From: a bacterium
Lineage (GTDB): Bacteria > BMS3Abin14
Reading direction: 5' to 3'
Assembly (NCBI GenBank): GCA_029210965.1
Contig: JARGFZ010000008.1
Span: 1 to 64,000, forward strand
Length of the DNA stretch: 64,000 nt
Position numbers and translations under genes: made by a program. A model generated the notes under the pieces. That model ran no database searches and was not told the DNA's origin. It saw only the letters and a program-made list of their open reading frames with translations. How positions within the stretch are numbered: position 1 is the first letter of the stretch; each line of letters begins with the position of its first letter. Positions 1 to 64,000 of this stretch are shown piece after piece.

Positions 1-567
1 CACCAGAGCCACAGCCAGGGGCGCAAGGGGATACTTCAGCTTTTTCATAATGTACCCGACGACACCGAAGACGAGGGCCGCATCGCACTTCGGCAAACGA
101 AAACCCAACGACTTGCACACTCCACGAACGTGGTTGACAAGCTTTGTCCGCGTCTCCATCAGTACCCGACGGCTTCGGATCACCACCAAACCCGCCTGAC
201 GCTGTTCACTATGGATCGCCACAGGGTGCAAAAGCTTCGGATCCGAACGGGCAAGACGAGCCAGCATCTCGGCGTCTACACGATCGCTCTTGTCATCGTT
301 CTGGTAGATGCTACGAACCTTCCTGGGGTTGGCCAGAATCACCTCGTGACCAAGCCCCTCCAATAATCGGCCGATCCATGGGGAGTGTGTCCCCACTTCA
401 AAAGCCACGCGGACTCTATCCATCTCACTAAAACGACGCCTTAGACCGTGAGGAGTCGTCGGAACCTTGCTCTCCTCTTCAACCTCACCGTCCATCCCCA
501 AAACGCAAAGGTGACTGTAGCGATCTGATACATCCATTCCAACTACCCGTGTGATATTATTATCCAT
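1..567 (-). mobile_element. IS110-family transposase, N-terminal part (cut by window edge)
   Basis: The minus strand is open from ATG at 567 to the window edge (189 codons, no stop). The protein begins MDNNITRVVGMDVSD and contains a VAFEVG segment, then NDDKSDRVDAEMLARLAR. These carry the acidic residues of the DEDD RuvC-like domain typical of IS110/IS1111 transposases (Asp in GMDVSD, Glu in AFEVG, the Asp pair in DKSDRVDAE). A basic helical stretch follows (RRVLMETRTKLVNHVRG), as in the family. The C-terminal serine-containing half lies outside the window, so intactness cannot be judged. A GGGAGG ribosome site lies about 8 nt before the ATG. IS110 enzymes are known to recombine DNA using an element-encoded bridge RNA. 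Confidence 0.9.
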
Positions 568-656
568 GGCCGGTACCTCCCGTGTCTTTGGGGCCTTCGG
601 GACCCCGTTAAAAGTTGGGAGCTATTTTAGCATCCCGTTGACAGGTGGTACCGGCC
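568..656 (-). ncRNA. candidate structured RNA in IS110 leader (possible bridge RNA or translation control)
   Basis: The 89 nt directly before the transposase start are closed by a perfect 10-bp inverted repeat (GGCCGGTACC at 568-577, GGTACCGGCC at 647-656). Inside sit two further hairpins. One is at 617-636 (GGGA/GCTA arms, 3-nt loop, one bulged base); the other is at 590-606 (GGGGCC with a 4-nt loop and one bulge). Together they form a three-way junction. The transposase ribosome site overlaps the closing stem. IS110-group elements are known to encode a bridge RNA in the non-coding end next to the transposase; assigning that role here is inference. The RNA is shorter than the roughly 177-nt IS621 bridge RNA. 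Confidence 0.4.
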
Positions 657-767
657 TACTTCATCCCATCTGTGGTGAAAAACATCGTCTTAATAATAAC
701 CGCGCTGTTCCCCAAAACTTAAGCTTTCCTCTGCGTATCTTCGCGCACTCTGCGTTAAAACCGATCT

Positions 768-1757
768 TTAAAACAATCCGTAAATTGTTTCCCCACAAAA
801 CCTGCACTTCCCGTTCACCACATCGTTTCTCAATATCCGGTATCCGTACCGATCAATGACAAGTTTACCGCAGGAAGGACAGAAAGTGTCCTCCCCCGGG
901 TCCCCGGGAACGTTACCGGTATAAACGTATTGCAGACCAGCGTCCAGTGCCGTCTCCCGGGCACGCTGCAGGGTCTTTACCGGGGTGGGCGGCAGGTCCT
1001 TGAGCTTGTACATGGGTGTGAAGCGGGAGAAGTGGATGGGGACTTCCTCCCCCAGTTCGGAAACCATCCATCGGCACATCTCCCGTATCGTGGTCATGTC
1101 ATCGTTTAAATTGGGAACAATGAGGTTCGTGACCTCCAGGATGACCCCCTCTTCCCGCGTGGTCACGAGGGTGTTTTGAACTGCCCTCAGGTTCCCGAAA
1201 CACACCTCCCGGTAGTACTTTTCGGTGAACCCTTTCAGATCCACATTAGCGCCGTCCACCACCTGGCATAACTGCCGCAGAGGATCTTTGTTGATGAAGC
1301 CGGCGGTGACCATAATGTTCCTGATCCCCCTCTCTTTCGCCAGAGCGGAGGTGTCATGGACGTATTCATAAAAGACAACCGGTTCCGAATAGGTGTAGGC
1401 GATGGAGGCGCAACCGGACTTTACCGCCAGTGCGACCGCTTTTTCCGGGGGCAGGTCTGTGTTGTTGGCGTCCTCGGGATCGGTCTGGGAGATCTCCCAG
1501 TTCTGGCAGAAGAGGCAGTGAAGGTTGCACCCTGCTGTGGCTACGGAGAAGGCTCCAGAGCCCGGAAGGAAGTGGAACATGGGCTTCTTCTCCACGGGGT
1601 CCACGTGCACTGCGCACACCTTCCCGTAGACCAGGGAATACAGCTTTCCCTCATCGTTGTACCTGACCCGGCAGTCCCCACGCTGGCCGGGGGCCAGGCG
1701 ACAGGACTTCGGGCAGAGGGTGCACTCAACGGATCTCGGTTGTGTCAGCCCCAGCAT
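768..1757 (-). CDS. amrS: AmmeMemoRadiSam system radical SAM enzyme
   Basis: A 329-residue radical SAM protein of the AmrS family (formerly annotated as pyruvate formate-lyase activating enzyme). The cluster motif is CNLHCLFCQNW with Cys77, Cys81 and Cys84 (CxxxCxxC). An N-terminal Cys-rich segment (ECTLCPKSCRLAPGQRGDC) and a C-terminal zinc-ribbon-like CPSCG...CRFCG pair are also typical. The usual partners, AMMECR1 and Memo proteins, are not in this window, and the reaction of the system is not established. It is the last gene of a minus-strand operon and its start overlaps the end of a small membrane-protein gene by 32 nt. A start slightly downstream would remove the overlap. Confidence 0.9.
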   Translation of the reverse strand: MLGLTQPRSVECTLCPKSCRLAPGQRGDCRVRYNDEGKLYSLVYGKVCAVHVDPVEKKPMFHFLPGSGAFSVATAGCNLHCLFCQNWEISQTDPEDANNTDLPPEKAVALAVKSGCASIAYTYSEPVVFYEYVHDTSALAKERGIRNIMVTAGFINKDPLRQLCQVVDGANVDLKGFTEKYYREVCFGNLRAVQNTLVTTREEGVILEVTNLIVPNLNDDMTTIREMCRWMVSELGEEVPIHFSRFTPMYKLKDLPPTPVKTLQRARETALDAGLQYVYTGNVPGDPGEDTFCPSCGKLVIDRYGYRILRNDVVNGKCRFCGETIYGLF

Positions 1758-1965
1758 AGTCTTTCCTGTAGTAGATCGCTTCAGTACGTCCCACGTTGCC
1801 GTGCTGGATCTGCTGCTTAAGAAGTTTCATGTCGACAAAAGGCAGGTCCGCTATCGGATATCGGGAGGTTATCTCCCGGTGCCAGCCCGTCAGGAGTACG
1901 AGCAGCAGCGTCAGTCCCAGAAGGAGGGCGGCGACGGCCGGTGGAAGTTGTCTATACCGTTTCAT
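1726..1965 (-). CDS. small membrane-anchored protein of unknown function
   Basis: Encodes 79 residues: a basic start (MKRYRQ), one hydrophobic segment at about residues 9-27, then a polar tail of about 50 residues (including PFVDMKLLKQQIQHG). It overlaps the upstream FMN/4Fe-4S gene by 14 nt and the downstream amrS by 32 nt, as expected inside a tightly packed operon. I do not recognise the family. Its position suggests a small accessory subunit or anchor for the redox protein encoded just upstream, but nothing in the sequence proves that. Confidence 0.6.
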   Translation of the reverse strand: MKRYRQLPPAVAALLLGLTLLLVLLTGWHREITSRYPIADLPFVDMKLLKQQIQHGNVGRTEAIYYRKDYAGADTTEIR

Positions 1966-3160
1966 CGGCTTTTCCGTCCCCGGGTCTTGCGAACCTGCTC
2001 AAAATGGAAAGCAGCGTTCCTGTGGGACACATGGTATTGCACCAGAAGCGTCTTAAAAACATGGACATTATTAGAGTAAAGGTAACCATCACCCACATAA
2101 TTGAGGTTAGCCTGAGGGAAAAAAGGCTGAAAAACGGTTCCACTTCGGTGAACCCTTCCCAACCTGTCCACGTTGCCAGGAAGAGGAGGAGAGCAAGTAC
2201 CAGGCGCCTGATGTTGGGGAGGTGTTCCACGATACCGGGGGTGAAGTTCAACTGCCAGGGAGAAATCCGGGCTGCCAACTGCTGAAGGGCCCCGAAGGGA
2301 CAGACCAAACGGCAGTATGCTCTGCCCTGAAGAGGCAGGGATATGAGGACATACAGAAAAATGAGGATCAGAAGGGTGTTTTCAGGGCCGGGCAGTTTAA
2401 GGGTCAGGATCCTGGACAGGGCAGAAAGAGTGAGGGGTGTGTTGAGGATAAACCCGATCCCCACCAGGTTGAGGACCATGACCACCTCCCTGAATGGTTT
2501 CCGCTTCCGGGCAAACCCTGCCAGCAGGGACATGCCCAGGAGCAGGGCGATTGTAATAGTCTTCCAGTCAGTCCACAGGTTTTTCCCAGGGATAACGGGA
2601 GGAGGCACCTCTATTCCAAACAGGGACCGGGCTGCCAGAGAGGAAGCCTCCCTGATGTCCCTGATGATCGCATGGGAGGATATTGTTGCCCCGGATATTG
2701 TGTCGATCTCAGGGAAGGGCCTGGAAAGATCCAGCCTGGTCATATCATCGATGAGGCCGGAATCGATGATCATGTTCATATAGTATGGTGTTTCCTTGTG
2801 CCGTACCGTAACCGCCTGGGTGATCCTGCCCTTTTCTGTTATTCCCACAGCCACGCCGATCTCTCCCAGATACCCCCTGACCGCAGGTGATATGGTATCT
2901 GTGACGATGATGGCTCCGATGAGTTTGCCCTTGGCATCGAGAGCCTTGAAGTGAAAAAAAGGTTCCTTGCTTTTTTCAGTGCTGGCTGCGTCGGGAAACA
3001 CTGCCAGGAGGGTGCCGTTGGATAGAGGGTGAGGCGGCGCGAGGATGTCAAGAAATCCAAAAACCAGGCAACCGACAGCGATAACCAGGACAAGGACCCA
3101 GGTCAAGGTGGTCCATCTGGCCAGCAAGCCGGTTTCCTTATCGTAGCGGCCCACAGGCAT
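1952..3160 (-). CDS. membrane FMN-binding/4Fe-4S electron-transfer protein (NosR/PceC-like)
   Basis: A 402-residue integral membrane protein. After one N-terminal membrane segment (about 18-40) comes an extracytoplasmic FMN-binding domain with the flavinylation motif DTISGATIS; Thr159 is the expected site of covalent FMN attachment by ApbE. At least four hydrophobic segments follow (about 202-216, 224-245, 261-276, 318-332 and 353-369), together with two CxxxCP cluster motifs (Cys283/287 and Cys374/378) like those of NosR, NapH and PceC. The role is probably transmembrane electron transfer between a quinone or cytoplasmic donor and a periplasmic acceptor. Its ATG overlaps the stop of the upstream dehydrogenase by one base (TGATG), so the two are translationally coupled. 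No ApbE gene lies in the window. Confidence 0.85.
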   Translation of the reverse strand: MPVGRYDKETGLLARWTTLTWVLVLVIAVGCLVFGFLDILAPPHPLSNGTLLAVFPDAASTEKSKEPFFHFKALDAKGKLIGAIIVTDTISPAVRGYLGEIGVAVGITEKGRITQAVTVRHKETPYYMNMIIDSGLIDDMTRLDLSRPFPEIDTISGATISSHAIIRDIREASSLAARSLFGIEVPPPVIPGKNLWTDWKTITIALLLGMSLLAGFARKRKPFREVVMVLNLVGIGFILNTPLTLSALSRILTLKLPGPENTLLILIFLYVLISLPLQGRAYCRLVCPFGALQQLAARISPWQLNFTPGIVEHLPNIRRLVLALLLFLATWTGWEGFTEVEPFFSLFSLRLTSIMWVMVTFTLIMSMFLRRFWCNTMCPTGTLLSILSRFARPGDGKADETV

Positions 3161-4275
3161 CAGGTCAGTGTCAGGGATGGAATAATGGTGTCTCGTGTGT
3201 CCAGAGTCAGGAGCCGGTTGTATTCAGCCAGGGGGAATGTGTCTGTCAGGAGAGATGCCAGGGAGTCCCCGTAAAGATCTGATAGCTCGGTTAAATCTCT
3301 TACTGCCAACTCGAAGGCGTCCCTGCCGGCCTTGATGCTCCCGAAGATCACCTGATTTCCCACGACCATGCGTGTAAAGACCCGGTTTATGTCCACCTCC
3401 GGGATCTTTTCCTTAGAATCGTGATCGGGAACTCCGATGATCGCCATGACGGCGTTGGGGCCCATAAACGGCATCACGCTTATCATGTACTCCGGATCGC
3501 CGGTGGTTTCGAACAACTGTTGAAAGCTGTATCCGGTCTTTATAAGGCGCGGTATGGGTATGCGGGATGTGTTGATGTACTCAAGGTCGAGGGGTTCGAG
3601 GATCCTGGAGCGAATGTCGTCAGATTCTCTGCGGCAGAAGACGGTTAACCTGTAACCGTACAAGCTCAAAAGGTAGGCCATCATGATGCCGACCGATCCC
3701 ATACCTGTTATCAGTGCGCTGGGAACGACATCAATCGACTCGTGGTAACAATAAAAATTGTACCGTTTGATTATCTGGATCGCCTCCTGGTGGGCTTTTT
3801 CCGCGACGCTTAAATGTGTCAGCAGCAGGGCAAGGTCCTCGAGCTGGGGCGGGATCTTGATCAGGTAGCGTCCGTGTACCGCCATAAAGTCCCTGGCAAA
3901 GCCGTGAGCACCCGAAATGCCTGAATCCTGGTAGCGATCGGGATGGGGGCATAGATCGGACCTGGCATCAATACAACGGCGGCAGTCCCTGCGGATCGTG
4001 GGTACCACGATATCCCCCGGTTCAAACTCCTTGACCATGGAACCGATCTCGACCACCTTTCCCACAGCAACGTGTCCCGGGATGATAAAATCATCTCCCT
4101 CCGGCATTGTGGCGCTCTTGTCTTTCAGGAGCAGGCGGTCACGGCGTGTGAAGGCAACCCGCGTGATCCGGACCAGTATCTCGTCGGCCTCAAGGGGCTG
4201 TATCGGGAAATCCACAAGGCGTATTCCACCGTCTGATGGGAAATAAGCGAGGGCTCTGGTGGTCTGGCTTGTCAT
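3160..4275 (-). CDS. glucose-dehydrogenase-like medium-chain dehydrogenase lacking catalytic zinc ligands
   Basis: 371 residues with the layout of archaeal-type glucose 1-dehydrogenases: GroES-like N-terminal domain, Rossmann motif GMGSVG (191-196) and the C-terminal GSIKAGRDAFELAVRDL segment typical of that family. Structural-zinc cysteines are present (Cys98, Cys101, Cys109). The catalytic zinc site is eroded: the usual Cys/Asp of the first ligand position is Thr43, His68 is kept, the following Glu is Val69 (GHVAVG in place of GHEAVG), and the Glu of the EPxSVxEKA motif is His154. The protein may therefore use zinc-independent chemistry or only bind nucleotide. It is the first gene of a four-gene minus-strand operon. 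An extended -10 box lies immediately before the ATG. Confidence 0.8.
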   Translation of the reverse strand: MTSQTTRALAYFPSDGGIRLVDFPIQPLEADEILVRITRVAFTRRDRLLLKDKSATMPEGDDFIIPGHVAVGKVVEIGSMVKEFEPGDIVVPTIRRDCRRCIDARSDLCPHPDRYQDSGISGAHGFARDFMAVHGRYLIKIPPQLEDLALLLTHLSVAEKAHQEAIQIIKRYNFYCYHESIDVVPSALITGMGSVGIMMAYLLSLYGYRLTVFCRRESDDIRSRILEPLDLEYINTSRIPIPRLIKTGYSFQQLFETTGDPEYMISVMPFMGPNAVMAIIGVPDHDSKEKIPEVDINRVFTRMVVGNQVIFGSIKAGRDAFELAVRDLTELSDLYGDSLASLLTDTFPLAEYNRLLTLDTRDTIIPSLTLT

Positions 4276-4290
4276 GAAACTTATTATAGC
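4276..4290 (-). promoter_or_regulatory. extended -10 promoter adjoining the dehydrogenase start
   Basis: On the minus strand TGC-TATAAT spans 4291 to 4283, a perfect extended -10. Transcription would start near 4276, one base before the ATG at 4275, so the mRNA would be leaderless. No convincing -35 is seen. Confidence 0.4.
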
Positions 4291-4633
4291 AGGTATTGGT
4301 AGGGCCCGTGCACCTCGTAATCGAAAAAAATGATAACGGAGCTATATTAGGAGGTTGAATTTTTCGAGGTACCTTTCGACTGGACGAAGAATTCCGGATT
4401 CCGAATTGATCATTCCGAATCAAGGTCAAAAAAATTCTCAATCAGGAATCCTAAATTATCAATCGCTCTTGTTGCCATTTAAATTTAGATTCCCTAGTAT
4501 GTCGCGGTATTCCCTAATATGTCGTGGCGTTCTCACCGTATCTTATATTTTCCATGATATAGGCCGGTGTGCTCCAGGGGCCTGCCAAAGGATCACTCCA
4601 GGCTTCCAGGCAACCCTATGGTCGGAGGTCCAG
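4276..4633. other. divergent intergenic region
   Basis: 358 bp between the divergent dehydrogenase and propeller genes. It is AT-rich, with repeated ATTCCG words around 4390-4422. Apart from the minus-strand -10 box I see no clear gene or RNA. The propeller reading frame is open upstream of 4634, but that part does not look like coding sequence. Confidence 0.4.
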
Positions 4634-6730
4634 GTGGATTTTTCAACTGCGCGCAGCACTCTTGGTTTTTTCCTGATTGCAATCATCGGGTTGCTTGTCA
4701 CACCGATTCCTGCCCATCCAGGGGAGACAGGCCTTACGCCCGTTCCGGGGGAGTATTCGAACCCTATTACCGTGACCTTCAATGTTCCTGAAGATACACA
4801 CATATATTACACCCTGGACGGCTCAGAACCCAGTGGCAACTCATCGATCTTCAAGGGCCCGGTAGCTATTGAGGATGATACGGTTATCCGTTACTTTACT
4901 GTCCATTCCAGTGGTTTGCGGAGCAGTGTCCAGGAAGCGTTCTACCGTATCAGGCTCCAGAAGCCTTTCGAGGGCGAACTGAGGACTGTGGCAGAGCCTC
5001 CTGCTGGAATGAACTCAAAACGCGTCAGAGTCACGCTGTCCACCAAGGAAGGAGCGACGATCTATTACACCATCGATGGTTCCGATCCCTCCACCGACAG
5101 TAACAGTTACAGGATGCCCATAGTCCTTACAGTGGATACACAGTTGAAGTTTTTTGCCATGGACACGGATGGGTCCAGGGAGTCGATCAGGGAGGAGTTC
5201 TACAGGTTCAAGCTTGCCGATCAAATGCTGGACACGACCCCCCCCGAGGCCAGTATTACCCCCCTGCCGGAGAATTACCGCGCCGGGGATTTTATCAGGC
5301 TGACAGCCAATGAGAAATCGGAGGTCTACTACACTCTGGACGGGACAGAGCCCACAGAGGGGTCGGTAAAATACGAGGGTCCGTTCTGGCTGACCCAGAG
5401 TTCGGAGCTCAGGTTCCTTGCTGTGGACGAGAGCGGGAATCAGAGCAGGACCTACAGTGAGACCTTTCATCTTGATAAGGATGCGCCGTCATCTGAGGCA
5501 TTTCCTGCAACCGGTCTTTACACCTCTCCCCTGACAGTGAAGATCAACGTATCAGATGCCGATGCCCGGACCCATTACACTATCAACGGTCTTCCTCCTA
5601 CCACCAACTCTCCCCAATACATGGAACCACTGGTGCTCAGGAAAGATACTGTTCTCCAGTTTTTTTCCGTGGACCCCTTCGGCAACAGTGAAGCGTTAAA
5701 AAAGGAGACATACCTCTTCGATGATGCTGCGCCTGTAACTATTGCTGATCCTCCTGGCGGTGATTATGTTCCGCCCATAAACGTCACTCTCCGCACCGAG
5801 GAATCGGCCAGAACGCATTATAGCCTGGACGGATATGACCCTGACACGGAAAGTCCCATCTATTTTTCAGGTTTTTCCTTCAGCAGACCTGCCACGCTGA
5901 AATTCTTTTCCATGGACAGTGCCGGGAATAGGGAAAATATTCAGACTCACGAATACGGGTTGGTGAGTGGAGTATGGCTAAGGTTCGCCAGAGGAGTTTA
6001 CCTGATACCCAGCATCACAGATGGCAAAACTTTCTGGATGGGATCGGAATCTGGGCTGGCAGTCTACCATGTCGGCTCAGGGGAAAGGGTTTTCATGGGG
6101 GAAGGGGAAGGGCTCCTGGGAACCAGTATCAATGATCTTGTTCTCGATGAGAAGGGAGACCTGTGGATCGCCACCGATCGGGGTCTCAATCACTTGCGCC
6201 CCGATGGAGGTTTTACACATTTTACCCGTGACGAGGGTCTGCCCGACAGGGAGGTTCTCTGCCTGGGAGTGGACAGGGATGGGAGCATATGGGCAGGAAC
6301 CAATAAGGGGGTTTCCCGCATCAAGGATGGTGTTGTCCATGAGACTCTTAGAGCAGCGGATGGCCTGCCCCACGATACCGTCCTCTCCATTGCCGTGGAC
6401 TACTCCGGTAATAAATGGTTTGGCACCATGAAGGGCTTGGCCAAATTCACAGGAAGTGAATTGCGGATCTATACCAAAGACAGCGGGATGATCAATGACG
6501 AGGTCCGAACTGTGGCCATTGATAAGGACTGGAATACCTGGGTGGGGACTCCAAGGGGTGTGTCTGTTTTCGACAGGGAAGAGTGGGTGAGCTTCACGAA
6601 AAATGACGGTCTTCCTGGAAACGCTGTCGTAATGGTTGCGCCCGACCCTGACGGAGAGGTGTGGGTTGCCACCCGAACGGGAGTAGCCCGCTATTCCAAT
6701 GGAGAGTGGATAAAAGAGAATCCTCCTTGA
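4634..6730 (+). CDS. secreted chitobiase-C-repeat and six-bladed Reg_prop propeller protein
   Basis: The reading frame is open further upstream, but GTG at 4634 is preferred: GGAGG lies 5 nt before it and the product then begins with a signal peptide or anchor (FFLIAIIGLLVTPIPAHP). The protein is about 698 residues. Five repeats of roughly 85 residues follow, each with a YYTLDGSEP-like core (variants YYTIDGSDP, HYTINGLPP, HYSLDGYDP). These match the chitobiase/beta-hexosaminidase C-terminal fold. The last 250 residues hold about six WIATDRGL/WFGTMKGL blades of the two-component-regulator-propeller type, but no kinase or transmitter domain. Binding of an extracytoplasmic ligand is likely, the ligand unknown. 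A paralogue lies at 14085-16871. The stop codon falls inside a terminator hairpin. Confidence 0.85.
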   Translation: MDFSTARSTLGFFLIAIIGLLVTPIPAHPGETGLTPVPGEYSNPITVTFNVPEDTHIYYTLDGSEPSGNSSIFKGPVAIEDDTVIRYFTVHSSGLRSSVQEAFYRIRLQKPFEGELRTVAEPPAGMNSKRVRVTLSTKEGATIYYTIDGSDPSTDSNSYRMPIVLTVDTQLKFFAMDTDGSRESIREEFYRFKLADQMLDTTPPEASITPLPENYRAGDFIRLTANEKSEVYYTLDGTEPTEGSVKYEGPFWLTQSSELRFLAVDESGNQSRTYSETFHLDKDAPSSEAFPATGLYTSPLTVKINVSDADARTHYTINGLPPTTNSPQYMEPLVLRKDTVLQFFSVDPFGNSEALKKETYLFDDAAPVTIADPPGGDYVPPINVTLRTEESARTHYSLDGYDPDTESPIYFSGFSFSRPATLKFFSMDSAGNRENIQTHEYGLVSGVWLRFARGVYLIPSITDGKTFWMGSESGLAVYHVGSGERVFMGEGEGLLGTSINDLVLDEKGDLWIATDRGLNHLRPDGGFTHFTRDEGLPDREVLCLGVDRDGSIWAGTNKGVSRIKDGVVHETLRAADGLPHDTVLSIAVDYSGNKWFGTMKGLAKFTGSELRIYTKDSGMINDEVRTVAIDKDWNTWVGTPRGVSVFDREEWVSFTKNDGLPGNAVVMVAPDPDGEVWVATRTGVARYSNGEWIKENPP

Positions 6731-6752
6731 TCTCCTGGATCAAGGAGGATTT
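6722..6752 (+). terminator. intrinsic terminator overlapping the propeller stop codon
   Basis: CCTCCTTGATC pairs with GATCAAGGAGG across a short loop (6722-6748), followed by ATTTTG. The left arm encodes the last two codons and includes the TGA. Confidence 0.75.
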
Positions 6753-6800
6753 TGTGAACGGTTAACAGTGAATCGTGAACAGTAATTAAACGCAACCTGA

Positions 6801-6830
6801 GGGGCCAAACGGCCCCTGTTTTATTTTTTT
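6801..6830 (+). terminator. rho-independent terminator
   Basis: GGGGCC-AAAC-GGCCCC stem-loop followed by TGTTTTATTTTTTT. It lies between arms of a GTGAACAGTGAA-type palindrome (about 6757-6785 and 6831-6863). Confidence 0.85.
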
Positions 6831-6896
6831 AATTCACCCTTCACCTTTCACTATTCACGGTAAACGGAGCACTTTCAGCGAGGCTCCGTTTTCATC

Positions 6897-6926
6897 TTGA
6901 CAACCATCTTTTCCCTGTTCTATAAA
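6897..6926 (+). promoter_or_regulatory. sigma70-type promoter of the XRE-cupin/polyamine operon
   Basis: A consensus TTGACA (6897-6902), an 18-nt spacer and TATAAA (6921-6926). Transcription would begin near 6933, giving a leader of about 90 nt. Confidence 0.6.
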
Positions 6927-6938
6927 GTCAACTCTCAC

Positions 6939-7017
6939 TAAACACTTTGGTACATGTTGTTAAACACTGCAGTTGTACCTGCCTCGGGTCAAACCGGGGT
7001 TTTCGAAAGTGTATTAA
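6939..7017 (+). promoter_or_regulatory. candidate operator repeats for the XRE-cupin regulator
   Basis: TAAACACT occurs at 6939-6946 and 6961-6968, 22 bp apart (about two helical turns), and a near-inverted AGTGTATTA lies at about 7008-7016. GGTACA (6949-6954) and TGTACC (6974-6979) form a further inverted pair. The sites lie just downstream of the promoter, suiting autorepression; this is inference. Confidence 0.35.
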
Positions 7018-7021
7018 CGCT

Positions 7022-7570
7022 ATGGAAATCGGGAAAAAAATAAAAAGGCTCCGCCTTGCCAACGATCTGACCCAGGACGAGCTGGCTCTAAGGTCCGATC
7101 TGACCAAAGGGTTCATCTCTCTTCTGGAAAGGGACCACACATCCATATCCATCGAAGCTTTGGCCCAGGTGCTGGAGGTTTTCGGGTCCAGTTTGTCGGA
7201 ATTTTTCAAAGATCTGGAAATGGGTGAGCAGAAAGTGGTGTTTCGTGCAGGGGACAGGGTGCTGGTCCAAGGGGAGGGAGAAGAGGAAACCATAGAACTT
7301 CTGATCCCGGGCGCACAGCGGAACATGATGGATCCCGTTCTGGTGACCATCGAGCCAGGGAAGGCCTCAACGGACAGCGGTCATGAGGGGGAGGAGTTCG
7401 GGATGGTCCTTTCCGGAAGCGTCATCCTGGAGATGGAGGGGCACAAGCACCAGCGTATAGGCAAGGGAGAGTGTTTTTATTTCAAGGCCGACAGGCCTCA
7501 TGCAGTTGTCAACAGGGGCAAGAGAACCGCTAACGTACTATGGGTCGTATCACCTCCGGTTTACCACTAA
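7022..7570 (+). CDS. XRE-family HTH and cupin transcriptional regulator (PuuR-like)
   Basis: 182 residues from ATG at 7022 (MEIGKKIKRLRLANDLTQ). An XRE-type helix-turn-helix occupies about residues 1-60 (LTQDELALRSDLTKGFISLLE), and a cupin_2 domain about residues 95-175 (HEGEEFGMVLSG, then RPHAVVNRG). This is the architecture of small-molecule-sensing repressors such as PuuR. It sits 33 nt upstream of the polyamine genes and is very probably their regulator, perhaps sensing a polyamine or precursor. An upstream in-frame TTG at 6947 would add 25 residues that do not look like the family, so it was not used. Confidence 0.85.
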   Translation: MEIGKKIKRLRLANDLTQDELALRSDLTKGFISLLERDHTSISIEALAQVLEVFGSSLSEFFKDLEMGEQKVVFRAGDRVLVQGEGEEETIELLIPGAQRNMMDPVLVTIEPGKASTDSGHEGEEFGMVLSGSVILEMEGHKHQRIGKGECFYFKADRPHAVVNRGKRTANVLWVVSPPVYH

Positions 7571-7603
7571 TCCGGGAGGCCGTATCCTTGAAAGGGATGA
7601 GTT

Positions 7604-8020
7604 ATGAAATCACTGGGCAGGCATATACTGGTTGAGTTCTACGATTGCGATCCCGTGGCCCTGGACGATCTGAGCCTGGTGGAAAGGTCCATGAAGGAGG
7701 CTGCTGTCGCAGCCGGGTCCACCATCGTCGATTCTGTCTTCAGGAGGTTCGCGCCTCACGGCATAAGCGGGGTCGTGGTCATTGCCGAATCCCATCTTGC
7801 CATCCATACCTGGCCGGAATACGGCTATGCTGCTGTCGACCTCTTTACCTGCGGAGAAAAGGTGGACCCGTGGGCGGCACACGATCATCTGCAGGATGTC
7901 TTCCGTGCCCGTGACTCCGAATACAAGGAGGTGCCCAGGGGAGAGCTGCGAGTTCTGGGTGAAAACGCGTGTCACAAACCAAAGGGCAGTTTAGGCCCCG
8001 TTCCACACCAGGCAGGATGA
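7604..8020 (+). CDS. speD: S-adenosylmethionine decarboxylase proenzyme (prokaryotic class 1B)
   Basis: 138 residues. The proenzyme cleaves itself between Glu62 and Ser63 ([13 protein letters not shown]) to give beta and alpha chains with a pyruvoyl group on Ser63. His68 and Cys83 (LFTCGE), the processing and catalytic residues of the short Thermotoga-type enzyme, are present. It makes decarboxylated SAM, the aminopropyl donor for spermidine synthase. The C-terminal tail (about residues 120-138) is longer than in the compact enzymes. Its stop overlaps the start of the arginine decarboxylase gene (ATGA), indicating translational coupling. Confidence 0.95.
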
Positions 8021-8508
8021 TGATCACTCGAATACCGGACGCCTATTTTTTTGCCAAGGGTGCATCCGAAGGATATATGCCTCTGAACGCTTTTGACGGT
8101 GCTCTCCTGGCTTCAGGTATCGGTAATACGAACCTGGTCAAAATGAGCAGTATCGTCCCACCCGGTGCCCGGCTTATCGAACCGGTTTCAATTCCCTACG
8201 GCGCACTTGTTCCTGTGGCCTACGCTTCCATCACAAGCAGTCTCAAGGGTCAGACCATCTCGGCGGCGGTGGCAGCAGCGTTTCCGGAGGATCGGTCCAT
8301 GCCCGGACTCATCATGGAGTACAGCGCCACAGGTCCTTCAGAGGAGATAGAGCAGATCTGCTGTGATATGGCTGCCCACGGCCTCGGGATGAGAGGCCTC
8401 AAGGTTGGCCGTATTGAGAGCGCTGCGGTTTCCCATAATGTTGACAGTGTGGGAGCTGCTTTTGCAGCTGTTGTCCTCTGGACAAAAGATGATGATGTAG
8501 GGGTATAG
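8017..8508 (+). CDS. pdaD: pyruvoyl-dependent arginine decarboxylase
   Basis: 163 residues from ATG at 8017 (another ATG follows at 8020). The self-cleavage site is the Ser44-Ser45 pair in [13 protein letters not shown], as in archaeal and chlamydial PvlArgDC; Ser45 becomes the pyruvoyl group. The conserved GIGNTN and [11 protein letters not shown] segments and the C-terminal [11 protein letters not shown] strand are present. It converts arginine to agmatine, the substrate of SpeB encoded downstream. Replacement of the usual PLP-dependent SpeA by a pyruvoyl enzyme, next to the pyruvoyl SpeD, means both decarboxylation steps here avoid PLP. Confidence 0.93.
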
Positions 8509-8569
8509 AATTTTCCAGCTTCCTTGTTTTCCCTCCCCCACCCTTAATTTTTTTGTGAGGTTAGCTGAA

Positions 8570-9403
8570 ATGGGCATTTGGTACACCGAAAAACATACTC
8601 CCCATTGCGGGATCACCATAGAGGTGAAGAAAAGCATCTACTACGGTGAGAGTGATTTCCAGACCCTGGAGATCCTGGACACTTTCGAGTTCGGACGGGT
8701 GTTGCTTCTCGATGGAGTGGTGATGCTTACCGAGCGCGATGAATTCGTCTATCACGAGATGCTGACTCACGTTCCGCTCAACACTCACCCCTCCCCTGAG
8801 AAGGTCCTGGTGATCGGTGGTGGAGATGGGGGGACGGCCAGGGAGGCGCTCAAACATCCACAGGTCAAGGATGTCACCCTGGTGGAGATCGACCGCATGG
8901 TGGTGGAGGCTGCTCTTACGCATCTGCCCGGCATCAGTGAGGGGCTCAGGGACCCCCGCACGAGGATCGTTTACGACGACGGGGTGCGGTTTGTTGCCGA
9001 CGCTCCCCCGGGTAGTTATGATGTAATACTTGTAGACTCTACCGATCCCGTTGGCCCTGCCGAGGCGCTTTTTTCAGAGGATTTCTTTCGAAACTGTGCA
9101 AATGCACTTGGGCCTGATGGTGTATTCGCATGCCAGTCAGAATCTCCCTTTTACCATCTGCCCTTCATGGTCGATATATTCAGGCGGGTGGACGGGATCT
9201 ATCCGAAAGTGGCGTTCTACCTCGCTGCTGTGCCTACCTACCCCAGTGGAAACTGGAGTTTCCTCATGGGTTCCAGGGCAGGGGGAACACCTTTTCCACA
9301 GTGCCGGGAGCATGTCCAACTGCAGACCAAATACTACGATCAGCACATTCATCTTGCCAGTTTTGCCCTTCCGCGGTACCTGGCTGAAGCCCTGACCAAA
9401 TGA
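8570..9403 (+). CDS. speE: spermidine synthase
   Basis: 277 residues from ATG at 8570 (MGIWYTEKHTP), with GAGG about 9 nt upstream. The SAM/dcSAM-binding motif VIGGGDGGTARE is at about 81-92 and the catalytic Asp motif VDSTDPVGPAE is near residue 155. The N-terminal beta-hairpin domain ends in ERDEFVYHEML. It transfers the aminopropyl group from decarboxylated SAM (made by SpeD) to putrescine (made by SpeB). It is separated from pdaD by a 61-bp gap without a terminator and overlaps speB by ATGA. Confidence 0.95.
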   Translation: MGIWYTEKHTPHCGITIEVKKSIYYGESDFQTLEILDTFEFGRVLLLDGVVMLTERDEFVYHEMLTHVPLNTHPSPEKVLVIGGGDGGTAREALKHPQVKDVTLVEIDRMVVEAALTHLPGISEGLRDPRTRIVYDDGVRFVADAPPGSYDVILVDSTDPVGPAEALFSEDFFRNCANALGPDGVFACQSESPFYHLPFMVDIFRRVDGIYPKVAFYLAAVPTYPSGNWSFLMGSRAGGTPFPQCREHVQLQTKYYDQHIHLASFALPRYLAEALTK

Positions 9404-10272
9404 ACACCCACCAGCGCTACCTTGGAGCGGACTGCAGCGTCGATGAAGCCGATGTCGTATTGGTAGGGGTTCCCTTTGATGGCACCGCAAGTTTCAGGCC
9501 TGGAGCCCGTTTCGGGCCTCAGGGGGTCCGGTTCTGGTCTGATGCTCTGGAGACCTACAGCCGTCCATTTAATGCCGATCTGGAGGATCTGAAGCTGGCT
9601 GATGCCGGGGATCTCCGGATACTCCCTGCTGATTGGCAAAAAGCTGCAGGAGCGATCCACGAGGCGGTTGAAAAGATCCTCCAGCTGGAAGCTGTACCGA
9701 TCATGATGGGCGGTGAACACCTCATTACCCTTCCAGCAGTCGAGGCCACTGTCGCAGCGTTCCCTGGACTTGTTGTGGTTCACATGGATGCCCATATGGA
9801 TCTGAGGGATGACTATGAGGGGATCAGGTTGTCCCATGCCACAGTGATGAGAAGGGTAATGGAAAAGGTGGGTTCTGACAGTATGCTGCAGTACGGGATT
9901 CGTTCCGGGACAAGGGAGGAATGGGCGCTATCGGAGGAAAATGACACCCTTCTCTCTGATCTTGAGACCCTTCCTGATATTATAGGGGACAGGCCGGTTT
10001 ATCTCAGCATTGATCTGGATGTTCTGGATCCCTCGATCATGCCCGAGACAGGCACACCGGAACCAGGTGGAATATCCTTTTCCCAACTTCACAAGGCAAT
10101 ACTTGCATGCCGTGGACTCAATATGGTAGCGGGAGATGTTGTGGAATATTGTCCAATTCCCGGCTGGGGAGGCCCTTCGGGAGCTGTGGCTGCGAAGGTG
10201 GTGCGAGAGCTTATTTTTCTTTGTGCGGAAAGCCACCAGAATGCAGAACGCAGAACGCAGAACGCAGAATAA
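9400..10272 (+). CDS. speB: agmatinase (ureohydrolase family)
   Basis: 290 residues with all manganese-binding motifs of arginase/agmatinase enzymes: GGEH (104-107), HMDAHMD (Asp130, His132, Asp134) and SIDLDVLDPS (Asp205, Asp207). TPEPGG, typical of agmatinases, follows. It hydrolyses agmatine to putrescine and urea, completing the arginine-agmatine-putrescine-spermidine route in this operon. The last nine or so residues (ending RRTQNAE) are encoded by tandem GAACGCA words belonging to an intergenic repeat, so the natural C-terminus has probably been extended or replaced by repeat sequence. Confidence 0.93.
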   Translation: MNTHQRYLGADCSVDEADVVLVGVPFDGTASFRPGARFGPQGVRFWSDALETYSRPFNADLEDLKLADAGDLRILPADWQKAAGAIHEAVEKILQLEAVPIMMGGEHLITLPAVEATVAAFPGLVVVHMDAHMDLRDDYEGIRLSHATVMRRVMEKVGSDSMLQYGIRSGTREEWALSEENDTLLSDLETLPDIIGDRPVYLSIDLDVLDPSIMPETGTPEPGGISFSQLHKAILACRGLNMVAGDVVEYCPIPGWGGPSGAVAAKVVRELIFLCAESHQNAERRTQNAE

Positions 10273-10475
10273 ATATATAAACGTCAGACTAAAGCAAGTT
10301 TTCCACCATCGCTAATCTGTACTCAACAAAACTTTCCAGAACCAACCCGTCCCCGTCCAGATAGAAACCGGATTGGACTTTTTGCGACTCTATCAAGCTT
10401 GAAGTGGTAAACGTAGATTACTTGGTTAAATATTCTCTTTCTGCGTTCTGCGTCCTGTGTTCTGGGTTCTGTATT
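10236..10475. repeat. word palindrome (GAACGCA/TGCGTTC) and a fragment of the 139-bp element
   Basis: Tandem GAACGCA words at 10241-10269 face TGCGTTC words at 10439-10474, forming a loose inverted repeat across the space between speB and the convergent receiver gene. Within it, GACTTTTTGCGA at 10376-10387 and the bases after it (to 10397) match, on the minus strand, the left end of the 139-bp repeat at 24618. No other gene is seen. Confidence 0.6.
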
Positions 10476-10841
10476 TCAAAGAAGCTTTTCGATTCGTTCT
10501 ATAAGCTCCTCCGGTTCGAAGGGTTTAAAGATATAGTCGTCTGCCCCCATGGCATAACCATTCGTTACTTCATCCTTAAAGGCTCCTGCTGTAACCATGA
10601 TAATGGGGGTTGAAAAGATCTCCGGGTTATCACGGACAGCTTTGCACACCTCCAGTCCTGAAACCCCGGGCATATAGACGTCCAGCAGGATCAGGTCAGG
10701 TCTTTCTTCCACTGCCTTGTCGATGCCGCAGCGTCCATTTTCACAAAGGACCAGATCGTAATCGTCCCTCAGGATAAAGGTCATCATAATCCTTATATCG
10801 GGGTCGTCTTCGACCAGGAGGATCTTATTTTTTTTAACCAT
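10476..10841 (-). CDS. stand-alone response regulator receiver domain
   Basis: 121 residues forming a single CheY-like receiver. It has the acidic pair EDD (11-13), the phosphoacceptor Asp54 in LILLDVYMPG, and Lys106 in YIFKPF. There is no output domain and no histidine kinase alongside. It may act through protein-protein contact. It is transcribed away from the unknown 613-residue gene. Its 3' end lies against a GAACGCA-type word palindrome. Confidence 0.9.
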   Translation of the reverse strand: MVKKNKILLVEDDPDIRIMMTFILRDDYDLVLCENGRCGIDKAVEERPDLILLDVYMPGVSGLEVCKAVRDNPEIFSTPIIMVTAGAFKDEVTNGYAMGADDYIFKPFEPEELIERIEKLL

Positions 10842-11200
10842 GGTAACAGACCCTTTTTCAGCTGACTCAAATGGGGGGTTTGAAAGGATGTTATATCTGG
10901 AATAAATTGAACAACATTTTTACCCATAACGTCAAGATTTCAAGCTGTTATAGTGGAGATTTTAATGCTCAAGACATACGCAAAGAAATGATATAACATT
11001 ATCGAAGTTTTTGAAAATTTCATAGGACTCGGGATGCCGTAAAGTGTCAGGTAAAGGTGTGCTCTGGTTTTGCTGCAAGGATGATCTGGTATGTCAAGGT
11101 CGGTTTGGCAACTGTCTGGATAAGAAATCGGGGTTTGGTTGTCAACTCCCGAAAACAAGGCCCGCTGGACTAAAACAGAAGATTCAGGTGGACTGAAAAT
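10842..11200. other. divergent intergenic region
   Basis: 359 bp between the receiver gene (minus) and the start of the actin-like module (plus). It is moderately AT-rich around 10900-11000. I see no strong promoter, RNA gene or repeat. The only long reading frame here is antisense and extends into the next gene. Confidence 0.4.
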
Positions 11201-13042
11201 ATGATCAAGGATCTCAGGATCCATGGCGAAATAGGAGGCGACAAGGAGTTTTTCGCTACACTCAGCGGAGACGGCCTGGACGGCCGTTATTTCCACGAAT
11301 CCCTGGAAAGGGAGGGTGAAATCGTCCACCGTTTTTTTGTAGGTGGCAGCGAATTTCTGCTGGGTCCGGCAGCCCTGTCTCATTCCGGCAACGGAGGCAA
11401 TTTTTGTCCCTACATGTTCGGTGTGGACGAGCCTATTGAGGACCTTGTCAAACAGGAGGTGATAAACCGTCTTGTGGTCTTTGGCGCGAGGCATGAGCCG
11501 AGCTCCAGGATCGTATTCTCGGATAGAACTTCCTCCAGTGAGGAGTACAAACAGATCTTCCTCAAAGGGCACGCGGTTTTCAACTATTACTTCTTTGTTC
11601 AGTACAAAGGCAGCGGCGGACTGAAAAAACAGCAGGAAGAGATCCTCAGGTCGCTGGGCAAAGCCCTCAAGAGGTTTCCGCTCAATCTGGATGAAGAGGA
11701 TTCGCGTATTGTGGAGGGGCTCAAGTCGAGATGGTTCGAGCTCGCTTCCGTATTTTTCCTGCTCAAGGTGGTCAACCGCTCACACCTTAAATTTTACCGA
11801 AGACTCGAAGAGATGTTCGCCGCATCCCAGACCCTGGGAGACGAAGAAAATGCTCTTTTGGGGGAACTTGCTGCTCGTCTCGCCATCGACCCCTATTCTC
11901 AGGAAAGAATGAAGATCGATGTTATGTACAGATATCCGGGCAACCGTCAGGTTGTGGAGGAGTACCGCTCCATACTGGTTGATATCAGGAGCAGGGACGA
12001 GATCCGGTTTGACGACCAGGCGCGCATTTCACGATTGCGGACAGTAGCTCTTCGAAAGGGAATCCCGGTAAACCTGCTCAACTCTTTAGATGAAAAGCTG
12101 CTGGGCGACCGGAAAATGATCGTCGCCGAGGAACCGGCTTATCTGGTCGAGATGAGGGGGGTCCTGGAAACCATCCTCCTGCAGAGCAGGCAGGTGAGCA
12201 TCCTTCTTGAGAAAGAGGACCTGATAAAATTGCTCAAGTCAAAGCTCATCGCTTTGGAAAATAGGGATTCGGCCTTCGACCGGATCCTCATTGAAGTGGG
12301 AAAAGAGTGTGACGAGCGTAGCCGGGAAGCAGGGAATACTGTGGCCCTCGAAGAGTTCGGGAATATCGTCACCTTCTTCGACAGGTTTGACAATGTATAT
12401 CACGTTGTCAATAGTCTGGGTTTCCACGAGGAAGAAAGGCTTCCGGAGGACAAACTCCGGAGCCTGATGATGAGCAAGAAGGTGTTCGATGATGTTCAGG
12501 AGAACCTTTTCCACGACCTTTTCATCGTCCAGATCCTGAAGAACCATTATCTTCCGCAGTACGGTAAAAAGAAGGTGGAGGCGCTGTTTGGCGGTATGTC
12601 CCATATCGAGACAGGTGATTTTTCCCTTCAGGACGTGCTGATATCCCTGGAAGATCTGGTCAGGGAAGAGCGGGAATACCGCATTGTAAAGACAGCCATG
12701 GATCGCTGGCTTAAAAAGTTTGGTCGTTCCCTCAAAGGGATCGAAGAGGAAACGTCATTTATTAACGATGTCAGGAAGATGCTGGTTTCCCGCTCGCTGG
12801 TACGTCCGGACGTGCCGGAATCGTTTTTCCGAAAGGCTCTCGAGGACCTGAAAATGGAGAGGATCTTTTTCGGTTCCGTGCTTCCCAACGCTATCAAGGC
12901 CAGGGATGCTGTCATCAGAAGCGAGTTCATCGACACAAGCGGTATGGATATGATGAGGATCGAAGAACTGGAAAGAGAGTTTCAGCAACAGTACCTTATC
13001 ACGGACGAGGTCATGGATATTATCCGGAGTGATGGAGCCTGA
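11201..13042 (+). CDS. large mostly helical protein of unknown function, actin-like module
   Basis: 613 residues, without signal peptide or clear membrane segments. The first 130 residues look mixed alpha/beta (MIKDLRIHGEIGGDKEFF); the rest is rich in charged helices. I do not recognise a catalytic motif. From memory, and unverified, it may belong to a deltaproteobacterial family of unknown function (possibly TIGR04442). It ends 11 nt before the actin-like ATPase gene with no terminator, so the two are co-transcribed. A cytoplasmic partner or regulator of the filament protein is a reasonable guess only. Confidence 0.75.
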   Translation: MIKDLRIHGEIGGDKEFFATLSGDGLDGRYFHESLEREGEIVHRFFVGGSEFLLGPAALSHSGNGGNFCPYMFGVDEPIEDLVKQEVINRLVVFGARHEPSSRIVFSDRTSSSEEYKQIFLKGHAVFNYYFFVQYKGSGGLKKQQEEILRSLGKALKRFPLNLDEEDSRIVEGLKSRWFELASVFFLLKVVNRSHLKFYRRLEEMFAASQTLGDEENALLGELAARLAIDPYSQERMKIDVMYRYPGNRQVVEEYRSILVDIRSRDEIRFDDQARISRLRTVALRKGIPVNLLNSLDEKLLGDRKMIVAEEPAYLVEMRGVLETILLQSRQVSILLEKEDLIKLLKSKLIALENRDSAFDRILIEVGKECDERSREAGNTVALEEFGNIVTFFDRFDNVYHVVNSLGFHEEERLPEDKLRSLMMSKKVFDDVQENLFHDLFIVQILKNHYLPQYGKKKVEALFGGMSHIETGDFSLQDVLISLEDLVREEREYRIVKTAMDRWLKKFGRSLKGIEEETSFINDVRKMLVSRSLVRPDVPESFFRKALEDLKMERIFFGSVLPNAIKARDAVIRSEFIDTSGMDMMRIEELEREFQQQYLITDEVMDIIRSDGA

Positions 13043-13053
13043 GGAGGACACAT

Positions 13054-14085
13054 ATGTTAATGGCAGGTGTTGATGTTGGGTTCGGATTTACCAAGGCTAC
13101 AGACGGTGAATCCTATACCCTGTTCAAATCTATCGTCGGCGAACCTCAACCGCGGTCAATGGAGGACAATTTTTTCTCCAGTGAAGCGATACCGGGGCTG
13201 CATTTGACATTGGATGACCGCTCCTACTTTGTTGGAGAACTGGCCGAATCGGAGTCAAGGGTACGGCAATTTACCCTGGACCAGGCTCAAATGGTTACCC
13301 AGCAATTCAAGATCCTTGCCCTCGCCGCACTTGCCAAGATAGTGCCCAGCCGGGTACCAGTCAACGTGATCACCGGGTTACCGGTGGGATATTACATGGA
13401 GTACAAGGACAAGCTGGCCCAGGTTCTGGAGGGTGAGCACAAGCTCCTGATCCATGACAGCTCCCAGGGGAATGAAACCGAAACCGTTCTTAACATCAGC
13501 CATGCCAGGGTGATACCCCAGCCCTACGGGAGCCTCGTAGATTATCTGTTTCGGGATGACGGGACTGTACTCAGAGCGGATGCTGCGCGGCAGAAGATAG
13601 GGGTGGTCGATATTGGTTTCAAAACAACTGATTTTACCGTTTGCAAGGATTTCAGGCATTCCGAGCGCGGCAGCAGGACCACCGATACAGGCATTGCCAA
13701 AGCGTTCACTTACATCTCCGAGGCGCTCAACGACATGAGCGGTGTCAATGTGGAGATCTACCGTCTGTACGATGCAGTCCGTGAGGGCAGTATCAAGATC
13801 AGGGGCGCTGAATATGATCTTTCCAAGGTTAAAGGCGAAGTTTTCGGCAGGTTGGCGACGGCTGTGGCCAGCGATATGGAGAGGGTCTGGACCGATGATT
13901 GGGATCTGGATCTTGTTCTCCTGGCCGGTGGGGGCGGAGAGGCACTCTTCGAATACCTGAAACCCCTGGTACGTGGCGAACTGGCACTACTCAAGACAAA
14001 GGATGATCCACGGATGTCGAACGTTTCGGGGTATGTAAAATACGGTCGTTACTATTATGATGGAAGCGTGGTGAAGGAGGCCTGA
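13054..14085 (+). CDS. chromosomal actin-like ATPase (ParM/StbA/Ta0583-like)
   Basis: 343 residues with the actin-fold signatures: phosphate-1 GVDVGFGFTK (5-14), phosphate-2 VVDIGFKTTDF (184-194) and adenosine motif LLAGGGGE (289-296). The length fits ParM/AlfA-type filament-forming ATPases rather than MreB (a separate mreB lies at 32129) or FtsA. GGAGG lies 6 nt before ATG 13054. No parR-like gene or centromere repeats are nearby, so plasmid segregation is unlikely. The gene is flanked by the unknown 613-residue gene and, through a one-base TGATG overlap, by a membrane-anchored propeller protein, which suggests a cytoskeletal role linked to the envelope. Confidence 0.85.
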   Translation: MLMAGVDVGFGFTKATDGESYTLFKSIVGEPQPRSMEDNFFSSEAIPGLHLTLDDRSYFVGELAESESRVRQFTLDQAQMVTQQFKILALAALAKIVPSRVPVNVITGLPVGYYMEYKDKLAQVLEGEHKLLIHDSSQGNETETVLNISHARVIPQPYGSLVDYLFRDDGTVLRADAARQKIGVVDIGFKTTDFTVCKDFRHSERGSRTTDTGIAKAFTYISEALNDMSGVNVEIYRLYDAVREGSIKIRGAEYDLSKVKGEVFGRLATAVASDMERVWTDDWDLDLVLLAGGGGEALFEYLKPLVRGELALLKTKDDPRMSNVSGYVKYGRYYYDGSVVKEA

Positions 14086-16871
14086 TGAGAGGCAAGAGTT
14101 TCCTTTTTCTGGCGATACTTCTGGCGCTGGTAGCGGTCCTGGCACAGTTCTGGCCTTTTGACCGCACCCCGCCAGAGGTCCAGATTCAGCCTGCACCGGG
14201 TAAATACCACGAGAAGATCCAGGTCACGCTCACCACGGAACCGGACGCTGAACTGTTCATCGCCACTGGTGACGGGCAGCCCATGCCCTATTTTGTCCCC
14301 CTTCAGCTCAAGAAGGATACGGTTATCCGATACTTCGCGAAGGATCGATACGGCAACCTGTCTACCGAGAGTATTGCCAGATATGAGGTTCGTCTTGATA
14401 CGGTTCCCCCTGTAAGCACTGCCTCCCCCAGGGGCGGAAAATATTTCCACCCTGTTTCCGTCAGGATAAATACTGAAGATGGAGGAGTGGTCCATTACAC
14501 CACGGACGGGTCAAAACCCACCCGCCAATCCCAGACTTACCTGAACCCCGTAGCCATGAGGAAGGATACCACTATCAGGTTCTTCGCGGTGGACGAGGCG
14601 GGGAATGCAGAAGATGTGCACAAAGAGGTCTACACCGTAAGGGTTGACAGCACCAAACCGGTCACTCTGGCTGAACCGTCCGGCGGTCTATTCAGGCAGC
14701 CGGTTTTGGTTAACCTTTCAGCAGAAAAAAATACCACAGTTTACTACACTGTTGACGGCAGTCGGCCCACGACGAAGTCCCCCCGGTACTCCACCCCCAT
14801 CAAGTTCGTCAGAAGCGGAGTCCTGAGGTTTTTCGCTGTGGACGAAGTGGGCAACAAGGAGAGCGTCAGAGAGGAAAGCTATGTTGTTGATTCACAGCCG
14901 CCAACTGTGAAAGCGGATCCCGCGGCAGCTGCCTTTGCCGGTCCTGTTAAAGTTGTTCTCATATCCAGTGAACAGGGGACTATTCGATACGAACTCGATG
15001 GCGGTGAGGCAAGTCTGTCATCGCCTGTGTATAAAGGCCCTCTGAATATTTCCAGGACAACAACCCTGTCCTTCCTCGCTGAGGATAAAGCTGGCAATAA
15101 AAGCCCTGTCATAAAGAATGAATATATCATTGATACAGTACCTCCACAGGCCGTTCCCAGGCCGCCGGGGGGTAAATATTCCGGCAGGATCCGTGTAAAG
15201 ATCGAATCATCGGAACCCGCCGACATTTTTTACACAGTAGACGGTTCGACCCCATCAGGGGACTCTTCCCCATACAAAGGTCCCATCACCATAAACAACA
15301 ACACGACTTTGTCCTATTTTGCTGTGGACAAGGTTGGCAACAGAAGCGCTGGACAAAGTCAGCGATACATCCTCGACAGCAGCCCTCCAAAAACCAGGGC
15401 CGAGCCGCCAGGGGGAACCTTCTCGGGCGAGATTACTGTGAGCCTTCTAGGTGAGGAAGACTCCGTGGTGCGCTATACACTGGACGGGATCTCCCCCACC
15501 GAGGCTTCACCTGTTTACAAAACCCCTGTCCGCCTGGTCAAGGACGCCCAGCTTAAATTTTACGGCACCGATATATCAGGGAACAGGGAAGAGGTTCAGG
15601 TCGAAAAATACACCTTTGATACAACCCCCCCCTCCACCAGGGTCGAGCCTTCGCCCGGATATTACAGCAAGCCGATCAGTGTGACCCTCTCCTCGGAAAT
15701 GAGCGGTCAGATATTTGTGCGCAGGGCCGAACAAAAGGGTTTTGTCGTGTATACAGGGCCCTTCGTCATTGAGAAGACGGAAAAACTTTCCTTCTACGCC
15801 ATGGATGATGCAGGGAACAAAGAGGCCTCCCAGGTGGCCGAATATATAATAGACACTGATGCGCCCCAGACGGTGCCGTATCCGGCCCCCGGTCAGTACA
15901 ACCCTCCCATTACTCTTGAACTGAAATCAGAGCAAAACGCCCGGATCCATTACACCCTCGATGGTTCTCAACCATCGGAAATGTCTCCGGTTTACAATGC
16001 GCCCCTGTCCCTGAATGACAACATCACCGTAAAATATTTCGCGGTGGACAAGGCAGGGAACCGGGAGCGGACAAAAACCGCTGCATATACTGTATCGAGT
16101 GGTATCTGGCGCGATAACTCCAACGGTGTGTTTATCCATCCCAGTGTGATCGAAGGTGATTTCCTTTGGGTCGGTGGTGAGGAAGGGCTTTTCAGGGTCA
16201 ATATAGAAACCAAGAAGAAGAAAAATTATACAACCTCCAACGGGCTCATAAGCAACTCGGTGCGCGCCATAGCTGTTGACAGGCTGGGTTTCAAATGGAT
16301 AGGCACCGACAAGGGTATATCCCAGTTCGATGGAGATCGAAACTGGGTAACCTACGATTACAGTGACGGCCTGCCGAGCAACTTCATCAACTGTGTTGTC
16401 ATAGATCCTCTGGACAACATCTGGTTCGGTACCGATAAGGGACTGGCGATATTTGACCGCAAGAAGTTTACGGTCAGGACCACAGAACAGGGCCTGCCCG
16501 ACAACAACGTGACATCCCTGGCCATTGATGCCAACGGTGTGTTCTGGATCGGGACCTCGAAGGGGCTCCTGAGACAGGACGGAAAAAAACAGCGGGTGTT
16601 CACGACATCCCAGGGGCTGCCTTCAGATCGGATCCTTTCGGTAGCGGTAGACGGCAGATGGAATGTCTGGGCCGGTACTGAAGGTAAGGGAGTAGCCAGG
16701 TACGACGGCGGGAAATGGTTGCAATATACTGATTCACAGGGAATGCCCCGGATCTCGATCAGGGTGATCGTGGTTGACCTTGCTGACAGCAAATGGTTTG
16801 GGACTGACGCAGGTGTTTATAAATATGATGGAAGGCTGTTCACTCGGTCGGAGACGGAAATATATAGATAA
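14085..16871 (+). CDS. membrane-anchored chitobiase-C-repeat (x8) and propeller protein
   Basis: 928 residues. One N-terminal hydrophobic segment (FLFLAILLALVAVLAQF) serves as a signal anchor. About eight repeats of roughly 85 residues follow, most with a YYTVDGSRPT-like core; the first (IATGDGQP) and the seventh (around FVRRAEQKG) are degenerate. Most repeats begin with a TPP or DT-PP linker. About six propeller blades (WIGTDKGI, WFGTDKGL, WIGTSKGL, WAGTEGKG, WFGTDAGV) end the protein. It is a longer paralogue of the product of 4634-6730. Its start codon overlaps the stop of the actin-like gene, so it is tied to that system. The likely place is the periplasm or cell surface; the ligand is unknown. 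Confidence 0.85.
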   Translation: MRGKSFLFLAILLALVAVLAQFWPFDRTPPEVQIQPAPGKYHEKIQVTLTTEPDAELFIATGDGQPMPYFVPLQLKKDTVIRYFAKDRYGNLSTESIARYEVRLDTVPPVSTASPRGGKYFHPVSVRINTEDGGVVHYTTDGSKPTRQSQTYLNPVAMRKDTTIRFFAVDEAGNAEDVHKEVYTVRVDSTKPVTLAEPSGGLFRQPVLVNLSAEKNTTVYYTVDGSRPTTKSPRYSTPIKFVRSGVLRFFAVDEVGNKESVREESYVVDSQPPTVKADPAAAAFAGPVKVVLISSEQGTIRYELDGGEASLSSPVYKGPLNISRTTTLSFLAEDKAGNKSPVIKNEYIIDTVPPQAVPRPPGGKYSGRIRVKIESSEPADIFYTVDGSTPSGDSSPYKGPITINNNTTLSYFAVDKVGNRSAGQSQRYILDSSPPKTRAEPPGGTFSGEITVSLLGEEDSVVRYTLDGISPTEASPVYKTPVRLVKDAQLKFYGTDISGNREEVQVEKYTFDTTPPSTRVEPSPGYYSKPISVTLSSEMSGQIFVRRAEQKGFVVYTGPFVIEKTEKLSFYAMDDAGNKEASQVAEYIIDTDAPQTVPYPAPGQYNPPITLELKSEQNARIHYTLDGSQPSEMSPVYNAPLSLNDNITVKYFAVDKAGNRERTKTAAYTVSSGIWRDNSNGVFIHPSVIEGDFLWVGGEEGLFRVNIETKKKKNYTTSNGLISNSVRAIAVDRLGFKWIGTDKGISQFDGDRNWVTYDYSDGLPSNFINCVVIDPLDNIWFGTDKGLAIFDRKKFTVRTTEQGLPDNNVTSLAIDANGVFWIGTSKGLLRQDGKKQRVFTTSQGLPSDRILSVAVDGRWNVWAGTEGKGVARYDGGKWLQYTDSQGMPRISIRVIVVDLADSKWFGTDAGVYKYDGRLFTRSETEIYR

Positions 16872-16874
16872 GAG

Positions 16875-16945
16875 GCCGTGACTAGTGACTGGTAATGAGT
16901 GATTAGTAAATTCTTTTTCCAATCACAAATAACCAGTCACCAATT
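16875..16945. repeat. short-word palindrome
   Basis: GTGACTAGTGACTGGTAATG-type words on the left face AATCACAAATAACCAGTCAC words on the right around 16915. This is an imperfect long hairpin between the propeller and zinc-ribbon/FHA genes that could weaken read-through. Confidence 0.5.
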
Positions 16946-16958
16946 ACGGAGGTAACTT

Positions 16959-17525
16959 ATGAAATTAGCTTGCTCCAACTGCCAGACGAATTATCAGATT
17001 GCGGATGAAAAGATCCCGGTCAAGGGTGCGCGGGCCAACTGCCAAAACTGCGGCCAGCTCATTCTTATCCCCGGGAGGGGCAGTGAAGGCAGGTCCAGCA
17101 GCTTTCTTCCCGGAGCAACAGATGTGGATTTCGGACAGACAATGGCATACGATTTTTCCGAAGTGGACCAGAGCCGGACAGAGATCTCCGCATTCCTTGA
17201 GAAAATTTCCGAACGTGAACCGTTCATGGAGGAAGGGCTGGTCCTTTCCCTGAGGGATATTCAGACCGGGGAGGAGTATGCCCTGCCCGGGGCAGAGGTG
17301 ACCGTTGGCCGACGCGGGGCCAGTATAAACGTGGATGATCCGGAGGTTTCCAGGAGTCACTGCCTCATCAAGGTGTTTGGCGACCGTATTGTCATTCTGG
17401 ATCTCGAGAGCACCAACGGTACATACGTCCATGGCAAGAAAGTAATGACTGCCAGCCTGGGAGTCTCTGAACAGTTCAGCATAGGTAACACAATAGTTGA
17501 ACTGGTGAAAAAACAGGTGGATTGA
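16959..17525 (+). CDS. MJ0042-type zinc ribbon and FHA domain protein
   Basis: 188 residues. The N-terminus (MKLACSNCQTNYQIADEKIP, then ANCQNCGQLILIPG) is an MJ0042-type zinc finger with two CxxC pairs. The C-terminal 90 residues form an FHA domain with VGRRGASINVDDPEVSRSHC and the signature ESTNGTYVHGKK. FHA domains bind phosphothreonine, implying a Ser/Thr kinase elsewhere; none is in this window. The protein is cytoplasmic, with no membrane segment. An 18-nt gap to the next gene points to co-transcription with the HD-GYP protein. Confidence 0.88.
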   Translation: MKLACSNCQTNYQIADEKIPVKGARANCQNCGQLILIPGRGSEGRSSSFLPGATDVDFGQTMAYDFSEVDQSRTEISAFLEKISEREPFMEEGLVLSLRDIQTGEEYALPGAEVTVGRRGASINVDDPEVSRSHCLIKVFGDRIVILDLESTNGTYVHGKKVMTASLGVSEQFSIGNTIVELVKKQVD

Positions 17526-17543
17526 GGTGACGGGGCCTACCTC

Positions 17544-18944
17544 ATGAAGACAGACGCAAAGACTGACAGAAACCTCCTGGACAGAAGTGGAATCCTTCCT
17601 CCGGGATTCTCCCATGAGGTTGCCTCTTTTGGTCGCAGCTCTGGACCTTTCACTTTTTCTCTTCGCTGGAAGGTTTCTATCTCCTTCTCCGTCCTTTTAT
17701 TCATGGTCGTCGGTCTCCTGTTCTTTGCCTTTATGCGGTACGAACGGATATTCCTCCAAAAGGAAGGGGAGAAAAGAGCTTACTCACTTGCTCTAAACCT
17801 TGCCGTAAATGCGCGGGATCCTCTTCTGGCGCAGGACGATCTCAGACTTGGTCCCGTTACAGAATCCATTAGCCAGGACAGTGATGTTTTATACGCCTTC
17901 CTCATGGATCATCAGTCCCGTGTTCTCTATCACTCAGATCCCGTTAAAACGGGGAAGCTGCTGCCTCAGGGTGTTCCCATGTCTGAAAAAGGGGTTATCC
18001 AGGCATCGGTACCTGTAGTGGTGGAGGGTGTCCAGGTTGGTACCGCAGTGGTTGGCCTGAGTGAGAATCATATCAGAAAAGCGGTTGAGGCCACAGCAAT
18101 CGGCCTGATCTTTCCCTTGAGCGTAGGGACGGGGTTAGGCCTGCTCGGCATTTTTTTCCTGACGGGGGTGCATATCAACAGAGTGGAGCTACTTGAAAAG
18201 GCAGTGCAGGCCCTGGGATCGGGCAACCTCCAGGTGAGGGTGGACGATCGGAGCATGGATGAGGTTGGCCGATTATCAAGGGGATTTAACGAAATGGTTA
18301 GCCAGCTTCATATGGCCAGAAAGCTGGTAGAGAAAAACTTTAAAGAAACTATCAGCGCTCTGGCTGAAGCGGTTGAGGCTAAGGACGCATACACACGTGG
18401 TCATTGCGATCGAGTTGCCAGGATCTCTATGGCCATAGCGAAACGGGCTGGTTTGGAAACCGCGCGCTGCATGGAACTGGAGCTTGCAGCTATCCTGCAC
18501 GACATTGGAAAAATCGGTGTTGAAGAAGGTGTGGTTGGAAAGCTTGGGGCGCTTAACCAGGACGAAACGAGGGACATGAGAAATCACCCCGAGATCGGAG
18601 CAAGGATCCTCAGCCCCCTGTCCTCCCTCAAGAGAGTCGGTTCTTATGTTAAGCATCACCATGAACATTACGACGGGACAGGGTACCCGGACCGGCTTAA
18701 GCGTGAAAAAATACCTCTCCCATCACGGATAATCCTGCTTGCAGATGCATTTGATGCCATGACAACGGACCGGCCCTACAGGGACGCTCTGACAAGAAAA
18801 GAGGCCTTTCAGAGAATAAACCTGGGCCGTGGCAGACAGTTCGATCCCCGGATCGTAGATATCTTCTTTGCACTGGCCGATGAGGGGTATGTTGATGCGG
18901 TCTATGGGGATGTTCCAGAGGAGGCCCAATCATCAAACGCTTGA
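17544..18944 (+). CDS. membrane HAMP/HD-GYP c-di-GMP phosphodiesterase
   Basis: 466 residues. Two membrane segments (about 50-72 and 188-212) flank an extracytoplasmic sensor region of about 110 residues. A HAMP linker follows (RVDDRSMDEVGRLSRGFNEM), then an HD-GYP domain. The metal-binding and catalytic residues are intact: ILHDIGKIG near residue 317 and HHEHYDGTGYP near 372-382. It should hydrolyse c-di-GMP in response to a periplasmic signal. Its 3' end overlaps the next reading frame, so it is coupled to the TPR lipoprotein gene. Confidence 0.9.
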   Translation: MKTDAKTDRNLLDRSGILPPGFSHEVASFGRSSGPFTFSLRWKVSISFSVLLFMVVGLLFFAFMRYERIFLQKEGEKRAYSLALNLAVNARDPLLAQDDLRLGPVTESISQDSDVLYAFLMDHQSRVLYHSDPVKTGKLLPQGVPMSEKGVIQASVPVVVEGVQVGTAVVGLSENHIRKAVEATAIGLIFPLSVGTGLGLLGIFFLTGVHINRVELLEKAVQALGSGNLQVRVDDRSMDEVGRLSRGFNEMVSQLHMARKLVEKNFKETISALAEAVEAKDAYTRGHCDRVARISMAIAKRAGLETARCMELELAAILHDIGKIGVEEGVVGKLGALNQDETRDMRNHPEIGARILSPLSSLKRVGSYVKHHHEHYDGTGYPDRLKREKIPLPSRIILLADAFDAMTTDRPYRDALTRKEAFQRINLGRGRQFDPRIVDIFFALADEGYVDAVYGDVPEEAQSSNA

Positions 18945-19957
18945 CAGTTGCCCTTCTCGCGATGCTGTGGATCAGCTCAGCAGGTTGCGCTCTGGTGGAA
19001 AAGGGAGCAGGGCGAAGGTCGGAATGTTCCCGGATCGTTGGTCTTGCCCGCTCCGGTGACCATAAACCGGCTGTGGATGCTGCCCTGGCGTTGGAAGAAT
19101 CAGGGAAGAGCTGCTCTCCTGATGTCGTGGAGGCGGTATCCCGATCCCGATCAAAACTCCAGAAAGCCGATTTTTACGTTCACAAAGCCCTGAAGATGAG
19201 AAAAGAAGGGGACCTTTTATCCGCTCGCGCTGATCTTAAGAGGGCACTTTCGATCTATCCGAGGTACTACTGGGTTCAGACCCTGATAAAGAACGTTGAC
19301 AGGTCCATACAGGCGGAGCTCGACAGCCTGTGGAATGAGGCAAGCTATTTGAAATCAAGAGGGGATCCGGAAGGGGCCCTGTCAAGAATCCAGGAAGCCC
19401 TGACCCTTTCTCCCGGGGATCAGAAGCTAAAGTCAGAAGCGGCCGCATTACCGGAGATGATTAAAAAGGCCCAGGCAGACTTGAACGTTAATAATGTTCT
19501 GGATGAAGCGAGGACCTATCTTGAAGAGGGCCGGTTCGATGAAGCCCAGGAGCTTCTGACAAAAGGTGATTTGCCAGGGCGACTGGGCACCAGAGGAGAG
19601 GATCTGCTCTCTGAGGTTATCAGTGGTCGTAACGAGGTAATTAAACAGAAATTCGACGATGCCCTGGATAAGGAAAAAGAAGGGGATCTGGATGCTGCGG
19701 CCGGGCACACTCTCGATGTCCTTGGACTGTCGGTGTTAGGAGAACAGTTTACGGCTGATATTGTGATATTTGCAAGACTCCTGGGGATGAAGTTTTATTC
19801 CGCGGGGGAGCTTTCCAGGGCTAAAGAACTCTGGGCCAAAGCTCTCATTGTCGATCCGGGGAACCTCAAGCTCCAAGGCTATCTCAAGGAAGTTGAGACC
19901 CGCCTGGATAACCTGGATCGTATTAAAAAAGGAGGGGCCGAAAACGTTGGTAAATGA
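18941..19957 (+). CDS. TPR-repeat lipoprotein
   Basis: About 338 residues. The N-terminus (LLAMLWISSAGC) is a lipoprotein signal with the lipobox Cys, and TPR-like helical pairs follow (for example GDLLSARADLKRALSIYPRYYW, GDPEGALSRIQEALTLSPGD, GELSRAKELWAKALIVDPGN, each cited only in part of the whole). The listed start is the only canonical one (TTG at 18941), but it lacks the basic residues of a signal peptide. Reading on upstream gives IIKR directly before it, and GGAGG at 18920-18924 is spaced for an ATC at 18929 or 18932, so the true start may be non-canonical. The TPR surface probably binds a partner at the membrane. Confidence 0.8.
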   Translation: MTVALLAMLWISSAGCALVEKGAGRRSECSRIVGLARSGDHKPAVDAALALEESGKSCSPDVVEAVSRSRSKLQKADFYVHKALKMRKEGDLLSARADLKRALSIYPRYYWVQTLIKNVDRSIQAELDSLWNEASYLKSRGDPEGALSRIQEALTLSPGDQKLKSEAAALPEMIKKAQADLNVNNVLDEARTYLEEGRFDEAQELLTKGDLPGRLGTRGEDLLSEVISGRNEVIKQKFDDALDKEKEGDLDAAAGHTLDVLGLSVLGEQFTADIVIFARLLGMKFYSAGELSRAKELWAKALIVDPGNLKLQGYLKEVETRLDNLDRIKKGGAENVGK

Positions 19958-20228
19958 GCTTGAAAAGTTTATCTGCTCGGCTCGCGATGTCCTTTATTCC
20001 TACGGGAGAGACTATGCCCTCGGGGCGGTTCGTGGTCTGGCGGTACGGAACATGATCTCCGTTGTTCTTCCGGATCCAGTAGAGGGTTTCTATCCCATCG
20101 TCAAGGTTCACGAGATGGCTCTGAGGGATCTGGAAGAGGTGTTTTACAATTATATCCAATCGGTGGAAGGGTCAGATAGCAGAGAGGAACTTATCCTGGA
20201 ACTGATTGACCAGAAGGTGTGGGAGTGA
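19947..20228 (+). CDS. small conserved-looking protein of unknown function
   Basis: 93 residues from TTG at 19947 (VNELEKFICSARDVLYSY follows), with GGAGGGG ending about 9 nt upstream. The frame is open further upstream, but there it overlaps the TPR gene and does not look coding. It is acidic, mostly helical, without signal or membrane segments; the C-terminal part (ELILELIDQKVWE) may form a helix. I do not recognise a family. It overlaps the end of the TPR gene by 11 nt and lies 13 nt before the endopeptidase gene. Confidence 0.65.
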   Translation: MVNELEKFICSARDVLYSYGRDYALGAVRGLAVRNMISVVLPDPVEGFYPIVKVHEMALRDLEEVFYNYIQSVEGSDSREELILELIDQKVWE

Positions 20229-20241
20229 GGGAACATTCCGA

Positions 20242-21576
20242 ATGATCAACAACCCGTCGCCAAAGCGCAACATCTATCTACTGGGAAGGGGTCGGCTCAA
20301 GGTCCGGTACCTTCTGCTGATCCTCATGGGGTTTGTTGTTCTGTGCGTCAGCAGGCCGTATAACCCTCCAAAGGAAGGGCCTGGAGAGCCTGCGGTACTG
20401 GAGGTTCCGGTAGAGTCCGGCATCCTGATACAGGAAGCAGTTCTTTTACCTCCGCCGGTCACTGTGGAGGAAATTTCAGTTCGACGTGGAGATACCCTTT
20501 ACGACATTCTCAAGGCAAAAGGGTTGTCGGATAACCGAATAATCGCCATTTCCGATGAGAAAGTCGATGGTATCAACCCCTCCCGGTTGGTTGTGGGGAG
20601 GAGCTACCGGTTGTATGTCCAGGATGGCCAGGTCACAGAATACCAGTATGAACCGGACGACGAGAGGATCCTGCGGATTGCTTTTGATGTTGATCCCCCA
20701 GTACTAAGTGTGGAACCAATCCCCTATGAGGTTTTCACCGCCCCCATTTCGGGTGATATCAGGGACTCTCTTTTTGAAGCGGTGGAAGCGATAAATGAAA
20801 AACCGTCCCTTGCCATGGATCTGGCTGATCTTTTCGCCTGGCAGGTGGATTTTTTCAGGGATCTGAGGACCGGAGATTCCTTTACGGTCCTGGTTGATAA
20901 GTATTACCGTGACGGGAAGTTTGTCCGATACGGGAAAATTCTGGTTGCCCGCTTTGTAAACAACGGAAGCACGCATACCGCTTTTCTCTTCACACCGGAA
21001 GGCGGGAGAGAGGATTATTTCGATGAAACCGGCGGGAGTCTCAGAAAACAGTTTCTCAAGTCCCCACTCAGGTTCCGACGTATCAGCTCGGGGTTTTCCA
21101 AAAAAAGGCTTCACCCGGTGACGGGAAAAGTGATGGCTCACTTCGGGATCGATTACGCAGCTCCCACGGGTACTCCTATCGTGTCCATCGGTGACGGGAA
21201 GGTTCTGTTTAAAAAACATGATGCCGTCAACGGGAGGATCATAAAGATCAGACACAATGGCACCTATTCCTCAGCCTACGCCCACATGAACAGCTTTGCC
21301 AAGGGGATCGACAAGGGCAGCCGGATCCGCCAGGGACAGGTCATCGGGTATGTGGGGAGGTCGGGGAGAGCCACCGGACCCCATCTCCATTTCGCTATGT
21401 ACAGGAACGGCAATTACGTTGACCCGCGGCGTATCAATGTACCCAGAGCAACCAGTATTCCTGACCGGGACCGTACTGCATTCGATGAAAAGATCAAGGA
21501 GATCGCACCTCTGCTGGGTGGTGACCCTGGGGAACAGGTTGCAACGAATGAGGTTCCAACCCATGCCCAACGTTAA
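20242..21576 (+). CDS. M23-family metallopeptidase with LysM-like N-terminal domain
   Basis: 444 residues from ATG at 20242. One N-terminal membrane segment (about 23-38) is followed by a LysM/OapA-like region (VRRGDTLYDILKAKGLSDN) and a C-terminal LytM domain with HFGIDYAAPTGTPI (His300, Asp304) and HLHF (His381, His383), the zinc ligands of M23 endopeptidases. The layout matches MepM/YebA-type enzymes that cut peptidoglycan cross-links. All zinc ligands are present, so it should be active, unlike EnvC-type activators. Its place in the actin-like module suggests a link between filament, envelope sensor and cell-wall cutting. Confidence 0.92.
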   Translation: MINNPSPKRNIYLLGRGRLKVRYLLLILMGFVVLCVSRPYNPPKEGPGEPAVLEVPVESGILIQEAVLLPPPVTVEEISVRRGDTLYDILKAKGLSDNRIIAISDEKVDGINPSRLVVGRSYRLYVQDGQVTEYQYEPDDERILRIAFDVDPPVLSVEPIPYEVFTAPISGDIRDSLFEAVEAINEKPSLAMDLADLFAWQVDFFRDLRTGDSFTVLVDKYYRDGKFVRYGKILVARFVNNGSTHTAFLFTPEGGREDYFDETGGSLRKQFLKSPLRFRRISSGFSKKRLHPVTGKVMAHFGIDYAAPTGTPIVSIGDGKVLFKKHDAVNGRIIKIRHNGTYSSAYAHMNSFAKGIDKGSRIRQGQVIGYVGRSGRATGPHLHFAMYRNGNYVDPRRINVPRATSIPDRDRTAFDEKIKEIAPLLGGDPGEQVATNEVPTHAQR

Positions 21577-24361
21577 ACAGATCCTGGCTTTCGACAAGGA
21601 GAATCTGCTTGATATCCTCCACTATCTCGCCAAAGAGATAGCCGAGGTTACCGATCGGCCAGAGGTCAGGCTCTACATCGAGGACATGCGGGGCGGGGCC
21701 CTTAACTGTCTTTACACTCCTGAAGGAGAGTTGGAGAGGAAAGGAGCCCGGATCCCGATCCAGAGGCGGGATAACACCCTGGTCAAGTCCTATCTCGAGT
21801 CCAAAATACTGGATGGTATCGTCCTTGGGGCCGGCACCGATGACCTTCATAGGGAATGGTATGCCAGGAAAAAACTGGTCAGTTCGGCTATCTTCCCTCT
21901 TCTTGACGCCGGTCGTTCCGTAGGTGTCCTGAGCGTGGATTCATCCCGCGATTTCGGGGAGGTTCTCACCAATCGTCAACGGGAAGAGATTCGCCTGTTT
22001 TTAGGCATCATCATGCCCACCCTGGCCAGGGCCCACCGTTTTAACCAGAAGATGATGCTCAACAGACACCTGGACCGCCTGAGAAAAAGAGACGCGGCCA
22101 GGGTCCTGCTGCAGGGGGGGTTCGAAATGGATCTCTCTTTGGATATCTCTTCAGTTCTGGTCTCGGCTGTATCACCAATCCCGGAAGTGCTCAGGAGTGA
22201 GCACGGGGGTTATATGGAGGTGCTGGCGGCAGCATCTAAAAGTTCCTCAGATCTGCAGATCTACGAGACCCTTGAAAGGATCAGCATCGAGGAGGGCAAG
22301 AGTCTGCTGTCGAGGCTTGTCATGCAGGATGGGGACCGGATAATAAGGCGAGAGGGGACTGCATCAGTTCTGTTTTTAAAGGACATCCTCACTGAGGAGT
22401 TCGAACGATGGGAAGTATTCAATAAACTGGCCCTTAAAACCCTCCTCATGATCCCCGTGGAAGATGAGAATGGGGAAGTAATCTGCGTAGTGAACTATTT
22501 TACCAAGCGTCCCCACCGGTATTCGGAATCTGAAATCAAGCTCCTGACTGGTCACGCTCGTACCTTGAGTGAAGGTATAAGCGATGTGGTTGTGGAGCAT
22601 TTCGAAATAAGGGTTCTTTCTGAGATAGAGCAGCTTCTTGCGGAAGATACCGAACTTCCCGTGTTCCTTGGAAAGGTTGTGTCCCGAGCGGTTGAACTTG
22701 CGGGAGCCGATTCCGGATCCCTTGCCCTTGTAAGGGAACGGGATCACCAACGGTGGCTGGTCGTCGAGGACGAGGATGGCCAGATTGTGGGCGCCAGATC
22801 CCATGTCTGGAGGAAAGGCAGGATCCCCCTTCTCAGGGTTGGCGGTGAAGAGCTGCCGCCGGAACATCGGTCACTCACCGGTTACGTAGCGTTCACTGGT
22901 AAGCCCTACATGTGTGCAGACACGGAGGCGGAGATCGCCCGGGGAGGGTTTTACAGGGACCTGGCCCCGGATATCCGGTCGGAGCTGGCCGTTCCCATCA
23001 TGACAGGGGATAACGTTATCGGTGTCATCAACCTCGATAGCCACAAGAAAAACTACTTTGGAACGGAGCACCAGGGCATTCTTCAGCTCATTTCCCGCCT
23101 CATATCAAGCCGTATAGGCGATTACCTTAAAATAGCTGAATTAAGGGACAAAGTGGAAAGGCTGCACAAGGAAGTTTCCTATAAAGATCCGGGTATCAGT
23201 TCCTACCTCCTGGGCAACATTATTGGAAAAAGTCCTTCATCCCTCAGGCTTGTGGAGCGGATCAGTCGTTTGACCGTGCCCCTGACCAACCGGCTGGTAA
23301 ACTGGAAACGAGGTGGTGAAAAAGAGTTGGACCTGGGTCTGCCCACCCTTCTCATCACCGGGGAAACTGGAGTGGGAAAAGAGTTTGTCTTTAACAACCT
23401 GTACAGCCTTATCAACCAGAAGTACCGGGAGGACGGAAGAGTTTCAGGTGAGCTTTCTCTCCGAAAGACAAACATTGCGGCCTTTACCGGAGAACTTACC
23501 TACACCGAGTTGTTCGGCCACCGGAGAGGGTCCTACACGGGGGCCCATGCTGACAGGGTGGGCATACTCGAAGAGGCGGATGGTGGTGTCGTATTTCTGG
23601 ATGAGATAGGGGATGCTGACCTTAAGACCCAGGTCCAGCTTCTTCGCTTTCTGGATTCGGGCGATTTTTCCAGGTTGGGGGAGAGCCGTATGCGCCGGAG
23701 CCGGGTCATTTTTGTAGCAGCAACCAACAAGGATCTGGCAAAGGAGATCTCCCGCGGAGCGTTCAGGGAGGACCTTTATCACCGTCTCAGCGAAATGACG
23801 CTCCGGGTACCACCACTTCGTGAAAGAAGAGAGGATATCCCGGATCTTGCCAAACACTTCCTCGGTCGGCTTCACGTTACCTACGGTCTGGCAGGAAAGG
23901 TTCCCGTTCTCACGGGGGAGGCAGAGGCATACCTCAAGGAACTGGGATATCCCGGCAATATAAGGCAGTTGATAACTGTTCTCCAGGGAGCCCTTTTCGA
24001 AAGCTCCGGAAGTATAATAGGCCGGGAGGAGATAGGTCGTTTTCTGGCTCTTGGACGGGAGGAAGAAAAAGAAGATACAGAGGGGTTTGCGGGAATTTAT
24101 GGTCGTATCCGCCAGGGAGAGGGAGACTTCTGGGACCTGGTGCACGGTCCCTTCATGGAACGGGATCTGACCCGCCAGACAGTGCTTGAAATTTACAGGA
24201 TGGCCCATGATGATGGTAATGGTGTTAGGGGCGCTGCCAGACTGCTGCGTGCGCTGCCGGAGGGTGGGGTGGGGGAGGAAGCTGCCCTGACTCGATTCAG
24301 AAATTTCATGTATAAAACTGTCGGCCTGGGTAAAAAAGAAGAGGGGGGCGGCGTGCGATAA
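21563..24361 (+). CDS. GAF-domain sigma54-interacting AAA+ regulator
   Basis: About 932 residues from ATG at 21563 (GAGG 9 nt upstream; ATG at 21548 is an alternative). The N-terminal 600 residues contain two or three GAF-like sensor domains, the clearest near 410-560 (SELAVPIMTGDNVIGVINLD). The AAA+ domain has Walker A GETGVGKE, the sigma54-contact loop as GSYTGA in place of GAFTGA, Walker B VVFLDEIGDA and the FREDLYHRL arginine-finger segment. A possible Fis-like HTH is at the C-terminus (NGVRGAARLL). It overlaps the endopeptidase gene by 14 nt, so it may control this module or be signalled by it. Confidence 0.85.
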   Translation: MPNVKQILAFDKENLLDILHYLAKEIAEVTDRPEVRLYIEDMRGGALNCLYTPEGELERKGARIPIQRRDNTLVKSYLESKILDGIVLGAGTDDLHREWYARKKLVSSAIFPLLDAGRSVGVLSVDSSRDFGEVLTNRQREEIRLFLGIIMPTLARAHRFNQKMMLNRHLDRLRKRDAARVLLQGGFEMDLSLDISSVLVSAVSPIPEVLRSEHGGYMEVLAAASKSSSDLQIYETLERISIEEGKSLLSRLVMQDGDRIIRREGTASVLFLKDILTEEFERWEVFNKLALKTLLMIPVEDENGEVICVVNYFTKRPHRYSESEIKLLTGHARTLSEGISDVVVEHFEIRVLSEIEQLLAEDTELPVFLGKVVSRAVELAGADSGSLALVRERDHQRWLVVEDEDGQIVGARSHVWRKGRIPLLRVGGEELPPEHRSLTGYVAFTGKPYMCADTEAEIARGGFYRDLAPDIRSELAVPIMTGDNVIGVINLDSHKKNYFGTEHQGILQLISRLISSRIGDYLKIAELRDKVERLHKEVSYKDPGISSYLLGNIIGKSPSSLRLVERISRLTVPLTNRLVNWKRGGEKELDLGLPTLLITGETGVGKEFVFNNLYSLINQKYREDGRVSGELSLRKTNIAAFTGELTYTELFGHRRGSYTGAHADRVGILEEADGGVVFLDEIGDADLKTQVQLLRFLDSGDFSRLGESRMRRSRVIFVAATNKDLAKEISRGAFREDLYHRLSEMTLRVPPLRERREDIPDLAKHFLGRLHVTYGLAGKVPVLTGEAEAYLKELGYPGNIRQLITVLQGALFESSGSIIGREEIGRFLALGREEEKEDTEGFAGIYGRIRQGEGDFWDLVHGPFMERDLTRQTVLEIYRMAHDDGNGVRGAARLLRALPEGGVGEEAALTRFRNFMYKTVGLGKKEEGGGVR

Positions 24362-24868
24362 CGGGCAATCTGCTGCGTTATCGCCCCTCGGAAATTACTG
24401 TACTTTGTGTTTCATTAAACATCGCCTTTATAGCAACCGCGCCCTCCCCCGGATTCTAGCCTTTCTCAGTGTTCTCAGTGAACTCAGTGGTGAAAAACCT
24501 CGCCTTGATAGAAACTGTGGTTTTCCCAGGGTTCCCCCGGTTTAACCCCGTGTCACCCTGTGTCCCCTGTGGTAAGTTAGCTTTTACCGTTTCTGTGGCA
24601 ATCGAACTTTGACAGGGTCGCAAAAAGTCCATTATCGGCTTTTTGCTCCTCGGAAAGGGAAAAGCGTGGTTTTCTCTTTCCTCACAGATCAATGACTTAT
24701 ATCGACAGTCATTGATCTGGGCTCCCCCCTCGGGGCGCGTTGATGACTTTTTGCGAAGTCATCAACTTTTCATTCCGGAATCTGGAATCCTTGTCGCGCC
24801 GTAGCTGTTCCTTAGGCGTTAGCGAAGGCGGATGGAATTTGACATCAACCAAAAAGAGGGACAAAGGT
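24362..24868. other. repeat-filled intergenic region
   Basis: 507 bp with no convincing gene. 24460-24600 carries degenerate CTCAGTG/CCCTGTG words of the kind seen elsewhere in this window; 24609-24766 is a full copy of the structured repeat described separately. Confidence 0.5.
24609..24766 (+). repeat. 139-bp inverted-repeat element, copy 1 (full), with flanks
   Basis: Terminal inverted repeats TCGCAAAAAGTC (24618-24629) and GACTTTTTGCGA (24745-24756) bound a 139-bp core. Inside are hairpins at GCAAAAAGTCC/GGCTTTTTGC, GGAAAGGGAAAA/TTTTCTCTTTCC and AGATCAATGAC/GTCATTGATCT, plus a GC-rich stem. Other copies are at 39575 and 44375, with an end fragment at 10376. Confidence 0.85.
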
Positions 24869-25357
24869 ATGCTCTACGCGACCCTTATCTTCGCCGTACT
24901 GGCGTTGGTGCTCCTGTCCATCGGGTACTTCCGGGGGGAGGGGCAGCACATTACCGGCCTCAGGGCCGGTTTCACGATCCTCATCCAGATCCTGCCCCTG
25001 TTGATGCTGGCGTTCATCGTAGCAGGAATGGTGCAGGTGCTCATACCCAAGGAGGTCATCGGTCAGTGGGTGGGAGCCGAATCGGGGTGGAAAGGGATCC
25101 TCATCGGTACCGGCGCGGGGGCTCTTACCCCGGGTGGTCCCTTCGTCTCCATGCCCATGGTGGCCGGTTTTTTCAAGGCCGGCGCAGGTTACGGGACCAT
25201 GGTGGCCTACATCACCGCCTGGTCCCTGCTCTCGGTAGCTCGTCTTCCCATAGAAGTGGGTATTCTGGGATGGCGTTTCACCGTTATCCGCATAGCATGT
25301 ACATGGTTTATGGCGCCACTCGCCGGGTTCATAGCGAACACGTTCTTCAAGGTCTGA
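24869..25357 (+). CDS. single-domain permease (ArsP/YraQ, DUF318-like)
   Basis: 162 residues from ATG at 24869 (MLYATLIFAVLALVLL), with GAGGG 8 nt upstream. There are four or five hydrophobic segments and the LTPGGPF loop (GAGALTPGGPFVSMPM) typical of the two-fold repeated YraQ/ArsP permeases. Full-length members are about 320 residues, so this is one half and probably works as a homodimer or with a partner outside the window. The substrate is unknown; some relatives export organoarsenicals. The frame is open upstream, but that part is repeat sequence. Confidence 0.8.
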   Translation: MLYATLIFAVLALVLLSIGYFRGEGQHITGLRAGFTILIQILPLLMLAFIVAGMVQVLIPKEVIGQWVGAESGWKGILIGTGAGALTPGGPFVSMPMVAGFFKAGAGYGTMVAYITAWSLLSVARLPIEVGILGWRFTVIRIACTWFMAPLAGFIANTFFKV

Positions 25358-25372
25358 ATGGTTCGCTATGGA

Positions 25373-25494
25373 TCTCAGATCTCATATCTCAGATCTCAGA
25401 AAAGGCTGAGCACTTTAACGGATTATTCTCCCTTGGTTGTGCCTGGGTTGCGATTTAAGTTTTGAGATCTGAAATTTGAGATTTGAGATTCGCT
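25373..25494. repeat. GAGATCT-type word palindrome
   Basis: ATCTCAGATCTC words at 25373-25400 face TGAGATCTGAAATTTGAGAT words at 25460-25490, forming an inverted repeat between the convergent permease and DUF3467 genes. It may act as a bidirectional terminator. A similar arm recurs at about 44613-44645. Confidence 0.6.
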
Positions 25495-25779
25495 TTAGTT
25501 CATTGTCCCCGTGAACTCAGGTTCCTTTCCTGGAACGGTTATCTCTCCGAAGGTAGCTTCATACTTGTCAATGTTCTCCATGAGCGCCACCGCAAACTGC
25601 TTGGCGTGGTTGGGGGATGTGAGGATCCGTGAAACCACCTTTCTTCTGTCTCCTGGCAGGAGCATCATGAAGTCGACGATGAACTCGGTGGGGGAGTGCA
25701 TAATGGTGGCCGCGTTGGCGTAGCGCCCGGTTTCCTCGGATGGGTCAATGTGAATAACGGCTTTCTTCTCTTCAGACAT
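25495..25779 (-). CDS. DUF3467 family protein
   Basis: 94 residues with the family core GRYANAATIMHSPTEFIVDF, then MLLPGDRRKVVSRILTSP and AKQFAVALMENIDKYE. This is a small cytoplasmic family of unknown function found in many bacteria; its fold is expected to be a compact beta/alpha domain. It is a single gene, with a good ribosome site (AGGAGG) before the ATG and no neighbour in its operon. The stop codon lies against the GAGATCT palindrome. Confidence 0.85.
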   Translation of the reverse strand: MSEEKKAVIHIDPSEETGRYANAATIMHSPTEFIVDFMMLLPGDRRKVVSRILTSPNHAKQFAVALMENIDKYEATFGEITVPGKEPEFTGTMN

Positions 25780-26129
25780 GGGGTGCCTCCTTTAATGCTC
25801 ATTCGTAATTCTGCGGGCGTGAGCCCGTAGATGAAAGTACCCGGAGTATTCCTGCACCTGGCGAGGTCAACGAACCAAAGTCAGAGTGCGGAAGACGGAG
25901 GGCAAGCGCAGCTTGGCCTTTATGATGCCACGGGCGTGAGCCCGTGGTAGTTCACTTTCAACCGCGTAATCCATTTTTGTACAATTGGGAAGTACTGCAT
26001 TGGGGGAACGGGTATAATGGGTTAAGTATCCAGTATCCAGTACCCAGTATCTTTGAATCTGGCCGAAGGCCGAAGGACGAAGGAAATAGATGGAGGATGT
26101 GGAAAGACAGAAAATTCCTCCTCCCTCCT
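25780..26129. repeat. intergenic repeats (GGGCGTGAGCCCG and GTATCCA words)
   Basis: CGGGCGTGAGCCCG occurs at about 25815-25829 and again at about 25931-25945. Tandem AGTATCCAGTATCC words run at about 26025-26050, followed by CTGGCCGAAGGCCGAAGG. A related copy of the last two blocks is at 27169-27210. No gene is supported here. Confidence 0.55.
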
Positions 26130-27065
26130 TCACTGTTCTTCCTCCCGGGGTTCCGACTGCACCTGAGCCGCTCCTCCACATGCAACCCTTATCACCCTAT
26201 TGCCACCGCTGGATTTGGCGCGGTACATGGATTTATCCGCACAGCGGATGAGACATTCTATGTTTTCGCAGTCAGACAGAAGTGACAGGCCGACGCTAAA
26301 GGTCAGAAGCCAGGGGGTCGCTTCCGCCAAGTTGCCAAGGAGTCTGTCCACCGTCTGGACTGCCTGATCCAGGTTGGTCTCCGGCAGTATGATCATGAAC
26401 TCGTCACCCCCGTACCTGTAGGCACTGTCCACTCCTTCGCGGATGGAATTGCGGATAATTTCGGCAATGCCGGCCAGGGCTTTGTCCCCCTTGAGATGCC
26501 CATAGGTGTCGTTAAAACTCTTAAAATTGTCCAGATCCAGAAGGGCAACGGTGAGGTCTTTGAAATTTCTGGAAACCCTGCGGATCTCACTTTTGAGGCT
26601 TTCGTAAAGAAACCGCTGATTATAAAGTCCGGTAACGTAATCGGTTCGGGAAAGGGAAACCAGTTCCCTGGCCTGAAAGGCCTGGGCGATGGCACGGTCA
26701 AGGTATACTTCGGCATTCCACCGGTCAATATCCTTGGGAAGGGCATCAAAAGCGCCCATCCTGACCAGAGCAGTATCACGGCTGCCGCGCGCTCCATTAT
26801 GAAAGGCGACGACAGGAACGGAGTTCTGGGTGGATCGGCACTGCTCCAGGAACTGGATGATATCGACCCCGTCCATGTCCGCGTCGATGAGGATGAGGTC
26901 CCACTCCTGGTCCCTCAGCTCCACACCTTCGAAAGGTATGGTGTGGATTAATTTGTATTGAACCCGGTTCTCCTTGAGGTGTTTCAGGATGGAGTCTGTG
27001 CGCTTACACCACTCAAGGATACACAGAGCCCTTAGCCCTTCGGAGTCGTTTAAATGTTCTGACAT
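26130..27065 (-). CDS. receiver-like and GGDEF diguanylate cyclase
   Basis: 311 residues. The N-terminal 120 residues look like a receiver (LILIDADMDGVDIIQFLEQC) with the phosphoacceptor Asp kept. The C-terminal GGDEF domain has TDYVTGLYNQRF at its start, the metal-binding DLDNFKSFNDTYGH and the active loop RYGGDEFM, so c-di-GMP synthesis is expected. The inhibitory RxxD site is not kept (Glu in place of Arg before the loop), so product inhibition may be lost. It is a single gene, flanked on both sides by repeat-rich DNA. Confidence 0.9.
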   Translation of the reverse strand: MSEHLNDSEGLRALCILEWCKRTDSILKHLKENRVQYKLIHTIPFEGVELRDQEWDLILIDADMDGVDIIQFLEQCRSTQNSVPVVAFHNGARGSRDTALVRMGAFDALPKDIDRWNAEVYLDRAIAQAFQARELVSLSRTDYVTGLYNQRFLYESLKSEIRRVSRNFKDLTVALLDLDNFKSFNDTYGHLKGDKALAGIAEIIRNSIREGVDSAYRYGGDEFMIILPETNLDQAVQTVDRLLGNLAEATPWLLTFSVGLSLLSDCENIECLIRCADKSMYRAKSSGGNRVIRVACGGAAQVQSEPREEEQ

Positions 27066-27359
27066 AAGTTAGGGGTCCTTAGGTGTTTTGGTCGCCATTG
27101 TTACGAAAATGTAATCCAACCGGTTCCAATTAGCAAGCATATCTTTTAGGGAAGGGGGTATAATGGACTTCAGTACCCGGTATTTTTGATCTGGCCGAAG
27201 GACGAAGGATGTGGAAAGACAGTAATTTCCTCCTACCGCTCTTTCAACCGGGCTCGGGATCCTGAGCTAACGAAAGTGCGTCGAAGGGCTTCCATATTCC
27301 TCCTTCAGGTGCAATTACCATGGCTGAGTTGACACGTGCAAACCCCAGGTGACCGATCA
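27066..27359. other. intergenic region with repeat words
   Basis: 294 bp between divergent genes. AGTACCCGGTATTTTTGATC and CTGGCCGAAGGACGAAGG (27172-27209) repeat the sequence at 26040-26083. A CCTGAGC...GTCGAAGGG block (27252-27285) belongs to a class of intergenic repeats common in bacterial genomes. No gene is seen. Confidence 0.45.
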
Positions 27360-28667
27360 ATGGCCAAAATAACGAAGGAAGACCATAAACACACGACACC
27401 CCCTCCCGTACGGATCGAAAAGCTTGTTCCAGGGGGCAGCGGTCTAGGCTATATGGATCAAGGTGTCCTGTTCGTTCCCCTCACAGCTCCGGGGGATATT
27501 GTCTCTTTGCGGGAGATAAAGAAGCGTCGAGGCGTTCATTTCGCCGAGTTGGATAAACTTGTTGAAAGTTCCGCCCAGCGCAGGGAACCTCCATGTCCGT
27601 GGTTCGGGCGGTGTGGCGGGTGTCAGTGGATGCACATGGATTATGGATCCCAGGTCCGCTGGAAAGAGGACATCTTTAAACAGGCCATGAGAGGAATCGC
27701 TCACCTTAAAGATCTGCCCTCCATTCGGGTTCATCCATCCCCTGACGAGTTTGAATATCGCTTCCGCGCCCGTTTGCAGATCAAAGGACTTGCTGTCGGG
27801 TTCTTCAGGCGGGGTTCCAACAGCATCGTTCCCTGGAATCGATGTATGCTGGTACCCGAAGCTTTAAACTCAACTGTAACGGATCTAAGGCACTGGCTCA
27901 GGGACAATGGGACTCACCCGACCCTCCAATCATGTGAAGTTGCCCTGAGTCCCGTAGACGGAAGTATTTCCCTTAACTGGATTATTGACAAATTAAATGG
28001 AAATAGTGATACGGCCCGAATGATCATGGATGACATGGAAACTATGGCAATTCGTGGGGAAGTTAACCTGGCAGGCCAGGCTGCCCATGACTCCCGTGGA
28101 ACAGCGATTGCGGCAAAAGGAGGGAGCCTGCCTCTTGAAGTTGAAAAAATCCGGATATGGGCTTCTCCGGGCACCTTTTTTCAGGTCAATCCGGAGGTTA
28201 ACAAGGTCCTGGTGAAAAGTGTCCTCACACATCTCCAATCCAGAGACTCAAGTTCTCTGTTGGACCTCTATTGCGGGAACGGTAACTTCAGTCTGCCTGC
28301 TGGGGCTGCTGGAATGAAGACCGTTGGTGTGGAAGCCTCTCATGGCGCCTTACTCGACGCCCGGTCAGCATCCGCACCAGACAACCGCTTCATCGAGATG
28401 GACACGACGCGCTTTTTGGAAAAGGATTTCGCCCAATCCGATGCCGTAATCGTTGATCCTCCCAGAACAGGACTTCCCCTGGAGGTGGCCAATTTACTGG
28501 GCGCTAAACGTTTCCCTTGCCTGATTTATGTTTCCTGCGAACCTTCCACCCTGGCCAGAGACCTTGCCCGTTTGACCGAGGCAGGATACGTTATCAGCGA
28601 TATAGAACTCTTCGATATGTTTCCCCAGACTTTCCATTCGGAGGCGATGGTTGTGATGAGAGGGTAG
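27360..28667 (+). CDS. TrmA/RlmD-family 23S rRNA (uracil-C5)-methyltransferase
   Basis: 435 residues from ATG at 27360. A TRAM-like N-terminal domain (VRIEKLVPGGSGLGY) is followed by a 4Fe-4S cluster motif (PCPWFGRCGGCQW plus a later Cys in NRCMLV) and a SAM-binding Rossmann domain (LLDLYCGNGNFSLPAG). VDPPRTG and the catalytic Cys in YVSCEPSTLARDL complete the fold. It methylates C5 of a uridine in rRNA or tRNA; the exact site cannot be read from sequence, so RlmD versus RlmCD is left open. A small methyltransferase remnant gene starts 7 nt after it. Confidence 0.9.
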   Translation: MAKITKEDHKHTTPPPVRIEKLVPGGSGLGYMDQGVLFVPLTAPGDIVSLREIKKRRGVHFAELDKLVESSAQRREPPCPWFGRCGGCQWMHMDYGSQVRWKEDIFKQAMRGIAHLKDLPSIRVHPSPDEFEYRFRARLQIKGLAVGFFRRGSNSIVPWNRCMLVPEALNSTVTDLRHWLRDNGTHPTLQSCEVALSPVDGSISLNWIIDKLNGNSDTARMIMDDMETMAIRGEVNLAGQAAHDSRGTAIAAKGGSLPLEVEKIRIWASPGTFFQVNPEVNKVLVKSVLTHLQSRDSSSLLDLYCGNGNFSLPAGAAGMKTVGVEASHGALLDARSASAPDNRFIEMDTTRFLEKDFAQSDAVIVDPPRTGLPLEVANLLGAKRFPCLIYVSCEPSTLARDLARLTEAGYVISDIELFDMFPQTFHSEAMVVMRG

Positions 28668-28674
28668 GTTGGCG

Positions 28675-29097
28675 ATGCCAGACGACCGCACCGATCCCAG
28701 ATTTACCTTTTCTCGCAGTGCCGATCGATACCTCATCATAGATAGTATTGTACCTGAAGCGGCGGATAAAGACCGATTCATCAATGAGATAGAGCGGTTG
28801 CGCGATCCAAGCCACGTGCGCTCCCATATTCTCCGGCAGTGGCTGAAGTTTCTTGAAAAGACAGGATTGGAGGCGATCTCAGTCCAGTTGTTCGAGCGAA
28901 CCTATCCTTTTCAGGAGTGGGCCAAGCGTACGGGTCTTGATGAGGATGGGATCAGAGCTCTTGAGGAAAAGTTGCAGCAGGCTTTATCGGAGATCAGGGA
29001 AAAGTTCAAGGTGCAGTGGGACGATGAAGGGAAGGTGGATTCCTACACCGATGAGAAGGGGATTTTTCTTCTGAAAAAAGTGAACAGTGAAGCGTGA
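28675..29097 (+). CDS. orphan C-terminal domain of a class I SAM methyltransferase
   Basis: 140 residues from ATG at 28675. From residue 19 (YLIIDSIVPE, then DRFINEIERLRDPSHVRSH and FQEWAKRTGL) it matches, as I know the family, the last third of UbiE/YcgJ-like methyltransferases. The SAM-binding domain that should precede it is absent, and the upstream DNA is the intact RNA methyltransferase gene, so there is no frameshifted N-terminus. It is either a domain remnant after deletion or a stand-alone adaptor. The reading frame is open with normal codon use. Its last residues (KVNSEA) and stop are encoded by GTGAACAGTGAA repeat words. Confidence 0.65.
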   Translation: MPDDRTDPRFTFSRSADRYLIIDSIVPEAADKDRFINEIERLRDPSHVRSHILRQWLKFLEKTGLEAISVQLFERTYPFQEWAKRTGLDEDGIRALEEKLQQALSEIREKFKVQWDDEGKVDSYTDEKGIFLLKKVNSEA

Positions 29098-29142
29098 ACA
29101 GTCCCGCCATTGGCGGGATTCACTATTCACGTTTCACTCGTC
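29081..29142. repeat. GTGAACAGTGAA palindrome with GC-rich core
   Basis: GTGAACAGTGAAGCGTGAAC on the left and TTCACTATTCACGTTTCAC on the right surround a CCCGCC-ATT-GGCGGG stem (about 29104-29118). There is no T-tract. It overlaps the 3' end of the orphan methyltransferase domain gene. Confidence 0.6.
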
Positions 29143-29157
29143 TATTAAGGAGAGCCC

Positions 29158-29589
29158 ATGTGTCGATATAAACAGTACCTTACCCTTACCCTTTTACCTT
29201 TAGCCTTTTTTCTGGTTTTTTCCGGCTGTGAAAAAACGATTGAGGAAGACGTGATAAAGCCTATCGAGATGATGGTCGGGCAAAAGAGTGCTGCCGCGAA
29301 CCAGGTGGCGGTTTCCAATGTGAATAACGTGAGGGCGGCCCTGATGAGATACCCAGCTCTTTCACCCTCCAATGAGTATCCGGGTGATATGGATCTTTAC
29401 GATTACAGTACGCTAAGGGCTATCCTGGCCAACGCGAACCTCCCAGCAGACATGACTGAACTAATGTGGGACCCTGCCTACGGCATTATTTACCGGTCGG
29501 ACGGATCCACGTTCACCTTCGAGGTCAGAGCCTTGTCGGGGGACAGGGAGACTATTACGGCCACGGTAAATGGAGTAACTAAGAACTAG
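29158..29589 (+). CDS. small lipoprotein of unknown function
   Basis: 143 residues. A signal peptide with lipobox (LAFFLVFSGCEK) makes Cys24 the probable lipid-modified residue. The mature part has a short helix (NQVAVSNVNNVRAALMRYPA) followed by a globular C-terminus with several aromatic residues (EYPGDMDLYDYSTLRAIL, then YGIIYRSDGSTFTFEVRALS). The layout resembles the soluble half of type II pseudopilins, but there is no prepilin cleavage site. Function unknown. A strong hairpin lies about 60 nt downstream. Confidence 0.75.
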   Translation: MCRYKQYLTLTLLPLAFFLVFSGCEKTIEEDVIKPIEMMVGQKSAAANQVAVSNVNNVRAALMRYPALSPSNEYPGDMDLYDYSTLRAILANANLPADMTELMWDPAYGIIYRSDGSTFTFEVRALSGDRETITATVNGVTKN

Positions 29590-29651
29590 AACGCAGCACG
29601 CAGAAGAAGATCAAGATCAAAATATCTGGAAATTAAGAATTCAGGTTTTAA

Positions 29652-29692
29652 AAATAAACAAGCCGGGCGTTAAATGCCCGACTTGTTTATTC
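29652..29692. terminator. bidirectional intrinsic terminator
   Basis: AATAAACAAG-CCGGGC pairs with GCCCG-CTTGTTTATT across a short loop, with one mismatch. It lies between the convergent lipoprotein and ppiD genes and is flanked by GAACGCA/TGCGTGC repeat arms (29589-29610 and 29768-29788). Confidence 0.85.
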
Positions 29693-29789
29693 TGATTGCT
29701 ATTTTCTATTAACCAGATTTCATTTTAGTCAGTTCAACGGGTTCTCCGTAGTTCATCGCGGTTTTCCTCCTGCGTGCTGCGTCCTGCCT

Positions 29790-31700
29790 TTACAGCATTT
29801 CCTCATGCACTACGATCTTATCTCCCATCTCTTCCTTGAGAGCCTGGACGTATCCTTTGAGAATATCCTGTTCTCTCTGGTACCTGAGGGCACCTTCAAT
29901 CATTGTACGGTTCTCGTTCAACTCTTCTTCACTCGATTCCACGAAGCTGTCCAGTACAATTAGATAATGGGACTGTGTACCGCCGGCTACTGCTGCCCGG
30001 CCGGGCTCGGAAAGGGCAAAGGCAGTCTGGATGATCTTCTTGGCATCGTTGATCCCGGACAGGGAAGTTTCCATGATGGTGAACGGCTCTGTAGTTACGA
30101 CTCTCTTGTTGACTGATGCAGCCAGTGAGTTGATGGATCGTCCACCTTCATAAGCAGCAAGCAACTCCCTGGCCTTTTCAAGAGCAATTCCCATGGCTTG
30201 TTTGATCAACAGGCCGCCTGCCACCTGTTCACGGACTTCATCTATTTCCGGAAGGTAGGAATCGTTTTTCTCAATCGTCTGGAAAAGATAGAGTTTACCG
30301 TCCCTCTCGTAGATGTCACCGACCTCCTCTTCCTCGGTGTCAAAAACAGCCTGGAGAAGATCCTCCGGCAGCTCCATGGTCTCCAGGGCCGAGTCTCGGG
30401 TAAAAAGAGGGGTTGTGATCGTCATAAGGCCCTTGTCTCTGGCCAGTTCTTCCAGGGGACGGGCAGAAGCCTGAACTTCATCAAGCAGATCGTCAGCCAG
30501 GTCGTAAGCCAGTTCGAAAACCTTTTCACGTTTTATCTGCTTTTCAATATCATCACGTACCTGTGAGAAAGGTACCAGCTGCTCCTCCCTTGCTTCGGTC
30601 ACGCTAATGATCTCGAAACCCCTTGCCGTAGGTATTGGATCGCTGATCTCATCCAGGTCAAGCTCCTGTGCCGTGATCCGGACAGGTCTGTCCAGCTCAT
30701 TCTCTTCCAGAAAACCAATGTCCCCGTTTTTGGCGAGGCTTCTGGTGTCATCGGAATATTTCTCCACCGCCTTTTCAAAGGATATCTCACCTTCCCGGAT
30801 CATTCGAACAACATCTTCGGCCTTGACCCTGATCTCACTGATGGTCTGGGCAGAGGCCTCCTGGGGAAGAGAAAATAGAATGTGTTTGAGGCGGTAGGCC
30901 GCAGGCAGGGTGTACTCTGGCTCCCGGTCTTCATACCAGACCTCCATCTCTTCCATGGTCACCTGGATCTGGTCTTCCAGCAAGGGAGGGTCGATCACAG
31001 CGATGGTGTGCTTGAATGTTTCAGGAATCCTGTAGCTCTCCAGGTTTTCTTCGAAGAAGTCCAGCAGCTGATCTTCACTGGATGTGGGGACGCTGCGCAG
31101 GAAATCGTTGGGACCCAGTTGGATAACCTTTACGACAGCTTTCCGGGTAAAAAGCTGAAGATTATCCTGTACCTCCTGGGGAGTGATCACTGCAGACACC
31201 TTGATGAGTTCCATTGCCTTGGAGAGGAGAAGGTCGCGTTCAATGGAAGCCTCATATGTTTCAGCAGTCACTCGGTTCAGATCCAGAAAGAGCTGATACT
31301 TCTGGGGTGAAAAAGCTCCGTTTTCCTGCAAAGTTAAGTCACTGGCGATCTGTGCGGCGATTTCGGAACTAGAGACATTCAGGTTCATTCGTCGGGCAGC
31401 CTCATACAGCAGGTATCTTTCGGTCAGGGTATCGATGGCCTGTTTTTTGATATCGAGAAAATCAAGAGTTGCCGAATCCAGATTCTCATATACTTCCCGG
31501 TAGGATTCAAAGAGAGTGTTGTATATATTCCTGTATTCGTTGTAAGGGACTCTCATCTCGTCTATTGTCATGACGGTATTAGTGTCCTTGTTCGAATAGG
31601 AACCCACACCCCAAAAAGAAAAAACGATGGCGATACCGAAAAGCATAAACTTGATCACCCACGAACCGACATTTTTCCTCATATACTCGAGCATTTGCAA
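29790..31700 (-). CDS. ppiD: PpiD-like membrane-anchored peptidyl-prolyl isomerase/chaperone
   Basis: 636 residues. It starts MQMLEYMRKNVGSWVIKF, then one membrane segment (FMLFGIAIVFSFWGVG), a SurA_N-like region (NEYRNIYNTLFESYR onward) and a parvulin domain at about 275-375 (RLKHILFSLP, FEKAVEKYSDD, NGDIGFLEEN). A second chaperone-like region follows to the C-terminus. The size and order match PpiD (about 620 residues), which assists folding of secreted proteins at the SecYEG exit. ATG codons at 31700 and 31694 are both possible. It is a single gene. Confidence 0.9.
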   Translation of the reverse strand: MQMLEYMRKNVGSWVIKFMLFGIAIVFSFWGVGSYSNKDTNTVMTIDEMRVPYNEYRNIYNTLFESYREVYENLDSATLDFLDIKKQAIDTLTERYLLYEAARRMNLNVSSSEIAAQIASDLTLQENGAFSPQKYQLFLDLNRVTAETYEASIERDLLLSKAMELIKVSAVITPQEVQDNLQLFTRKAVVKVIQLGPNDFLRSVPTSSEDQLLDFFEENLESYRIPETFKHTIAVIDPPLLEDQIQVTMEEMEVWYEDREPEYTLPAAYRLKHILFSLPQEASAQTISEIRVKAEDVVRMIREGEISFEKAVEKYSDDTRSLAKNGDIGFLEENELDRPVRITAQELDLDEISDPIPTARGFEIISVTEAREEQLVPFSQVRDDIEKQIKREKVFELAYDLADDLLDEVQASARPLEELARDKGLMTITTPLFTRDSALETMELPEDLLQAVFDTEEEEVGDIYERDGKLYLFQTIEKNDSYLPEIDEVREQVAGGLLIKQAMGIALEKARELLAAYEGGRSINSLAASVNKRVVTTEPFTIMETSLSGINDAKKIIQTAFALSEPGRAAVAGGTQSHYLIVLDSFVESSEEELNENRTMIEGALRYQREQDILKGYVQALKEEMGDKIVVHEEML

Positions 31701-33166
<1,466 letters not shown>

Positions 33167-33170
33167 TTCC

Positions 33171-34025
33171 GTGTCATCGTCAGGCAGCCCCATGCGCGAT
33201 TTTCTCATGCGCCACAGGGAAGGGCTGCTATTGGTGATTCTTGTTCTTTCATCCCTTCTCATCATTTCCAGGCAGGTCCAGGACCCCACCGGCATAAACT
33301 ATTTCCGGAGGAGTGTCATTACCGTCACATCGCCGTTTCAGAACGGATTAACTGCTGTCATCGGCGGAGTGAGGAGCATTTGGGGCGACTATCTTTTTTT
33401 CTTCGGTACCAGGGCGGAAAATACCCAGCTCAGGGAGGAAGCCAGCCAGCTGAGAAGCGAAGTCCAGAAGTTACGGGAAGAACTGTACAGGGCAGGGCGT
33501 CTTGAAGAGTTTTCTGCATATCGGTTTGAAACCGGCTTTACCGGAATGGCTGCCCAGGTGATCGGTGAATCTCCTGATTCATGGACACGCACTATTGTTG
33601 TCAATCGAGGAATGGAAGAGGGTGTGAAACGAAGCCTTCCGGTTGTAACGCCGGACGGCCTCGTGGGAAGTGTTGTCCAAACCTCTGATCACAGTTCCAT
33701 AGTTCGCCTGATCGTGGACCGTTCCTCAAGGGTTCCTGTTCTTGTAAGCCGCTCACGGGCAAGGGCTATTCTGGAGGGGGAGAGCTCCGGAACCTGTCAA
33801 CTGAAATACCTGGACCGGACCGAGGATGTACAGCAGGGTGACATTGTCATAACCAGCGGGCTTGCCGGTATTTATCCCCGGGGTATAGAGGTCGGTACGA
33901 TCACTCAGGTTCTGACCAGAAGTCATGGACTATATCAATATGCCAAAGTTCTGCCGAAAGCGGCCATAAACCGTATTGAGGATGTCCTCATCATCCGGAC
34001 TGAACAGGGTCTGGAGGAAAAATGA
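33171..34025 (+). CDS. mreC: rod shape-determining protein MreC
   Basis: 284 residues from GTG at 33171. One membrane segment (LLLVILVLSSLLII) is followed by a coiled coil (ENTQLREEASQLRSEVQKL) and the beta-rich MreC domain (INRGMEEGVKRSLPVVTPDG-like region, cited here as GVKRSLPVVTPDGLVG). It links MreB to the periplasmic synthases. It lies 4 nt after mreB and its end overlaps mreD by 4 nt. Confidence 0.95.
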   Translation: MSSSGSPMRDFLMRHREGLLLVILVLSSLLIISRQVQDPTGINYFRRSVITVTSPFQNGLTAVIGGVRSIWGDYLFFFGTRAENTQLREEASQLRSEVQKLREELYRAGRLEEFSAYRFETGFTGMAAQVIGESPDSWTRTIVVNRGMEEGVKRSLPVVTPDGLVGSVVQTSDHSSIVRLIVDRSSRVPVLVSRSRARAILEGESSGTCQLKYLDRTEDVQQGDIVITSGLAGIYPRGIEVGTITQVLTRSHGLYQYAKVLPKAAINRIEDVLIIRTEQGLEEK

Positions 34026-34537
34026 GGTATTTATATTTTCTGTTCCTTTTCGGAGCCGCTCTAATTCTTCAGTCATCTGCCGTTTCTGTTGTTCTGCCCG
34101 ACTGGTTCGTCGGCGGTTTTGATCTTCCTCTGATCATCGTCCTTCATATTGCCATGACCCGCGGAAAAATTCCGGGGATGATGACAGGTCTTGTGATGGG
34201 ATTTCTCCAGGACTCCATGAGCGGGGGTGTGCTCGGTTTCAACGGGGTTTCCAAGATCATAGCCGGTTATATGGGAGGCTTCCTCAAGGAAAAGTTCTTT
34301 GTGCGCAGTATGGGTCACAGGACTGCATCGGTGGCCGGGGCTGTTTTTGTAGCCCTTCTGTCAAAAGTCACCGTTCTTGCCCTTTTTGCGCAATCCCGCC
34401 CATCCCTGTTATCGGTACAGTTTTTATGGGGTTTTGCCGGCAATACCCTTTTTGCCCTGCTGATCCATTCTCTACTGGATCGTTTCGAAAAAGCTTTCGG
34501 GGTCAGGGCGGAAGAGGAACTGAGTCTGGGGGACTGA
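34022..34537 (+). CDS. mreD: rod shape-determining protein MreD
   Basis: 171 residues, very hydrophobic with about five membrane segments (for example FLFGAALILQSSAVSVVL and GFAGNTLFALLIHSLL). Typical MreD features are the DLPLIIVLHIAMTRG loop and GFLQDSMSGGVLGFNG. It is the third gene of the operon and 3 nt before mrdA. Confidence 0.93.
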   Translation: MRYLYFLFLFGAALILQSSAVSVVLPDWFVGGFDLPLIIVLHIAMTRGKIPGMMTGLVMGFLQDSMSGGVLGFNGVSKIIAGYMGGFLKEKFFVRSMGHRTASVAGAVFVALLSKVTVLALFAQSRPSLLSVQFLWGFAGNTLFALLIHSLLDRFEKAFGVRAEEELSLGD

Positions 34538-34540
34538 GAA

Positions 34541-36409
34541 ATGGGTCCACTTCCAAAAAGGTCCGGTGATGTGCTGCCCGGTATTGAGAGGCGGATCGTA
34601 GTCACCATGGCAGTCTTCTCCCTTATTTTTCTCCTGCTTCTCTTCTACTTCTGGCGGCTCCAGGTTCTGGACCACTCCCTTTACCTGAGGCTCTCTGACA
34701 ACAACAGGATTCGACTCATCGACATGGCGGCGACGCGGGGTATTGTCACAGATCGCAACGGTGTGATCCTGGCTGACAGCACTCCGAACTATGCTCTCGC
34801 CCTCATCCCGGAGGATATGGGAATCGACAGGGAAGCTGAAATAGTATCCTTGGCCGACCTTCTTGGGAGGGATGGTGCCCAGGCTGTTGAGCTGTTTGAA
34901 AAGAACGCAACCCATGCACCTTACAGTGCCGTCAGGGTTTTCGAGCACCTCGGTCCTGAAGAGGTGGCCCTGTTCGAGGTCAACCAGGACGACTTCCCAG
35001 GATCCCGCCTGATGGTAGTGCCCCGCAGGTATTATCCCTACGGTAAGATCGCAGCGCATATATTTGGATATGTCGGGGAAATATCAAGGGAACAGCTGGA
35101 CTCCGGGGAATATCCCGGGACGAGGAAGGGGGATACGGTTGGTAAGTACGCTCTGGAAAAAGCTTATGATCAATATTTGAGGGGTAAAGATGGAGGAAGG
35201 CAGGTCGAGGTGAATGCCAGAGGCAGGGAGCTGAACATCCTGGGAGCCACTGAACCGTCTCCGGGGGCCAACGTCACGCTGACGCTGGATATTCGACTGC
35301 AAAAAGCTCTGGAACTGGAGCTGTGGGAAGTGAGGGGGGCCGGTGTTCTCATGAACGTTCAAACCGGTGAGATCCTCGCCATGGTAAGCAGGCCGGCCTT
35401 TGACCCCAACGAATTCTCCCTGCGCCTGACCAGTGAAAGGTGGAATGAGATCGTCAGGGATCCGGGGCATCCTATGCAGAGCCGGGCCATCCAGGGGATG
35501 TACCCGCCCGGTTCCACCTTCAAGGTCGTCACTGCCATCGCAGCGCTTATGGAAAAAAGCATGGATCCTGATGAACCCCTTTTCTGCTCAGGCGGATATC
35601 GTTTCGGTCGGAGAACTTACCGCGATTGGAAGCTGGGGGGGCACGGTAATGTTGATCTTTACAAGGGGATCGTTGAATCCTGTGACGTCTATTTCTACCA
35701 GGCGGGTGAAAGGACCGGTATTGACGCCCTGGCGCGATGGGCCTCGGTCCTGGGGCTTGGCAGGAAAACCGGGATCGACTTACCCGGGGAGAAAGAGGGG
35801 CTGGTGCCGTCCCCTGACTGGAAAAAAAGGGTGAGGGGTGAAGTCTGGTTCCCGGGCGAGACACTTTCGGCCGCAATAGGGCAGGGCTACGTTCTGGTAA
35901 CCCCCCTCCAGCTGACATCTCTGTACGGAACCATCGCGAGAAGAGGAACTCATATGGATCCCTACCTTGTAAGCCGAGTTGAGGATGTGGCGGGTAACGA
36001 ACTGTACAGGCGCGACCCCGCTGTGAAGCATGAATCAGACATCCCGGATGAGGTCTTTGACAGAATTATCAGCGGGCTTGCAGGTGTTGTGGCCGAGGAC
36101 AGTGGTACGGCCAGGTTCGCCCGCTGGGCGGGTGTGCCGGTGGCCGGAAAAACGGGCACCGCCCAGGTGGTGCGCCTCCAGGAATTGCCTGAGGGAGAGG
36201 AGGAATTTCCCTACGAACTAAGGGATCATGGCTGGTTCGCCGCCTTCGCTCCGGTTAATAAACCCAAGATAGTTGCGGCGGTCGTCGTGGAGCACGGTGG
36301 GCATGGTTCCTCATCAGCCGCCCCCATAGTAACGCGCCTGATAAAGAAGTACGGAGAACTCTACCCGTTAGAGGAACCCGCCCCCGATCTTTTGGAAGAG
36401 ACACCGTGA
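34541..36409 (+). CDS. mrdA: penicillin-binding protein 2
   Basis: 622 residues. An N-terminal membrane anchor (about 23-44) is followed by the pedestal domain and the transpeptidase domain with all three active-site motifs: PPGSTFKV (SxxK), ESCDVYF (SxN position) and VAGKTGTAQ (KTG). It cross-links peptidoglycan during elongation, paired with the glycosyltransferase RodA encoded directly downstream with a 4-nt overlap. Confidence 0.97.
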   Translation: MGPLPKRSGDVLPGIERRIVVTMAVFSLIFLLLLFYFWRLQVLDHSLYLRLSDNNRIRLIDMAATRGIVTDRNGVILADSTPNYALALIPEDMGIDREAEIVSLADLLGRDGAQAVELFEKNATHAPYSAVRVFEHLGPEEVALFEVNQDDFPGSRLMVVPRRYYPYGKIAAHIFGYVGEISREQLDSGEYPGTRKGDTVGKYALEKAYDQYLRGKDGGRQVEVNARGRELNILGATEPSPGANVTLTLDIRLQKALELELWEVRGAGVLMNVQTGEILAMVSRPAFDPNEFSLRLTSERWNEIVRDPGHPMQSRAIQGMYPPGSTFKVVTAIAALMEKSMDPDEPLFCSGGYRFGRRTYRDWKLGGHGNVDLYKGIVESCDVYFYQAGERTGIDALARWASVLGLGRKTGIDLPGEKEGLVPSPDWKKRVRGEVWFPGETLSAAIGQGYVLVTPLQLTSLYGTIARRGTHMDPYLVSRVEDVAGNELYRRDPAVKHESDIPDEVFDRIISGLAGVVAEDSGTARFARWAGVPVAGKTGTAQVVRLQELPEGEEEFPYELRDHGWFAAFAPVNKPKIVAAVVVEHGGHGSSSAAPIVTRLIKKYGELYPLEEPAPDLLEETP

Positions 36410-37488
36410 GAGGGCTTTTCAACATACACCGGATAGATTTCGTGCTGCTGGGCTCTACACTGGCCCTGTCTGGTATGGGGATCCTGGTCATCAGGTCCGC
36501 TACCGCAGGAGGCCGCTTTGCCGAGTACCCCGGACGGCAGGCTTACTGGCTGGCTATAGCCCTCGTGGCCTATTTAATCGGGTATTTCGTGGACAGGAGA
36601 CATCTTCAGCGTGGCGCTTACAGCTTTTACTGGGTGACATTCACAGTTCTGGTAGGGCTGGCAGTGGCAGGTAAATGGATCGGGGGGGTCCAGCGTTGGA
36701 TCCATGCTGGCGGTTTGACTTTCCAGCCATCTGAACTGGCAAAGCTGGCCCTTATCCTGGCTCTTGCCAGATATTTCAGCAGGAGGAAAGCGGCGCCTCC
36801 TTACGGGCTGGAGGAGATCATGGTGCCGCTGCTCATGATCGCAGGTTTCGCGATCCCCGTGGCCATTCAACCGGATCTCGGTACTGCCATGTTTCTTGTC
36901 CTCATATCCGGAGTTGTGATCCTCTTTTTAGGAGTGAGATGGTCCACACTCATCGTTTTTGTCGTCGGCGCTGCCGCCGCTGCCCCTTCGCTGTTTTTCA
37001 CCCTCAAGGATTATCAGCGCGACAGGATATTGAATTTTTTTAGTCCCGGGCGGGATCCCCTGGGGACCGGTTACCATGTGGTCCAATCCAAAATCGCAAT
37101 TGGTTCGGGTGGTTTGTTCGGCAAAGGGTTCCAGCAGGGGACTCAATCCCAACTGCGATTCATCCCGGAACAGCACACAGATTTCATCGTCTCGGTACTG
37201 GCAGAAGAGTTCGGTTTCGCCGGTGTCCTGCTCATGCTTGGCTTGCTGCTCTTCCTCACTTTGTACCTTTTCAGCTATATCGAATTCACCAAGACCCGAT
37301 TTTCCGTAATTGTCGTAGTGGGGATCACATCCGCCTTTGCCCTTCAGGCTGCCATTAATATTGCCATGGCGGCGGGGGTTTTGCCGGTGGTGGGGTTGCC
37401 TTTGCCGCTTTTGAGTTATGGGGGGTCCTCCCTGGTCACTACCTTCCTGGGGTTTGGAATCATCGCGGGCTACAAACGTCGGAGATAG
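36406..37488 (+). CDS. rodA: SEDS peptidoglycan glycosyltransferase RodA
   Basis: 360 residues with about ten membrane segments. SEDS hallmarks are FQPSELAKLALILALARYFS, IQPDLGTAMFLVLIS (with the conserved catalytic Asp), the large loop with QQGTQSQLRFIPEQHTDFI and the C-terminal GLPLPLLSYGGSSLV. It polymerises glycan strands with PBP2. It is the last gene of the mre-mrd operon. Confidence 0.97.
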   Translation: MRGLFNIHRIDFVLLGSTLALSGMGILVIRSATAGGRFAEYPGRQAYWLAIALVAYLIGYFVDRRHLQRGAYSFYWVTFTVLVGLAVAGKWIGGVQRWIHAGGLTFQPSELAKLALILALARYFSRRKAAPPYGLEEIMVPLLMIAGFAIPVAIQPDLGTAMFLVLISGVVILFLGVRWSTLIVFVVGAAAAAPSLFFTLKDYQRDRILNFFSPGRDPLGTGYHVVQSKIAIGSGGLFGKGFQQGTQSQLRFIPEQHTDFIVSVLAEEFGFAGVLLMLGLLLFLTLYLFSYIEFTKTRFSVIVVVGITSAFALQAAINIAMAAGVLPVVGLPLPLLSYGGSSLVTTFLGFGIIAGYKRRR

Positions 37489-37882
37489 GGGACGTCCGTC
37501 CATAGCACGCCAGCTACTTCGTACTTACTCTTCGCAATCCTCAACAACTTCTTAAATTCTGGGTTCGGCCCTCAATAGCACATCATTTGTCCCGCCGATT
37601 GCGGGATTATCACCCTTCGGCAATCCTCATCCCGCCAAAGGCGGGACTGCGGTTCCCTCGTCAATCGAGCCTCGTATCTGGCAAACTTTGAACGGCCGAT
37701 AAGAACGGTCCATATGAGTGCGATTACGGTTTACACGGAGCAAATTCAAATTATTCTCAAAAAGAAGTGATTTGGAACGGGAATAAAAGCCGAAGGGTTG
37801 GAGTTGTTACCAGACTGACACGAGCCACCGGAGTTCCGTTATCGGCTAACAGCATTTGATCTTCTCCTGCGTCCTGCGTTAT
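37489..37882. other. intergenic region with small palindromes
   Basis: 394 bp between the convergent rodA and receiver/HD-GYP genes. CCCGCCGATTGCGGG (about 37591-37605) and CCCGCC-AAA-GGCGGG (about 37632-37646) are short hairpins. CCTGCGTCCTGCGTT (37866-37880) is an arm of the TGCGTTC repeat class; its counterpart (GAACGCAG) lies beyond the gene at about 39503. No gene is supported. Confidence 0.45.
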
Positions 37883-39406
37883 TTATTCCCCGATCTCCGC
37901 ATATATTTCCTCAAACTCACCCTCGTTCTCTCTGAAGATGGATAGGATCTCCGGATCGAAGTGATCTGGTACGGTCCGGTCGTCGCCCTCCAGGATGATG
38001 CGGCATGTGTCGTTGTGATCGAAGGCTGATTTGTATACCCGGACGCTTCGAAGGGCATCGTAGGTGTCGGCCAGAGCCATGATGCGTCCTTCTACTGGGA
38101 TCTGTCCCTGGGCCAGGCCGCTGGGGTATCCTGTTCCGTCCCACTTTTCGTGATGTGTCAGGGCTATGGTCTTACCCATTTCGAAACGCTGGTGCTCGCC
38201 GATGATCTGTGCTCCATACAGAGTATGTTTCTTCATCTGGGTCCATTCCCCCTCGTCCAGCTTACCTGGTTTCTGGAGGATGCTTCGTGAGGTGTGGAGC
38301 TTACCAATATCATGAAGTGTTGCCTGGACGCGGATGTTTCTCGTAAACCGATCGGACATGTTCAGCTTTTCGGCCAGGGTGGAACAGTAAGCTCCCACGC
38401 GCTGGATGTGGTCACCGGTATCCTCATCCTGGATCTCTGCCGCTCTGGCCAGGCTGTAAACAGTATAGTTAAAAGCGTCTTCTGTCTCAGTTACCTGTTC
38501 GGACAGGGATTTCAGGAACTGGGCCTGCATGACCAGGCTCTCCAGAACTGTTGCCTCATAGGTGGAAACTTCCGACTGGTAGTTGAGCGCATACAGCGAC
38601 AACGACTTGCTGGCGAAGGACACCATGTTTTGCACAGTGGTGCCTGTTTCCTTCAGGTGGGAGACCAGTCCTGCGAAGGAAGAGTTTTCCAACTCCGATC
38701 GGTTGTAGAAATTAACAGTCGCAGTTTTTGTTCCAACAGATGACGGTGCACATGATTGTTCCGGCAGGTCCATCGGCGTTCTGTTGGTCTTTCCGTTTTC
38801 GTAAGAATATTTATAAAAGTGGCACTCTTTGTCATCCCCTTCCACACCCAGGATAAGGGAGGTCGGTTTTGCCGCCGCGCCTCCGTTCTTACGGATAAGC
38901 TGGCTTACAATGCTGTCCATGGAAAAGAGGAGATCAAAATCGGAAGGGTGGAAGGTCTGGATAATCGATTCACCGAAATTAGTGATGCCCTTGATAGTAG
39001 TGTAGGCGTCGATAAGCTTTTCGTTGAGATCCTTGACCTTGAGAAGCATTTTTATGCGTGCGAGAACTTCGGCTTCCCTGAAGGGTTTGTTGATATAATC
39101 TTCTGCACCGGCCTCTATACCTTTGATCCTGTCTTCGGTGTCGGTGAGGGCGGTGACCATGATAACGGGAATGTGCCTTAAATGTTCGTTGGTCTTTATG
39201 CGCCGGCATACCTCAAAACCATCGATACCCGGCATGTTGATATCCAGGAGGATTATGTCTATTGCCTCGTCCTGGAGGATCTTAAGGGCCTCTTCGCCGT
39301 TTTCAGCTTCAAGGATCTGGAATCTGGCAGAATCCAGCATATCGCTGACGATAACCCGGTTGAGGCGTTCATCGTCCACACAGAGAATTCTTGGACGGTC
39401 TGACAT
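37883..39406 (-). CDS. receiver and HD-GYP response regulator
   Basis: 507 residues. The receiver occupies residues 1-120, with CVDDE, phosphoacceptor Asp in IILLDINMPG and Lys in YINKPF. A middle region of about 180 residues (to about 310) has no recognised domain. The C-terminal HD-GYP domain has TLHDIGKLH and HHEKWDGTGYPSGL intact, so c-di-GMP hydrolysis is expected. No partner kinase is adjacent. The gene is bounded by inverted arms of the GAACGCA repeat class on both sides. Confidence 0.9.
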   Translation of the reverse strand: MSDRPRILCVDDERLNRVIVSDMLDSARFQILEAENGEEALKILQDEAIDIILLDINMPGIDGFEVCRRIKTNEHLRHIPVIMVTALTDTEDRIKGIEAGAEDYINKPFREAEVLARIKMLLKVKDLNEKLIDAYTTIKGITNFGESIIQTFHPSDFDLLFSMDSIVSQLIRKNGGAAAKPTSLILGVEGDDKECHFYKYSYENGKTNRTPMDLPEQSCAPSSVGTKTATVNFYNRSELENSSFAGLVSHLKETGTTVQNMVSFASKSLSLYALNYQSEVSTYEATVLESLVMQAQFLKSLSEQVTETEDAFNYTVYSLARAAEIQDEDTGDHIQRVGAYCSTLAEKLNMSDRFTRNIRVQATLHDIGKLHTSRSILQKPGKLDEGEWTQMKKHTLYGAQIIGEHQRFEMGKTIALTHHEKWDGTGYPSGLAQGQIPVEGRIMALADTYDALRSVRVYKSAFDHNDTCRIILEGDDRTVPDHFDPEILSIFRENEGEFEEIYAEIGE

Positions 39407-39574
39407 CTTCTGCTCCCCACTGCTCTATTACACAATTGTATTCCTACCTGTTATAGATATGGTTGTTTTAACGGAATGTCAAGGGTGGAAAAACAGAATG
39501 TAGAACGCAGAAGAAATACGCAATAAACCATGACAACAATCTGATTAGAAACAATGCTTTTTCTACATTCAACC

Positions 39575-39731
39575 TTGACAGGGTCGCAAAAAGTCCGTTA
39601 TCGGCTTTTTGCTCCTCGGAAAGGGAAAAGCGTGGTTTTCCCTTTCCTCACAAATCAATGACTTACACCCGCAGTCATTGATTCGGGCGCCCCGCGCGGG
39701 GCGCATTGATGACTTTTTGCGAAGTCTTCAG
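39575..39731 (+). repeat. 139-bp inverted-repeat element, copy 2 (full), with flanks
   Basis: TCGCAAAAAGTC (39584-39595) to GACTTTTTGCGA (39711-39722) is exactly 139 bp, as in copy 1. The GGAAAGGGAAAA/TTTTCCCTTTCC and ATCAATGAC/GTCATTGAT hairpins and the GCGCCCC/GGGGCGC stem are kept. Confidence 0.85.
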
Positions 39732-39734
39732 CAT

Positions 39735-39914
39735 TCAAAAGCATCCCAATAAACACTGTGTTATTTTGATCTTGTTCCCCTCTTCATTGCACGCTTTGCC
39801 CACCAGGGAAAGGTGGACGCCCAGTTTCTCGGCAATAAGGTGGGCATCCTGGCAGGAAAGGCTGCCGTCCACGATCTTCTCCTCGATCATCTCACGCAGT
39901 TTTGCATCGTCCAT
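39735..39914 (-). CDS. small conserved protein with C-terminal C-x-LGCF tail
   Basis: 59 residues from ATG at 39914, with GGGAGG 6 nt upstream; longer in-frame starts run into a repeat. It has a helical region (DDAKLREMIEEKIVDGSLSC, DAHLIAEKLGVHLSLVG) and ends KITQCLLGCF. From memory, similar proteins of about 60 residues ending in CxLGCF occur in deltaproteobacteria and clostridia, without known function. The two terminal cysteines suggest metal binding or a disulfide. It is downstream of rsmI on the same strand, separated by a large palindrome. Confidence 0.7.
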   Translation of the reverse strand: MDDAKLREMIEEKIVDGSLSCQDAHLIAEKLGVHLSLVGKACNEEGNKIKITQCLLGCF

Positions 39915-39944
39915 AGGGGCCTCCCGGGTTTTTTGGACCGCTTG

Positions 39945-40124
39945 ACGCGGGGACGCGGAGACGCGGTGACACGGGGAAGGATCGCTCCGTACCAGCAAAT
40001 GGGACATCTCCGCTTCCGGATATTTATAAGGTTCAGCACTCTGAACGTATTATCGGTTTCTCGTTCAGTGTTTTTAATAACATTTTTTTCTCTCCGCGTC
40101 CCCGCGTCGCCGTGTCTCCGTGTC
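39945..40124. repeat. GACGCGG/CCGCGTC word palindrome
   Basis: GACGCGGGGACGCGGAGACG words (39947-39977) face TCTCCGCGTCCCCGCGTCGC words (40091-40124) across about 110 bp, in the gap between rsmI and the small CxLGCF gene. Confidence 0.65.
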
Positions 40125-40136
40125 AAACGGTTTTAA

Positions 40137-40961
40137 TCAGATCTCGCTCGCCATCATATATATCACGCTTCTCTCTTCCCCGGTGATCTGGGAAAGCACA
40201 GAAGCGACCCTTGAGGCAGAAAGGCCCTCTGCCCTTAGCCTTTTTATTGCGGGAAGCAGGTCAACGGTGCGTTTTATGGGCTCAGCCCCTTCGATCAGGA
40301 TGGAGACCTCGCCCTTGATCTTTCCCGTTTCCAGGTGATGTGCCACCTCACTGGCTGTACCCCTGATAAACTCCTCGTGAAGCTTTGTCATCTCCCGACC
40401 AAGTACCAACTGACGGTCTCCCATGATCTGCGCTATCGCGCTAAGGGCCGCAAGAACCCGGTTGGGTGATTCGTATATCACAAGAGGGAAGCCTGTGGCT
40501 GCAAGTTGTGCGAGAACCTCCTCACGAGACCCTTTTTTGGGAGGGAGAAACCCCTGGAAAAGGAACCGGGTCAGCTCCATACCAGAGGCAGACAGGAGAG
40601 CGGTTAACGCACTTGGACCGGGTATCGGGACCACCGGGATCGATTTATTCACACACAGTCCCACCAGATAATGGCCGGGATCGGAGATGCCGGGAGTCCC
40701 GGCGTCGGTGATAAGAGCCACATCTTTGCCTTGCTCAAGTCTGGCGGCGATCGTTATAGCCGCATCCTGGCGGTTGTGTTCTCTGTAACTGATCATCTCC
40801 GTATTGATTTCAAGAGCGGAAAGCAGCTTGCGGCTGTGGCGTGTGTCCTCGGCAGCAACCACGTCCACCTTCCGGAGCACCTCTTCTGCCCGTCGGGTGA
40901 TGTCCCCCAGATTACCGATGGGTGTCGCGACTATGAAAAGGGTTCCTTTTTCCTCATGCAT
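40137..40961 (-). CDS. rsmI: 16S rRNA (cytidine1402-2'-O)-methyltransferase
   Basis: 274 residues of the tetrapyrrole-methylase fold. Signatures are LFIVATPIGNLGDITRRA, AAEDTRHSRKLL, LITDAGTPGISDPG and PGPSALTALLSASGM, followed by FLPPKKGSR and YESPNRVL. It methylates the ribose of C1402 in 16S rRNA with RsmH. The C-terminal 40 residues form a helical tail (LRAEGLSASRVASVLSQI). Single gene, normal length. Confidence 0.95.
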   Translation of the reverse strand: MHEEKGTLFIVATPIGNLGDITRRAEEVLRKVDVVAAEDTRHSRKLLSALEINTEMISYREHNRQDAAITIAARLEQGKDVALITDAGTPGISDPGHYLVGLCVNKSIPVVPIPGPSALTALLSASGMELTRFLFQGFLPPKKGSREEVLAQLAATGFPLVIYESPNRVLAALSAIAQIMGDRQLVLGREMTKLHEEFIRGTASEVAHHLETGKIKGEVSILIEGAEPIKRTVDLLPAIKRLRAEGLSASRVASVLSQITGEERSVIYMMASEI

Positions 40962-41676
40962 CTAGACCTCCGAAACAGCTCTCGTTTTGATCAGTGCCGT
41001 AAATCATATACCAAGTGTTACCACAGATAATAGTACTTCCTTCAAAAGCGGGAAGAGCTGTTTCTCGCAGAGACGCAGGGGGCGCAGAAAAAAGTAACCC
41101 GGGTGAAAGGTTGTCATCGCGAGCCATTGCCTGAGCGAAGCGATCTCGATCCCTGCAAATGCGGTAATCTTCTAACACAAAGTACACCAAGTTTTGCAAG
41201 GGAAGACCCAGGCAGGTTTCACAAAGGCAGACCAGGCCCAGGGCAATCCGGGTCATCGCGAACAGTTACCCATGTGAAGAGATCCCGGTTTTATTGAAAT
41301 CAGTAAAGGTGATCTCTTGCAGGGTCGCCCGCCGTTGCCAAGGCTATGGCGGGCAAGCAGCTTGTCCACCAACTTGTGCAGCGTAGCTCGCAGAGCGACG
41401 GTGGGAGTTCTCTGAAAAAGGCACAGACTTTAAGATCTTAACCCGGATTTGGTCTAAACTGCGTTCCCTGCCCATCGATCACGCTCTGGGACCTGAGCTT
41501 GTCGAAGGACGTTTGCAGTGAGTAACGCTTGCTGCAAGACAAACCGGCGTGAAAAGGATTTTCCATGGAAGATGGAATATCTTTTTTTCAAATTAATTCA
41601 GTTACTTCCGTTTGACACTCGGATTAACCATCTGATAGATTTTTATGTTAACTTATATTTTTTGGAGGGAAAGACC
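40962..41676. other. long intergenic region with degenerate repeats
   Basis: 715 bp. GTCATCGCGAGCC...AGCGAAGCGATCTC (41114-41149) belongs to the widespread TCATTGCGAGGAGCG...AATCTC intergenic repeat; similar blocks are at 44574-44610 and 46627-46660. CCTGAGCTTGTCGAAGG lies at about 41493-41509. The last 120 bp are AT-rich and hold the pfp promoter. The long frames here are not gene-like. Confidence 0.5.
41612..41641 (+). promoter_or_regulatory. candidate promoter of pfp
   Basis: TTGACA (41612-41617), an 18-nt spacer and TAGATT (41636-41641), giving a leader of about 30 nt before the strong GGAGGG site at 41664. Confidence 0.5.
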
Positions 41677-42714
41677 ATGAGGATCGGAATCTTGACGGGT
41701 GGAGGTGACTGTCCCGGTTTGAATGCAGTCATTCGTGCCATAACCAGAAAGGGTCTCCAGGAGGGTGACAACATTCTCGGAATCCTGTACGGGTGGAAGG
41801 GGATGATCACGGGGCAGCATAAAGAACTGACACAGCGTTCAGTTTCCGGACTGATCCATCGTGGTGGCACTATCCTGCACACGTCCAGAACGAACCCTTT
41901 CAAGGAGGAGGGGGGGGGCGAAAAGGTGATAGCTACCTTCAAACGCCTGGGTTTAGACGCCCTGGTCGCCATTGGTGGTGAGGATACACTTGGCGTCGCC
42001 CACAGGCTTTACAAAGAGTATGATATGCCCGTTGTCGGTGTTCCCAAGACCATCGACAACGATCTTTCCGGAACCGATGTGACCTTCGGGTTTGACACGG
42101 CTGTATCCATAGCCACGGAGGCCATTGATCGCCTTCACACGACAGCCGAGTCCCACGACCGGGTAATGGTTGTGGAGGTTATGGGCCGGCATGCCGGCTG
42201 GATTGCCGTGCATTCGGGGATGGCCGGCGGGGCCGACGTCATTCTCATCCCGGAAAAGCCTTTTGATCTGAATGAGGTTTCAGAGGCCATAAGGTCCAGG
42301 CATGCGAGGGGCAAGAGTTTCTCCATCGTTGTGGTGGCGGAAGGGGCGAGGCTTGAGCAGGAAAATACCAATGGTCTGGTGAAGCAGACGGAAGACCTTG
42401 ACGAGTTCGGGCATGTGAGGCTTGGTGGAATAGGGCATTTTCTGGCCAATGCCATCGAAGAGAGGACAGGTTTCGAAACGAGGGTGACCGTACTCGGTCA
42501 TGTCCAGAGAGGTGGTACTCCCACGGCACATGACAGAATATTGGCCACACTCTTCGGAATACGAGCACACGAACTGATCAGGATGGGAAGGTTTGGCAAG
42601 ATGTCCGCCATTGTGAACGGCCGCCTAGGTGAAGTCACCCTTCAGGAAGCTATTAAAGAGCTCAAAACTGTTGACATGGAACTTTTCAGGATGGCGGCCA
42701 TTTTCTCAGGTTAG
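41677..42714 (+). CDS. pfp: 6-phosphofructokinase, probably pyrophosphate-dependent
   Basis: 345 residues from ATG at 41677, with GGAGGG 8 nt upstream; the longer open frame is promoter DNA. The PFK fold is clear: ILTGGGDCPGLNAVIR, PKTIDNDL, MGRHAGWIA, LGHVQRGGTPTAHDRI. The phosphate-donor site reads GGEDTL where ATP enzymes have GGDGS, and PKTIDND where they have PGTIDND. The Asp and Lys at these two places are known to favour pyrophosphate and block ATP. It converts fructose-6-phosphate to the 1,6-bisphosphate, reversibly if PPi is used. gpsA follows 10 nt later. Confidence 0.88.
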   Translation: MRIGILTGGGDCPGLNAVIRAITRKGLQEGDNILGILYGWKGMITGQHKELTQRSVSGLIHRGGTILHTSRTNPFKEEGGGEKVIATFKRLGLDALVAIGGEDTLGVAHRLYKEYDMPVVGVPKTIDNDLSGTDVTFGFDTAVSIATEAIDRLHTTAESHDRVMVVEVMGRHAGWIAVHSGMAGGADVILIPEKPFDLNEVSEAIRSRHARGKSFSIVVVAEGARLEQENTNGLVKQTEDLDEFGHVRLGGIGHFLANAIEERTGFETRVTVLGHVQRGGTPTAHDRILATLFGIRAHELIRMGRFGKMSAIVNGRLGEVTLQEAIKELKTVDMELFRMAAIFSG

Positions 42715-42724
42715 GATTGTATTG

Positions 42725-43753
42725 ATGCCAGAATTCAGAACAAGGATGGGTGTTGTGGGAGGCGGGAGCTGGGGTACAGCCCTGGCGATCCACTGTGCCA
42801 GTGTCGGGATGTCGGTCAACTTGTGGGTCTACGAAGAGGATCTCGCCCGGCGGATGGTTGAAACGAGGGAGAATGATATTTATCTGCCCAATGCTCCTTT
42901 GCCTGATGCCATCAGGGTGACCCACCTCTTCGAAGATTGCCTGGCTGGGGCCCAAATGGTGATGTCCGTGGTCCCCTCCCACCTTTCGAGGGAAGTCTGG
43001 AGCGAGGCTCACTCTTACCTCCCTGTCGATGCTATACTCATCAATGCCACCAAAGGAATAGAGGACGAAACCTACCTGACCTCCTCCGGGGTGCTGGCCG
43101 AGTCCGTTGGGGGGGACATCCAGGATCGTATGGTGACACTTTCCGGCCCCACATTTGCCAGGGAAATCGCTTTGGGTTTGCCTGCCGCTGCAGTCATAGC
43201 CGGGAATAATGCTGAACTGACAAGCACAGTCCAGTTGGCTCTCAACTCGAAAAGCTTTCGGTTCTACACCAACCAGGATCCCATAGGTGTGGAAGTTGCC
43301 GCTTCTCTGAAGAACGTCATGGCCATAGCCGTAGGTATCTGTGATGGGCTTGGGCTAGGCCATAACGCGAGAGCCGCCCTCATTACGAGGGGGTTGGCTG
43401 AACTGGCCAGACTCGGTGTAACTCTCGGTGCCGATCCCCTGACCTTCCAGGGGCTCGCGGGTGTTGGTGACCTTGTTCTTACCTGTACAGGGGATCTTTC
43501 CCGTAACCGGACCCTTGGGCTAAGGTTGGGCCAAGGCGAAAAACTGGCCGATATTATCGCTTCCACCCCCATGGTTGCGGAGGGCGTCAAGACGACCAGA
43601 TCGGCACGAGGACTTGCCAGGCGGGAGGGGGTGGAGATGCCCATTACCGAGGAAATTTACGAAGTCCTTTACAGTTCAAGAGATGCGCTTGGGGCCCTCA
43701 AGGCACTTATGAGTAGATCCCCCAAGAAGGAGAACCTTGAATCTAAAGTATAA
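42725..43753 (+). CDS. gpsA: glycerol-3-phosphate dehydrogenase (NAD(P)+)
   Basis: 342 residues from ATG at 42725 (MPEFRTRMGVVGGGSWGTAL). It has the N-terminal dinucleotide motif GGGSWGT, the SGPTFAREIALGLPAA segment, the catalytic Lys region VAASLKNVMAIAVGI with GLGLGHNARAALITRG, and GVGDLVLTCTGDLSRNRTLG. It makes sn-glycerol-3-phosphate for phospholipid synthesis. Its 3' end overlaps the DUF4177 frame by 17 nt. pgpA, also in phospholipid synthesis, lies 1.1 kb downstream. Confidence 0.97.
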   Translation: MPEFRTRMGVVGGGSWGTALAIHCASVGMSVNLWVYEEDLARRMVETRENDIYLPNAPLPDAIRVTHLFEDCLAGAQMVMSVVPSHLSREVWSEAHSYLPVDAILINATKGIEDETYLTSSGVLAESVGGDIQDRMVTLSGPTFAREIALGLPAAAVIAGNNAELTSTVQLALNSKSFRFYTNQDPIGVEVAASLKNVMAIAVGICDGLGLGHNARAALITRGLAELARLGVTLGADPLTFQGLAGVGDLVLTCTGDLSRNRTLGLRLGQGEKLADIIASTPMVAEGVKTTRSARGLARREGVEMPITEEIYEVLYSSRDALGALKALMSRSPKKENLESKV

Positions 43754-43955
43754 AGTGGTGGAGACCCAGATCGTGACCGATGAGGTAATGGAAGGCCTCA
43801 TCAACTCCTGGGTGGATAAGGGATGGCATCTGGATGGAATACGTTTTGCCATGAGCGATGCAAGCAAGCGACCATCGATGGCATTTATCCTTTTCACCAG
43901 GGAAGGGGACACACTGGAGGAAGAAAATGGAGGTGGAGATGGAGAGGGAAGTTAG
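43737..43955 (+). CDS. DUF4177 domain protein
   Basis: 72 residues from TTG at 43737, inside the end of gpsA. The sequence LKYKVVETQIVTD, then LINSWVDKGWHLDGIRFAMS and FILFTREG matches the small DUF4177 fold (a strand, a helix with a conserved GW, two strands). Function unknown. The C-terminus is acidic and Gly-rich (EEENGGGDGEG) and its coding overlaps the start of the RDD gene by 29 nt. Confidence 0.75.
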   Translation: MNLKYKVVETQIVTDEVMEGLINSWVDKGWHLDGIRFAMSDASKRPSMAFILFTREGDTLEEENGGGDGEGS

Positions 43956-44370
43956 TGCTGTAAAGCTGAAGACCAGTGTGCTCAAAAGGGTTCTGGCGCG
44001 CCTGGTGGACGGCCTTGTGGCCTGGGCTTTTGCTCTGGTCCTTCCCCCGGTTGGGATCCTGGTGGGCCTGGTGTACCTCGCTTTGGCTGATGGTATGCAG
44101 AAAGGGCAAAGCCTGGGCAAGATGGTCTTTGGTCTGGAGGTTGTGACATCAGATGGATCACCTTGTGACCTGAAGGCTTCCATTTACAGAAACATTCCCT
44201 TTGAACTGGCCTTCCTGTTTGCGGCCGTTCCCGTCCTGGGCTGGATACTCCTTATCATAGCTGGGATTCCCATTCTCCTTATCGAACTCTGGCTGGTTAT
44301 CGCGGATCATCACGGGCTGCGGCTTGGAGACCGGATCGCAGGCACCACGGTCGTGGAGTTGGTCCATTGA
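43927..44370 (+). CDS. RDD family membrane protein
   Basis: 147 residues from ATG at 43927 (GGAGG 6 nt upstream). Three membrane segments are predicted (about 26-48, 96-113, 114-131). The RDD marks are LKRVLARLVDGLVAW near the N-terminus and GLRLGDRIAGTTVVE at the end, with QSLGKMVFGLEVV between. RDD proteins are small membrane proteins of mostly unknown role. The stop codon sits at the left edge of copy 3 of the 139-bp repeat. Confidence 0.88.
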   Translation: MEVEMEREVSAVKLKTSVLKRVLARLVDGLVAWAFALVLPPVGILVGLVYLALADGMQKGQSLGKMVFGLEVVTSDGSPCDLKASIYRNIPFELAFLFAAVPVLGWILLIIAGIPILLIELWLVIADHHGLRLGDRIAGTTVVELVH

Positions 44371-44374
44371 GATA

Positions 44375-44501
44375 GGTCGCAAAAAGTCCATGAGTGGCTT
44401 TTTGCTCCACGGAAAGGGAAAAACGCGGTTTTCCCTTTCCTCACGGATCGATGATATTAGTGTCGTTCATCGATCCGGGCGCCCTTCTCAGGCGCGGCAG
44501 C
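44375..44501 (+). repeat. 139-bp inverted-repeat element, copy 3 (right end missing)
   Basis: TCGCAAAAAGTC at 44377-44388, then the GGAAAGGGAAAA/TTTTCCCTTTCC hairpin and a GGATCGATGA/TCATCGATCC stem. That stem differs from copies 1 and 2 by paired changes (A to G with T to C). The right terminal repeat is absent. Confidence 0.8.
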
Positions 44502-44870
44502 ATTACCCGGGATTAAGGAAGCACAGGTCCTGTGAAAGGCGGGAAGAGCTAATTTACCGCAGAGCGAAGATGGGTCATCGCGAGCTGATACCATGCGAAG
44601 CGATCTCAGGTTTTTGAGATTTGAGATCTGAGATCTGAAATTCGCTTTTCTAACAGGGATAAAGGGGATAAAAAGAACGGGTATCGGAGTGTCGGAGTGT
44701 CGGAGTATCGGCGTATCGGGGAGAAAGGCGCGTGGGAGCATGGGTGCGAGGGGGAAAGATTGTCATTCCGGACACAGCCTGATCGTGATCCGGAATCCAG
44801 GGGAATAGCAGTTTCTGGGGGAAGCGTTAATGGCGGTATCTCACAGGCATGAAGGGGATTAAGTAGCTCG
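44502..44870. other. repeat-filled intergenic region
   Basis: 369 bp. It contains a TCATCGCGAGC...GCGAAGCGATCTC block (44574-44607), GAGATCT words (44613-44645), tandem TCGGAGTG words (44691-44718) and a CATTCCGG...CCGGAATCC pair (44764-44800). No gene is seen; pgpA starts at 44871. Confidence 0.5.
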
Positions 44871-45326
44871 ATGAAAAACCGCCTCATTACACTCTTCGCA
44901 TCAGGTCTGGGCGCCGGCTATTCCCCCATAGCCTCAGGGACGTTTGGCACCCTTGTCGCCATTCCCCTTTTCATCCTTCTTTCACGATGGGGAACTCCCG
45001 GGGTTCTTACTGGTCTGGTGGTTATCGCTTTACTGGGGATACCGGCTTCCGATCATATGGAAAGATCTATAGGTGCCAGTGACCCCGGCAAGATAGTCAT
45101 CGACGAGATCGCCGGGTATCTGCTTGCCATGGCAGGTTCGCCGGTGGAGGCAAGGTACATAATCGCCGGGTTCTTTTTGTTCCGGTTCTTCGATATCCTT
45201 AAACCGCCCCCTGTTCGCCAGGCCGAAAAATATCTGCGTGGTGGACTGGGTGTTGTGGCCGATGATCTCCTGGCTGGGGTCTATGCCTGGATATGTCTGA
45301 GATTGCTGGAGAAATTTCTGTTCTGA
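44871..45326 (+). CDS. pgpA: phosphatidylglycerophosphatase A
   Basis: 151 residues, membrane-bound with about four hydrophobic segments. PgpA signatures are FASGLGAGYSPIASGTFGTL at the N-terminus, KIVIDEIAGYLLAM, FFLFRFFDILKPPP and GVVADDLLAGVYA. It dephosphorylates phosphatidylglycerophosphate to phosphatidylglycerol. It is followed after 12 nt by pncC, a pairing common in related bacteria. Confidence 0.95.
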   Translation: MKNRLITLFASGLGAGYSPIASGTFGTLVAIPLFILLSRWGTPGVLTGLVVIALLGIPASDHMERSIGASDPGKIVIDEIAGYLLAMAGSPVEARYIIAGFFLFRFFDILKPPPVRQAEKYLRGGLGVVADDLLAGVYAWICLRLLEKFLF

Positions 45327-45338
45327 TTGGGGGACAAA

Positions 45339-45806
45339 GTGCCTGAGGGACGGATTCTTGAGCGGTGTATCCAACGGGGGTGGAAAATGGCTGTGGCCGA
45401 ATCGTGCACCGGCGGCCTGATAGGGGCGCGTCTTACATCCGTGCCGGGCAGTTCGTCCTATTTCCTGGGCGGTGTCATCGCCTATTCCAACAACCTGAAA
45501 AAAGACCTTCTCAAGGTTCCTGCTGTACTTCTGGATTCAGAGGGTGCAGTGAGCGGCCCCGTGGCCGAGGCCATGGTCCGGGGGGTCATCGCTGCCACGG
45601 GTGCTCACTGCGGGATCTCGGTTACAGGGGTGGCTGGCCCCGATGGGGGGACCCTGGAAAAACCGGTGGGAACGGTGTGGGTGGGAATCGCCCTGCCTTC
45701 AGAAACAATGTCGAGACAATACAATTTCACCGGAAACCGGGATGAAGTGAGAGAACAGGCAGTAAATGCGGCACTGGAGCTTTTCCTGGAAAAAGCTGGT
45801 TCATGA
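45339..45806 (+). CDS. pncC: nicotinamide-nucleotide amidase (CinA C-terminal domain)
   Basis: 155 residues from GTG at 45339 (GGGGGA about 5 nt upstream); TTG at 45327 is an alternative. It is the stand-alone CinA C-terminal domain: MAVAESCTGGLIGARLTSVPGSS with the catalytic Ser, FLGGVIAYSNNLKKDLL and GVAGPDGGTLEKPVGTVWVG. It deamidates NMN in NAD recycling. Full CinA has an extra N-terminal domain that is not encoded here. recA follows about 1.6 kb downstream, a neighbour of cinA in many genomes. Confidence 0.95.
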   Translation: MPEGRILERCIQRGWKMAVAESCTGGLIGARLTSVPGSSSYFLGGVIAYSNNLKKDLLKVPAVLLDSEGAVSGPVAEAMVRGVIAATGAHCGISVTGVAGPDGGTLEKPVGTVWVGIALPSETMSRQYNFTGNRDEVREQAVNAALELFLEKAGS

Positions 45807-46007
45807 AATGCGGTAAGAGCCTTAACGCAGAAGGCCGCAGAGGCGGCCCGCTGGTAGGCCGCATGTTCCGCAGGGTTACGCAGTTAGATCTAAACCGAAA
45901 TAAAGATTCAACCGCGGCCCTCCGCGATAGCGCCTGCAAGGTGGCGCTCCTGCGATTCTCTGCGTTAAAGTTTTTGATTTTGCCTTCTGGAATTTGGAAT
46001 CAAGACC
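45807..46007. other. intergenic region of CGCAGAGG-type words
   Basis: 201 bp with CGCAGAAGGCCGCAGAGGCG on the left (45827-45846) and GCGATTCTCTGCGTTAAAG on the right (45950-45970), an imperfect palindrome of the same class as elsewhere. No gene. Confidence 0.45.
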
Positions 46008-46601
46008 ATGCGCCTTTTCATCGCTATCCCAATAGATAAAATAATTCTCGACACCCTCGGAGGGGTGGTGGAAAAGCTCAGGGAGTCCCGGGCGCCGGTG
46101 CGGTGGGTCCGCCCGGAGGGCATGCATTTGACCTTAAAGTTTCTGGGCGAAACGGACGAGGACCGTGTGGAGCCCCTGGCTGAGGCAATAAAAGGAGTAA
46201 CCAGCAGCATCCTGCCCTTCCCCATTTCAGTCACCGGTGCAGGTGCTTATCCCAACCTTCGGGGGCCCAGGGTCCTGTGGGTTGGTGTCGTGGAAAGCTC
46301 CGGCACTCTCAAGCGCCTCGTAAAGAATGTTGAAGAGGAGACTGAAAAGCTTGGCTGGGAGAGGGAAAGAAGAGCGTTCTCTCCCCACATCACCATCGGC
46401 CGGGTTAAGGGAAATATGAACATCGCCCGCCTCACCACTTCTGTGAAAGAGATAAAGAATGATCACTGGGGGGACCAGGAGGTGGGAGAACTGGTTTTGT
46501 ATAGCAGTGAGTTAAAGCCGGGAGGAGCGGTGTATGAGAGGGTGCGCGTGCTCAATTTAGGAAAAGGGAATCCAGAATCCAGAATCCAGAATCCAGATTA
46601 A
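46008..46601 (+). CDS. thpR: RNA 2',3'-cyclic phosphodiesterase
   Basis: 197 residues of the 2H (LigT/ThpR) family. It begins MRLFIAIPIDKIILD and has two catalytic HxT/S motifs, HLTLKFLGE and HITIGRVKG. It opens 2',3'-cyclic phosphate ends of RNA. The last ten or so residues (NPESRIQNPD) are encoded by tandem CCAGAATCCAGAAT words and the stop is the TAA ending that array, so the C-terminus is repeat-derived. Confidence 0.92.
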   Translation: MRLFIAIPIDKIILDTLGGVVEKLRESRAPVRWVRPEGMHLTLKFLGETDEDRVEPLAEAIKGVTSSILPFPISVTGAGAYPNLRGPRVLWVGVVESSGTLKRLVKNVEEETEKLGWERERRAFSPHITIGRVKGNMNIARLTTSVKEIKNDHWGDQEVGELVLYSSELKPGGAVYERVRVLNLGKGNPESRIQNPD

Positions 46602-46793
46602 GATCGAAAGCTACCCTACTTTTTGTGTCATTGCGAGGAGCGTTAGCGACGCGGTAATCTCAGTGGTTATGAAAGCGGCAAAAGCCTTAACGCAGCGGGC
46701 CGCAGTTCAGCCATTCCCAGGCTGAATCGCAGGGTGACGCAGGGTAAACCTAAAACCACAAACTCTCTTAATGAAATAAGAGGATAAGAATTA

Positions 46794-46955
46794 ATGAATC
46801 ATGTGAATGGTTCTGAACTTGCTGTTACAGATGAAGAGATAGCAGGTGTTAGGAAAATTATTGGAAGAAAGAGAGTAACTCTTGTAACGGCTGCTCTGAT
46901 TTTGATTGAAAACTTTGCGGCCTTTGCAGTAAATAGCTTTTTACCGCTGTTATAG
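46794..46955 (+). CDS. possible small membrane protein (53 residues)
   Basis: An ATG at 46794 opens 53 codons to TAG at 46953. The product starts MNHVNGSELAVTDEEIAGV, has a basic patch (KIIGRKR) and one hydrophobic segment (VTLVTAALILIENFAAFAV) near the C-terminus. A GAGG lies about 11 nt upstream. Its AT content is well above its neighbours, which fits a small accessory gene or chance. The family is not recognised. Confidence 0.4.
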   Translation: MNHVNGSELAVTDEEIAGVRKIIGRKRVTLVTAALILIENFAAFAVNSFLPLL

Positions 46956-47320
46956 AAACCGGGATCGCTTCCGTCGTCGCCTGCCGCTATGACGTGACAA
47001 GTCGCATGAAATAATGGTTCGCGAAGACAGACAAGTTGGATTCCGGGTCTTCGCTTTCACTCCGCCCGGAATGACGGCTTGTCTTTTCCCCATCCCCTCC
47101 ATCCCCTTCACCCCTGTTAAACCGATCGCTTTTAAAGTGACTGCTCCTTCCCCTTTTTTTGGGTTCCCTCTGCGTCCGAAGCCTGTCACGCCAGAGGCGT
47201 GACAACCTCTGCGTTTCAAAAACATTGCTTTTATAAGAGCTGCTTTTAGCCTGGTTTAAAGGTTTTCTTCTGCGTTCTACATCCCCTGTCCTGAGCCTGT
47301 CGAAGGGCACATTCTACATT

Positions 47321-47355
47321 CTACATAACCTGCCGTTTTTCGGCAGGTTATGTAG
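47321..47355. promoter_or_regulatory. 15-bp perfect palindrome upstream of recA
   Basis: CTACATAACCTGCCG and its exact complement flank a TTTTT loop, about 20 bp before the extended -10 of recA. There is no T-tract on the plus strand after it, so it is a terminator only if weak; it could be an operator or mRNA structure. Confidence 0.5.
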
Positions 47356-47431
47356 CAAACTGGTACAGAATTTGCTATTATCCGCTGTTACAAGTGCCAT
47401 CGGACCCGGAGACATCGGAAGGTAGAGTGAA

Positions 47432-48463
47432 ATGACACAAAGAGTGGAAAAAGATAAGGCAATAGAAGCAGCGGTCACCCAGATCGAACGGCAGTTCGGC
47501 AAGGGGTCCATCATGCGGCTTGGTTCGGATGAGGCAGTGCCCGGGGTGCCGGTCATCAGCACCGGGGCTATTCCCCTGGATGTTGCTCTGGGAGTAGGCG
47601 GCATCCCGAGAGGCCGTGTAACTGAGATATACGGGCCCGAATCATCCGGAAAGACAACCATGATGCTCCATGTGATAGCCCAGGCCCAGAAAGAGGGTGG
47701 AGTAGCCGCCTTCATTGACGCTGAGCACGCACTGGACATTGGATACGCCAGGAAGTTGGGAGTGAAGACCGACGATCTCCTGATCTCCCAGCCGGACACT
47801 GGTGAACAGGCGCTGGAGATCGCCGAGATGCTCCTTCGAAGCGGCGCTCTGGATGTCATTGTCATCGATTCGGTGGCCGCTCTGGTCCCGAGAGCTGAGA
47901 TCGAGGGGGAGATGGGGGATTCCCACATGGGTCTCCAGGCCCGCTTGATGTCCCAGGCTCTGCGAAAACTTACCGGAGCGATCAGCAAGACAAGAACCTC
48001 TCTCGTTTTCATAAACCAGATTCGTATGAAGATCGGTGTTATGTTCGGCAACCCGGAAACCACTTCCGGCGGTAATGCCTTGAAGTTTTACGCTTCCGTA
48101 CGGCTTGATATCAGGCGTATCGGCAGCCTCAAGGATGGAGAGAGGCAGGTGGGCAGCAGGGTGCGTGTCAAGGTTGTAAAGAACAAGCTGGCTCCACCTT
48201 TCCGCCAGGCCGAGTTCGACATGATCGATGGTGAGGGCGTTTCTCACGAAGGGGCCCTCATCGATATGGCCCTTGACGCCGGGTTCATTACCAGAAGCGG
48301 GGCATGGTACTCCCATGGGGAGGAGCGCATCGGTCAGGGTCGGGAAAACGCCCGGCAGTTTTTTAAAGAGAACCCCGATATTGCTGCCCGGATAGAGGCT
48401 CAGGTTCGAGAACACTACGGTATAGCTGTTTCTGACGGTAACAGTGGGGGTGAGGAAAAATGA
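47432..48463 (+). CDS. recA: recombinase RecA
   Basis: 343 residues, full length. Walker [41 protein letters not shown] (L1/L2 area) and [21 protein letters not shown] are all present, and the C-terminus is short. It coats single-stranded DNA, exchanges strands and triggers SOS. No clear LexA site was recognised upstream. It is the first gene of a very long same-strand array (pilT, recX, alaS, lipoprotein, gsp genes) with overlapping ends. Confidence 0.98.
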
Positions 48464-49662
48464 GTGAGCAGGATATACTGGACATCAACGAACTTCTGAA
48501 AGCCTCTTCTGCCTACAAGGCCTCCGATCTGCACATCAAGGTGGGTAACCCTCCGGTTCTGCGGGTGGATGGCCGTCTACATCCCATGCCGGAAAAGAGG
48601 AGGGTTACACAGGAAGATGTCATGAAGATCGGCTATTCGGTCATGACTGATGGCCAGAAGGAGAAGTTCAAGCGCAGTAGCGAGATCGATATCGCCTACA
48701 GCGTCCCGGGTCTGGGAAGGTTCCGGGTCAACATTTTCCAGCAGCGCGGTACCATCGGCCTCGTTTTCCGGCTTATCCCGGTGAAGATCAAGACCCTTGA
48801 GGAACTGGATCTCCCGCCTGTATTGGGAACCCTGGCGTTAAAGCCTCGAGGCCTGATCCTTGCCACCGGGACAACGGGAAGCGGCAAATCCACTACCCTC
48901 GCGGCGATGGTTCACCACATCAACCAGAACAGAACCTCCCATATCCTCACCGTGGAAGACCCCATTGAATACCTTCATCGTGATGTTAAATCCATCGTCA
49001 ACCAGAGAGAGGTCGGCTCGGATACACTCTCCTTCGGAGCGGCCTTAAAGAGTGCGTTGCGACAGGATCCCGATGTCATAATGGTCGGGGAGATGAGGGA
49101 CTTCGAAACGGTGGAAACGGCTCTGGTGGCTGCGGAAACCGGACACCTTGTTATGAGTACTGTCCACACCGTGGACGCAACGGAAACGATCAACCGGATC
49201 ATCTCGGTATTTCCGCCCTATCAGCAGAAGCAGATACGTATGCAGCTGGCCGGGGTTTTACAGGGGATCGTATCTATGAGGCTTGTACCTGTTTCCCAGG
49301 GAAAAGGGCGCGCTCCCGCGGTGGAGGTCCTTATAGCCACCAACAGGGTCAAGGAGTGTATTATCGACAAGGACAGGACTGCAGAACTTCCCGATGTCAT
49401 CTCCTCCGGATACACCCAGTACGGTATGCAGTCCTTCGACCAGGCCTTGATGATGCTGTTTAAGAAAAAACGTATCACCTATGAGGAAGCCCTCAGACAG
49501 AGTACGCGTCCTGATGACTTTGCTCTGAAGGTGAAGGGGATAGACGGTACCTCGGATTCATGGTCGGAAATGGAAAAAATGTCGGCAGACGCATCCGAAG
49601 AGGATGAAACTGCATCGGGACCAGAGGATGACAGCGCGGGACTCAAGCTCGACCGTTTCTGA
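48460..49662 (+). CDS. pilT: PilT-like twitching motility ATPase
   Basis: 400 residues of the secretion-ATPase superfamily. It has [22 protein letters not shown], Walker [11 protein letters not shown], the Asp box VEDPIEYLH, Walker [16 protein letters not shown] and the [13 protein letters not shown] box. The 40-residue acidic C-terminal tail is extra. PilT-type ATPases retract type IV pili. Which PilT subtype this is, and whether pili exist, cannot be told from the window. It overlaps recA by 4 nt and recX by one base. Confidence 0.92.
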
Positions 49663-50165
49663 TGACCGGGAGCAGCTATAAGTCCGCCAGGCAATGCGCG
49701 CTGAGAGCCCTTGGCAGGCGGATGCACACGGTTTATGAGATCAGAGCAGCTTTATCAACGCGTGATTTTGCAGAGGATATTGTCGATAGTGTTGTGGAAG
49801 TACTGGCCAGACAGGGCTATATCGATGACCTCGACTTTGCGCAGATCTGGGTCGCAAGCCGTTCCGTTAATCAGTTGCATGGTCGCTTGCGCTTGCTGAA
49901 AGATCTGAGGCAAAAGGGTATCCCCGACGAGATCATCGAATCGGTTCTCAGAGACTCCTTCCCTGACGAGGATGAAGCGGCTGTGGCGATAAAGGCAGCT
50001 GAAAAAAAACTGCGGGCTCTGAGATCATATGGGAAAGCGGCCGGGAAGGCCACCGGAGCAAAAGGCAGGGAGGCCCTTTACCGTCATCTCAGGTCAAAAG
50101 GCTTTTCGACCCGGGCTATCGGCCATGCTATGAACGGTATTTCCTTCGAGGAGGATTCATCTTGA
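49662..50165 (+). CDS. recX: RecA regulator RecX
   Basis: 167 residues, all-helical. The RecX signatures are ALRALGRRMHTVYEIRAAL, YIDDLDFAQIWVASR, GRLRLLKDLRQKGIPDEII and LYRHLRSKGFSTRAI. It limits RecA filament growth. The separation from recA by pilT is unusual; RecX is normally next to recA or fused to its operon. It overlaps alaS by 4 nt. Confidence 0.92.
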   Translation: MTGSSYKSARQCALRALGRRMHTVYEIRAALSTRDFAEDIVDSVVEVLARQGYIDDLDFAQIWVASRSVNQLHGRLRLLKDLRQKGIPDEIIESVLRDSFPDEDEAAVAIKAAEKKLRALRSYGKAAGKATGAKGREALYRHLRSKGFSTRAIGHAMNGISFEEDSS

Positions 50166-52807
50166 CAGGTGCCGAAATCAGGGAACTATTCCTCAGTTAT
50201 TTTGAAGGGAAGGGGCATCAACGTGTTAAAAGCTCCTCCCTCCTTCCTCATAACGATCCCACCCTCTTTTTCACCAACGCCGGAATGGTCCAGTTCAAGG
50301 AACTGTTCCTGGGTAACGAGACACGGAGTTACTCCCGGGCCGCATCCACCCAGAAATGCATGAGAGTGTCCGGCAAGCACAACGATCTTGAGAATGTCGG
50401 CCGCACCGCGCGGCATCATACCTTCTTCGAGATGCTGGGCAACTTTTCCTTCGGGGATTATTTCAAGAAGGAGGCTATCCATTACGGATGGGAATTTCTC
50501 ACCAGCGTAGCGGGTCTGGATCCTGACCGGCTCATAGTCACCGTATTTGACGATGATGATGAGGCTCATGGACTCTGGCAGGAGGTCGCCGGGGTTCCGG
50601 CCGATCGGATCTTCAGGCTGGGAGAAAAGGATAATTTCTGGTCCATGGGGGAAACCGGGCCCTGCGGACCCTGCTCGGAGATCCTTTTTGATCGGGGTGA
50701 GGATACAGGCTGCCGGTTGCCCGCTTGCGGTCCGGACTGTGATTGCGGCCGGTTCCTGGAGCTTTGGAACCTTGTGTTCATGCAGTACGACAGGGATGGC
50801 GAGGGCAAACTTCATCCTTTGCCGAAACCGAGTATAGACACGGGCATGGGGCTTGAACGTCTGGCAGCGGTGCTTCAGGGCCAGGACAGCAACTACCACA
50901 CCGATCTGGTGTTCCCCTTTGTTGAGGAGGCCGCAAGGGTCTCGGGAGTCAGTTATGGATCTGACGATGACAGCGATGTCAGCCTCAGAGTCATCGCCGA
51001 TCATGTGCGCGCTGTCACTTTTCTCATCGCCGAAGGTGTACTTCCATCCAACGAGGGGCGCGGATATGTTCTTCGCCGGATCATGCGCCGGGCTGCCAGG
51101 CACGGCAAGCTCCTTGGATTGAACGAACCGTTTCTCTACAGGATCTGTCCACTTGTTGGAGAAGTCCTCGGGGATGCCTTCCCCGAAGTGCTTGAAAGCA
51201 TGAAAACGGTGCAGAAGGTGGTTCATCTCGAAGAGGAACGGTTTGGCAGAACTCTTGATCAGGGTCTGATGCGCCTTAGCCAACTTATCGAAGAGATAAA
51301 AGGTTCCGGCAAGGACCAACTCCCGGGTGATGAGATCTTCCGCCTGTACGATACCTTTGGATTCCCCCTGGACCTGTCCCAGGATATCGCCGCGGAAAGC
51401 GGCGTCGGTGTGGATGTGGAGGGTTTCAACCAGGAGATGGAAAAACAGAAGAAAAGAGCCCGGGCGTCCTGGTCAGGTTCCGGAGCCCAACTGGTTTCCC
51501 CTGTTTACCGTGACCTGATGGATAAGGCCGGAGCCGTTGCGTTCACAGGCTACGATGAGGAACGTACTGAGGGAAGTGTCGTTGCGGGGCTTGCAGCCGG
51601 GGAAGATCAGCCTGATTCTTTCTCCGGTGAAGGCGAAGTGGAGATCGTCCTGGATCGGACACCATTTTACGGTGAGAGCGGGGGGCAGGTGGGGGATACG
51701 GGTACCATCGTCGGTCAGGGATTTAAAGCCCTTGTTCTGGCCACGACACGACCTCTCCCGGAGCTGGTGGTGCACCGGTGCCGCATGGTGGAGGGGACGG
51801 TGCGCGTCGGAGACCTCTGCAGCGCCGAGGTGGACCATGTGTCGCGCAGCGCGACGCGCCGCAACCACACCGCCACCCATTTACTGCACGCGGCTTTAAA
51901 GGAAGTTCTGGGAGACCATGTTCAACAGTCGGGTTCTCTGGTTGAACCTGATCGGTTCCGCTTTGATTTTAGTCATTTCGAGGGGGTGACCGATGACGAG
52001 GTACGATGTATTGAGGATCTGGTGAACGGCCACGTCCTGGAAAACCTGGATGTCCTGACCCGGGTGATGTCTTCAGAAGAGGCCATGGAGGAGGGAGCGG
52101 TGGCGCTCTTCGGTGAGAAGTACGGCGAAACTGTTCGAGTCGTTTCGGTCCCCGGTGTGAGCATGGAGCTGTGTGGAGGCACCCATGTGGCCCGGACAGG
52201 GGATATCGGGTTGTTCAAGGTCACCCAGGAGGGCAGCATCGCAGCCGGCGTCCGGCGTATGGAAGGTGCAACGGGGACAGGGGTCCTTGAGATGCTGCGC
52301 AATGATGAATGTTTCCTCAGGGGACTGTCCGCCTCGATGAAGGTGCCGGTACCGGAACTTCCAGGGCGCCTCAAAAAACTTCAGGAAACCGTTCAGGAGC
52401 AGGACCAGAAAATCAAGGAGCTGATGGCAAGTGTGGCCGGCGGCGGTTCTGCTGATCTGGAAGACCAGATCAGGGAAGAGTCAGGGATCAGGTATCTGGC
52501 TGCTGAACTGCCCGGACAGGATGCAGGTTCTCTCAGGGATGCGGCGGACAGGATGCGGGACAGGATCGGGAGCGGGGTAGTTCTCCTCGCAACCCGTGAC
52601 TCAGGAAAGGTTGCCCTCGTTGTAAGGGTGACCAAGGACCTGTCGGATCGGTTCCCGGCCGGTGAGTTTGTCAAACGCCTCGCGCCCCTGGTAGGTGGAG
52701 GAGGGGGAGGCAGGCCCGATATGGCCCAGGCAGGGGGGAAAAACCCGGAAGGGCTCCCGGAGCTGCTGGATGCCGTGGACAGCGTGATCAGGGAGATGGC
52801 TCAATGA
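50162..52807 (+). CDS. alaS: alanyl-tRNA synthetase
   Basis: 881 residues from TTG at 50162. The catalytic core (KSSSLLPHNDPTLFFTNAGM), an insertion of Cys residues (CRLPACGPDCDCGRF), the editing domain with HTATHLLHAAL and CGGTHVARTGD (zinc ligands), and a C-terminal C-Ala/DHHA1 domain ending in the Gly-rich VGGGGGGRPDMAQAGGKNP are all present. It charges tRNA-Ala and clears Ser/Gly errors. It overlaps both neighbours by 4 nt. Confidence 0.98.
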   Translation: MTGAEIRELFLSYFEGKGHQRVKSSSLLPHNDPTLFFTNAGMVQFKELFLGNETRSYSRAASTQKCMRVSGKHNDLENVGRTARHHTFFEMLGNFSFGDYFKKEAIHYGWEFLTSVAGLDPDRLIVTVFDDDDEAHGLWQEVAGVPADRIFRLGEKDNFWSMGETGPCGPCSEILFDRGEDTGCRLPACGPDCDCGRFLELWNLVFMQYDRDGEGKLHPLPKPSIDTGMGLERLAAVLQGQDSNYHTDLVFPFVEEAARVSGVSYGSDDDSDVSLRVIADHVRAVTFLIAEGVLPSNEGRGYVLRRIMRRAARHGKLLGLNEPFLYRICPLVGEVLGDAFPEVLESMKTVQKVVHLEEERFGRTLDQGLMRLSQLIEEIKGSGKDQLPGDEIFRLYDTFGFPLDLSQDIAAESGVGVDVEGFNQEMEKQKKRARASWSGSGAQLVSPVYRDLMDKAGAVAFTGYDEERTEGSVVAGLAAGEDQPDSFSGEGEVEIVLDRTPFYGESGGQVGDTGTIVGQGFKALVLATTRPLPELVVHRCRMVEGTVRVGDLCSAEVDHVSRSATRRNHTATHLLHAALKEVLGDHVQQSGSLVEPDRFRFDFSHFEGVTDDEVRCIEDLVNGHVLENLDVLTRVMSSEEAMEEGAVALFGEKYGETVRVVSVPGVSMELCGGTHVARTGDIGLFKVTQEGSIAAGVRRMEGATGTGVLEMLRNDECFLRGLSASMKVPVPELPGRLKKLQETVQEQDQKIKELMASVAGGGSADLEDQIREESGIRYLAAELPGQDAGSLRDAADRMRDRIGSGVVLLATRDSGKVALVVRVTKDLSDRFPAGEFVKRLAPLVGGGGGGRPDMAQAGGKNPEGLPELLDAVDSVIREMAQ

Positions 52808-55245
52808 GATCCGGTTTCAGGAAAATCATCTTTGTTGTGCAACTCGCACTCCTTCTGGTTTCACTGGCAGTTATTTCCGGCTGCTGGATACTCCTGCCTG
52901 AAGAGACGGCCATCGTTGTGGAGGTTCTCGGCGCGAAGGGCGGCCCTGTGGACGGAGTGAGCCTGCTTCTGGACGGTTCGGATACGCTCATCACGGGAAG
53001 CGCCGGTCAGGTATTTAAAAGCCTGAGCCAGGAAGGGGACCATACGATTCAGCTGGACACCGCTACCTTGATCGATCCCCAGGGCGGGATCGGGTGGGTT
53101 CCCCTGGCCAGCCAGGTTTCCGGGGAGCTGGCGCCTCGTTCTTTTGCTGACCGCCCCTTTGCAGGCGGCAGCGACGTGCTCGTCGTTCCGGTGAACAAGG
53201 GCGAGATCACGGTTGTAACCGTTTACCTGGATGATATTCAAAAATCGCCCTTGGATAATCAGTGGCTCACGGATGGCCTGGATGCGGCAAACAGTTACCG
53301 AACGGCCAATACAGATGAGTTTGGCAGTAACTTGCGCCCCACCTTCTGGTGGCGCCAGGATCCATCCCTCGGTACTACAATAACCTATACCTTCCAGCTG
53401 TGGGAAGATGACGACGCAGATACCAGATTCCCCCTGGGAGTCGTCGACCACCCCCAGTACACCACAGCCATGGACCCTTCAGGCCCCGGCTACCTCCAGC
53501 CTGATTGGCAGGTTCCCCTTGCAGGCATCCAGAGGGCTGAGATAACGTCCACTGTGAACCAGGTGGTAGTCTGGTCCAGCCAGGCAAGCGATGCGTCAAC
53601 CCCCATCGATTACGATCTCTATTACGCTCCCACCTCACAGTGGAGTAAGGCCGACTGGGAAAAGAATCCGGTCCTTCGGGATGTTCAGGGAATTTTTGAC
53701 GGTGCTGCGATAAAGATCCCTGTGGGAGCGGGCACAGGGAACACGGGGGTCGTTCTGAAGAATGGAGTTGAATATACCTTTGCCCTGCGGGCCAGGGACG
53801 GGGCCTCCAACCTGGATACGACGGGATCGACCTCAACCCGGAGGGCGACCCCTCCCGGTTCTTCCTCAAGCCTGGGTTCTGTTTCCATCATCAGCGCTGT
53901 GGCCGATTCCACAGTGGGTGGGCAGATCGACATTGACCTGACCTGCCAGCCCACTGATAACCTCAGGGTTTATACTGCCCCCAGTTCCGATTTCAACGCC
54001 AGGCCTTTTGATGAACGCTTTATCAGGGATACCCACCTTTGTCCTAATAGCGGCACCGATTCCTATGTTCTGGACCGTCTGGTCAACGGCAAGACCTATG
54101 CTGTTGGATTTGAACCTTTCGACGCCAACGGGAACGTGGGGACGGCATCATCCGTTGCGTTGGCCACGCCGTCGTACACAGCGGCCCTCGACACCACTGC
54201 CCCAACCGGGCTGACCCTCACCGTTACACCCATGGGGAACGGAGATGTGGATGTGATGGTCTCAGCGGTGGCCGATTCCAGCAGTGTGGTGCGGCGAATA
54301 TACTGGGCTCCGGCTTCCTTCACATCCAACGAGGAAGCCATGATGTTCACCACCTACCCGAGCGCGTCACCGCAGGAAACATTATCGCTGACCGATATTC
54401 CCGACGGTATACCCTATAACTACGTGGCCAGGGCCATTGACTCCTTCGGGAACTCGGCCATAGCTGCGAGCCAGGTGACTTTGACCGGAGGGGACGGCAT
54501 CGGGCCCACCTGGGCGTCGGACGACCCCGCTTTCTTCTCCACAGTGAGCTATTCTATGGGCAGCACCACCTGGCCTCTGGGGGCCACCTGGAGCTACGGT
54601 TCCGCGGCAGGAGGGTTTGCCCTGGGGCAGGATCCGGTTCAGGGGCAGGGTGAATACGTCTGGAGGGTCATCCAGGAGAACCCCGACAGGGGCATTACCA
54701 GGGCAACCAAACTGGGGGCCTTCTACTCCTGGTCTGGTTACTATTATGCTTCTACGGAAAGCGAGAGGTTTAATATGTCATCTTCCGGTCCCTCCTCCAA
54801 CGCCGATCACCGGGATGTGTTCAGTTTTGTAGAGGGCGCATCCAACGTCCTGTCGGCTGATGTCATGGGCACCCCCTTCGACAGCTCTGATTCCGCCGGG
54901 TACCGGCAGAGAACGGCCAGTCAGTTCAGTTCCTCCCTGGCTGCCGGCTCATGGACCACCAATCAGTTGACTATTCTTTACAATACCAACGCGTATGGAC
55001 AGGCGGTTGTACGTGAGATAAGCAGTCCGGCTCGTGGTTTTGCAGGGATCCTGAGGGTTTTCAGTGTAAATAAACAACGGCCTTGGCCGACACGTGGACC
55101 TCATTTACAGGCCAAGGAGTTCCAGCTGTCCTATTACGATTTCAGCGATGAACTGGTTAACTCTCCAGAACCCACATTTGGGGGCAGCGGGATATTCTTC
55201 TTCGGAACCCTGGATGAACCCGACTATCAGGATCCTCTTTGGTAG
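52804..55245 (+). CDS. large outer-surface lipoprotein of unknown function
   Basis: 813 residues. The signal (IIFVVQLALLLVSLAVISGC) has a lipobox with Cys27. The mature part begins with a carboxypeptidase-regulatory-like segment (GPVDGVSLLLDGSD), continues with several fibronectin-III-like or similar beta-sandwich regions (YTFALRARDGASNLDTTG, YAVGFEPFDANGNVGTASS, YNYVARAIDSFGNSAIAAS) and ends in an aromatic-rich domain. I do not recognise the whole. It lies between alaS (ATGA overlap) and gspC (27-nt gap), so it could be a T2SS substrate or accessory surface protein. Confidence 0.75.
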   Translation: MRSGFRKIIFVVQLALLLVSLAVISGCWILLPEETAIVVEVLGAKGGPVDGVSLLLDGSDTLITGSAGQVFKSLSQEGDHTIQLDTATLIDPQGGIGWVPLASQVSGELAPRSFADRPFAGGSDVLVVPVNKGEITVVTVYLDDIQKSPLDNQWLTDGLDAANSYRTANTDEFGSNLRPTFWWRQDPSLGTTITYTFQLWEDDDADTRFPLGVVDHPQYTTAMDPSGPGYLQPDWQVPLAGIQRAEITSTVNQVVVWSSQASDASTPIDYDLYYAPTSQWSKADWEKNPVLRDVQGIFDGAAIKIPVGAGTGNTGVVLKNGVEYTFALRARDGASNLDTTGSTSTRRATPPGSSSSLGSVSIISAVADSTVGGQIDIDLTCQPTDNLRVYTAPSSDFNARPFDERFIRDTHLCPNSGTDSYVLDRLVNGKTYAVGFEPFDANGNVGTASSVALATPSYTAALDTTAPTGLTLTVTPMGNGDVDVMVSAVADSSSVVRRIYWAPASFTSNEEAMMFTTYPSASPQETLSLTDIPDGIPYNYVARAIDSFGNSAIAASQVTLTGGDGIGPTWASDDPAFFSTVSYSMGSTTWPLGATWSYGSAAGGFALGQDPVQGQGEYVWRVIQENPDRGITRATKLGAFYSWSGYYYASTESERFNMSSSGPSSNADHRDVFSFVEGASNVLSADVMGTPFDSSDSAGYRQRTASQFSSSLAAGSWTTNQLTILYNTNAYGQAVVREISSPARGFAGILRVFSVNKQRPWPTRGPHLQAKEFQLSYYDFSDELVNSPEPTFGGSGIFFFGTLDEPDYQDPLW

Positions 55246-55272
55246 GAAGCGATACCTGAAAGTAAAGGGCCA

Positions 55273-56196
55273 ATGGATCAGGTCAAAACATACAGATACC
55301 TGTTTACCCTCGCCGATCTGGTGCTCCTGGTTGTGGCCGGTTTTGTGGCCTCCAGGATCATCCTGGCCACATTGATGCCTCCGGTGGCGTTGCTGCCTTT
55401 CACAAAGGTAGAGATGAAGGCTACAAGTGCAGTTAACAGGGGAATTCAGGAGCCGGATGCCGCTGTGATCGTCCAGCGGAACCTTTTCGGCAGCAAGGTT
55501 TTGAACACCGCCTCCCCCGCAGCCGAGAAAACTGAAGCAGATATGGAAGGCCTCCCGGAAAGCACTCTCCCCCTCAAACTGCTGGGAACGGCGGTGCAGG
55601 TCAACGGCAAAAGGTCTTTTGCCATCATCCAGGATACGGGCACCCGTGAGGAGCAGATCCATTTTGTCGGCGACGAGATCAGGGAAGGTACGGTCATCAC
55701 TTCGGTAGCACGCAACAGGGTGGTTCTTCTCAGGAACGGTCTGGAGGAGATCCTGGAGAAAGACGATGACCAAAGTGCTGCGGCTCCTCAATCCTCCCGC
55801 ACTCGTCCAGCCAGGGCACAGAGAACCCCAACCGTGGCAGAAGGGTCAGAGCCGGTAACGGTTCGTAAGGTTGGGGACAATAATTTCGTCATGGACCGTC
55901 GGGAGGTTGAAGGAGTACTCCAGGATTTCAACAAACTGCTCACCCAGATCCGTGTCGTGCCCCACTTTGCCGATGGGAAGCCGGACGGGTTCAAGATATT
56001 CAATATACGGCCTGGCAGTCTCTTTGCCAGTCTCGGGATGGTTAATGGTGATATAATCAAGCGCGTCAACGGTCTGGATATCACAGGCCCGGAACAGGCC
56101 CTCCAGATGTTCCAGCAGCTTCGGGACGAAAGCCAGGTGACGGTGGACCTGGAGCGCTTTCGAAAAAACCTAACCCTGCAATATGAGATCAGGTGA
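55273..56196 (+). CDS. gspC: type II secretion system protein GspC
   Basis: 307 residues. One membrane segment (about 12-32) is followed by the homology region (LPLKLLGTAVQVNGKRSFAI), a low-complexity linker (SAAAPQSSRTRPARAQ) and a C-terminal PDZ domain (FKIFNIRPGSLFASLGMVNG). GspC links the inner-membrane platform to the secretin GspD. Order C-D-E-F follows with overlaps or very short gaps. Confidence 0.93.
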   Translation: MDQVKTYRYLFTLADLVLLVVAGFVASRIILATLMPPVALLPFTKVEMKATSAVNRGIQEPDAAVIVQRNLFGSKVLNTASPAAEKTEADMEGLPESTLPLKLLGTAVQVNGKRSFAIIQDTGTREEQIHFVGDEIREGTVITSVARNRVVLLRNGLEEILEKDDDQSAAAPQSSRTRPARAQRTPTVAEGSEPVTVRKVGDNNFVMDRREVEGVLQDFNKLLTQIRVVPHFADGKPDGFKIFNIRPGSLFASLGMVNGDIIKRVNGLDITGPEQALQMFQQLRDESQVTVDLERFRKNLTLQYEIR

Positions 56197-56200
56197 TGCC

Positions 56201-58222
56201 ATGAGATTACGTATGGTCAAGTTGGGCATTATATCCCTCGCATTCTGCCTGCTTCTGGCCCCGGTGAAGGTTTACGCGGCCCAGGCCTACAACGTTGATT
56301 TCAACGATGTAGAGATACGCAAGGTCATTGAGACGGTGAGCGAGATCACCGGGAAGAACTTCCTGGTGGATGACCGTGTTCAGGGTAAGGTGACTGTGAT
56401 CGGTCCCAAATCGTTGACATCTCCAGAGTTGTACCAGGTGTTTCTCTCCATACTCAACGTCAAGGGGTTTGCCGTTGTCCCCTCGGGGAAGATCAACAAG
56501 GTGGTTCCATCGGCGAACATCGCCGGCTACGGGGTACAGATGAAAGTGGGCAGGTCGGAAGGGATCACAGGCATCGATGCCTACGTGACCCAGATCATCC
56601 CCGTGGAGTATACGGAAGCTGAGGAGCTTAAAAACCTGCTGGTTCCCCTCATCCCCAAGACGGATAACATTACGGCCTACGGCCCGACAAACATTCTTAT
56701 CGTGACCACTACCGAATCTCTCCTGGCGCGCATAAACCAGGTCATTTCCATGGTTGATGTACCTGGCGCCCGAGAGGAGATCAGGTTGATCCCCGTGAAC
56801 TATGCCTCTGTTCAGGACCTGGCGGCCAAGGTTTCCCAGGTACTCCAGAGCCAGTCGGGAAGTGCGCAGCCGGCCCAGAGGACTCCCCGCGGGCGGCAGC
56901 CGCCGGCAGCATCTTCTGACGCAAAGATCATCGCAGACGAAAGGACAAACACCCTTATCGCCATCGGGGACAGCCAGGCCCTTGATCGGATCCAGGAGCT
57001 GGTGAGCAAACTGGACGTGTCTATTCCCCAGGGAGCGGGAAAGGTCCGTGTGTACTATTTGCAGAATGCTGACGCTGGCGAGCTGTCCAGTGTCCTTACG
57101 GGCATCCCTCTGGCAGAAGCGGTAAATTTAAGCGAGACGGCACCCGGGCAGCCCGCCCCTCAGCCGGCGGCCAGGCCCCAGACAAAAAAGAGCGATATCT
57201 CCATCATCGCGGACCCTTCCACCAACGCTCTGGTAATTACAGCTACACCTGAAGAGTATGAGGCACTAATAAGGGTTATCGAAAAGCTGGATATCCCCAG
57301 GGAACAGGTGCTGGTGGAGGTCCTCATTGCCGAAGTCTCCTTTACCAGGACAATGGAACTGGGTGTGGAATGGCGGATCGCTGACGATCTGAATGGTGAC
57401 GCGGCCGTGTTCGCAGGTTCCAGCTTTGGTGAATTCAACCAGCTGGTAGCTAACCCTGCCGCGCTTCCCAACGGACTGGTGGTAGGTGCCATTGGGGAGA
57501 CGATCTCCTTCGGGGACCTGGAATTCCCCAACCTGGGCGCACTTATCACAGCCCTGAAAACCGACTCCGATATCAATATCCTCTCCACTCCCACTATCGT
57601 AACCACCGATAACAAGGAAGCCGAGATCATCGTAGGCCAGACGGTTCCTTTCCAGACCAGTCAGAAGTTCGACTCCAACAACCAGCCGATATTCACCTTC
57701 GACTACCGTGATGTGGGGCTCACCCTCAGGCTCACGCCCCAGATCAACAGCAGCAATTATGTGAAGATGGACATATTCAGCAAGCTCGAGGCTTTGGTCT
57801 CCAGCACGATAGGGACGTCGGAGCTTGCTCCCACGACCCTGAAACGACAGGCCAACACCACGGTAGTTGTCAAGGATGGAAATACTGTGGTCATTGGCGG
57901 GATGATCCGGGACGACAAGGTAGAAAACGTCAGCAGGGTACCGTTCTTCGGAAGCCTCCCTCTCATTGGACCCCTTTTCCGCTCGCAATCGACCAGGTCA
58001 GAAAAGAGCAACCTCCTTATTTTCCTGACCCCCCACATCATCTCCAATTCAAAGCAGCTTCAGGATGCGGCCCGGGGAAGGATGGAAGGTTTCCAGGAGT
58101 TCCCCGACGCCGACACTAATAAGAAAAAAGATCACAAGGAGTTCCCCGGGGAGGTCAGGAAAAGGATGAACCTTGGCGAGAGTGAAACCGACATACCTGT
58201 CGGCTCTGAAGAGCAGGAATAG
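56201..58222 (+). CDS. gspD: type II secretion system secretin GspD
   Basis: 673 residues from ATG at 56201 (AGGTGA just upstream). It has a signal peptide (LGIISLAFCLLLAPVKVYAA), N0-N3 domains (VDFNDVEIRKVIETVSEITG first, with two Pro/Gln-rich linkers around residues 225 and 310) and the secretin core with VPFFGSLPLIGPLFRS. The C-terminal tail is highly charged (NKKKDHKEFPGEVRKR). It forms the outer-membrane channel. Confidence 0.96.
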   Translation: MRLRMVKLGIISLAFCLLLAPVKVYAAQAYNVDFNDVEIRKVIETVSEITGKNFLVDDRVQGKVTVIGPKSLTSPELYQVFLSILNVKGFAVVPSGKINKVVPSANIAGYGVQMKVGRSEGITGIDAYVTQIIPVEYTEAEELKNLLVPLIPKTDNITAYGPTNILIVTTTESLLARINQVISMVDVPGAREEIRLIPVNYASVQDLAAKVSQVLQSQSGSAQPAQRTPRGRQPPAASSDAKIIADERTNTLIAIGDSQALDRIQELVSKLDVSIPQGAGKVRVYYLQNADAGELSSVLTGIPLAEAVNLSETAPGQPAPQPAARPQTKKSDISIIADPSTNALVITATPEEYEALIRVIEKLDIPREQVLVEVLIAEVSFTRTMELGVEWRIADDLNGDAAVFAGSSFGEFNQLVANPAALPNGLVVGAIGETISFGDLEFPNLGALITALKTDSDINILSTPTIVTTDNKEAEIIVGQTVPFQTSQKFDSNNQPIFTFDYRDVGLTLRLTPQINSSNYVKMDIFSKLEALVSSTIGTSELAPTTLKRQANTTVVVKDGNTVVIGGMIRDDKVENVSRVPFFGSLPLIGPLFRSQSTRSEKSNLLIFLTPHIISNSKQLQDAARGRMEGFQEFPDADTNKKKDHKEFPGEVRKRMNLGESETDIPVGSEEQE

Positions 58223-58227
58223 GCCTC

Positions 58228-59955
58228 ATGACGGTCCCAGGTGTAGAGGATAGGATCCGGCAAGCTCTTTCCGAAGGGGGGTTCCTCAGCCCTGAGCAGT
58301 TTATCGAGGTGGATCACCACGCCCAGCGGAAAGGACTCGCTCTTACCGAGGCCCTTGTCCAGTCAGGCTTCCTGGATGAGATGCAAGTCATCGGTCTGTT
58401 GAGCGAAGCCACCGGAGTTCCCTTCAGGATGGAATTTCCCTCCGGATCCACAGCTCTTCCACTACCCCGGACCCTTCCCATCCAGTTCGCCAGAAAACAT
58501 ACTATTTTCCCCTTCAGGGATCCCGATGACGGGACACTCTACGTAGCTGCCAGTGCCATCGATGATGAGGTTATGGAAAATGTGCGCACCCTGTTCGCTG
58601 AGGAGGTTCAGCCGGTCCTCAGTACACGCCGGTCCATACTGGAAGCTATCAACCGCACATACGAGCGGGCATCGGAGTCGGCAGGGGATGTTATTGAAAA
58701 CCTCGAAAATGGCGATCTGGCAATCCGTGTCTCGGACCTGGAGGAACCCCAGGACCTTCTCGATGGGTCTGATGAAGCACCTATTATAAACTTCGTTAAT
58801 TCGGTGCTTTATGAGGCTGTCAAGGAGAGGGCCAGTGACATCCACGTGGAGCCTTTCGAGGATGACCTGTCCGTCAGGTACCGTGTTGACGGGGTTCTTC
58901 ACAACGTCCACCACCTGTCCAAAAAACTTCATTCCCCTATCCTGTCCCGGGTGAAGATCATGGCCAGCCTGGACATCGCGGAAAAGAGGCTTCCCCAGGA
59001 CGGCCGGATTAGGGTCAAGATAGCGGGGAAGGATGTCGATATCCGGGTCTCAACCGTTCCCACCAGCTTTGGGGAACGTGCTGTTCTCAGGCTGCTTGAC
59101 AGGAGCCAGGTTCTCCTGGGCCTTTCCGAGATCGGTATGGGAGAAGATCATCTCAAGGCTGTGGAAAAGGTGACGCATTCCAGCCACGGCATTACCCTGG
59201 TCACTGGACCTACCGGCAGCGGAAAAACCACGACCTTGTACGCGGCTCTCACGAGGATAAATTCGGCGGACAAGAACATCATCACCGTTGAGGATCCGGT
59301 AGAGTATCAGCTTGCGGGGATCAGTCAGATCCAGGTAAACCCCAAGATCGATCTCACCTTTGCCAACGGTCTGCGGTCCATACTGCGGCAGGATCCAAAC
59401 GTTATTATGGTCGGGGAGATAAGGGACCTGGTGACTGCTGAGATAGCCATCCAGGCATCATTGACAGGGCATCTCGTGTTTTCCACCCTTCACACCAACG
59501 ACGCCGCCGGTGCTGTCACCAGGCTCATTGATATGGGAGTCGAACCGTTCCTGGTGGCTTCATCGGTCAACGCGATCCTGGCCCAGAGGCTTGTCAGGAT
59601 GATCTGTACCCGTTGTAAAGAACAATATGCTCCTCTTCCCGAGGAACTGGAAGAAGTTGGAATAGACAAAAAAGATCTGCATGAGGGAAGACTGTGGCGT
59701 GGTGCAGGGTGCGCCCACTGTCTTGGCACCGGCTACCTGGGGCGGACCGGCATTTATGAACTTCTGGTCGTAAGCGATTCCATTAAGGCAGCTGTCCTCA
59801 GGAATCCGGACAGCGGATCCATTAAAAAAGCCGCCCTGGCGGAGGGGATGCGAACATTAAGGCAGGATGGCGCCGGAAAGGTCCTGAAGGGTATTGTTAC
59901 CATCGAAGAGGTCCTGAGGGTAACCCAGGAAGAAAACGGCCATGCCGCTGTTTGA
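58228..59955 (+). CDS. gspE: type II secretion system ATPase GspE
   Basis: 575 residues. It has the N-terminal MshEN/GspE_N domain, Walker A TGPTGSGKTTT, the Asp box VEDPVEYQL, Walker B DPNVIMVGEIRDLVT, the LTGHLVFSTLHTNDA box and the zinc tetracysteine ICTRCKEQ...GCAHCLGTGY. The last feature separates GspE/PilB from PilT. It powers pseudopilus assembly. It starts 5 nt after gspD and overlaps gspF by 14 nt. Confidence 0.97.
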   Translation: MTVPGVEDRIRQALSEGGFLSPEQFIEVDHHAQRKGLALTEALVQSGFLDEMQVIGLLSEATGVPFRMEFPSGSTALPLPRTLPIQFARKHTIFPFRDPDDGTLYVAASAIDDEVMENVRTLFAEEVQPVLSTRRSILEAINRTYERASESAGDVIENLENGDLAIRVSDLEEPQDLLDGSDEAPIINFVNSVLYEAVKERASDIHVEPFEDDLSVRYRVDGVLHNVHHLSKKLHSPILSRVKIMASLDIAEKRLPQDGRIRVKIAGKDVDIRVSTVPTSFGERAVLRLLDRSQVLLGLSEIGMGEDHLKAVEKVTHSSHGITLVTGPTGSGKTTTLYAALTRINSADKNIITVEDPVEYQLAGISQIQVNPKIDLTFANGLRSILRQDPNVIMVGEIRDLVTAEIAIQASLTGHLVFSTLHTNDAAGAVTRLIDMGVEPFLVASSVNAILAQRLVRMICTRCKEQYAPLPEELEEVGIDKKDLHEGRLWRGAGCAHCLGTGYLGRTGIYELLVVSDSIKAAVLRNPDSGSIKKAALAEGMRTLRQDGAGKVLKGIVTIEEVLRVTQEENGHAAV

Positions 59956-61165
59956 ATACGCTGTCCTTGATAGCAAGGGGAAGCGGAAACAAGGGTTTCT
60001 GGATGCTCCTTCTTCCCAGTCGGCCAGGGAAATACTCAAGAAAGACGGTTTTTACATCGTTTCTCTTGATTCGGCCGCGGTCGATTCAAGTATACCTGCC
60101 CGCTCATCCTTCCCTGGTTTCGGGCGTATCAGCCGGTCGGACCTGGCCTCCCTGACCCGTCAGCTTTCAACACTTCTAAGGGCCGGCCTTCCCCTGGTGC
60201 AGGCGCTGGAAGCGCTGGTGGAACAGATGGAAAAACCGGCTATACGAAAGACTCTTTCCGGAGTCCGGAACCTTGTCAACGAAGGGGCCACCTTCCATGA
60301 AGCCCTGGCTCAATATCCCCTGGTTTTTCCCGGTATTTATGTACAGATGTGCCGCGCGGGAGAGACAGGGGGTTTCCTTGAAAAGATAATGGAAAGGCTC
60401 GCCGATACCCTGGACAGGGAGGTGCGCCTCAGGGGTAAGGTTGTCGCAGCGCTGGTCTATCCCATGGTGATGACAGTTCTGGGCACCACCTTTCTTCTCT
60501 TTCTCTTCGCCTACGTTGTCCCACAGGTTGTGGGTATTTTTACCGATTTCGGGCAGACCCTTCCTGTTCCCACCATGATCCTCCTGTTTGTAAGCGGGAT
60601 CGTTTCCAGGTACTGGATACTGTTTCTGGTGATGATCGGGGTGGCAGGGATTTCCTACCGCGCCTTTGCTCGCGGTGAGAAAACGGGGCTTGCCCTTGAC
60701 GCCTTTAAGCTAAAGGTTCCCCTGTTTGGTGGACTGGCGCTTAAGGTGGCCACCGTAAGGCTATCCCACATTCTCGGGACACTTCTGACAAGCGGTGTTC
60801 CCCTTATCAAATCCCTTGAGATCGTGGGGGATGTTCTGGGCAACAGGGTCCTCGTATTGGCGGTTCGCGACGCCAGCCGGCAGGTTTCCCAGGGAGGGTC
60901 CCTTGCCCAGGCTTTCAGGACCAGTGGAGTGTTTCCTCCCCTATTGCCGAGGGTAATATCTATAGGTGAGCAGAGCGGCGAGCTTTCGGAAATGCTCACC
61001 GGTGTTGCTGAAACATACGAAGAGGAGGTGAGCCGTTCCGTTCAGGCCCTCACTGCCATCCTGGAACCTGCCCTCATCCTCATTATGGCGGTTGTTGTCC
61101 TTTTCGTGGTTTTGGCGATCCTTCTTCCTATTTTTGAGTTGAATCAGCTTGTTGGAGCCGGTTAG
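59942..61165 (+). CDS. gspF: type II secretion system inner-membrane platform protein GspF
   Basis: 407 residues with two T2SSF repeats, each with membrane segments. Features are MPLFEYAVLDSKGKRKQG at the start, LTRQLSTLLRAGLPLVQALEAL, FVQMCRAGETGG-like text (here YVQMCRAGETGGFL), and VISIGEQSGELSEMLTGVAETYE. It is the platform on which GspE works. Confidence 0.97.
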   Translation: MPLFEYAVLDSKGKRKQGFLDAPSSQSAREILKKDGFYIVSLDSAAVDSSIPARSSFPGFGRISRSDLASLTRQLSTLLRAGLPLVQALEALVEQMEKPAIRKTLSGVRNLVNEGATFHEALAQYPLVFPGIYVQMCRAGETGGFLEKIMERLADTLDREVRLRGKVVAALVYPMVMTVLGTTFLLFLFAYVVPQVVGIFTDFGQTLPVPTMILLFVSGIVSRYWILFLVMIGVAGISYRAFARGEKTGLALDAFKLKVPLFGGLALKVATVRLSHILGTLLTSGVPLIKSLEIVGDVLGNRVLVLAVRDASRQVSQGGSLAQAFRTSGVFPPLLPRVISIGEQSGELSEMLTGVAETYEEEVSRSVQALTAILEPALILIMAVVVLFVVLAILLPIFELNQLVGAG

Positions 61166-61237
61166 AAATGAAGATATATGAGATTTGAATTCTCAACCTT
61201 ATCACGCTATGCCGTGAGTGACCTGAAAGGAGAAAGC

Positions 61238-61684
61238 GTGAGTAAAAAATATTCAAAGAGGCAAGCCGGTTTTACTCTCATTGAGCTCATGGTGGTCATG
61301 GTTGTCCTCGCGACCATCACTGTTTTCGTGATTCCCAAGTTCATGGATGCACCCAAGCAAGCTAAGAGGGTCAAGGCTCAGGTGACCATTTCCGCACTGG
61401 AAACAGCCCTCAAGACCTACTACCTGGACAACGGATTCTATCCCACGACAGATCAGGGACTCGAGGCCCTGGTGATGGAACCGAACACCGACCCGATACC
61501 AGGAAAATGGAGGAAAGGGGGATATCTGGAGAAGGGCAGGATCCCTGATGATCCATGGGGTACCGAATACATCTACCTTTCACCGGGATTACACGGGGAC
61601 TTCGATATTATCGCTTATGGTCAGGACAAGGTTGAAGGTGGTGAGGGGTGGGATGCGGATATTGAATCGTGGAACCTTGAATGA
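61238..61684 (+). CDS. gspG: major pseudopilin GspG
   Basis: 148 residues from GTG at 61238 (AAGGAG 6 nt upstream; the longer frame is not used). It carries a class III prepilin signal cleaved at GFTLIELMVVMVVLATITVF and the GspG core (ALKTYYLDNGFYPTTDQGL, PDDPWGTEYIYLSPG). It is the most abundant pseudopilus subunit. Its end overlaps gspH by 32 nt. Confidence 0.95.
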   Translation: MSKKYSKRQAGFTLIELMVVMVVLATITVFVIPKFMDAPKQAKRVKAQVTISALETALKTYYLDNGFYPTTDQGLEALVMEPNTDPIPGKWRKGGYLEKGRIPDDPWGTEYIYLSPGLHGDFDIIAYGQDKVEGGEGWDADIESWNLE

Positions 61685-62219
61685 GATCGGTTCCCGGCGA
61701 TCACCAGACGGTTTCACCCTTCTGGAGGTCGTCATCGTTGTTTCCGTCATAGCTCTGTTCATCGGACTGGCGGTTCCCAGGCTTCCTGACGTGGCTGGTA
61801 TGAGGATCCACCGAAATGCCCGCAAGGTGTCCATGATGCTTCAACTGGCCCGTACCAGGGCTGTTTCCCTGCGGCGGTACTACCGCATGGATGTAGACCT
61901 TGACACCAGCGGTGTATCGGTTTCCTACTTCGGCCCCGAGGGAACTTACATCCCGGACGATGAGGTTCGTCAGTTCAGCCTGCGGGAGGGGTTCATCGCC
62001 GATGTCGTCAACTCCAGTGAAGGGAAGGTTCTTGAAGGCACCGGTTGGGTAAGGATATCTCCTCGCGGATATATCCAACCTTCCCTCATCCACATAAAGG
62101 ATGAACAAGGTCGAGTCCTTACGGTGGCACCGTCTCCGGTTAGCGGGCGAGTACAGATCCAGGAGGGGTACACCGACCTCGCTACGAGGTTGGGACCCCT
62201 GTGGCCTGATGAGCGATAA
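61653..62219 (+). CDS. gspH: minor pseudopilin GspH
   Basis: About 188 residues from ATG at 61653 (GAGGGG upstream; TTG at 61674 also possible). The prepilin site is DGFTLLEVVIVVSVIALFIG, followed by ARKVSMMLQLARTRAVSLRRYY and a beta-rich C-terminal half as in GspH. It forms part of the pseudopilus tip. It overlaps gspI by 11 nt. Confidence 0.88.
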   Translation: MRILNRGTLNEIGSRRSPDGFTLLEVVIVVSVIALFIGLAVPRLPDVAGMRIHRNARKVSMMLQLARTRAVSLRRYYRMDVDLDTSGVSVSYFGPEGTYIPDDEVRQFSLREGFIADVVNSSEGKVLEGTGWVRISPRGYIQPSLIHIKDEQGRVLTVAPSPVSGRVQIQEGYTDLATRLGPLWPDER

Positions 62220-62571
62220 CAGATCCCAGACCGGTTTCACCTTGCTGGAAGTGATGGCGGCCCTGTCAGTGCTTGCCGTAGCTTTTGTGGTGCTTCTTCA
62301 GACCGACGGTCTGAACGCCACCCGTACCCTTCACGCCGAGCGTGTCATGGGTGCGGTACAACTGGCTGGCGAGAGGATGGAAGATGTGTTCGCATCCGGT
62401 TCCGAAGATCTGTTCTCGGATAAAGGAGAACTTGAAAACGGGATCTATTCCTGGGATAGGACTGTATCGGACACCGCATTTGAAGGTTTAAAAGAGGTCC
62501 GTCTCACCGTCATGTGGAACGAGGGGGCACGGGAGGAGAGCTATGTGGCGCTGGCATACCTTCCCCGCTAA
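62209..62571 (+). CDS. gspI: minor pseudopilin GspI
   Basis: 120 residues from ATG at 62209. The prepilin cleavage region is TGFTLLEVMAALSVLAVAFV, followed by ERVMGAVQLAGERMEDVF and a small beta domain (VRLTVMWNEGAREESYVALA). The size fits GspI rather than the larger GspJ. It overlaps gspK by 29 nt; no gspJ lies between. Confidence 0.88.
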   Translation: MSDNRSQTGFTLLEVMAALSVLAVAFVVLLQTDGLNATRTLHAERVMGAVQLAGERMEDVFASGSEDLFSDKGELENGIYSWDRTVSDTAFEGLKEVRLTVMWNEGAREESYVALAYLPR

Positions 62572-63598
62572 ACAGTTGGATGAAAGGGTCCGGACCGAAC
62601 AGGACCAAAAGGGCATTGCTCTTATCCTGGCGGTGGTCTCCGTATTTCTCCTCACGGTAGCTGTATTTCAGACCAGAGTAGGCGTTAACCTTGCCGAGGA
62701 GATCGCCCTGAGTTCCGCCCATGAGATGCAGGCCCTTTACATGGCCAGATCCGGCCTGGCTTTGGTTCGAGAGGCACTTGCAGAGGACGAAACCCAGGTG
62801 GATTCCTATCAGGATGACTGGGCCGCGGCCAACGCAATGGGGGCTGTACCTATTGCCGAGGTGGGGTGGGCCATCGGCAAGGTATCTGACGAAGAGGGTA
62901 AATTCAACGTACTGGATCTCGTCAACGAAGATGGGGAATCAGATGATAACACAGATTTCGCGGCCCAAAGACTGGTTGAGCTGCTACTGAGCCTCAATGT
63001 TCCCGATTCGCGGGCAGATGAGATCGTCGACAGCCTCATCGACTGGATGGACTTTGACGGGTCAGTGACCGGATCAGGCGGGGAGGATCTTTATTATGGT
63101 TCAAGGGATAACCCCTATTCCTGCCCCAATGATCTTCCCGCCGGTATAGATGACCTTTCCCTGGTCAAGGGTATTGGTCCTGTTCTGCTGTATCTGGGTG
63201 AAGGTGAAATTCCGCCTCTCATCGACTTTATCACCGTCTATGGTGACAAAAAACCGGGGGATATCTTCCGGCGGATCAACCTTAACACGGCCTCGGTGGG
63301 GATGATCCAGACTCTCAGCCACGAAATGGATCGCCAACTGGCCGAGGAGATCGTGGAATCCAGAGATGCGGAGCCCTTCAACTCCGCAGCCGAAATAAAG
63401 GACGTGCCGGGGTTCCCCGATGAGATGTACAATGCGGACATGGGAAATAACATCAAATTGGCTGATCTCATAGATGTTTCCAGCAGCCATTTTTCAGCCA
63501 CCATCACCGGCGAGACGACCATGGCCTCCAGCAAGGCCTATGGCGTTTTCAAAAGGACCGGAAACGCTGTGGAACTTGTTTACTACAGGGGGTTCTAA
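62543..63598 (+). CDS. gspK: minor pseudopilin GspK
   Basis: 351 residues. The start region (QKGIALILAVVSVFLLTVAV) is the GspK-type transmembrane segment, and the globular part contains the two SAM-like helical units typical of GspK (GKFNVLDLVN, DIFRRINLNTASVGMIQTL, AEIKDVPGF). It caps the pseudopilus tip with GspI and GspJ. It is followed by a 211-bp AT-rich gap before gspL. Confidence 0.92.
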   Translation: MWRWHTFPAKQLDERVRTEQDQKGIALILAVVSVFLLTVAVFQTRVGVNLAEEIALSSAHEMQALYMARSGLALVREALAEDETQVDSYQDDWAAANAMGAVPIAEVGWAIGKVSDEEGKFNVLDLVNEDGESDDNTDFAAQRLVELLLSLNVPDSRADEIVDSLIDWMDFDGSVTGSGGEDLYYGSRDNPYSCPNDLPAGIDDLSLVKGIGPVLLYLGEGEIPPLIDFITVYGDKKPGDIFRRINLNTASVGMIQTLSHEMDRQLAEEIVESRDAEPFNSAAEIKDVPGFPDEMYNADMGNNIKLADLIDVSSSHFSATITGETTMASSKAYGVFKRTGNAVELVYYRGF

Positions 63599-63599
63599 T

Positions 63600-63811
63600 A
63601 CATAAAAATTATGAATATAATCTTAATTTTTATGTCTGAAATTACGCGCACATTAATCTGTCGAGGACAGAACATGAAACACCTGGCAAGGATCTTTTAT
63701 ATGGAAAATCCAGGGCGGGTCTCGACGGGACTTGGAAACTCTCTTCCAGATTTAAATTTCCTATGTTCCGTTTTATGCTCATCAACTGATGATAACATTG
63801 GAAATTTAAAT
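63600..63811 (+). promoter_or_regulatory. AT-rich gspK-gspL spacer with two inverted repeats
   Basis: A hairpin ACATAAAAATTA (63600-63611) / TAATTTTTATGT (63624-63635) follows the gspK stop. A second 12-bp inverted repeat, ATTTAAATTTCC (63750-63761) and GGAAATTTAAAT (63800-63811), overlaps the AT of the gspL start and its ribosome-binding region, so it could hide the start. An open frame at 63611-63817 is not gene-like. Confidence 0.5.
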
Positions 63812-64000
63812 GTTTGAAAAAAAATCGATCGGCATAGCCTTCGAGGCGGATGGTACCGTCAGGGTCGCGGAACTGACCTCCAATTTGCGTACCGTAACCC
63901 TTTCCAGGGTCTGGACCATGGAAGGGGAGGGAGCGGATAACGTCGATTCATGGGAACAGGCCATTGGCCGGCTCCGTGACTCCAAAGTGGATCTTGACAA
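63810..64000 (+). CDS. gspL: GspL-like cytoplasmic-domain protein, 5' part (cut by window edge)
   Basis: An ATG at 63810 opens an uninterrupted frame to the window end (63 codons). The product begins MFEKKSIGIAFEADGTVRVA and continues WEQAIGRLRDSKVDLD. The pattern of an N-terminal beta-strand hairpin fits the actin-like cytoplasmic domain of GspL/PilM proteins, which recruits GspE, and gspL is the expected gene after gspK. The identity rests mainly on position. Only a weak ribosome site (GGAA) is present, inside an inverted repeat. Confidence 0.65.
   Translation, partial: MFEKKSIGIAFEADGTVRVAELTSNLRTVTLSRVWTMEGEGADNVDSWEQAIGRLRDSKVDLD

Follow-up and report, generated by a model that had tools for sequence, protein, structure and literature searches.

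The window analysed here, a stretch of 64,000 nucleotides (positions 1 to 64,000 of contig JARGFZ010000008.1, assembly GCA_029210965.1), carries at positions 11201-24361 an operon of nine closely packed genes, all on the forward strand. A check of the open reading frames recovered every gene of the preliminary description, as described and in the order given. These genes, together with two further loci of the window, are:

4355..6730, +, second CHB/propeller protein, paralogue of that at 14085-16871, found directly 5' of TIGR04442 in several relatives
11201..13042, +, TIGR04442 protein, 613 aa (NCBIfam TIGR04442, 549 bits, cut-off 150)
13054..14085, +, ParM/Ta0583-type actin-like ATPase (ALP), 343 aa (PF17989, PF21522, structure model)
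14085..16871, +, N-terminally anchored envelope protein with CHB_HEX/Fn3-assoc repeats and a Reg_prop propeller, 928 aa (Pfam)
16959..17525, +, MJ0042 zinc-ribbon and FHA domain protein (Pfam, NCBIfam)
17544..18944, +, membrane sCache_3-HAMP-HD-GYP protein, probable c-di-GMP phosphodiesterase (Pfam, motifs)
18941..19957, +, TPR lipoprotein (Pfam TPR; signal followed by SAGC)
19947..20228, +, soluble 93-aa protein (conserved in sister loci)
20242..21576, +, M23 DD-endopeptidase of ShyA/ShyC/MepM type, membrane-anchored (PF01551 2e-30; ShyC 232 bits, cut-off 700)
21548..24361, +, GAF-AAA sigma54 activator of the 'GPMC system transcriptional regulator' family (NF038230, below cut-off)
32129..37488, +, mreB-mreC-mreD-mrdA(PBP2)-rodA rod-shape cluster (NCBIfam MreB, MreC, PBP2 and RodA; mreD from position and conservation)

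The gene for the 613-aa protein is followed after 11 nt by that for ALP, and the open reading frame of the propeller protein starts on a nucleotide shared with the ALP stop codon, in agreement with the spacing and overlap given for these genes. The reported tight packing downstream is also found, with an 87-nt gap before the FHA gene, 18 nt before the HD-GYP gene and a 4-nt overlap between the HD-GYP and TPR genes. Homology-based starts lie at about 19947 for the 93-aa gene and at 21548, not 21296, for the regulator, with 20242 being the better start for the M23 gene. Further upstream, polyamine-type genes (7604-10272) stand between the second CHB/propeller gene and TIGR04442.

The propeller protein, in which Pfam recognises eight CHB_HEX repeats and a Reg_prop propeller, has a single transmembrane segment at residues 1-27, with about four residues on the cytoplasmic side. 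Direct contact with a filament is unlikely for a protein of this topology, so the proposal that a filament reads an outside sensor through it is unlikely as drawn. The HD-GYP protein has intact catalytic motifs (HDIGK and HHEHYDGTGYP), and the zinc-ligand motifs HFGID and HLH are intact in the M23 endopeptidase, which the preliminary description had called catalytic. The 93-aa protein is restricted to the lineage of the window as far as searched; a search of 395 genomes from the Geobacter phylum found no match, an outcome that shows little, as there was no positive control. An anti-phage defence function of the operon was considered and rejected, the PADLOC matches being confined to generic HD, AAA and CHB-repeat domains.

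ALP matches PF17989 (ALP_N, 9e-37) and PF21522 (MreB-like_C, 1e-15), and its closest relatives among the sequences of solved structures are pCBH ParM (3e-29), Dh-cParM1 (1e-18) and CorM (8e-10). The phosphate and adenosine motifs DxGFGFxK, PQPxGS, DxGFxTxD and GGG are invariant in 25 ALP homologues; R1 ParM carries Glu where the PQPxGS motif of this family has Gln. The AlphaFold model (pLDDT 86, pTM 0.85) places the fold nearest to filament-forming ParMs, with structural matches to Dh-cParM1 (TM 0.83/0.77), Ta0583 (0.78/0.84) and CorM (0.78/0.79) and a lower match to MreB (about 0.5-0.6). Families, intact nucleotide motifs and fold model therefore agree on a ParM/Ta0583-like protein, as originally named, and the model and motifs support a probable ATPase of the polymer-forming class. 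ALP does not match PF06723 (MreB_Mbl), the real MreB of the window being encoded at 32129-33166, and does not pass the FcmB family model NF052678 (57 bits, cut-off 300).

Membership in the ALP_N/ParM families, a PHROG match annotated as 'partition protein' (4e-58) and the existence of chromosomal ParMR systems (PMC12270681) would agree with a plasmid or prophage partition system that was captured by the chromosome (cParMRC) and still segregates DNA. The surroundings of the gene make this very unlikely. ALP is flanked by an 11-nt gap and a 1-nt overlap, which leave no room for a gene of ParR size, and none was found; a parC-type direct-repeat array is absent from positions 10842-11400 and 16800-17000, so that the reported lack of both ParR and a centromere array stands. 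The setting is chromosomal, the 98-kb contig also carrying housekeeping genes (spe, mre, rodA), and the plasmid and phage relatives that were found do not exceed 31% identity: there is a single plasmid match, at 25% identity, the phage matches among the matches listed reach at most 28%, and viral contigs reach 31%. In a tree of 29 ALPs, 23 chromosomal ParR-less proteins are separated from the phage, plasmid and ParR-linked ones with an ultrafast bootstrap support of 100. No small downstream gene common to the ALP orthologue loci was found, and ParR-like neighbours were seen only in a distant group of 28% identity (L081/L082, 2 of the 395 genomes), where a conserved gene of 84-90 aa, ParR-like by eye, lies directly downstream. 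Plasmid partition, already doubted in the preliminary description, is thus unlikely for a protein with no ParR, no repeats and no close plasmid or phage relative.

Conservation was followed in 12 genomes of the phylum of the window, all of one family and representing eight genera. TIGR04442 is present in 11 of these, and the order TIGR04442, ALP, propeller, FHA, HD-GYP, TPR, small protein, M23 and regulator recurs as far as the contigs extend, with protein identities of about 60-80% in sister genera for the main genes and of 49-80% for the first three operon genes outside the nearest relatives. Judged from the sequences compared, this conservation of gene order across sister genera is far beyond chance. 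The stretch from TIGR04442 to the propeller gene is readable in nine genomes, and ALP lies between the two in seven of them (six genera), always in exactly this slot and, in the closest relatives, with the same 11-nt gap and 1-nt overlap. In having a fixed place in an envelope operon within its lineage, ALP is envelope-linked as had been proposed. A split TIGR04442/ALP in G004 and a missing TIGR04442 in G006 fall at scaffold gaps (runs of N) and were discounted as not biological. The M23 gene of G001 has no regulator after it, and in G003 (L016) the FHA-HD-GYP pair is tandem-duplicated inside the operon.

Two genomes, G002 and G009, have lost ALP and kept the operon. In G002, which is 100% complete, about 30 codons that include the ALP start, MLMAGV...GEAQPRTLDDEFFDG (translated by eye), are all that survives of the gene in the 114 nt separating TIGR04442 from the propeller gene (L020/L053), indicating that ALP was deleted secondarily from an operon that is otherwise intact; in G009, 44 nt are left at this place, with no recognisable ALP scrap. 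Whole-genome searches found no ALP elsewhere in either genome. As these are metagenome-type assemblies, misassembly could in principle account for any one deletion. The loss of ALP from both, with the operon retained, indicates that it is an accessory part and not the core of the operon.

The rod-shape cluster mreB-mreC-mreD-mrdA-rodA, which was absent from the preliminary description, lies 7.8 kb 3' of the operon in the window, and about 5-9 kb past the operon end in G000, G004, G008, G001 and G002 (four genera); in G003 it is about 160 kb from the operon. This conserved nearness strengthens the envelope link of the ALP operon, while part of the linkage may be neutral synteny, given that the housekeeping genes RlmD and PpiD stand between the operon and mre. 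As the genome also holds MreB, ALP would be an addition to it and no substitute.

Outside the lineage the picture differs: the gene order holds within it, but the three genes put forward as a core are not neighbours elsewhere, which by the preliminary description's own standard speaks in part against its proposal. Among the 395 genomes, surveyed as the phylum of a Geobacter genome, strong ALP orthologues (40-49% identity) occur in 16 and TIGR04442 in 15, and the two occur together in five, against about 0.6 expected if they were independent (relatedness uncorrected); as each is also found alone, the two proteins may interact, yet neither requires the other. The Desulfuromonadia ALP orthologues are solitary or in varied contexts, and four loci of Desulfuromonadales (L062, L086, L088 and L089) repeat the order ALP-RNase R-RibF-AroE-PilB-PilT, with PilT named by position and sequence start. 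The PilB of L062 carries a c-di-GMP-binding N-domain. Such solitary orthologues, the order repeated in four loci and the ability of the gene to drop from the operon while the rest stays speak for an orphan ancestral chromosomal ALP of Desulfobacterota-type bacteria, having an independent job, such as the positioning of a large complex or of type IV pilus machinery, and being merely co-transcribed with the envelope operon here. This reading is possible, if rather on the improbable side, and has to contend with the exact slot that ALP holds in seven genomes of six genera within the lineage.

The 613-aa protein had been described as being of unknown function; it does belong to a known family, TIGR04442, although that family itself carries no function. 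It is predicted to be cytosolic, with an N-terminal beta domain (1-135) and a mostly helical remainder, and its structure model (pLDDT 86, pTM 0.53) has no significant fold match in the PDB. A PP2C/SpoIIE-like fold of the N-domain was rejected (top Foldseek match E 0.04 with rmsd 10.6; SpoIIE profile comparison probability 0.2%; conserved residues unlike PP2C metal ligands), as was a viral origin of the protein, which has no match in PHROGs or BFVD. The Desulfuromonadia homologues, at 28-39% identity to that of the window, usually follow a gene for an MBL hydrolase (the two tested score above the cut-off of NF038231) and precede the GPMC regulator in Geobacterales and an EF-G-like gene, named from its sequence start, in other Desulfuromonadales; no ALP or recognised wall gene was found near these loci. 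The EF-G-like arrangement is seen in L031, L106, L107, L108 and L112, usually with the MBL hydrolase upstream.

The regulator at 21548-24361 matches NF038230 over its full length at 941 bits (cut-off 1200). It reads GSYTGA where the sigma54 motif GAFTGA would stand, RtcR/NorR-type activators come closest to its AAA part, and Pfam recognises no helix-turn-helix in it. TIGR04442 and, probably, the regulator are common to the operon and to the GPMC module of Geobacter/Pelobacter (NF038230, NF038231). In Geobacterales the two are adjacent, whereas in the window seven ALP/envelope genes lie between them, and the MBL hydrolase of the module is missing from the lineage of the window, no above-cut-off match to NF038231 being found in its 12 genomes. 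The operon could on this basis be a GPMC-type stress module whose core is TIGR04442 and the sigma54 activator and in which ALP, without polymerising, serves TIGR04442 as an ATP switch; in favour of this are the position of the two core genes, flanking here and adjoining in Geobacterales, and the RtcR-like AAA part. It is nevertheless improbable, considering the absent MBL partner, the occurrence of ALP without TIGR04442 and of TIGR04442 without ALP, and an ALP fold nearest to filament-forming ParMs.

The reading preferred here, held tentatively and at a little less than an even chance, is that an envelope-remodelling operon next to the elongation machinery has recruited ALP, a chromosomal actin-like protein that has no ParR and is accessory to the operon. 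ALP may thus be a second, dispensable actin for cell-envelope work and not for DNA movement. A role in the envelope is argued for by the conservation across genera of the operon, which combines envelope sensors (the propeller and sCache/HD-GYP proteins) with an endopeptidase of elongation type and a sigma54 activator, by the fully supported ParR-less chromosomal clade, in which ALP has neither ParR nor repeats and a fold near Dh-cParM1, Ta0583 and CorM, and by two precedents: FcmB, a chromosomal ParM-derived actin on which rod shape depends (PMC12645912), and the chromosomal ParMs that polymerise (PMC12270681). Counting against it are the loss of ALP in G002 and G009, the presence of Desulfuromonadia ALP outside such an operon, where TIGR04442 has the MBL hydrolase for a neighbour, together with EF-G or with the regulator, and a search upstream of the operon for a sigma54 -24/-12 site, which found none.

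In this accessory role, ALP would polymerise on ATP in the cytoplasm, where a cytosolic partner would tether or regulate it; TIGR04442 is the best-placed candidate, in the stead of ParR. The filament would bias the site or timing of wall opening by the M23 enzyme, in parallel to MreB. Coupling to the remaining genes is more plausibly through co-expression, c-di-GMP (HD-GYP) and the GAF/sigma54 regulator, such that the propeller protein, the HD-GYP protein and the regulator would adjust expression or the amount of c-di-GMP with no contact to the filament. A stronger version, in which the whole lineage has a second, MreB-independent envelope actin cytoskeleton with TIGR04442 as its adaptor in place of ParR and with sensors, a c-di-GMP enzyme, a wall endopeptidase and a sigma54 regulator dedicated to it, is unlikely.

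The operon had been called undescribed. There are earlier records of TIGR04442, of the GPMC regulator and of ParM-type actins that are chromosomal or serve the envelope (cParM, FcmB, CorM), but the term still suits the ALP clade and the operon, on neither of which a paper was found; literature searches on 'GPMC system' and on TIGR04442 also found none. Plasmid-type actins had been regarded as movers of DNA, and the cyanobacterial FcmB and CorM show that their repurposing for the cell envelope is possible. The locus is a candidate for such repurposing in a lineage other than cyanobacteria and, if this is true, would be a further independent ParM-type actin turned to envelope work. It puts forward TIGR04442 as a specific candidate for the adaptor and provides, for comparison, a natural loss of ALP, and the wider ParR-less ALP family reaches Geobacter-type bacteria, among them some that can be cultured and manipulated genetically.

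At best, ALP would be functionally like FcmB and CorM, and it is not a member of their systems. The FcmB-FcmC system of filamentous cyanobacteria likewise involves a chromosomal ParM-derived actin besides MreB, there for cell shape (PMC12645912), but FcmB has a downstream ParR-annotated FcmC, whereas the ALP of the window has no FcmC beside it and is part of an envelope operon, in which the next gene encodes the CHB/propeller protein. The CorM filament of Anabaena (PDB 9rmi) has the same fold as ALP, at 21% identity in structural alignment, but was solved with its partner CorR present, and no CorR-like gene is found at the ALP of the window. Dh-cParM1, among the best structural matches, and Cb-cParM (PMC12270681) are also chromosomal ParM-type actins, but the cParMs studied, from Desulfitobacterium and Clostridium, come with cParR and in a different neighbourhood. 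Ta0583 of Thermoplasma (PDB 2fsj) is alike in fold, but is archaeal and 18% identical. Bbp of giant bacteria (PMC10580974) is a further extra actin besides MreB and shares an operon with a Kelch-domain gene, but falls between MamK and MreB, outside the ParM/Ta0583 group, and is by this description set apart from ALP.
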